Origin: an uncultured Subdoligranulum sp.
GTDB lineage: Bacteria > Bacillota > Clostridia > Oscillospirales > Ruminococcaceae
Length of the DNA stretch: 33,798 nt
Direction: 5' to 3'
Assembly (NCBI GenBank): GCA_945830575.1
Contig: CALZZE010000027.1
Span: 1 to 33,798 of the forward strand
Shown here: positions 1 through 33,798 of the stretch, one piece after another
How positions within the stretch are numbered: position 1 is the first letter of the stretch
Layout of the letters: the number at the start of each line of letters is the position of its first letter
Made by a program: the position numbers and the translations under genes
The notes under the pieces: generated by a model
Told to the model about the DNA's origin: nothing
Seen by the model: only the letters and a program-made list of their open reading frames with translations
Databases searched by the model: none

Positions 1-1
1 C

Positions 2-883
2 ATGGCCGAGGCGGTCTTCCACATGCTTGATGAGATCCTCGGAAATGCCATCATCCTTCAAGCGGTCATGGAGCTGCTCGATGATGGTCTTGACGATGAA
101 GATATTGGGACGCTCGTTGTGGCCACCCACGTTGTAGATTTCACCAATCTTTCCACCATTGGCCACCATATCGATGGCCTTGCAGTGATCCTCCACATAC
201 AGCCAGTCACGGATCTGCATACCGTCACCGTACACAGGGAGCTGCTTGTGATGTTTGACGTTGTTGATCATCAGCGGAATCAGCTTTTCCGGGAACTGGT
301 AAGGACCGTAGTTGTTGGAGCAGCGGGTGATATTTACCGGCATACCATAGGTATCATGGAACGCCTGCACAAAGTGGTCTGCACTAGCCTTGGAAGAAGA
401 GTACGGGCTGTGCGGATTGATGGGCGTGGTCTCCATGAAGTACCCCTCTGCACCCAAAGCGCCATAGACCTCATCGGTAGATACCTGCAGGTACTTCTTG
501 CCCTCTTTCCAAGTCTTAGTTGCAGCATCGTACCAGGCTTCCTTTGCTCTCTGGAGCAGGTTGACCGTACCCATTACATTGGTCTGGACAAAAATTTCCG
601 GATTGGCAATGGAGCGATCCACATGACTTTCCGCAGCGAAGTTGATGACATAGTCAAAGTCATACTTTTCAAACAGAGAAGCGACCAACTCCTTGTCGCA
701 GATATCGCCCTGGACAAATACATGGCGAGGGTCGCCCTCTACGCCCTTGAGGTTTTCCAGATTGCCTGCATAGGTCAGCTTGTCGAGGTTGACGAGCAGG
801 ATGTCGTCATATTTCTTCAGCATGTAGTAAACAAAGTTGGAGCCGATAAAGCCGGCGCAACCAGTAATCAGATATTTCTTCAT
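2..883 (-). CDS. rfbB: dTDP-glucose 4,6-dehydratase, 3' end cut by window edge
   Basis: Converts dTDP-glucose to dTDP-4-keto-6-deoxyglucose, the second step of dTDP-rhamnose synthesis in the cytoplasm. The 294 visible codons begin at ATG 883-881. They show the NAD-binding Rossmann signature TGCAGFIGS at residues 7-15, the S-T-D-E-V-Y-G active-site segment, and the YSSSK catalytic Tyr/Lys pair typical of extended short-chain dehydrogenases. No stop is reached before the window edge; family members are about 320-350 aa, so only the C-terminus is missing. It is the third gene of a ugd-rfbA-rfbB unit, 55 bases after rfbA. rfbC and rfbD would be expected outside the window. Family assignment is secure from sequence; pathway membership follows from the rfbA neighbour. 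Confidence 0.95.
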   Translation of the reverse strand, partial: MKKYLITGCAGFIGSNFVYYMLKKYDDILLVNLDKLTYAGNLENLKGVEGDPRHVFVQGDICDKELVASLFEKYDFDYVINFAAESHVDRSIANPEIFVQTNVMGTVNLLQRAKEAWYDAATKTWKEGKKYLQVSTDEVYGALGAEGYFMETTPINPHSPYSSSKASADHFVQAFHDTYGMPVNITRCSNNYGPYQFPEKLIPLMINNVKHHKQLPVYGDGMQIRDWLYVEDHCKAIDMVANGGKIGEIYNVGGHNERPNIFIVKTIIEQLHDRLKDDGISEDLIKHVEDRLGH

Positions 884-938
884 ATACTTTCTTCCCCTAT
901 TCCTTATATAAATATGTTCAACTGTAGGCACCGCGTAA

Positions 939-1835
939 TCAATGCAGCACATCGAGGTACTTGCCGTCCAAAACGTCCTTCAGATACTGACCGTACTGGT
1001 TCTTCTTGAGGACTTCATATACTTCAAGAACGTCCTCACGTCTGATCCAGCCATTCAAATACGCAATTTCCTCAAGGCAAGCAATCTTGCGGTGCTGGTG
1101 CTGCTCGATTGTCTTCACAAAATTTGTTGCATCCACAAGGCTCTCATGTGTGCCGGTGTCCAACCAAGTAAAGCCCTGACCCAACAACTCGACGTTCAGT
1201 GTGCCATCCTCAAGATAGATGCGGTTCAGATCGGTAATCTCCAACTCTCCGCGGGCGGAAGGTTTAAGGTTCTTTGCGTACTCCACAACCCGATTGTCAT
1301 AAAAATACAGGCCAGTGACACAGTAATTGCTCTTCGGATGAGCAGGCTTTTCCTCAATCGAAATCGCCTTGCCGTCCTTATCGAACTCCACAATACCGAA
1401 CCGTTCCGGGTCGTCCACATAATAGCCAAACACAGTAGCACCCTTGCCGGACTCTGCATTCTCCACAGCGGCTTTCAGGCGTTTTTTCAAGCCGTGGCCG
1501 GCAAAGATGTTATCACCCAAAACCATGGCCACAGTGTCATTGCCAATAAAATCAGCACCAATAATAAACGCCTGCGCCAGTCCGTCCGGGGAGGGCTGGA
1601 CAGCGTAGGTGAGATTGACACCAAACTGATGACCATCTCCCAGCAAGTCCTGGAAGCGAGGCGTATCCTGTGGTGTGGAAATAATCAAAATATCCCTAAT
1701 GCCCGCATTCATGAGGACGGACATCGGGTAATAAATCATGGGTTTATCATAAATCGGCAGGAGCTGCTTCGATGTAACCTTCGTCAACGGATACAGACGA
1801 GTGCCTGAGCCGCCTGCTAAAATAATACCTTTCAT
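939..1835 (-). CDS. rfbA: Glucose-1-phosphate thymidylyltransferase
   Basis: Makes dTDP-glucose from dTTP and glucose-1-phosphate, the first step of the dTDP-rhamnose pathway. The 298-aa product is the normal RmlA length. It begins with the nucleotidyltransferase signature [11 protein letters not shown] (residues 8-18), followed by [15 protein letters not shown] with the catalytic/binding Lys and Asp residues. The later GDN motif (metal and sugar nucleotide binding) and the IEEKP segment of RmlA are also present. It starts 17 bases after ugd and precedes rfbB by 55 bases, so the three genes are almost certainly one transcript. No defect is visible. Confidence 0.96.
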
Positions 1836-1852
1836 AACTTTACTTCCTTTCT

Positions 1853-3100
1853 TTAGTCCCTGCCGAACAGGTCCCTTGTGTATACTTTCTCTTTCACATC
1901 ATCAAGGCACCCATCGTACCTGTTTGCGATGATGGCGTCGCTCATATGTTTGAATTTCTCCAGATCATTGACTACGACGCTTCCGAAGAACTTCTCGCCA
2001 TCTTCCAGCGTCGGCTCGTATATAATCACAGTTGCGCCCTTTGCCTTCACACGCTTCATGACGCCCTGGATGCTGCTCTGGCGGAAATTATCTGAGTTAC
2101 TCTTCATGGTCAAACGGAAAACACCGATGACCACGTTCTTCTCATAACTCTTATTCCACTGGTTCTCCTCGCCATATCCGTAGTACCCAGCCAGTCTCAG
2201 TACTCTGTCTGCGATGAAATCCTTCCGCGTCCTATTGCTGTCTACGATGGCCGACATCATGTTCTGAGGAACATCCACATAGTTGGCCAGCAGCTGTTTG
2301 GTGTCTTTCGGCAGACAGTAACCGCCATAACCAAAACTGGGATTGTTGTAGTGCGTCCCGATACGCGGGTCGAGGCACACGCCCTCAATGATCTGCTTTG
2401 TGTTCAACCCTTTGCTCTCTGCGTATGTATCGAGTTCATTGAAGTACGCAACTCGCAGGGCAAGATAAGTGTTGGCAAACAGTTTTACTGCTTCTGCCTC
2501 AGTGAAGCCCATGAATAGCGTGTCTATGTTCTCTTTGACAGCGCCCTCTTGGAGCAGCTCGGCAAAGGTGTGAGCAGCCTGTGTCAGTTGCTCGTCCTCT
2601 ACATCTGTGCCGACGATTATCCTGCTGGGGAACAAATTATCGTACAGCGCCTTGGACTCGCGCAAAAACTCGGGACTGAAGATGATGTTCTTGCAGTTGT
2701 ACTTCTCCCGGACGGAAGCCGTATATCCAACCGGCACGGTGGACTTGATAACCATGATTGCGCTCGGATTCGCCTTCATGACCAACTCGATCACATTTTC
2801 CACAGCCGCCGTATTGAAGTGCTGGGTAACGGAATCGTAATTTGTCGGAGCCGCAATAACAACAAAGTCCGCATTGCTATAGGCGCTCTCGGCATCCAGC
2901 GTTGCGGTCAAATCCAGTTCCTTCTCAGCGAGGTATTTCTCGATATACTCATCCTGAATCGGGGACTTCCGATTATTGATAAGGTCCACTTTTTCTGGTA
3001 CAATATCCACAGCATAGACCTTATTGTGTTGTGCCAGCAGCACTGCGAGGGACAATCCCACATAGCCGGTACCGGCAACTGCAATCGTGTACTTTTTCAT
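1853..3100 (-). CDS. ugd: UDP-glucose 6-dehydrogenase
   Basis: Oxidises UDP-glucose to UDP-glucuronate with two NAD+, providing uronic acid for exopolysaccharide or capsule. The 415-aa protein has an N-terminal Rossmann fold ([10 protein letters not shown], residues 11-20), the middle-domain segment with [17 protein letters not shown], and the catalytic Cys motif [12 protein letters not shown]. The C-terminal UDP-binding domain is present. The length fits the compact bacterial Ugd group. ATG 3100-3098 has a plausible ribosome site (GAGGAGTAAGC). It is the first intact gene of the operon. A broken second copy of its 5' quarter lies about 640 bases upstream at 3745-4006, next to the probable promoter. 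Family call is firm; the polymer made is unknown. Confidence 0.95.
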
Positions 3101-3744
3101 GCTTACTCCTCTATCTGGTAGGAATCTCTATATTAATCACTGTGGTTATCATCGGAGATGATGTTGTCATCAATGGCTGCTCACAGCGCGGAATCTTCTG
3201 CACTGAACTTCTCAACATTCTTATAGGGTAGACCTGCCATGATGTGTATATCGTCTTATCCACACTCGACACCCCTACGGGCTTCATCATCCTCTGCCCT
3301 CTCGACTGCCCATGCCGGCCCAAATCCCCATTCTCATCAAAACAATTTCATTTATTGTCGAGGTCGTTCTCTGCTGATGATTTGTTCATTTATTCCAATC
3401 ATCTTCAATAATCATCCTCATTTATTTGTAAAACTTGTACATCTTCTATCTTTCTCACCCTATACCGCCCCAGAAAAATGAGCTTATCACCTTCCGTTCT
3501 CCTCTACCCCAAACTCTCCCGGAAAGATAGCTTTTTCGCTCATCCCTCATTTTCGTCCGTTACCCTACATACCGCATGAAAAATGAGGTTATCATCACCC
3601 ACTAGCTTCGACCCAAAATTTTCGCAGAAATATAGGTTTTTAGAGGGGGTAAAAGGGTGATTTATCGGACAATAAATCGCAAAAGTTAGATGATAACTAC
3701 ACCGCCGTTTTACTCATGAAAACTCGACTGAAAATTTAGGGTAG
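3101..3744. other. Noncoding spacer upstream of intact ugd
   Basis: About 640 bases without a convincing gene on either strand. Short open frames here lack ribosome sites and recognisable protein features. The stretch is more AT-rich than the flanking genes and contains the degenerate repeat pair at 3473-3641. It separates the truncated ugd copy from the intact ugd, so it may be decayed coding DNA or recombination debris. I cannot identify what it was. Confidence 0.6.
3473..3641. repeat. Two degenerate ~64-bp direct repeats
   Basis: Copy 1 (3473-3536) and copy 2 (3578-3641) both begin GAAAAATGAG, continue with TTATCA, share an internal ACCCAAA segment, and end in ATAG followed by TTTTT. They align along their length with small gaps. 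No gene or known element explains them; they may be decayed copies of a regulatory or intergenic repeat. Confidence 0.5.
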
Positions 3745-4006
3745 ACATTGGTCGGAGCTGCAATAACAACAAAGTCCGCATTGCTGTAGGCAAATTTGAC
3801 GGCCAGCGTTGCGGTCAAATCCAGTTTCTTTGCAGCCAGATACTTTCAAAATACTCATCCTGAATCGGGGGTTTCCGGTTATTAATCAGTTCAACCTTCT
3901 CTGGGACGAAATCCACAGCGCATACTTTCTGGCGCTGTAAGAGCAATGTGGAAATTAAAAGCTAAGGCAAGTCATTACCAGCAACCGTAATCGTATGATT
4001 CTTCAT
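3745..4006 (-). pseudogene. Truncated, frameshifted ugd 5' fragment
   Basis: This stretch aligns with the first ~85 codons of the intact ugd at 1853-3100. It starts with its own ATG (4006-4004), reads MKNHTITVAGN, then hits an in-frame stop (TAG) after 14 codons. A single-base deletion follows where ugd encodes DEYIEKY. The match continues to the residues equal to APTN and then stops abruptly near 3745. The bases differ from the intact gene at many places, so it is a diverged or long-decayed copy rather than a recent duplication. It lies directly downstream of the probable operon promoter and presumably was once the first gene of the sugar operon. It cannot make a functional dehydrogenase. 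Confidence 0.85.
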
Positions 4007-4248
4007 AATACTTTCTCTTTGATTGAGTATTTCTTTTCTGCAATCACAGTGACAGCACTCATAATGCCTTTCGTACTGACGGTATTCATCAGCGGGCGAC
4101 ATGGGGTATTAGCACCGCTCAGCGAATCAGATAAGACAAATAAAATATGTAGAAATTTATCAATTTTAGCATGCTGATAAATTTGCCTTGTACTATTTTT
4201 AAAAGATAATATCGATTAGTACCTTTTTGAATACAGTTTTTCATGATT
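4007..4248 (-). other. 5' leader of the nucleotide-sugar operon
   Basis: About 240 bases between the promoter at 4249-4277 and the truncated ugd start. It contains a perfect 10-bp inverted repeat, AAATTTATCA (4153-4162) with TGATAAATTT (4175-4184), and no convincing ORF. The repeat has no following T-run on the minus strand, so it is not a simple terminator. It could be an operator or an RNA hairpin in a long leader, as is common for polysaccharide operons; I do not recognise a named leader motif. Confidence 0.4.
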
Positions 4249-4277
4249 ATTATAACACAATCCGTATCGTATTGCAA
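4249..4277 (-). promoter_or_regulatory. Sigma-A promoter for the ugd-rfbA-rfbB region
   Basis: On the minus strand, TTGCAA (4272-4277) and TATAAT (4249-4254) are separated by exactly 17 bases. Transcription would start near 4242 and run through the truncated ugd copy into intact ugd, rfbA and rfbB. No stronger promoter was seen between here and ugd. Confidence 0.7.
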
Positions 4278-4588
4278 CAAGAAGAAGAGATGCTTCATGT
4301 GAAAGTAGCTGGAATCATCAAATTGATATATAAAAACATCCTTAACATTTTTATTTTGCTTTTATCAATGCTTCTTTTATTAGAAGGAAAACAAGCAAAT
4401 CACAGTCTTCCTCGCTGGAATGAACAAAATGATAGATCATCCATTACCAGTTTTTCAGTCTTCAGATGTAATTTCTGCGTACGCGTGTGTTTTCGTTTAC
4501 ACACAAAAATCCCCCTGATGTACGTTTTTCTACACCAGGGGGGATTTTTCTATTGTGTCAGTTCAATCTCGATGAAGTTTCAGGATAA
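4278..4588. other. Spacer between sugar operon promoter and element left end
   Basis: This stretch holds no credible gene. A plus-strand open frame through it (4227-4622) runs straight across the terminator at 4505-4552 and lacks family features. On the inferred pre-insertion chromosome this was the intergenic region downstream of guaA. Confidence 0.6.
4505..4552 (-). terminator. Strong hairpin terminator, probably the original guaA terminator
   Basis: A long GC-rich stem (CCCCCTGATGTA pairing with TACACCAGGGGGG) is flanked by A and T runs, so it works on the minus strand (TTTTT after the stem) and possibly on both. It lies 37 bases downstream of the stranded guaA-type stop codon at 4589-4591, which suggests it terminated guaA before the element inserted. 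Confidence 0.85.
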
Positions 4589-4601
4589 TCACTCCCACTC
4601 G
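4589..4601 (-). other. attL: displaced original guaA 3' end
   Basis: On the minus strand this reads CGAGTGGGAGTGA, which encodes the E-W-E-stop end found in most GuaA proteins. The present guaA instead ends CGAGTTTGAATGA (15222-15234). The two 13-mers share 10 positions including an uninterrupted CGAGT, the likely crossover. On the minus strand the bases CCACT-TGGCG-AGTGG around it form an inverted repeat, as expected for integrase core sites. Confidence 0.75.
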
Positions 4602-4703
4602 CCAAGTGGAAACGCTCTCTAAACTTTTTTGTATAGACCGTTTGATTCCATTTGGCTTAATTTGATACCTATTATCCCAATCCTATGGGGTATCCGACTT
4701 TCT

Positions 4704-4734
4704 GCTATCAAAAAGCTATCAGGGGATGCTATCA
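4704..4734. repeat. Left-end integrase arm-type sites (3 x GCTATCA)
   Basis: Three direct copies of GCTATCA begin at 4704, 4715 and 4728. The first two, 11 bases apart and preceded by TCT, match the pair at the right end (15135 and 15146). They lie about 100-135 bases inside the left end, where arm-binding sites of Tn916-type integrases are found. Confidence 0.6.
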
Positions 4735-4757
4735 ATAGCGGAAAGATTCCACCTGAG

Positions 4758-4985
4758 TTATCCTCGTGGAGGGAACGGATCATGCCCGTGAGAATCCTTG
4801 TCGCGGATTTCTCCATTTGGACGATGGATAACAAGCTCGGATTCCTGATTGCGGGAAATGCTCCGTGCAATTTTGATTGCTTCTGCTTGTGTCTGGGTTC
4901 TCGCTGTAGCGCGGGAGTTCCCTTCGCCTTTTACCTGCCACCCGCCATTGGGGTGCGGAGTTACGTGCTGATTTTTTCCTTTCAT
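4758..4985 (-). CDS. DUF2188 domain protein
   Basis: A 75-aa protein of the DUF2188 family, whose function is unknown. Family features are clear: the N-terminal HVTPHPNGGWQVKGEGNSRA, the TQAEAIKIAR helix, and the closing RDKDSHGHDPFPPRG. Nearly the whole protein is the domain. ATG 4985-4983 follows a GAAAGGATGATAGT ribosome site. It is the last gene before the element's left end and lies just after a terminator hairpin (5000-5036), so its expression depends on read-through or an unseen promoter. DUF2188 proteins are often found scattered in mobile DNA and near defence genes; any link to the restriction system here is inference from position. Confidence 0.9.
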   Translation of the reverse strand: MKGKNQHVTPHPNGGWQVKGEGNSRATARTQTQAEAIKIARSISRNQESELVIHRPNGEIRDKDSHGHDPFPPRG

Positions 4986-4999
4986 ACTATCATCCTTTC

Positions 5000-5036
5000 A
5001 AAAAATGAAAAGGATGAAACCGCCAACATCCTTTTT
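5000..5036 (-). terminator. Terminator between the 43-aa gene and DUF2188 gene
   Basis: On the minus strand AAAAGGATG pairs with CATCCTTTT around a TTGGCGGTTT loop and is followed by ATTTTTT. It comes directly after the 43-aa ORF and 15 bases before the DUF2188 start, so it could act as an attenuator for that gene. Confidence 0.7.
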
Positions 5037-5043
5037 GTGGTTG

Positions 5044-5175
5044 TTATTTTCGAGTTTTTACGGGAATGCAAAATGCTTTCAAGCCATACTGACTGGCGTA
5101 AATGCGCTTGCCATTTTTAAGCGTAATAAACGCAGTATAGATGTACTCTACGGCATCGTTATGAGTTTCTCTCAT
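5044..5175 (-). CDS. 43-aa small protein, function unknown
   Basis: A 43-codon ORF from ATG 5175-5173 to TAA 5046-5044. It has a very strong ribosome site (AAGGAGGTG, 8 bases before the ATG) and a terminator directly after the stop. The peptide begins MRETHNDAVEYIYTAFITLK and continues NGKRIYASQYGLKAF, a pattern of beta-like segments with several aromatic residues and a basic C-terminus. I do not recognise a named family. Its strong start signal and placement downstream of the 128-aa gene make it a credible expressed gene rather than a chance frame. Confidence 0.65.
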   Translation of the reverse strand: MRETHNDAVEYIYTAFITLKNGKRIYASQYGLKAFCIPVKTRK

Positions 5176-5228
5176 AAACACAGCACCTCCTTCAAACGGG
5201 ATTTTTCCGAAACGAATTTCGGATTCGC

Positions 5229-5257
5229 TTGAAAAAGGTAAACACAGCCGTTATACT
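5229..5257 (+). promoter_or_regulatory. Plus-strand promoter for a mini-transcript
   Basis: TTGAAA (5229-5234) and TATACT (5252-5257) are separated by exactly 17 bases on the plus strand, against the direction of all neighbouring genes. Initiation would fall near 5263-5266, almost on the ATG at 5267, and the transcript would end at the terminator at 5311-5348. Confidence 0.55.
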
Positions 5258-5266
5258 TAACTTGTC

Positions 5267-5338
5267 ATGGAGAAGTATAGGCGGTTTGACCGTATTTACT
5301 TTTCAAACTGGAGCTTATTCGAGCTGGAACTCGGATAA
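5267..5338 (+). CDS. Possible leaderless 23-aa peptide or small RNA
   Basis: From ATG 5267 a 23-codon frame reads MEKYRRFDRIYFSNWSLFEL and ends E-L-G-stop inside the terminator stem (TAA 5336-5338). It has no ribosome site and would start 1-4 bases after the predicted transcript start, so translation would be leaderless. The amphipathic, aromatic composition looks like a real peptide, but the same 85 bases could equally be a small RNA with no protein product. It is antisense to the spacer upstream of the 43-aa gene. I do not recognise a family. The promoter-ORF-terminator arrangement is seen in the sequence; expression is inference. Confidence 0.35.
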   Translation: MEKYRRFDRIYFSNWSLFELELG

Positions 5339-5348
5339 GCTCTTTTTT
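5311..5348 (+). terminator. Plus-strand rho-independent terminator
   Basis: A 13-bp stem, GAGCTTATTCGAG with CTCGGATAAGCTC, has one G-T wobble and a CTGGAA loop and is followed by six T's. The T-run is only on the plus-strand side, so it ends a plus-strand transcript. Confidence 0.85.
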
Positions 5349-5380
5349 ATGTCATACAGCCAAAGCTGTCGGACAGCGGA

Positions 5381-5767
5381 CTACTTCAATTCACTTGCCT
5401 GGGTAAGATCAAACAGCATGGCCTGATCTTCTTTAAGTAATACTCCATCAACTCGATAACCGCATTTAGATAAATCCCAATGCATGATCCCTTGAATTGT
5501 ATTAAGAAGATCGCGACCGTTCCAGCGCACAGAAAGTGCATTTGACTTCTTTTCCTTGTTATAAAAAGTCGCGGCGTTTGGGGTGTCTTGTGCGCATGGT
5601 TGTACGGCTATACGTTTTGTTTCTTCATCAATAAGGAGGCGAACATATTCCGGATATTCCAACTTCATTATGACTGACTTGTTGAAGGTCATGCCGTTGA
5701 TTGTTATCGAGACGTATGGTACACCTTCGTTGAAATTAAACGGTTTAAAATTTTCGAGAAGTGACAT
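5381..5767 (-). CDS. 128-aa conserved-looking protein of unknown function
   Basis: A 128-aa soluble protein starting at ATG 5767-5765 after a good ribosome site (AAAGGAGTGAGG). No signal peptide or membrane segment is visible. It contains the segments FNEGVPYVSITINGMTFNKS and VRWNGRDLLNTIQGIMHWD, which look like a compact alpha/beta domain, but I cannot name the family. It lies 133 bases after vsr and has its own promoter (5794-5822) with a perfect palindrome at the -35 box, so it is separately controlled from the restriction genes. Its position in the restriction-modification cargo suggests an accessory role, which is inference only. Confidence 0.8.
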   Translation of the reverse strand: MSLLENFKPFNFNEGVPYVSITINGMTFNKSVIMKLEYPEYVRLLIDEETKRIAVQPCAQDTPNAATFYNKEKKSNALSVRWNGRDLLNTIQGIMHWDLSKCGYRVDGVLLKEDQAMLFDLTQASELK

Positions 5768-5793
5768 TCTCGCCTCACTCCTTTCTGCAAAGC

Positions 5794-5832
5794 ATTATAG
5801 CACACTGTCAGAAATAATGCAACAATATTGTT
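5794..5832 (-). promoter_or_regulatory. Promoter of the 128-aa gene with palindromic operator
   Basis: On the minus strand TTGCAT (5817-5822) and TATAAT (5794-5799) are 17 bases apart. The perfect 12-bp palindrome AACAATATTGTT (5821-5832) overlaps the upstream edge of the -35 box and is a candidate repressor or activator site. Confidence 0.65.
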
Positions 5833-5900
5833 CCGATTCTTCACTCGATCTTGCTTCAAAAAAATCTTATCAAATTCAAATATGCGCTCGACATAGCTTC

Positions 5901-6356
5901 TTACATTATTTCTGTGTTCTTCTCGTTCGATTTTATAAAGAAAATGATCTTTGCGAGCGCACGTTCTTCTTCAATCTTGTCTCTCTGCATACGCCGAATT
6001 GCACATTCCCATACCGTTAAGAGCTTAATGCCACGCTCCAGCAATTCAGCTTTCACCACAGCATCCCGCTGGACGTTATCATCAAACTTCTTTTGCCAAA
6101 ACTCCACGCGGCTCTTTGGCGTATATGCGTATTTGCAGTCTGGGTGACGATGCCAGAAGCAACCGTTGACGAAAATCGCCGTATTGTATTTACGCAGAAA
6201 AATATCAGGATGCCCCGGAACAGACTTATCTGCAATCCGATAACGATAGCCCTGTGCAAAAAGCAGTTTCCGCAGATACACTTCGGGCTTTGTGTTTTTT
6301 GATCGTATCGCAGACATATTCTGACTGCGCTTTTCCGGAGAAACAATATCCGCCAT
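5901..6356 (-). CDS. vsr: Very short patch repair endonuclease (Vsr)
   Basis: Nicks next to the T of T:G mismatches formed when the 5-methylcytosine made by a C5 methyltransferase deaminates, and so limits C-to-T mutation at the methylated sites. The 151-aa protein starts at ATG 6356-6354, which overlaps the restriction-gene stop as TGATG, indicating translational coupling; an upstream in-frame extension would lie inside the restriction gene and is rejected. It begins MADIVSPEKRSQNMSAIRSK, the Vsr N-terminus. Catalytic Asp51 is in PGHPDIFL and His69 is in GCFWHRH. C66, H71, C74 and C118 (in TVWEC) fit the zinc site. Position 64 is Asn where E. coli has His, a common variant. It is a natural partner of a Dcm/EcoRII-type methylase. 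Confidence 0.95.
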   Translation of the reverse strand: MADIVSPEKRSQNMSAIRSKNTKPEVYLRKLLFAQGYRYRIADKSVPGHPDIFLRKYNTAIFVNGCFWHRHPDCKYAYTPKSRVEFWQKKFDDNVQRDAVVKAELLERGIKLLTVWECAIRRMQRDKIEEERALAKIIFFIKSNEKNTEIM

Positions 6357-7534
6357 CAGAGTCCTTCGACCTCGCGCACATAAGAAACGAACTTTGAAAG
6401 CGTCCATATTCTGTCCTGACGATCTGCGGGATAGGATGTAATGTATTGTCTGGGAACAACAAGAATAACATTCTCGCTCTGCATTTCGTCCATCTGTGCA
6501 GGGGAGATTCCCTGCTGGAGCGTACAGAGATATTTGGGCCTGTCACGCAAACGGTCGGCTTCATTGATAACCTGACGCCAACGATCCTTGCAGGTCGTTT
6601 TTGCAGCCAGAGAGATCAGCCTTTCTGTAGGGAAAGTCATATCATGATACGATGCCTGCGAAGGGAAGATAAAGTCCGGTTTCTTGTTGCCCTCTGTAAC
6701 AGCCTGTGCGGTGTATATGATTTCATTGCCGTCAAAGATTGCAGAAAGGTGATGCTCCAGACTCTTTCCCGCGCGGCTCTTTCTGCGGTTCAGAACCATA
6801 TTTGCCATCGTGATAAATTCGTCTACGGACGTAAATCCGCGTGCGATGGCATCTCCATATCGTGCGTGTTCAATCGCGCGGAAAAGTGCATACTCTGTAT
6901 TTGTCCAGTCGATGATCTTACGGTCAGGATTCGTGCGGATAAATTCAAGATGGTCATATACACGGTTCTGAATGTCACGAGCTGCTGCGGACATTTCTTC
7001 TGAGAGAGGAAAATCTACTGTCAGCCCTGCAATAAACTCCTGAATGGCAATCCGTTCCTGCGTTTCTTCCTGTACCCGCCCAGCATCAATCAACTGATTT
7101 GTTTCTGTTGGACTGATGCCGAATGCGTCAAGGAACTGGTCGATATCTTCTTCGGAATTCAGTACAAATGCCTGATAATCCTCAGCATCACATTTTGTAA
7201 ATACAAAAAGCGCCCCTGTATACTCCGGTCGCAGGAAAGGAAAACCGCGCCCGAAGTTTGTAATCCGATACTCGTTTCGTGTACCCTTTCCGTAGTAAAT
7301 AAACCGGGTATCTGTTTCAATACCGTCCTGCCATTTGACCTTTACCCATTTTTCCTTGTTCGTCCCCTTGATACCCGGTTCATCAAAAAGGATGGGGATT
7401 GACGGCTTTGAAATATAGATTCCCGCCTGATGCCCTCCAGTCAAGCCGGTATCATTTGCCGCAAGAAACTTGCAATAAGCTCTCTGACCGCTCAGAACAG
7501 CCTGTATTGCCTGAATTGCATATCCTTCTGGCAT
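6356..7534 (-). CDS. EcoRII-family type II restriction endonuclease
   Basis: Cuts unmethylated DNA, probably at a CCWGG or CCNGG-type site judging from the family and the partner methylase. The 392-aa protein matches the ~400-aa EcoRII architecture: an N-terminal effector-binding domain (about 1-170) and a C-terminal PD-(D/E)XK catalytic domain (about 180-390). The active-site residues are D287 in KKPDFIFPS, K312 in LAAKTTCKDRWRQ and R318. The D-to-K and K-to-R spacings of 25 and 6 equal those I recall for EcoRII (D299, K324, R330). The ATG lies directly after the methylase stop, and its own stop overlaps vsr. EcoRII needs two sites for efficient cutting; whether this homologue does is untested. 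Confidence 0.9.
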   Translation of the reverse strand: MPEGYAIQAIQAVLSGQRAYCKFLAANDTGLTGGHQAGIYISKPSIPILFDEPGIKGTNKEKWVKVKWQDGIETDTRFIYYGKGTRNEYRITNFGRGFPFLRPEYTGALFVFTKCDAEDYQAFVLNSEEDIDQFLDAFGISPTETNQLIDAGRVQEETQERIAIQEFIAGLTVDFPLSEEMSAAARDIQNRVYDHLEFIRTNPDRKIIDWTNTEYALFRAIEHARYGDAIARGFTSVDEFITMANMVLNRRKSRAGKSLEHHLSAIFDGNEIIYTAQAVTEGNKKPDFIFPSQASYHDMTFPTERLISLAAKTTCKDRWRQVINEADRLRDRPKYLCTLQQGISPAQMDEMQSENVILVVPRQYITSYPADRQDRIWTLSKFVSYVREVEGL

Positions 7535-8701
7535 TTATATCACCTTCCTCTGCGGAATATTGGGAAAAGCAATTTCGATTTGCGGATCAGTATCGAGTTG
7601 TTCCAGCTTTGCAACAATCAGCTTTGCGACATCGGACATAAGCGGAACAACAACGGAATTTCCAAACTGTCGATATGCCTGCGTATCCGAAACCGGGATT
7701 TTGAAGCTGTCGGGGAATCCCTGCAATCTTGCACACTCACGCGGCGTCAAACGACGTGGATTCTTTCCGCGCTGTTCGATCAGAATTTCAGAACCGTCTT
7801 TATAATAACGGGCGCTGATCGTTCTGGTCACTCCGTCCAAGGGGGCAATTCCGTAGCCAAAACCATTGCCTGCTTCACGGTGTTTTGCAGCATAGTTTTG
7901 AAGATAAATCCAGAGTTTATCTGAAAGCGTATACTTTTCGCTGACCTCTTTTTCAAGAATATCACGCACGACCGGCGGCTTCTTCAAAGGGTGCAGATCA
8001 AAAGAAAAACTGACATCCTCTCCATAGCGTTCTTTATCAAAGCCGACGATGACAATACGCTCTCTGTGCTGCGGTACATAGCCTTTTCCGTCAATGACCT
8101 GGAAGAATACTTTGTAGTTCAGCTCCCGCAGAGATTCCTGGATAATCTGAAAAGTTCTGCCTTTGTCATGGCTGCAAAGATTTTTGACATTCTCCAGCAT
8201 AAATGCTTTCGGACGCTTTGCTTTCAGGATGCGGCATACATCAAAGAAAAGTGTTCCCTGGGTCTTGTCCTCAAACCCGGTAGCACGACCCAAGCTGTTT
8301 TTCTTCGAAACCCCGGCGATTGAGAACGGCTGACAGGGGAATCCCGCTACAAGAATATCATGATCCGGGATGCTTTCAGCCTGAACCTTTGTAATATCAC
8401 CGTCCGGTTGCACACCAAAGTTTGCGTAATAGGTCTGCTGGCTGTACTTATTCCATTCGTTAGAATAAACACAGCACCCGCCGGCTGATTCGAATGCAAG
8501 TCGCATACCGCCAATACCTGCAAATAAATCAATAAAGGTGTACCCATTACGATTCTGCGAAGGTTCTTCCTTTGCCTTGACGAGCATTTGCCTGATTGCT
8601 ACAGACAGGCAGTCCTGCATGGACTGCCCACTTACTACAGAATAGTCGCTGAGTTCTTTATAAATATCATCATCTACGCGGATGTGAACCTGTTTTGCCA
8701 T
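7535..8701 (-). CDS. C5 cytosine DNA methyltransferase with RHH-like N-terminus
   Basis: Protects host DNA by methylating cytosine at the site cut by the neighbouring nuclease. The 388-aa protein has all main C5-MTase motifs: motif I FIDLFAGIGG (56-65), motif IV GFPCQPFS with catalytic Cys123, motif VI ENVKN (170-174), motif VIII QHRERI (211-216), motif IX RRLTPRECARLQGFP (316-330) and motif X QFGNSV (345-350). The target-recognition part contains VTRTISARYYKDGSEILI, characteristic of the Dcm/EcoRII/SsoII group. Residues 1-42 (MAKQVHIRVDDDIYKELSDY and on) resemble a ribbon-helix-helix DNA-binding domain. ATG 8701-8699 was chosen for its GGAGG site 8 bases upstream and because it begins this domain; longer frames lack a ribosome site. 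Repeats at its promoter suggest autoregulation. Confidence 0.93.
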   Translation of the reverse strand: MAKQVHIRVDDDIYKELSDYSVVSGQSMQDCLSVAIRQMLVKAKEEPSQNRNGYTFIDLFAGIGGMRLAFESAGGCCVYSNEWNKYSQQTYYANFGVQPDGDITKVQAESIPDHDILVAGFPCQPFSIAGVSKKNSLGRATGFEDKTQGTLFFDVCRILKAKRPKAFMLENVKNLCSHDKGRTFQIIQESLRELNYKVFFQVIDGKGYVPQHRERIVIVGFDKERYGEDVSFSFDLHPLKKPPVVRDILEKEVSEKYTLSDKLWIYLQNYAAKHREAGNGFGYGIAPLDGVTRTISARYYKDGSEILIEQRGKNPRRLTPRECARLQGFPDSFKIPVSDTQAYRQFGNSVVVPLMSDVAKLIVAKLEQLDTDPQIEIAFPNIPQRKVI

Positions 8702-8731
8702 TTTGTTTTCCTCCATCTGGGACAAGAACAA

Positions 8732-8813
8732 TACCTGATTTTTCCCCATTATAACACACCTCTCGTTTGAATTCAATATGATGGGGAAAGGTTATGTACC
8801 TGATTTTTCCCCA
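8732..8813. repeat. Operator-like repeats around the methylase promoter
   Basis: The 17-mer TACCTGATTTTTCCCCA occurs twice as a perfect direct repeat, at 8732-8748 (overlapping the -10 box and start) and 8797-8813 (upstream). A third, imperfect copy lies in inverted orientation at 8779-8798 (ATGGGGAAAGGTTATGTA on the plus strand). A DNA-binding N-terminal domain on the methylase makes these good candidates for autoregulatory sites. Confidence 0.7.
8748..8776 (-). promoter_or_regulatory. Promoter of the restriction-modification operon
   Basis: On the minus strand TTGAAT (8771-8776) and TATAAT (8748-8753) are separated by 17 bases. Transcription would begin near 8741, about 40 bases before the methylase ATG. 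The repeats listed at 8732-8813 bracket this promoter. Confidence 0.8.
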
Positions 8814-8825
8814 CATGGTTAATGA

Positions 8826-9122
8826 TCATTTTGCATTTCTCAACCGATTTGTATTTCCTTTGGCAAGCTCACTTGCTGCTTGCCGGCGCTCATCCGAATA
8901 CGGCGCGGTCAGACGGACGGCGAACCGCCTGCGGTCGATCTCGAAGGTCAGACCGCCCTGTTCATCATCGTCGGTCTGCCTGCACAGATTGGGATATGCC
9001 GCCGCATACTGTGCCAGCCGCTTTTTGAGCGCGGTATTGTGTGTCTGGATTTCAACGGTTTTGCTGGCTTCGTCAAAATAGATGCAGGTCGTTTTCTGCC
9101 TCTTAGTCAGTCCGGTTTTCAT
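8826..9122 (-). CDS. 98-aa protein of clostridial mobile elements, unknown function
   Basis: A 98-aa, charge-rich soluble protein starting at ATG 9122-9120 with a GGAGGCAAT ribosome site. It begins MKTGLTKRQKTTCIYFDEAS and contains QTHNTALKKRLAQYA and a DDDEQGGLTFEIDRRRF stretch. Proteins with this look are common as hypothetical cargo or backbone genes of clostridial mobilizable elements, but no function is known to me. It is the last gene of the integrase-relaxase block, lying between the relaxase and the restriction-modification promoter, and appears to belong to the element backbone rather than to the restriction cargo. Confidence 0.8.
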   Translation of the reverse strand: MKTGLTKRQKTTCIYFDEASKTVEIQTHNTALKKRLAQYAAAYPNLCRQTDDDEQGGLTFEIDRRRFAVRLTAPYSDERRQAASELAKGNTNRLRNAK

Positions 9123-9183
9123 ATTGCCTCCGTTTCTGCCTGTTCTGCAAAAACAGGCGCGTTTTCAAGATTTTTTGTCAGCT

Positions 9184-9291
9184 CTACACCTGCAAAAGCA
9201 GGGTGACTTTTGAATGGAGAGCGCCCAGATGATACCGCTGCTCGATCTGGACGCTCCCATTCGGTAAAATCCGTTTTTCGCAGCTCAACAC
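9184..9291 (-). CDS. Possible 35-aa ORF after the relaxase gene
   Basis: A GTG-initiated frame beginning 4 bases after the relaxase stop encodes 35 aa (VLSCEKRILPNGSVQIEQRY and on). The alternating hydrophobic pattern looks coding, but the ribosome site is weak. Part of it coincides with an inverted repeat (9219-9230 with 9245-9256, one mismatch), so it may instead be a structured spacer. Confidence 0.3.
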   Translation of the reverse strand: MLSCEKRILPNGSVQIEQRYHLGALHSKVTLLLQV

Positions 9292-9295
9292 GGTA

Positions 9296-10558
9296 TCAGC
9301 GGATATTGTCCCGCATCACCGTTTTTTCTCTGTGCGGGCGGAAGAAACGCCAGAGGTTATTGCGCTGGATCACATCCTCATAGCGTTGAACTTTCCCGCG
9401 AAGCTTTGCGTTTTCGCGTTCCAGATCCGATGTGCGGAGCTTGCTGCGAACGGATTTGTATTCAGAAAGTTCCTGCTTCAAACCGGCGATCTCTGCCTTG
9501 AGTTTTGCAATCAGCCTGTTTGCAGCGTCAAGAGTCTTTTGCAGTTTGGATTCCTTTTTCTCGGCTGCAACGTACTTTTTCGCAAGCGTAGACAGGTGTT
9601 CAAAATCCTCACGCTCCACGGCAATCTTGGTAGAGAAGGGAATGGGCTTCGATTCAATCTTTTCGATAGCCGCCACAGCGACCTGCTGATTCTGAATTTT
9701 CTCGATCTGCTTGCCGAGCGTCGCTACCTGCTGTTCCTGCTGGCGGTTCTGCTCTGTGAGTTCTGCCAGCCGTGCCTGCTCCTGCTGCACCTTGAACTGC
9801 GTCACCGTCAGGTGTTCCTCAGAGCTGCCGCGTTCGCCACGCTCCACATCGTCGTATCCGGCGTCGCGCATATACCGGAAGAAATCGTCCTGCAAAACGC
9901 TGTAGGACTTCTTGAGAACAGGCTTGCCCTTGGTGCTTAGAATCGGCTCACCGTTCTCGTCCAGCGTGGGCTTGGAATCCCACTTCTTACTCATGCTGAC
10001 CTGCTGGATTATCTCCTTGACCGTGCCGCGAAGCGTCTCATCCTTGCAGCGCTTCGACCACAGAATTTGTTTTTCCACGACGGGGAGGTAGACCACATGA
10101 AGGTGGTAGTGGTACACGTCCTGCCCCAGCGCGTCGGACATGGCGCGGTTGCGCTCGTCGGCGTGCATGACCGCCGAAAGGATGTACTGCTCACCGCCAA
10201 CGATTTTGATTGCAGCTTTGTAGGCATCGGCGTAGAATTGCTTTGCAAACTCATAGCCACCGTGGTTGAAGAAGTACGCGGAATTAACGTCGAAGATCAG
10301 CTCTCCGAACTTCTCGGCGTCTGCTTTCAGACCGCGCGTGGAAATCACGCCGTCGGAGCGCATCTGCTCGAACATCTCCTTATATCCGGCGGTTGGTGTT
10401 TTGAAATGGACATTGTATTGTGTCCGTTCAGGAACGATGTCCTGATTGACATACGACGATTTTTCGCGCTCATTATGCGCCTGTGCGTTGTCGATGTCTG
10501 TATCTTTCATTCTTGCGTTTCTTGCGCTGGTACGGTGAATACCGTCGCCTCTTGCCAT
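9296..10558 (-). CDS. MobV-family relaxase (plasmid recombination/mobilization enzyme)
   Basis: Nicks the element's oriT and pilots the strand during conjugative mobilization by a helper. The 420-aa protein has the Pre/Mob fold in its first ~220 residues, with the metal-binding histidine motif HYHLHVVYLPV (H150, H152, H154) and the N-terminal segment with NEREKSSYVNQDI. Residues ~255-400 are a long coiled coil rich in Q, E, K and L, common in MobV proteins and likely for dimerisation or partner contact. An oriT-like site lies about 75-120 bases upstream. It follows the RepA-like and 84-aa genes in the same direction. Family call is secure from the motif and layout; the exact nick chemistry is from family knowledge. 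Confidence 0.9.
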   Translation of the reverse strand: MARGDGIHRTSARNARMKDTDIDNAQAHNEREKSSYVNQDIVPERTQYNVHFKTPTAGYKEMFEQMRSDGVISTRGLKADAEKFGELIFDVNSAYFFNHGGYEFAKQFYADAYKAAIKIVGGEQYILSAVMHADERNRAMSDALGQDVYHYHLHVVYLPVVEKQILWSKRCKDETLRGTVKEIIQQVSMSKKWDSKPTLDENGEPILSTKGKPVLKKSYSVLQDDFFRYMRDAGYDDVERGERGSSEEHLTVTQFKVQQEQARLAELTEQNRQQEQQVATLGKQIEKIQNQQVAVAAIEKIESKPIPFSTKIAVEREDFEHLSTLAKKYVAAEKKESKLQKTLDAANRLIAKLKAEIAGLKQELSEYKSVRSKLRTSDLERENAKLRGKVQRYEDVIQRNNLWRFFRPHREKTVMRDNIR

Positions 10559-10624
10559 AGGCAGTTTACCTCCTGATTTCAGATTGTGCAGGACGGGGCA
10601 GCTTTCGGGGAGGCACTTCTGCGG

Positions 10625-10680
10625 AAGTGTAATAACCCACTATGATACTTTCATCCTGCGGCTGCAAAGTATCGTGGGCT
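10625..10680 (-). other. oriT-like site of MobV type
   Basis: On the minus strand TAGTGGGTTA (10633-10642) matches the pMV158-type nick region TAGTGTG/TTA except for one base. It is preceded by the inverted repeat AAAGTATCATAGTGGG (10636-10651) with CCCACGATACTTT (10666-10678), which differ by a 3-base bulge. The MobV gene starts about 75 bases downstream. The location and shape fit a MobV oriT; nicking is inferred. Confidence 0.7.
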
Positions 10681-10919
10681 CTCCGAGGGGGTATGCGGCT
10701 TCTGCGGAAGCCTCTGCCGGTTTTGCGGCTTGCAGTGTGGATACAAACCGCAAAAACCGGCGTGGTCAGCAGCTTATTTGCAGGTGTCCGCTGCGCATAA
10801 TCTTCTGCCCACATCCATCTCAAACTCTGCGGATTTTTTCGATGGGGACGGGGGATGCGCGGGGATAGCCGCCAATGCATTGCCTTGTCTGCCAGCCACA
10901 GGAGCGTGGCACGCTCCTG
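10681..10919. other. Noncoding region upstream of relaxase with hairpins
   Basis: Together with the oriT this makes about 360 bases without a gene. It contains a GCCGGTTTTGCGG / CCGCAAAAACCGGC inverted repeat (10716-10728 with 10748-10761) and a perfect 10-bp hairpin with a GGC loop (ACAGGAGCGT / ACGCTCCTGT, 10898-10920) abutting the end of the 84-aa gene. None has a T-run, so they are not simple terminators and may be part of the transfer origin. Confidence 0.5.
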
Positions 10920-11174
10920 TCACAGCTCCCACGGAGGAACAGTCCAGCGATAGCTCTGCGGAACGCCGCGCCGGTCAAGGTATTCCTGCCGCGCCTGTTC
11001 GCGTTCTTCCTCAGTGGGTGCCGTTTTGTAGCGGGAATAAAGCTGCCGGTTCAGCATGGCATCGAGCTTCTGTTCCAAGCCCTGACGGATTTCTTCTTCG
11101 CAATCGTCTTCGCCCCGCAGATGATACATGGCGAGGTCAAGAAACAGGTCATAGGGGATTTGAACGGCTTTCAT
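10920..11174 (-). CDS. 84-aa acidic protein of clostridial mobile elements
   Basis: An 84-aa soluble protein starting at ATG 11174-11172 after GGAAAGGAGCG. It begins MKAVQIPYDLFLDLAMYHLR and continues with helical, Glu/Arg-rich sequence including KTAPTEEEREQARQEYLDRR. No catalytic motif is visible. Proteins of this shape recur in clostridial integrative elements between the replication ATPase and the relaxase, but I know no function. A large inverted repeat lies directly upstream (11193-11265), so its translation may be affected by RNA structure. Confidence 0.75.
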   Translation of the reverse strand: MKAVQIPYDLFLDLAMYHLRGEDDCEEEIRQGLEQKLDAMLNRQLYSRYKTAPTEEEREQARQEYLDRRGVPQSYRWTVPPWEL

Positions 11175-11192
11175 TCTGTTTCGCTCCTTTCC

Positions 11193-11265
11193 GCGACGGT
11201 CGCAACGATTGCGACGGTTGTTTTGGCGGTATCAGATTTACCGTTGCAACCGTCGCAGCCGTCGC
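11193..11265. repeat. Large imperfect inverted repeat made of GCGACGG units
   Basis: Two 25-base arms (11193-11217 and 11241-11265) pair with about 20 of 25 positions around a 23-base loop. Each arm is itself built from GCGACGG/GCAACGG-type units, so the region has an iteron-like look. It sits between the RepA-like gene stop and the 84-aa gene. It may be a replication origin, an RNA hairpin controlling the 84-aa gene, or both. Confidence 0.55.
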
Positions 11266-11270
11266 GCGGC

Positions 11271-12443
11271 TTATTTGCTTTCAGTATCATAGGTCAGCGT
11301 GATACGCCGTCCTTCGTGCCGAACCCTGTTCTCATAGCGGACGCGGTATTCGTCCAGCAGCCTGCCAGACTTCACATTCAAATACTTACTCAGCGCATTT
11401 GCCGCCATGCCGATGTGAACGGCATCGGCAAGCTCGGAGGGCGAGCCTGTCCACACCGGTTGTTCTGCGGATAGCAATCTGGAAATGGCTTCCAGAACAT
11501 GATCGGGTGGATCTTTGTGCAGCTCGTTTTCCACCTTTTCGAGATTCCATATCTGCGTATCGGCGTCCTTTCTCAGATAGAGGATCTGATCCAGCTGGTC
11601 GCGCCCCACCACGTCGATAGTTGCCTCCAGCGCTGTGCGCTTTTTCTTCTGCATAAGCAGCGAACCGTCCGCGCAGCCGAGCAACCCTGTCGTACCGGAG
11701 ATCATTTCGAAGCTGTCACCGGCAGGCTGCTTGCGAGTGTGGTGGACGGTCAAAACGCAGATGCAGTGCTTGTCGGCAAACTGCTTGAGCCGACCGATGA
11801 TCTCATAATCGCTGGCGTAGCTGTACGCCTCGCCGCCGACTTCCCGGATTTTCTGCATGGTGTCAATGATAATGAGTCTGGTGTCGGGATGTTCCCGCAC
11901 GAAGTTCTCAAGCTGCTCGTCCAGCCCGTTTCCAATCTTGCCTGCCGCAGTTGCAAAGTGCAGCCGGTCGGTGTCGTTGACACCGTACATCATGAACATT
12001 CGACTCTGGATGCGCTGAAAATCATCTTCCAGAGCGAGGTACAGCACCGTGCCGGGCTGGACTTCGTAGCCCCACAGAGCTTTGCCCAAGCTGACATGAT
12101 AGGCGATCTGCGCCACCAGAAATGATTTGCCGATCTTCGGCGCGCCTGCGAGAATGTACGCGCCCGCGTAGAGCAAGCCGTCGATGATCGGCGGCCTGCT
12201 CTGATACGCGGTCTGGTACAGCTCTGTCATGGAGATCGTGTGCAGGTAATGCGGGTCTGTCAACCGCTGCATCCTACGGTAGATTTCGTCCAGACTTTCC
12301 GAGTTGTTTTGAAAATCACCGTTGATTTCTTCATCAAAAGCGGATATACTGTTCTCAGTTGAATTGTGAAGCGGCTGCCCATCATCTGCGCCAACAGATG
12401 TGTCCGGGGCGGTCGTTTTCTTTTTGCAGAGTTCATTCTCCAT
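11271..12443 (-). CDS. RepA-like AAA/RecA-fold ATPase (replicative helicase type)
   Basis: A 390-aa ATPase of the RecA-fold RepA/AAA_25 type, which drives DNA unwinding in plasmid and element replication. The Walker A motif GAPKIGKS is at about residues 100-107 and Walker B LIIID ends at Asp194. A sensor-like TVHHTRKQ segment follows. The C-terminal ~80 residues look like a winged-helix DNA-binding tail. Start chosen at ATG 12443-12441 because the AGGAGG site lies 9 bases upstream; ATG 12449 would leave only 3 bases. The gene overlaps the end of the MobC-like gene, implying coupling. With the relaxase nearby it probably supports replication of the excised circle; that role is inferred. Confidence 0.82.
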   Translation of the reverse strand: MENELCKKKTTAPDTSVGADDGQPLHNSTENSISAFDEEINGDFQNNSESLDEIYRRMQRLTDPHYLHTISMTELYQTAYQSRPPIIDGLLYAGAYILAGAPKIGKSFLVAQIAYHVSLGKALWGYEVQPGTVLYLALEDDFQRIQSRMFMMYGVNDTDRLHFATAAGKIGNGLDEQLENFVREHPDTRLIIIDTMQKIREVGGEAYSYASDYEIIGRLKQFADKHCICVLTVHHTRKQPAGDSFEMISGTTGLLGCADGSLLMQKKKRTALEATIDVVGRDQLDQILYLRKDADTQIWNLEKVENELHKDPPDHVLEAISRLLSAEQPVWTGSPSELADAVHIGMAANALSKYLNVKSGRLLDEYRVRYENRVRHEGRRITLTYDTESK

Positions 12444-12768
12444 AGGCATTTTCCTCCTTCATGCCGTCCATGATGGCGGCGATCATTTCAATCACATCCA
12501 GCAGTTCGTCGTTCACGCTGTCGCCCGCTTCAATGCGCCGCAGCTCATTCAGCACTGCGGCAAGCTGGTCGCGCAGTGCCTTGTAAACTCTCGGATTGCC
12601 CTGTACTACCACGTCTTTGCAGGTCAGGCGGCGGGTGATGTAGTCCTGCTTCGTCAGCCCGGAGAGTTTGACAAAGGTTTCGATTTGCATATCTTCCTCC
12701 GGTGATACCCGGAAGGCAACAGTCTTGTTGCGCCAGCGGTTGTGGTTGTCTCGATTTTTCAGTGACAT
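12433..12768 (-). CDS. MobC-like relaxosome accessory protein
   Basis: A 111-aa protein that probably helps the relaxase act at oriT. It has a basic N-terminus (MSLKNRDNHNRWRNKTVAFR) followed by a ribbon-helix-helix-like segment (VSPEEDMQIETFVKLSGLTK) and an acidic helical C-terminus, the pattern of MobC/plasmid mobilization proteins. It starts 2 bases after the integrase stop, with its ribosome site (AAAGGAG) inside the end of the integrase gene, and its 3' end overlaps the RepA-like start. The whole xis-int-mobC-repA set is therefore one tightly packed transcript. It could instead regulate element replication. Confidence 0.75.
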   Translation of the reverse strand: MSLKNRDNHNRWRNKTVAFRVSPEEDMQIETFVKLSGLTKQDYITRRLTCKDVVVQGNPRVYKALRDQLAAVLNELRRIEAGDSVNDELLDVIEMIAAIMDGMKEENAYGE

Positions 12769-12770
12769 TT

Positions 12771-13844
12771 TCAGTTGCTCCTTTCGACGTTCAATTTGTC
12801 CGCCATTTCCTTCTGAACGGTTGGGAACAGGTGTGCGTACCGGTAGGTGATCTCCACGCTTTCGTGCCCCACGCGATTGCCGATGGCAACGGCGGAATAG
12901 CCCATGTTGATAAGTAAGGAAACGTGGCTGTGCCTCAAATCGTGGATTCTGATTACCTTGACACCCGACGCCTTGCAGCCAAACGCCATGCCGCGCTTCA
13001 AGGTGTACTTGGTCAGGGGAAAGATACGGCTGTCCGGTTCCAGCCCGTAGAGCTGCTTGAAATAGTCCTGCATCTCGTCGCAGAGAAAATCTGGCATCTG
13101 GATCACGCGGTTGCTTTTCTTCGTTTTCGGCGTAGTGATAACGTCCTTGCCCTGTAGCCGCTGATAGGATTTATTGATGCGGAGCGTTTTCTTCTCAAAA
13201 TCAAAGTCCGCAGGGGTCAGCGCCAGCAGCTCGCCCTCACGAATGCCGCACCAGTACAGGATTTCAAACGCATAGTACAGCATGGGCTTATCCATCATGG
13301 CATCGATGAATTTGAGGTATTCCTCCTTCGTCCAAAACAGCATTTCCTTCGTCTGCTCGCTGCCCATATTCCCGGCCTTTGCAGCAGGATTGATCTGCAA
13401 GCCGTAATACTTGATGGCATGGTTGAAAATACAGCTCAGTTGGGTATGGACATTTTTGAGATAGTCCGGGGAATAACTTTCGCCGCTTGACTTGGTGTGC
13501 TGCCGTATCTCGTTCTGCCAGTCGATCACATCACGGGCGGTGATTTCCGAGAGCTTTCGTTTTTTGAAATACGGCAGAATCTTTGTGCGGATGATATGCT
13601 CCTTGCTGAGCCATGTGTTGAGCTTCAGCTTGGGTTTGACGTCCTTTTCGTAGAGCGCCACAAAGCTCTCGAAGCTCATATTGACATCAGCCTGCTTCTG
13701 CATCAGAAACTCGCGTTCCCATGCCTGAGCCTCTTTCTTGGTCGCAAAACCGCGCTTCAATTTCTGCTGGCGCTCACCGCGCCAGTCGGTATAGCGAAAC
13801 TGCACATACCATGAGCCGTTCTTCTTGTCCTTAAATGCCGCCAT
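12771..13844 (-). CDS. int: Tyrosine recombinase (integrase)
   Basis: Catalyses integration and excision of the element at the guaA 3' end. The 357-aa protein has an N-terminal arm-binding domain (MAAFKDKKNGSWYVQFRYTD, of the AP2-like type), a SAM-like core-binding domain (about 55-150), and the C-terminal catalytic domain. Catalytic residues are R202 (WCGIREGEL), K240 (TTPKTKKSNR), H301 and R304 (HDLRHSH), H327 (RVGHES) and Tyr336 (YRYAHL). ATG 13844-13842 begins the arm-binding domain and overlaps the 3' end of the excisionase gene; longer frames lack support. It resembles Tn916-type integrases. The gene sits near the right end, as usual for such elements. Confidence 0.94.
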   Translation of the reverse strand: MAAFKDKKNGSWYVQFRYTDWRGERQQKLKRGFATKKEAQAWEREFLMQKQADVNMSFESFVALYEKDVKPKLKLNTWLSKEHIIRTKILPYFKKRKLSEITARDVIDWQNEIRQHTKSSGESYSPDYLKNVHTQLSCIFNHAIKYYGLQINPAAKAGNMGSEQTKEMLFWTKEEYLKFIDAMMDKPMLYYAFEILYWCGIREGELLALTPADFDFEKKTLRINKSYQRLQGKDVITTPKTKKSNRVIQMPDFLCDEMQDYFKQLYGLEPDSRIFPLTKYTLKRGMAFGCKASGVKVIRIHDLRHSHVSLLINMGYSAVAIGNRVGHESVEITYRYAHLFPTVQKEMADKLNVERSN

Positions 13845-14046
13845 TCGATTCCCTTCTTTCCTTCGGTTCTCTCGTTCCGTAGAACTTCTCATGAAAGAAC
13901 TTGCGGTCGATCCTGCCTGCAATAGTGATGCAGCCAGTCTTTCGCAGCTCTTCGTTCAGCTCACGGATGAGCTTATACGCATACGGAACCGATACGCCAA
14001 GCTCTTCCGCAACTTCATTTACTCTCATAAAAATTTCTCCTGCCAT
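13831..14046 (-). CDS. Excisionase-like HTH protein
   Basis: A small basic protein of about 71 aa that probably bends DNA at the element ends and steers the integrase toward excision. It carries a winged-helix/MerR-like segment (NEVAEELGVSVPYAYKLIRE) followed by a basic tail with GRIDRKFFHEKFYG, typical of the Xis-like proteins paired with Tn916-type integrases. Start candidates are ATG 14046 (GGAAGG upstream) and ATG 14028 (AGGAG 8 bases upstream, giving MRVNEV); the latter is equally plausible. Its 3' end overlaps int by 14 bases, indicating co-translation. Confidence 0.8.
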   Translation of the reverse strand: MAGEIFMRVNEVAEELGVSVPYAYKLIRELNEELRKTGCITIAGRIDRKFFHEKFYGTREPKERRESNGGI

Positions 14047-14305
14047 AGGCAAAATACCTTCCTTTCCTGATTTGTGGTTGATTGCTTCGCCGTTCTATCC
14101 GCAGGACTCTGGCAGGCAACCCTTTTCGGTGCTGTGCCGTTTTCTTTTCTCCTTGGCACGCTCGTCTCATCGCGTGCTTCCCCGGAGAAAGTATCCCTTG
14201 GACGGTCATTCAGTTTGGCTCTTTTGGATTTCACACCCCTCTCACCTTACAACGGACATTTTTTCTGCATTTGTTGACTATCCTAATTGTAAAATTTCTA
14301 TGAAT

Positions 14306-14326
14306 TAAGCTAATATGCTTAGCTTA
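14306..14326. promoter_or_regulatory. Operator palindrome TAAGCTAA-5-TTAGCTTA
   Basis: A perfect 8-bp inverted repeat with a TATGC spacer overlaps the start of the minus-strand xis-int transcript, just downstream of its -10 box. It is a natural binding site for the divergently encoded XRE-type regulator, which would repress the mobility operon. Confidence 0.6.
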
Positions 14327-14331
14327 CAGCC

Positions 14332-14360
14332 ATTGTACTATACATATCGGTTTAAGTCAA
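14332..14360 (-). promoter_or_regulatory. Promoter of the xis-int-mob operon
   Basis: On the minus strand TTGACT (14355-14360) and TACAAT (14332-14337) are separated by 17 bases. The operator palindrome at 14306-14326 covers the expected start site. Confidence 0.7.
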
Positions 14361-14403
14361 GCCGGTTTGCAGGAAAATATTAAATAAATCTGCTTAGATT
14401 TTC

Positions 14404-14432
14404 TTGACGAAATTAAACATATCTGCTATACT
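14404..14432 (+). promoter_or_regulatory. Promoter of the XRE-type regulator
   Basis: TTGACG (14404-14409) and TATACT (14427-14432) are separated by 17 bases. Transcription would start near 14439, with a short leader before the AGGAG site and ATG 14469. Confidence 0.8.
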
Positions 14433-14468
14433 CGTTATCAAAGACAACCGACACAGGAGATGGCTATT

Positions 14469-14999
14469 ATGGCGATTGGTGAACGCATCCACTTTTTCCG
14501 CACGATGCGGGGCATGACGCAGAAATACCTTGGCATGGCGCTGGGTTTCCCGGAGAAATCCGCAGATGTCCGCCTTGCGCAGTACGAGAATGGTTCCAGA
14601 ACGCCCAAGGCGGATGTAACCGCTGCGCTGGCACAGGTGCTTGACGTTTCACCCAAGGCGCTGGACGTACCGGACATTGACTCCTATGTGGGGCTGATGC
14701 ACACGCTGTTCACGCTGGAAGACCGCTACGGTCTTGAGGTCTGCGAGTGTGAGGATGAGGTGCATCTGCGTGTTCATATCCATAAAGGACGCGACGCAGC
14801 GGAACTTCACAGAATGCTTACCGCATGGGGTGCAGTTGCCGCCAAGCTGAAAGCGGGGGAGATTACCAAAGAAGAATATGACCGCTGGCGCTACCGCTAC
14901 CCTGAACTTGACACCTCCGGTCAGTGGCACAAGATCACGCCGTCGCATGAGCTGAGTGACCTGCTTCTTGCCGACCTCAAAGAACACACCGAAGAATAA
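14469..14999 (+). CDS. XRE-family transcriptional regulator
   Basis: A 176-aa probable repressor of the element's mobility operon. The N-terminal HTH (about 5-60) has the XRE pattern: GERIHFFRTMRGMTQKYLG, then RLAQYENGSRTPK, followed by the LAQVLDVSPKAL helix. The C-terminal ~100 residues are a non-homologous effector-type domain with conserved-looking YELD and HELSDLLL segments. Start ATG 14469 has AGGAG 9 bases upstream; the earlier in-frame ATG 14460 abuts the ribosome site. It is the only main gene on the plus strand, divergent from xis, the usual arrangement for a repressor of integration genes, and ends in a strong terminator. Confidence 0.85.
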   Translation: MAIGERIHFFRTMRGMTQKYLGMALGFPEKSADVRLAQYENGSRTPKADVTAALAQVLDVSPKALDVPDIDSYVGLMHTLFTLEDRYGLEVCECEDEVHLRVHIHKGRDAAELHRMLTAWGAVAAKLKAGEITKEEYDRWRYRYPELDTSGQWHKITPSHELSDLLLADLKEHTEE

Positions 15000-15049
15000 A
15001 AAAAGGCTCTGCCGACCTTCTTTTACAGAAAGTCAGCAGAGCCTTTTTC
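15000..15049. terminator. Bidirectional terminator between regulator and guaA
   Basis: AAAAGGCTCTGC pairs with GCAGAGCCTTTT, with an inner GACCTTCT/AGAAAGTC stem. A T-run follows on both strands, so it ends the regulator transcript and, from the other side, can terminate guaA in place of its displaced original terminator. Confidence 0.85.
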
Positions 15050-15134
15050 GCTCTCAATATAGGATTGGATGCGACAGCAAACCTGCAAACCATTCGCTCG
15101 CCAAGTAAGAGCAAACAAAATGGCTTTGGTATCT

Positions 15135-15152
15135 GCTATCATTTTGCTATCA
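15135..15152. repeat. Right-end integrase arm-type sites (2 x GCTATCA)
   Basis: GCTATCA begins at 15135 and 15146, 11 bases apart, inside TCTGCTATCATTTTGCTATC. It matches the first two left-end copies in order, spacing and orientation and lies about 80-100 bases inside the right end. Confidence 0.6.
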
Positions 15153-15221
15153 AACAGGAAATGAGATTTTCAAAAAGTGAGTGTTTTCAAGGCTTTTCAG
15201 CCCACCATATTCACTTTTTTC

Positions 15222-15234
15222 TCATTCAAACTCG
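15222..15234 (-). other. attR: guaA 3' end supplied by the element
   Basis: On the minus strand CGAGTTTGAATGA encodes the last residues E-F-E and stop of the current guaA. It is the partner of CGAGTGGGAGTGA at 4589-4601, with the CGAGT crossover shared. The element therefore restores the guaA reading frame with a slightly altered C-terminus. Confidence 0.75.
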
Positions 15235-16766
15235 ATGGTTGCCGGCGGTTTGGTGGTGTAATCAAACATGACGCGGTTGATGTTTTTGACTTCGTTGACG
15301 ATGCGGTTCGCCGCCGTGGTGATGGTGGACTGAGGCAGCAGCGTCACTTCTGCAGTCATGAAATCGGTGGTAGTGACAGCCCTCAGCGCAATGGCGTAAT
15401 CGTAGGTGCGCTCATCTCCCATGACACCCACGCTGCGCATATTGGTCAGCGCCGCAAAATACTGGCTGGGACGCTGGTCAGTGGGCAGCTTGTCTACCTC
15501 TTCACGCCAAATGGCATCGGCATCCTGCACAATGGCCACTTTTTCCGGCGTCACATCTCCGATAATGCGAATGGCCAAGCCGGGGCCGGGGAACGGCTGA
15601 CGGGCCACCAGATATTCCGGCAGACCAAGCTCGCGGCCCGCCTGACGCACTTCGTCCTTGAACAGATCCCGCAGCGGTTCCACGATTTCCTTGAAATCCA
15701 CATGCTCCGGCAGTCCGCCCACGTTGTGGTGGCTCTTGATAGTGGCGGATTCGCCGCCAAGGCCGCTCTCCACCACGTCAGGATAGATGGTGCCCTGCGC
15801 CAGGAAATCCACCTTGCCAATCTTCTTGGCCTCTTCCTCAAAGACTCGGATGAACTCCTCGCCAATGATCTTGCGCTTGCGTTCCGGCTCGGATACGCCC
15901 GCCAACTTGGTATAGTAACGCTCACGGGCATCCACACAGATAAAATTGATGTCAAACTGGCCGCCCTGACCAAACACCTCGCAGACCTGTTCCCGCTCGT
16001 TCTTGCGCAGCAGACCGTGATCCACAAACACACAGGTCAGCTGCTTGCCGATGGCCTTGGCCAGCATGGCCGCGCAGACGCTGGAGTCCACACCGCCGGA
16101 CAGCGCGCACAGAACCTTGCCGTCCCCGATTTTCTCCCGCAATGCCTTGACGCTCTGCTCCACAAAGGAATCCATCTTCCACGTTCCCGTGCAGCCACAG
16201 ACCTTGTACACAAAATTGTGCAGTATCTGGGTGCCGTGCTCCGTGTGCAGAACTTCCGGGTGGAACTGCGTGCAGTATAGGCCGCGGGCCTTGTCCTGCG
16301 CAGCGGCTACAGGGCAGTTGGGGGTATGTGCCACAATTTCAAAGCCGGGAGCCGCCTGCTCAATATAATCGTTATGGCTCATCCAGCAGATGTTCTGGTC
16401 GGGCAGCGTGTCAAACAGGGGGCTGGCAGTATCCAAATCCACCAACGTTTTGCCATACTCCCGCTCGGGGGCTTTGGTCACATGGCCGCCCAGCTGGTGC
16501 ATCATCAGCTGGCTGCCGTAACAGATGCCCAGAATGGGCACACCCCAACTGTAAATTTCCGGGTCGATGGAGGGTGAATCCGGCAGATAGGCGCTGTTGG
16601 GGCCGCCGGTAAAGATAATGCCTTTGGGATTCTTGGCCTTGATTTTCGCAAGGTCGGTGCGGTAAGAATAAATCTCACAATAAACATTGCATTCACGGAC
16701 GCGGCGGGCAATCAGCTGGTTGTACTGGCCGCCGAAATCCAACACGATGACGGTTTCCTGCTGCAT
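15222..16766 (-). CDS. guaA: GMP synthase (glutamine-hydrolysing)
   Basis: Converts XMP to GMP using glutamine and ATP in purine synthesis. The 514-aa protein has a class I glutamine amidotransferase domain (Cys82 in GICYGSQL; His169 and Glu171 in FHPEVLH) and a PP-loop ATP pyrophosphatase domain (SGGVDSS at 223-229). The C-terminal dimerisation domain ends in [14 protein letters not shown] 16766-16764 follows AAAGGAG and begins at the conserved N-terminus; the longer upstream frame lacks support. Almost all GuaA proteins end in E-W-E; the E-F-E here is explained by the inserted element, which replaced the last codons. The enzyme is probably still functional because only one residue changes. 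Confidence 0.97.
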
Positions 16767-16798
16767 GAAGTGGCTCCTTTCCCTTTTCACTACCTTGT

Positions 16799-16827
16799 AG
16801 TATACCATATTTCCCGGAAAACAGCAA
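16799..16827 (-). promoter_or_regulatory. guaA promoter
   Basis: On the minus strand TTGCTG (16822-16827) and TATACT (16799-16804) are separated by 17 bases, placing the start about 25 bases before the ATG. No purine riboswitch structure is visible in this short leader. Confidence 0.75.
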
Positions 16828-16848
16828 GGCTGGAAGATACCTTAACGC

Positions 16849-17685
16849 TTATAATTTTTCGATCCATGAGAAAAAGTGGTTCAACCCTTGGTTCTCTTGC
16901 CTTGTTTCCAAAAACATGCCTGCCGTATACCAAGAATGCGTGTCCTTTTTATCTTTGACGGAATAGAGTCCGCACTCGATTCCCAAACGTTTCGCCTTTT
17001 CTTGGAATCGCTCTGCGCAGGAATAGTCAATCAGCCCATCGTGTTTGCTTTGAATCAGCAGCATTGGAATATGGCTTTCTGTCATCAATGCACAGGGTTC
17101 CCCCTGCGTTCTGTCAAAATCTTTTGGGAACAGTTGGTTCAGAAGAATTTTTACCGCCAGGGACTGACTCCCCGAAAAGCTGTACGGCCCGCCAACGCCG
17201 ATGAATCCAATCACGTTGGTTAGGTCCAAATCAAATTGCTGCTGCGCTTGCCTGCTGTAACTAAGAATGGAGGACAGATGCGCCCCGGCTGAGGGGCCGG
17301 AGACAATGATGTTTTCGGTATCAATCCCCTCCTGTTTCAAAAAGGATAACGCCGCTTTGTATCCCATGCAGACATCCTCCAACTGGCAGGGATATTGATA
17401 GGCCGGTGACAGTCGGTATCCCAGCGAAACGAATCGGTATCCTTCTCTTGCAAAGCACTGTCCCACAAAGTCAAAATATCGTGGACTGCCTGCATTCCAT
17501 CCGCCGCCATGGATCCAAACAACGATTTTATTGCTTATCGTTCTTTTCGGTTCATAGTACAGGAAATATTGTTCCTTATCCTCTCCAAAGGGAACACACT
17601 TCGGTTCAACGATTTTCTTTACCGAATACATTTTCCGGTACAGGCCCGCATAGCTAAAGCTTTCCCGCCAAAAGTCCTTCATCAT
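16849..17685 (-). CDS. Alpha/beta hydrolase (HSL-like esterase)
   Basis: A 278-aa cytoplasmic hydrolase, probably acting on small esters; the substrate is unknown. It shows the HSL-type oxyanion motif HGGGW (59-63), the nucleophile elbow GPSAG (Ser132), an acid near KHDGLID (Asp216 or Asp220) and His250 in DTHSWY. No signal peptide is seen. The ATG (two in tandem; 17685 used) lies 4 bases after the GNAT gene stop, so the two are one operon. There is no terminator between it and guaA, but guaA has its own promoter. Confidence 0.88.
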   Translation of the reverse strand: MMKDFWRESFSYAGLYRKMYSVKKIVEPKCVPFGEDKEQYFLYYEPKRTISNKIVVWIHGGGWNAGSPRYFDFVGQCFAREGYRFVSLGYRLSPAYQYPCQLEDVCMGYKAALSFLKQEGIDTENIIVSGPSAGAHLSSILSYSRQAQQQFDLDLTNVIGFIGVGGPYSFSGSQSLAVKILLNQLFPKDFDRTQGEPCALMTESHIPMLLIQSKHDGLIDYSCAERFQEKAKRLGIECGLYSVKDKKDTHSWYTAGMFLETRQENQGLNHFFSWIEKL

Positions 17686-17689
17686 TTTC

Positions 17690-18451
17690 TCAGCCTTTCA
17701 CACTCTTGTTCCATAACCGGTCAATGGCACGGGCATCCAGAATGTTGACCGTTTCAAAATTTCCATTGACAAAGACCGCCCAGTTGTTAAAGACGCAGGG
17801 CACGGTTTTTGCCTGTTCCCGGCTGGTGATGTGATGCAGATGGAGGGGTATCTGTTGTTTCTGCGCATGTTGTTGGAGCCGCAGGATCTGCTGTACCGCA
17901 TAGGGACACTGGTCATCGTAGTAAATGGATATTCCCTGTTCCCCGATATGCATTTTTTTGGCATCTGGTGCAAACCGGGGCGTGGAGCCGTCCAGAGACA
18001 GTGCCAGCAGTTCATACCCATTGTCCGTGCGATCCACGGTTTCAAAGCCAAATCGTTTTGCAAAGCTCTGGTCGGACAGCCATGCCTTTTGTTTCGCAAA
18101 CCCCAACATGCAGATACCGCTTTTTCCCTGCTGTTTGGCGTCCGAAAGGCAGGATTCCATCAGGGCGCGGCCATAGCCTTTGCCTTTTGCCTCGCCCAAA
18201 ACCCATAAGCAATAGATATACAAATAATTTTCTCCCACAATGGGAACCCATGCGGTTTCCAGAGGTGCATATTCAATGAAAACTGTGGCTTTTGCGTCCA
18301 GCTTGCGGAATACATGCCCTTCCTCCAACCGCTCTGCAAGCCAACGGCGTTTGGCCTCAACGCCGGGATGCTGGGTCTTGCTGCGAATAATACAACAAAG
18401 ATGCTGCTGAGATAGATTTTCCCGGGTCAAGTCGATGAATTGAGGACTCAT
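17690..18451 (-). CDS. GNAT acetyltransferase with YoaP-like C-terminus
   Basis: A 253-aa two-part protein. Residues ~1-150 form a GNAT fold, with the acetyl-CoA binding segment GEAKGKGYGRALMESC after a beta strand (YIYCLWVLG). Residues ~165-253 match the YoaP-type C-terminal domain, including the DDQCPYAVQQI segment and FVNGNFETVNIL, which resembles a thioredoxin-like fold with a single Cys. The substrate is unknown. It has its own promoter (18490-18518) and is followed 4 bases later by the hydrolase gene. The fused domain structure is known from Bacillus and clostridial proteins. Confidence 0.88.
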   Translation of the reverse strand: MSPQFIDLTRENLSQQHLCCIIRSKTQHPGVEAKRRWLAERLEEGHVFRKLDAKATVFIEYAPLETAWVPIVGENYLYIYCLWVLGEAKGKGYGRALMESCLSDAKQQGKSGICMLGFAKQKAWLSDQSFAKRFGFETVDRTDNGYELLALSLDGSTPRFAPDAKKMHIGEQGISIYYDDQCPYAVQQILRLQQHAQKQQIPLHLHHITSREQAKTVPCVFNNWAVFVNGNFETVNILDARAIDRLWNKSVKG

Positions 18452-18489
18452 TTTCTACTCACTCCCTGAGTATCATCATTCTTGTTCTT

Positions 18490-18518
18490 AGTATATCAAA
18501 GAATATCTCCTGTGACAA
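18490..18518 (-). promoter_or_regulatory. Promoter of the GNAT-hydrolase operon
   Basis: On the minus strand TTGTCA (18513-18518) and TATACT (18490-18495) are separated by 17 bases, just beyond the tuf terminator. Confidence 0.75.
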
Positions 18519-18521
18519 TAC

Positions 18522-18552
18522 AAAAAGGCACCCGCCTTGCGGCAGGTGCCTT
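18522..18552 (-). terminator. tuf terminator
   Basis: On the minus strand AAGGCACCTGCC pairs with GGCGGGTGCCTT around GCAA and is followed by TTTTT. It ends the tuf transcript 24 bases after the stop. Confidence 0.9.
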
Positions 18553-18575
18553 GAAAAGTCATTTCTGACCGAAAA

Positions 18576-19781
18576 TTACTTCTCGATCTTGGAAACAACG
18601 CCGGAACCAACGGTGTGGCCGCCCTCGCGGATAGCGAAACGCATGCCCTCTTCCATGGCAACGGGGGTGATCAGCTCAACGTGCATATCAACGTTGTCGC
18701 CGGGCATGCACATCTCGGTACCCTCGGGCAGGGTGATGGTGCCGGTAACGTCGGTGGTACGGAAGTAGAACTGAGGACGATAGTTGTTGAAGAACGGGGT
18801 GTGACGGCCGCCCTCATCCTTCTTCAGCACGTAAACAGCGCCATCGAAGGTGGTATGAGGATGAACGGAACCGGGAACAGCGATAACCTGGCCACGCTCG
18901 ATCTGGTTACGGTCGATACCACGCAGCAGAGCGCCGATGTTGTCGCCAGCCTGAGCGAAGTCCAGGCTCTTGCGGAACATCTCGAGGCCGGTGATGGTGG
19001 TGGTCAACTTGTCCTCTTTCAGACCAACGATCTCCATCTGGTCGCCAACGTGAGCAGTGCCACGCTCCACACGGCCAGTGGCAACGGTGCCACGGCCGGA
19101 AATGGTCATGACGTCCTCAACGGGCATCAGGAAGGGCTTGTCAGCAGCACGGTCGGGAGTGGGGATGTAGCTGTCAACAGCGTCCATCAGCTCCCAGATG
19201 CAGGCATACTCAGGAGCGTTCACATCGGTAGAGGTGCACTCCAGAGCCTTCAGAGCGGAACCACGGATGATGGGGGTGTTCTCGCCGTCGAAGTCCTGGC
19301 TGTCCAGCAACTCACGAACTTCCATCTCAACCAGATCCAGCAGTTCTTCGTCGTCGACCATGTCGCACTTGTTCAGAAACACAACGATCTTGGGCACGCC
19401 GACCTGACGGGCGAGCAGGATGTGCTCACGGGTCTGGGGCATGGGACCATCGGTAGCAGCAACGACCAGAATAGCGCCGTCCATCTGAGCAGCACCAGTG
19501 ATCATGTTCTTGATATAGTCAGCGTGGCCCGGGCAGTCAACGTGGGCGTAGTGACGCTTCTCGGTGTGGTACTCAACGTGAGCAGTGTTGATCGTGATGC
19601 CACGAGCCTTCTCTTCGGGAGCCTTGTCGATGCTGGAGTAATCCATGAAGTCGGCATCGCCCTTCAGAGCCAGAGTCTTGGTGATGGCGGCGGTCAGAGT
19701 GGTCTTGCCGTGGTCGACGTGACCGATGGTGCCAATGTTGACGTGCTCCAAAGAGCGGTCAAATTTTTCCTTTTCAGCCAT
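18576..19781 (-). CDS. tuf: Elongation factor Tu
   Basis: Delivers aminoacyl-tRNA to the ribosome. The 401-aa protein carries the GTPase motifs GHVDHGKT (20-27), DCPGHAD and NKCD, and the usual domains 2 and 3 ending in [13 protein letters not shown]. It is the last gene of the rpsL-rpsG-fusA-tuf cluster, but it also has its own promoter (19834-19862) in the gap after fusA. It ends at a strong terminator. Length and motifs are normal; nothing unusual is seen. Confidence 0.98.
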
Positions 19782-19833
19782 TGGAAGTATCCTCCTTTAA
19801 TGAAACAATTTAATAAGCCTTTGCCTATAGCCT

Positions 19834-19862
19834 ATGATACTAGATTCTGCACAAAAAATCAA
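19834..19862 (-). promoter_or_regulatory. tuf promoter
   Basis: On the minus strand TTGATT (19857-19862) and TATCAT (19834-19839) are separated by 17 bases in the 96-base gap between fusA and tuf, so tuf can be transcribed independently of the str cluster. Confidence 0.7.
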
Positions 19863-19877
19863 GAGTTTACGCAGAAT

Positions 19878-21995
19878 TTAGTGCTTGGAACGGTCGCTCA
19901 TGATCTTTTCGGCAACATTCTTGGGGACCTGCTGGTAATCGGCGGGCTCCATGGAATACTGGCCGCGGCCCTGCGTCTTGGAGCGCAGGTCAGTGGCGTA
20001 GCCGAACATCTCGGACAGAGGAACCATGGCGGTCACACGGGCGGTGCCGTCCTGAGATTCCTGGCCCTGAATCTGGCCACGGCGGCTGTTCAGGTCGCCG
20101 ATAACGTTGCCCATATACTCGTCGGGAACGATAACATCGACCTTCATGATGGGCTCCATGATGACGGGATCGCACTTCTTCATGGCCTCCTTGAAAGCCA
20201 TGGAGCCGGCGATGGAGAACGCCATTTCAGAGGAGTCGACTTCATGATAGGAGCCGTCCCACAGGGTGACCTTGACATCCACGACGGGATAACCGGCCAG
20301 AACACCAGCCTTCATCGCGCCCTGAATACCATTGTCGACAGCGGGGATATACTCCTTGGGGATCGCGCCGCCAACCACAGCGTTGACGAACTCGTAACCC
20401 TTGCCGGGGTTGGGCTCCAGCTTGATCTTGACATGACCATACTGGCCCTTACCGCCGGACTGGCGGGCATACTTGGTCTCCTGATTGGCATCCTTGCGGA
20501 TGGTCTCACGGTAGGCGACCTGCGGAGCGCCCACGTTGGCCTCCACCTTGAACTCGCGGAGCAGACGGTCCACGATGATCTCCAGATGGAGCTCGCCCAT
20601 ACCGGCGATGATGGTCTGACCAGTTTCCTCGTCAGTCCAAGTACGGAAGGTGGGGTCTTCCTCGGCCAGCTTGGCCAGAGCAATGCCCATCTTCTCAGAA
20701 CCAGCCTTGGTCTTGGGCTCGATGGCAACGCGGATAACGGGCTCCGGGAAGTTCATGCTCTCCAGAATGACGGGATGCTTCTCGTCACACAGAGTGTCAC
20801 CGGTGGTGGTGTTCTTCAGACCGACAGCAGCGGCGATGTCGCCGGCGTAAACAGTCTCGATGTCCTTCCGGTTGTTGGCGTGCATCTGCAGGATACGGCC
20901 GATACGCTCGTTCTGATCCTTCACAGAGTTGTACACGGTGGTGCCGGCGTTCAGCGTACCGGAGTACACACGGAAGAAGCACAGCTTGCCCACATAGGGG
21001 TCAGTCATGATCTTGAACGCCAGAGCGGCGAAGGGCTCGTCATCGCTGGACTTGCGGTCCTCCTCCTCACCGGTATCGGGGTTGGTACCCTTGATGTCGG
21101 CAACGTCGGTGGGAGCGGGCATATAGTCTACGATGGCGTCCAGCAGCGCCTGAACGCCGCGGTTCTTGTAGGAAGAGCCGCAGACAACGGGCACGATGGT
21201 GTTCTCCAGAGTGCCCTTACGAAGGCCGGCCTTGATTTCGTCCTTGGTCAGTTCCTCGCCTTCCAGGTACTTCATCATCAGGTCTTCGTCGGTCTCGGCC
21301 ACGGCCTCAACCATCTTGGCGCGCCACTCCTCGGCCTCGTCCTTCATGTCCGCAGGAATTTCCTCCACGCGGACATCGTTGCCCATGTCGTCATAGTAGA
21401 CTTCCGCCTTCATGTCGACCAGGTCAATGATACCCTTGAAGGTATCTTCCTTGCCGATGGGCAGCTGGATGGGCACACCGTTGGCATGCAGACGGTCATG
21501 GAGCATCTGCACGCAGCGGAAGAAGTCGGCACCCATGGTGTCCATCTTGTTGACGTACACCATGCGGGGCACGTGATACTCGTCAGCCTGACGCCAGACG
21601 GTCTCAGACTGAGGCTCGACACCGCCCTTGGCGGCCAGAACGGTCACAGAACCGTCCAGCACGCGCAGGGAACGCTGAACCTCAACGGTGAAGTCCACGT
21701 GGCCCGGGGTGTCGATGATGTTGATACGGTGACGGTTCTTCTTGAACGCGGCCGGATCATGCTGGGTCTCGGAATGGCTCCAATAGCAGGTGGTAGCGGC
21801 GGAGGTGATGGTGATACCACGCTCCTGCTCCTGCGCCATCCAGTCCATCGTGGCAGCACCGTCATGCACTTCGCCGATCTTATGGTTGATGCCGGTGTAG
21901 TACAGGATACGCTCGGTGGTGGTGGTCTTGCCTGCATCGATGTGAGCCATGATGCCGATGTTACGCGTCATTTGCAGAGATACATCTCTTGCCAT
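19878..21995 (-). CDS. fusA: Elongation factor G
   Basis: GTPase driving ribosomal translocation. The 705-aa protein begins [20 protein letters not shown] with the AHIDAGKT P-loop, then DTPGHVD and NKMD, and the standard domains II-V ending in the [11 protein letters not shown] tail. The ATG follows AGGAGG. It lies 21 bases after rpsG and 96 bases before tuf in the conserved str order. Length and motifs are normal. Confidence 0.98.
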
Positions 21996-22016
21996 GGCTT
22001 AAACCTCCTAAGCAGA

Positions 22017-22487
22017 TCAATAACGGTAGTGGGCGAAAGCCTTGTTGGCCTCGGCCATCTTGTGGGTGTCCTCGCGCTTCTTGACAGCGCCGCCAACACC
22101 GTTGGTAGCGTCAATGATCTCGGCGGCCAGACGGGCAGACATGGTCTTCTCGTTGCGGCTGCGGCTGTACTGGGTCAGCCAGCGCAGGCCAAGAGTCTCG
22201 CGGCGGGCGGGGCTGACCTCCAGGGGAACCTGGTAGTTGGCGCCACCGACACGGCGGGTCTTGCACTCGAGGCTGGGCATGATGTTCTCCATGGCCTTCT
22301 CGAACATGTCGAGAGGCTCATTGCCGGTCTTTTCACGGACAATGTCGAACGCATCGTACACGATCTTCTGGGCAACGCCCTTCTTGCCATCGAGCATGAT
22401 GGAGTTGACCAGACGGGTGACGATCTTGGAATTGTAAATAGGATCAGCCAGAACTTCGCGCTTGGCGACATTACCTCTTCTGGGCAT
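22017..22487 (-). CDS. rpsG: 30S ribosomal protein S7
   Basis: Primary 16S rRNA-binding protein of the small-subunit head. The 156-aa product begins [20 protein letters not shown], the usual S7 start, with GGAGGGAAGAAAG just upstream of ATG 22487-22485; the longer frame with MKEGRK is not the normal start. The body includes the conserved [11 protein letters not shown] segment. It sits between rpsL and fusA in the normal str order. Confidence 0.97.
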
Positions 22488-22599
22488 CTTTCTTCCCTCC
22501 TTCACATAAATGATATCATCGGTACTCGAAAGTTAAGAAAACTCCCGTTGTGCCACAAAAGAGATCAGGCGATCTGTTTTATGGCGAAAAGATGTTTCC

Positions 22600-23025
22600 T
22601 TACTTCTTGGCACCGGCCTTGGGACGCTTCGCACCGTACTTGGAGCGGGCCTGGTTGCGGTTGGCCACACCCTGGGTATCCAGAGTACCACGGATGATGT
22701 GGTAACGGACGCCGGGCAGGTCCTTCACACGACCGCCGCGGATCAGCACGACACTGTGCTCCTGCAGGTTATGGCCGATACCAGGAATGTAAGAGGTGAC
22801 CTCGATACCATTCGTGAGGCGGACACGGGCAACTTTACGCAGAGCAGAGTTCGGCTTCTTGGGGGTCATGGTACGCACAGCGGTGCACACGCCGCGCTTC
22901 TGCGGGCTGTTCATCGTGGTGTACTGCTTCTTCTGGGAGTTGTAGCACTTCTGCAGAGCGGGAGCAGTGCTCTTGTGGACCAGAACCTCACGGCCTTTGC
23001 GAACGAGCTGGTTAAAAGTAGGCAT
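22600..23025 (-). CDS. rpsL: 30S ribosomal protein S12
   Basis: Decoding-site protein of the 30S subunit. The 141-aa product begins [20 protein letters not shown] and contains [17 protein letters not shown] and the [13 protein letters not shown] loop, with the wild-type Lys residues at the streptomycin positions. ATG 23025-23023 is preceded by GAAAGGAGAAAAG. A strong promoter (23118-23146) starts the str cluster here. Upstream frames extending this ORF are not used. Nothing unusual in length. Confidence 0.97.
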
Positions 23026-23117
23026 TTCTTTTCTCCTTTCTCTCATATTCTGCGGGGTACCGCGGGTTTTTGTTTGGCGTTTGGCCGCACTATCCCCCGG
23101 ATACTCACGCAAGATTT

Positions 23118-23146
23118 ATCATACAGGAAAAGCATGCGATTGTCAA
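23118..23146 (-). promoter_or_regulatory. Promoter of the str operon (rpsL)
   Basis: On the minus strand a consensus TTGACA (23141-23146) and TATGAT (23118-23123) are separated by 17 bases. The leader to rpsL is about 85 bases. Confidence 0.85.
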
Positions 23147-23195
23147 GTAGTATTGCCAAATTTTTCTCGTAAAAATCGTGCAAAACAGAGAATTT

Positions 23196-25004
23196 TTATT
23201 TTTGGGTCATACGGGCCAGTGTTTGCTCGGCATCGTCCAGAATTCTCTCGAATTTGTCCAGTGCGGCGTTCACCGGCGCAGGCGTGGCCAGGTCCACCCC
23301 CGCGTGGCGCAGCTCATCCAGCGGGTAGGCGCTGCCGCCCATGGAGAGGAACTCCCGGTAGCGTTTTACGGCCGGCGCGCCCTCAGTCAGAATGGCCTCG
23401 GACAGCGCCACGGCGGTGGAATAGCCGGTGGCATACTTGTAGACATAGAACGGACGGTAGAAGTGCGGGATGCGCGCCCATTCGTACTGGACTTCCTCGT
23501 CCATGACAAGCTCCGGACCGAAATAGTCCTTCACAAGGCCGGCGTACAGGCTGTTGAGCGCCGCGGGGCTGAGCGCCTCTCCCCTCTCCGCCATGGCATG
23601 GGCGTCCCGTTCAAATTCCGCGAACATGGTCTGGCGGTAGACGGTGCCCTTGAAGTTTTCCAGATACTGGTTGAGCAGGTACAGACGGCGGGCGGGGTCC
23701 TGCTCCTGTTTCAGCAGCTGTTCGATCATCAGGTTTTCGTTGACTGTGGAGGCCACCTCCGCCACAAACAGCGTGTAATCGGCGTATTGGGGCGGCTGGG
23801 CGTGGTTGGAATGCCACGTGTGCATGGAATGCCCCATCTCATGGGCCAGCGTGGAGACGCTGTCCAGCGTGCCGGTGAAATTCATCAGAATATAGGGGTT
23901 GGAATCATAGGTGCCGCTGGAATACGCGCCGCCGCTCTTGCCCTTGTTGGGGTAGACGTCGATCCAGCGCTCCGCATAGGCTTTTTTCACCAGCGCCTGA
24001 TAGTCCTCGCCCAGCGGGGCCACCGCGTCCAGCACCATCTGCTGGGCCTGTTCATAGGTGTAGCTTTCCTTCTGCTCCCCCACCAGCGGCGCGTACACAT
24101 CGTAATAATGCAGTTCGTCCAGCCCCAAAATCTTTTTGCGCAGTGCCACATAGCGGTACATGGCGGGCAGGTGCGCACGGACGGCGGACACCAGATTGTC
24201 GTAGACCTCGGTGGGGATGTTCTCCCCTGCCATGGACATGGCGCGGGAGGACTCGTAATGGCGGGCGGCAGCCTCGGCGGTAGCAGCCTTCACGGCGCCG
24301 GAGTAGGCCGCCGCAAAGGTGTTACTATGCTGCCGGTAGCCCTTGTAATAGCTGCGGAAGGCACGTTCCCGCAGGGTGCGGTCCTGGGACATTTGCAGCG
24401 TGATATAGTTGGAACCGGTGACCTCCACCGTATGCCCGTCCCCATCCTGTACGCTGTCAAAGACCAGATCGGCATCCTGCAGATTGTCCGCAATTTCAGC
24501 AGGCGCACCGAACACTTCACCGAGCCCGGCCAGCAGCTGCTCCTCGGCGGCGGAAAGGGTGTGCGGCTTTTGACGCAGCAGCTTTTCCAGCGTAAAGCGA
24601 TGGTTTTTCAGGCACTCCTGATTGGCGATGTCATCCAGCGTCTGCTGCGGCAGAGACAGAATCTCCGGCTCCGCAAAGGCGATGGCGGAGATGGCTTTCA
24701 CGTAGTTGGCATTGATGCGGGCATACATGCTCTGGGCGGCTTCGGCGCGGGTATCCTCGCTGCGGCGCATGGAGGCGTAGCAGTAGAGATTGGACAGGGT
24801 GCGGCCCAGTTCGGTGGCGGCGTCCAGATAGGCGGCGATACTCTGAGCATCGGTCAGTCTGCCCTGAAACGCGGCGGCTTTCCGAATGGCCTCCTCCAAT
24901 GTGGAGAGAGCCTTCTCCCACTCCGCATCCGTGGCATACATGCTGGTCAGGTCCCACATGAACTGCGGGTCCAGTTCCCGGCGCTCCTTCAACAGTTCCG
25001 GCAT
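23196..25004 (-). CDS. pepF: Oligoendopeptidase F (M3 family)
   Basis: Zinc metallopeptidase that cuts short peptides in the cytoplasm. The 602-aa protein is the usual PepF length and carries the HEMGH zinc motif at residues 388-392 with a third ligand Glu near 416 in FVAEVAS. The N-terminal helical lid domain and the C-terminal GYSTAVAL segment fit the family. ATG 25004 was chosen because AAGGAGG lies upstream; the longer frame begins at a TTG. It is the last gene of the ArsC-like/65-aa/pepF unit. No clear terminator is visible before the rpsL promoter. Confidence 0.95.
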   Translation of the reverse strand: MPELLKERRELDPQFMWDLTSMYATDAEWEKALSTLEEAIRKAAAFQGRLTDAQSIAAYLDAATELGRTLSNLYCYASMRRSEDTRAEAAQSMYARINANYVKAISAIAFAEPEILSLPQQTLDDIANQECLKNHRFTLEKLLRQKPHTLSAAEEQLLAGLGEVFGAPAEIADNLQDADLVFDSVQDGDGHTVEVTGSNYITLQMSQDRTLRERAFRSYYKGYRQHSNTFAAAYSGAVKAATAEAAARHYESSRAMSMAGENIPTEVYDNLVSAVRAHLPAMYRYVALRKKILGLDELHYYDVYAPLVGEQKESYTYEQAQQMVLDAVAPLGEDYQALVKKAYAERWIDVYPNKGKSGGAYSSGTYDSNPYILMNFTGTLDSVSTLAHEMGHSMHTWHSNHAQPPQYADYTLFVAEVASTVNENLMIEQLLKQEQDPARRLYLLNQYLENFKGTVYRQTMFAEFERDAHAMAERGEALSPAALNSLYAGLVKDYFGPELVMDEEVQYEWARIPHFYRPFYVYKYATGYSTAVALSEAILTEGAPAVKRYREFLSMGGSAYPLDELRHAGVDLATPAPVNAALDKFERILDDAEQTLARMTQK

Positions 25005-25018
25005 GGTCAGTTCCTCCT

Positions 25019-25216
25019 TCAGCAAAGGCCGTGCGTTTTATACAGGGCCAGAATCGTTTTGTAGGTCATTTTGTCCGCCCAAAGCTGGCGGTAGGTGGCG
25101 GTCTTTTCCTTGTGCTGGGCTTTCAATGCCGCCAGCTTTTGCTCCGCAGCATTGTACTGCTCCTGCACGAACCGCTGCATGGCCCGGTAGGCGGCCAGTT
25201 GTTCGGCATCCGTCAC
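25019..25216 (-). CDS. 65-aa helical protein overlapping the ArsC-like gene
   Basis: A 65-codon ORF starting with GTG 25216-25214, whose last bases overlap the ArsC-like stop (GTGA), with GGAGGAG upstream. It encodes VTDAEQLAAYRAMQRFVQEQ and continues as helical, K/Q/A-rich sequence with TATYRQLWADKMTYKT and a C-terminal GLC, resembling small coiled-coil-like proteins found in clostridia. No function is known to me. The 4-base overlap and 14-base gap to pepF indicate a single three-gene operon. A longer frame reading back into the ArsC-like gene is a shadow. Confidence 0.65.
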   Translation of the reverse strand: MTDAEQLAAYRAMQRFVQEQYNAAEQKLAALKAQHKEKTATYRQLWADKMTYKTILALYKTHGLC

Positions 25217-25563
25217 AGCAGGATCTCCTCCCATTCGGCAGGCTTGAATCCAACCAGCACAAAGTCCTCCCCCACCACCAGCGGACGCTTGACCAACATC
25301 CCGTCGGAGGCCAGCAGGGTGATCTGTTCCGCCTCGGTCATGGCGGGAAGGCGGTCCTTTAGGTTCATGGATTTGTACAACAAACCGCTGGTGTTGAAGA
25401 ACTTCTTCAGAGGCAGTCCGCTGCGCCGGTGCCAGTCTGCCAGTTCCTCCGCGGTGGGGTTCTGCTCCTTGATGGGACGGTCGATGTATTCCACGTGATG
25501 CTCGTCCAGCCACTTTTTGGCCTTCTGGCAGGTGGTGCATTTGGCATATTGAATGAATTGCAT
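25213..25563 (-). CDS. ArsC/Spx-family thioredoxin-fold protein
   Basis: A 116-aa protein of the ArsC/Spx/MgsR family. It begins MQFIQYAKCTTCQKAKKWLD with a C-x-x-C pair (C9, C12), and has the characteristic FNTSGLLYKSMNLKDRLPAM segment and the MLVKRPLVV motif near the end. Such proteins include arsenate reductases and redox-sensing regulators; the CxxC favours a redox or Spx-like role but does not decide it. ATG 25563-25561 follows AAAGGAAAGGAAC. It starts the operon shared with the 65-aa gene and pepF, placed between rpoC and rpsL. Confidence 0.9.
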   Translation of the reverse strand: MQFIQYAKCTTCQKAKKWLDEHHVEYIDRPIKEQNPTAEELADWHRRSGLPLKKFFNTSGLLYKSMNLKDRLPAMTEAEQITLLASDGMLVKRPLVVGEDFVLVGFKPAEWEEILL

Positions 25564-25596
25564 GGCGTGTTCCTTTCCTTTCAGTGCAATATCTGT

Positions 25597-25626
25597 ATTA
25601 TACCCTTGCGGCAGGCAGGAAGTAAA
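25597..25626 (-). promoter_or_regulatory. Promoter of the ArsC-like/pepF operon
   Basis: A TATAAT box (25597-25602) on the minus strand is clear; the -35 region near 25620-25626 (TTACTT-like) is weak. It lies just after the rpoC terminator and about 30 bases before the ArsC-like ATG. Confidence 0.5.
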
Positions 25627-25679
25627 GAAAAAGTTTTGAAGTGATCCCACCTGACTGTCAAATTCTTCCGTTTCAATAC

Positions 25680-25711
25680 ACAAAAGCACCCGCCAACGGG
25701 TGGCGGGTGCA
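25680..25711 (-). terminator. rpoC terminator
   Basis: On the minus strand GCACCCGCC pairs with GGCGGGTGC around ACCCGTT and is followed by TTTT. It ends the rpoBC transcript shortly after the rpoC stop at 25719. Confidence 0.85.
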
Positions 25712-25718
25712 GATTGGT

Positions 25719-29285
<3,567 letters not shown>

Positions 29286-29315
29286 TCAGCGAACCCTCTC
29301 AATTCATTACTCGAA

Positions 29316-29352
29316 GGACCCGCCGCCTCCCACAGTGTACGGGCGGCGGCCC
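29316..29352 (-). other. GC-rich hairpin between rpoB and rpoC
   Basis: GGGCCGCCGCC pairs with GGCGGCGGGTCC around a 13-base loop on the minus strand. No T-run follows, so it is not a classical terminator; it may be a processing or pausing site or adjust rpoC translation. Confidence 0.5.
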
Positions 29353-29364
29353 TTTCACGGATGA

Positions 29365-33204
<3,840 letters not shown>

Positions 33205-33368
33205 AAAATGCGACCACTCCTATTCTTGAAATGTTGCAAATTGGCGAAAGCGACCTACAGGAACCATTGTGAGAGGATGCATCTTTGGCATTTTTCACAA
33301 ATTTTCAATTTCTGCCGACCCGGCAAAATGCCTTTAGGGCGCTCTATTCCATTTTGTGATACTCGTCC

Positions 33369-33397
33369 AGTATACATGAGAAAAAGCGGATTGTCAA
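33369..33397 (-). promoter_or_regulatory. rpoB promoter
   Basis: On the minus strand consensus TTGACA (33392-33397) and TATACT (33369-33374) are separated by 17 bases. Transcription starts near 33362, giving a ~160-base leader before rpoB. Confidence 0.85.
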
Positions 33398-33604
33398 GCC
33401 CTTTTTTGGCATTTTTGCGTTGATTTTTTTCGCAGTTCTTTTTGCATCGAACGCCCGGGTTCGTGTGATAATTTTCGGCATTTTGACGATTTTGGCGGGT
33501 TTTCCAGCCCTTGACAAACGGATTTTTCCGTCTATACCGGGAGAGATTGCGCATTTTGCACAACTCCCCTGCCCCGTTTTCGGCGGATTGGCTCTTGACA
33601 GACG

Positions 33605-33631
33605 AAAAAACACCGCCCTGTGGGGCGGTGT
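33605..33631 (-). terminator. rpoD terminator
   Basis: On the minus strand ACACCGCCC pairs with GGGCGGTGT and is followed by TTTTT. It ends the rpoD transcript, which comes from the right edge. Confidence 0.88.
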
Positions 33632-33721
33632 TCAGTAAGGCTGTCATTGCCCGCTTTCGCGGGCGGGTCAAAGAGGCACGGCTCTCGCTTTTCGCCCCGG
33701 CCGTTTTCCGGATTGATGAAA

Positions 33722-33798
33722 TCAATCCAGAAAATCTCTCAGTTTCTTGCTGCGGCTGGGATGGCGGAGCTTGCGCAGGGCCTTGGCCTCGATCTGGC
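33722..33798 (-). CDS. rpoD: RNA polymerase sigma factor RpoD, C-terminal end only
   Basis: The last 24 codons and stop of a minus-strand gene running in from the right edge. They encode QIEAKALRKLRHPSRSKKL followed by RDFLD, the hallmark C-terminus of the primary sigma factor (region 4.2, which recognises the -35 box). Most of the gene lies outside the window. A terminator follows about 90 bases downstream, so it is transcribed separately from rpoBC. Confidence 0.9.
   Translation of the reverse strand, partial: QIEAKALRKLRHPSRSKKLRDFLD

Follow-up and report, generated by a model that had tools for sequence, protein, structure and literature searches.

Elements known at the guaA 3′ end

The essential housekeeping gene guaA serves as a landing pad for mobile elements. 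Two genomic islands of Gammaproteobacteria, GIsul2 and ICERspD18B, lie in its 3′ end; such islands use the 8-bp core GAGTGGGA and are integrase-driven, and circular forms are reported (PMC9376610, PMC7775301). In Firmicutes, Tn5801-like islands occupy the guaA 3′ end and carry imperfect 11-bp direct repeats at their ends, conjugation genes and tet(M) within ~25 kb (PMC4844618). Streptococcal IMEs (mean size 10 kb) and ICEs specific for the guaA 3′ end are also on record, with tandem accretion reported at other sites (PMC5357655, PMC4701971). Among the matches listed by a search of the open literature, none had a title concerning guaA elements of Gemmiger or Faecalibacterium.

Here we describe a ~10.6-kb element from a Gemmiger-group bacterium, contained in a stretch of 33,798 nucleotides that was analysed as a whole and is referred to as the window. 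The element is a fresh example of the known guaA-end landing type. Like GIsul2 and ICERspD18B, it is inserted at an 8-bp core within the 3′ end of guaA, and it works like these islands; we do not class it as a member. Membership would imply an exact GAGTGGGA core at both ends, whereas the window element has GAGTGGGA at its distal end and GAGTTTGA on the guaA side. It also differs in its EcoRII-type cargo and its Gemmiger-group host. PMC7775301 describes a P4-type integrase with AlpA, whereas the window integrase is of the Arm-DNA-bind_4/Phage_int_SAM_3 kind, and no AlpA model was matched among the 10 larger element proteins scanned with Pfam. The element resembles Tn5801-like islands in its site and in having imperfect repeats at its ends; however, it spans only ~10.6 kb and carries mobilization genes. 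It shares IME size and site specificity with the streptococcal guaA elements and differs from them in host and cargo.

Boundaries of the element

The guaA gene (GMP synthase, 15222..16808, minus strand) is a 528-aa ORF with relatives up to 93% identical, and it ends in ATC GAG TTT GAA TGA. Its last bases, CGAGTTTGAATGA (the reverse complement of 15222-15234, core GAGTTTGA), encode E-F-E. The reverse complement of 4589-4601 reads CGAGTGGGAGTGA (core GAGTGGGA); it shares the orientation of guaA and encodes E-W-E. A degenerate guaA-end pattern, scanned along the guaA strand of the window, matched at these two places and nowhere else on that strand. Beyond the element, far from guaA today, lies a terminator-like site (4505..4552, minus strand). 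Judged by consensus, it combines a stem of 12 pairs (4542-4511, guaA strand) and, after this, a T-rich tail, with inverted arms at 4505-4522/4531-4548. Direct reading of the sequence thus bears out the E-F-E end, the E-W-E end and the terminator of a preliminary description of this DNA. Another terminator-like site, strong and near-palindromic, stands inside the element (15000..15048), ~175 bp past guaA and between guaA and a convergent HTH gene. A 10-bp repeat, CTCGCCAAGT, at 4598-4607 and 15098-15107 is possibly a chance match.

Both ends carry arm-type repeats of the heptamer GCTATCA. The proximal pair (15135..15152) has an 11-bp spacing and lies 69 bp past the guaA stop, while a repeat search of the window located three distal copies (4704..4734). 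Counting both GCTATCA and TGATAGC, there are five copies in 33.8 kb, at 4704, 4715, 4728, 15135 and 15146; because they occur solely at the two ends, the pattern exceeds chance. No arm repeats were detected in the 200 bases past the distal core. Under a strict detector, the proximal geometry was present at 15 of the 23 Gemmiger-group guaA sites (window included), compared with 55 of 20,000 control windows. A laxer detector used initially was dropped, being positive in 439/2000 control and 310/2000 shuffled windows.

Of the 396 family genomes, 22 contain left-end homologues, the window's own genome among them. The match reaches the core in 17 of the 22 other places, and the DNA past it differs; GARTGGGA stands at the corresponding position in 19 of the 22 (one has a variant and two have none), and an exact 7-bp repeat at 11-bp spacing occurs in nine. 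Right-end homologues occur in 26/396 genomes, again with the own one counted, and 18 of 27 other right-end places have a guaA-end-like core, the remaining nine being mostly short matches. Those nine, together with the non-identical cores at the two ends, sit uneasily with a single element.

Based on these features, the region from 4589 to ~15230 is very probably, in both site and boundaries, an IME lodged in the guaA 3′ end. It possesses a site-specific recombinase of its own, mobilization genes, and matching ends in the form of GAGTNNGA on both sides (imperfect) plus the common arm heptamer. The tyrosine-recombinase element proposed earlier is supported as to its extent and its two guaA-like ends, and guaA is indeed cut off from DNA once downstream of it; the view that the element created an anomalous E-F-E end is not supported.

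Gene content and proposed mechanism

Next to guaA, the element encodes an HTH regulator (14460..14999, plus strand; HTH_3 above the cut-off, HTH_19 and HTH_31 just below), homologues of which adjoin other guaA genes. All its other assigned genes are on the minus strand. The tyrosine integrase (12771..13922) has Arm-DNA-bind_4, Phage_int_SAM_3 and Phage_integrase domains, all above cut-off, and its relatives also adjoin other guaA genes. There follow a NikA-like mobilization protein (12433..12768; PF21983, 3.8e-11), an AAA_25 ATPase (11271..12449; PF13481, 6.1e-29), which we take to be RepA-like, and a Mob_Pre relaxase (9296..10558; PF01076, 6e-32), for which the NCBIfam MobV match is below cut-off; both mobilization proteins exceed the Pfam cut-offs. 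NCBIfam gave no match for either of the two ORFs at 10566-10880 and 10920-11174. Pfam revealed no conjugation machinery in the 10 element proteins scanned, and no resistance gene was present among the proteins scanned.

The cargo is predicted from its domains to be an EcoRII-type restriction-modification-Vsr set. It comprises a Dcm-like C5-cytosine methyltransferase (7535..8776; PF00145, 2.7e-93; TIGR00675 above cut-off; MTase_II in PADLOC), an endonuclease with both EcoRII-C (8.9e-63) and EcoRII-N (1.8e-28) domains (6356..7534), and a Vsr mismatch endonuclease (5901..6407; PF03852, 1.1e-31; Vsr in PADLOC). The endonuclease matches EcoRII (PDB 1na6, 2.8e-68) over residues 18-384. As in the EcoRII system with Vsr, a two-domain endonuclease is clustered with a C5 methylase and Vsr; here the cluster is carried on a guaA IME, and its predicted recognition sequence would be the motif of EcoRII-type systems, CCWGG. 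The last ORF (5381..5767, minus strand) has no Pfam, PADLOC or NCBIfam match and lies in a variable cargo slot, at which the record MT837327 differs.

In this independent record, from human faeces, the left end matches that of the window element (94% over 153 bases), the methylase and EcoRII genes are nearly identical to those of the window, and all this is joined to the proximal end of another element. The window element shows an EcoRII-type set travelling on a guaA IME. A plasmid search with the whole element as query gave no match, and a distant search with 8800-12800 gave one record, read as locus L295. In viral contigs, pattern scans for the distal flank, the left end, and the empty-site and circle-type sequences (the last two as exact patterns) were without match; the guaA query met one distant locus (75% identity) and the integrase query one (64%).

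In the mechanism we propose, the TGATAGC arm repeats at the two element ends would be binding sites of the integrase, and strands would be exchanged inside the 8-bp core GAGTNNGA where guaA ends. The preliminary description placed the crossover in CGAGT, a position that is hypothetical. By restoring the reading frame and supplying the last wobble base, a stop and a new terminator, the element would keep GuaA whole. The NikA-like and Mob_Pre proteins may nick and mobilize the element using the conjugation machinery of a helper, and the cargo probably protects or stabilizes it.

The C-terminal end of GuaA in relatives

E-F-E is found at 19 of the 23 Gemmiger-group guaA ends, window included, and at all eight ends lacking arm repeats, some of which may hold decayed elements. 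In Gemmiger formicilis ATCC 27749 (L006) and in L010, no element is apparent among the downstream ORFs and the end is E-F-E. E-W-E is common in other genera, not in the Gemmiger group; such ends occur in 28 of 396 family genomes, a count that gives no frequency since the pattern required CCCC downstream. Contrary to the preliminary description, E-F-E is thus not an odd residue. E-F-E at sites without the element, which that description had named as evidence against its reading, is seen at the level of the genus, not in the same species. F being ordinary in the genus, it needs no explanation by the element, and we rejected E-F-E as the mark of an insertion. In three genomes (G007, G025 and G031) W stands at guaA with arm repeats adjoining; elements can thus give guaA a W as well.

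Among 57 junction pairs with the same proximal element type, 88% agree at core positions 9-12, compared with 26% of 2718 others, and the W/F/M/L class agrees in 89% and 41% of these pairs, respectively; neither count is corrected for shared ancestry. Since positions 9-12 track the proximal element type, the last wobble base, the stop and the new 3′ flank of guaA were probably brought by the element. To that extent the replacement end suggested earlier is supported. The view that the penultimate residue follows the host, suggested by a first count, was withdrawn, as the wider pair count shows agreement with the proximal element type too.

Alternative histories of the junctions

The two cores differ at 3 of 12 positions, and the mismatch between GAGTTTGA and GAGTGGGA falls within the published 8-bp exchange core. 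The difference, with F at guaA and W at the far end, would reflect unlike cores in element and host. The W/F codon itself sits within the 8-bp core, so W may equally have come with the element. We lean towards a host guaA that ended in E-F-E, as in the genus, and a W core that arrived with an element from a W-ended host; on this account, the pre-insertion end would have been GAGTTTGARTGATTATCC. The opposite direction, in which the host gene ended in E-W-E (GAGTGGGAGTGATTATCC) and ran straight into the 4505-4588 flank, with the F core arriving on the element, was the one proposed in the preliminary description. The terminator lies close by in the distal flank, as at a native gene end, W does stand at guaA in 3/23 Gemmiger-group genomes, and the tracking of positions 9-12 and of residue class above background fits this direction too. 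However, all eight arm-less guaA ends of the genus have F, and the three W cases are all beside arm repeats, of which the distal flank shows none; we consider an E-W-E host possible but doubtful. A history in layers, which overlaps with either W/F direction, is unlikely. It would have an earlier guaA insertion decay first, leaving the older native end as the degenerate, guaA-end-like CATCGAGATTGAACTGA at 4558-4574. This sequence stands just ahead of the terminator, in a stretch whose alignment to the guaA end surpassed those of all 3000 control stretches, and guaA elements in series exist at several loci. Nevertheless, it was spotted after the fact, the 200 bases past the core hold no arm repeat, and the interval from 4589 to the terminator contains no ORF large enough for an integrase.

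It might also be argued that a second, split guaA once adjoined guaA and was deleted by core-to-core recombination, the W core being its end. E-W-E-ended split copies do follow full-length guaA in L178, L188 and L295, with elements at the split copy in the latter two. Yet a single guaA match at E<=1e-60 was obtained in the window's genome, which is 99.89% complete, and among the 23 genus genomes matched only G032 has such a second copy, which makes this history very improbable. That the two guaA-like ends coincide by chance, in a region that is not one element, is hardly credible: the differences at 3 of 12 core positions would allow it, but the arm heptamer stands at both ends and nowhere else in the window, and left-end homologues elsewhere stop at the matching core.

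It is possible, though less likely than not, that guaA elements tolerate mismatches in the 8-bp core and that the W/F mismatch is the relic of a transfer between clades. If so, each landing in a host of the other class could exchange the penultimate codon in the gene for an essential enzyme. The C-terminal residues of GuaA (W, F, M, L) would then be redistributed among Firmicutes by such elements, and the window's mixed junction pair would record one such swap. A junction pair with unlike cores offers a handle on the position of strand exchange and on how elements pass from a host with one gene end to a host with another. In the Gemmiger group the site sees heavy use, as the arm geometry at most guaA ends indicates, and guaA-type cores stand in series at several loci (L033, L042, L047, L168, L172, L174, L180, L186, L187 and L295).

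Structure and gene content of the element

The window guaA (16808-15222, minus strand) terminates in ATC GAG TTT GAA TGA, and a second guaA-like end, CGAGTGGGAGTGA, lies in the same orientation at 4589-4601; both ends noted in the preliminary description could be read directly from the sequence. A terminator-like stem is present on the guaA strand at 4542-4511.

The gene content between the two ends is that of an integrative mobilizable element (IME) with restriction-modification cargo. A Pfam scan of ten element proteins identified a tyrosine integrase (12771-13922), a NikA-like protein (12433-12768), an AAA_25 ATPase (11271-12449), a Mob_Pre relaxase (9296-10558), a C5 methylase (7535-8776), an EcoRII endonuclease (6356-7534; PDB 1na6 match, 2.8e-68), Vsr (5901-6407) and an HTH protein (14460-14999); the proteins encoded at 5381-5767 and 8826-9122 had no Pfam match. 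An EcoRII homologue is present in 7 of the 396 family genomes, counting the window's own. The G+C content is 0.494 for 4590-15230, 0.58 for 15231-33798 and 0.464 for 1-4500. The region 4740-5996 forms a cargo slot in common with another element locus (L003, 1010-2868), the cargo being different; in L003 the slot holds an HTH protein with an HELVH motif and a short putative PIN-type toxin, a likeness judged by eye.

Only five copies of GCTATCA/TGATAGC are found in the whole window (4704, 4715, 4728, 15135 and 15146). Among 20,000 heptamers drawn from the window, two, which may have been draws of GCTATCA itself, had at least five copies, all no more than 200 bp from the two ends. A strict 7-bp repeat with 11-bp spacing, 57-69 bp past the stop codon, accompanies 15 of 23 Gemmiger-group guaA ends (window counted), and the same geometry was seen in 55 of 20,000 control windows. 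Across the window (15135-15152) and other guaA loci, this geometry is constant while the word varies by element (TGGCAAC, TTGATAC, TTGATAG, ATTGCAT, TGACTCC and TTTGGGC elsewhere); the differing words possibly represent a specificity code. A 10-bp direct repeat, CTCGCCAAGT, at 4598-4607 (distal core) and 15098-15107 (roughly 115-125 bp inward of the proximal end) is possibly due to chance.

In the mechanism we propose, the integrase would bind the arm repeats and strand exchange would take place within the core located at the stop codon of guaA, leaving a complete guaA that ends in element DNA and gains a presumed new terminator (15000-15048). The mobilization proteins would permit transfer with a helper, and the restriction-modification set would probably protect or stabilize the element. 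Published accounts describe integration at the 3' end of guaA, the GAGTGGGA core and imperfect repeats, and they report that IMEs accrete in tandem at sites other than guaA (PMC4701971, PMC5357655, PMC4844618, PMC7775301, PMC9376610). Since all of these are in print, this kind of element is already known, and the new points are small: the mixed core pair and a correction concerning E-F-E.

Diversity of guaA ends

The preliminary description regarded the E-F-E end as odd, a view that the census does not bear out. Our genus search matched guaA at E<=1e-60 in 23 of 35 Gemmiger-group genomes, and 23 ends were read (in G001 the matched fragment falls short, and the end was read at the start of contig C560, assumed to belong to the same gene). 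The penultimate residue is F in 19, W in 3 and M in 1; all eight ends without arm repeats have F. Four of these eight (genomes G019, G005, G027 and G030) may carry decayed elements. Among the 80 top-ranking of 588 confirmed loci, the named relatives closest to the window guaA are strains of Gemmiger formicilis (92%); no integrase homologue was found in the downstream ORFs at G. formicilis ATCC 27749 (L006) and at locus L010. In other genera, full-length guaA ends with F in 7/7 genomes of g50 and 3/3 of g33, and with W in the two g118 and four g99 genomes read; of three g88 genomes, two have W and one has W-L, and five genomes of g105 have either L or M. Elements are present at many of these sites.

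Probable origin of the guaA 3' end

From all fetched loci we compiled 135 distinct guaA junctions, 75 of them with arm repeats; the latter form 57 pairs with a common proximal end type and 2718 other pairs. Core positions 9-12 (last wobble base plus stop) agree in 88% of same-type versus 26% of other pairs, and the W/F/M/L class of the penultimate residue in 89% versus 41%, the pairs being non-independent and uncorrected for ancestry in both comparisons. The agreement at positions 9-12 therefore indicates that these bases follow the element. By contrast with them, the codon for the penultimate residue falls within the 8-bp core GAGTGGGA described for guaA islands (PMC9376610, PMC7775301). Because six same-type pairs differ in class, and three Gemmiger-group genomes have W at a guaA next to arms, this codon can apparently come from either partner.

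In the window, W is at the element end far from guaA. We lean slightly towards a W element having entered an F host, because the genus is mostly F and left-end homologues elsewhere have W. Such homologues occur in 22/396 family genomes (own counted); besides the window's, the match extends to the core in 17 of 22 places, while the other 5 match over a shorter, inner stretch. The expected position in these 22 places reads GARTGGGA in 19 and the variant GAGTGGTA in one, with no readable core in two. The opposite polarity of the preliminary description, in which the host had E-W-E and the element brought F, receives about a third of the weight. A layered history, with an older insertion at guaA preceding the present element, overlaps both directions.

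At the right end, a guaA-end-like core accompanies 18 of 27 matches besides the window's and is lacking in 9. The faecal record MT837327 has the left end in common with the window (94% over 153 bases), together with EcoRII (99.7%) and the methylase (98.3%); past its core lies the proximal end of another element, with TGGCAAC arms.

Element series and the distal neighbourhood

Ten loci (L033, L042, L047, L168, L172, L174, L180, L186, L187 and L295) have two or more guaA-type cores in succession. In the last of these, from Subdoligranulum variabile (OY725880.1, 49728-80360), the full-length guaA has an E-F-E end and no element, and a split guaA copy after it has an E-W-E end and bears the series, in which both of two repeat units contain an integrase homologue and tet(W), and one further integrase homologue is present. 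A second, split copy with an E-W-E end likewise follows full-length guaA in L178 and L188, and elements occur at the split copy in L188 as in L295. At E<=1e-60, a single guaA was matched in the window's own genome.

Directly ahead of the terminator, at 4558-4574, lies CATCGAGATTGAACTGA, a third sequence that resembles the guaA end in degenerate form; its score was equalled by none of 3000 control stretches, and it may be an older native guaA end. Stretches similar to the terminator (4501-4556; 76-78%) occur in three Gemmiger-group genomes (G012, contig C22; G021, C75; G022, C69), with guaA on other contigs in G012 and G022. Parts of window 1-3919 are duplicated within the genome: ugd, with some of the DNA upstream of it, on contig C22 (76% for ugd itself), and rmlB/rmlA on contig C26. 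In G004, G008, G012 and G027, which have rmlB and guaA on one contig, some 17 kb or more separates the two genes.
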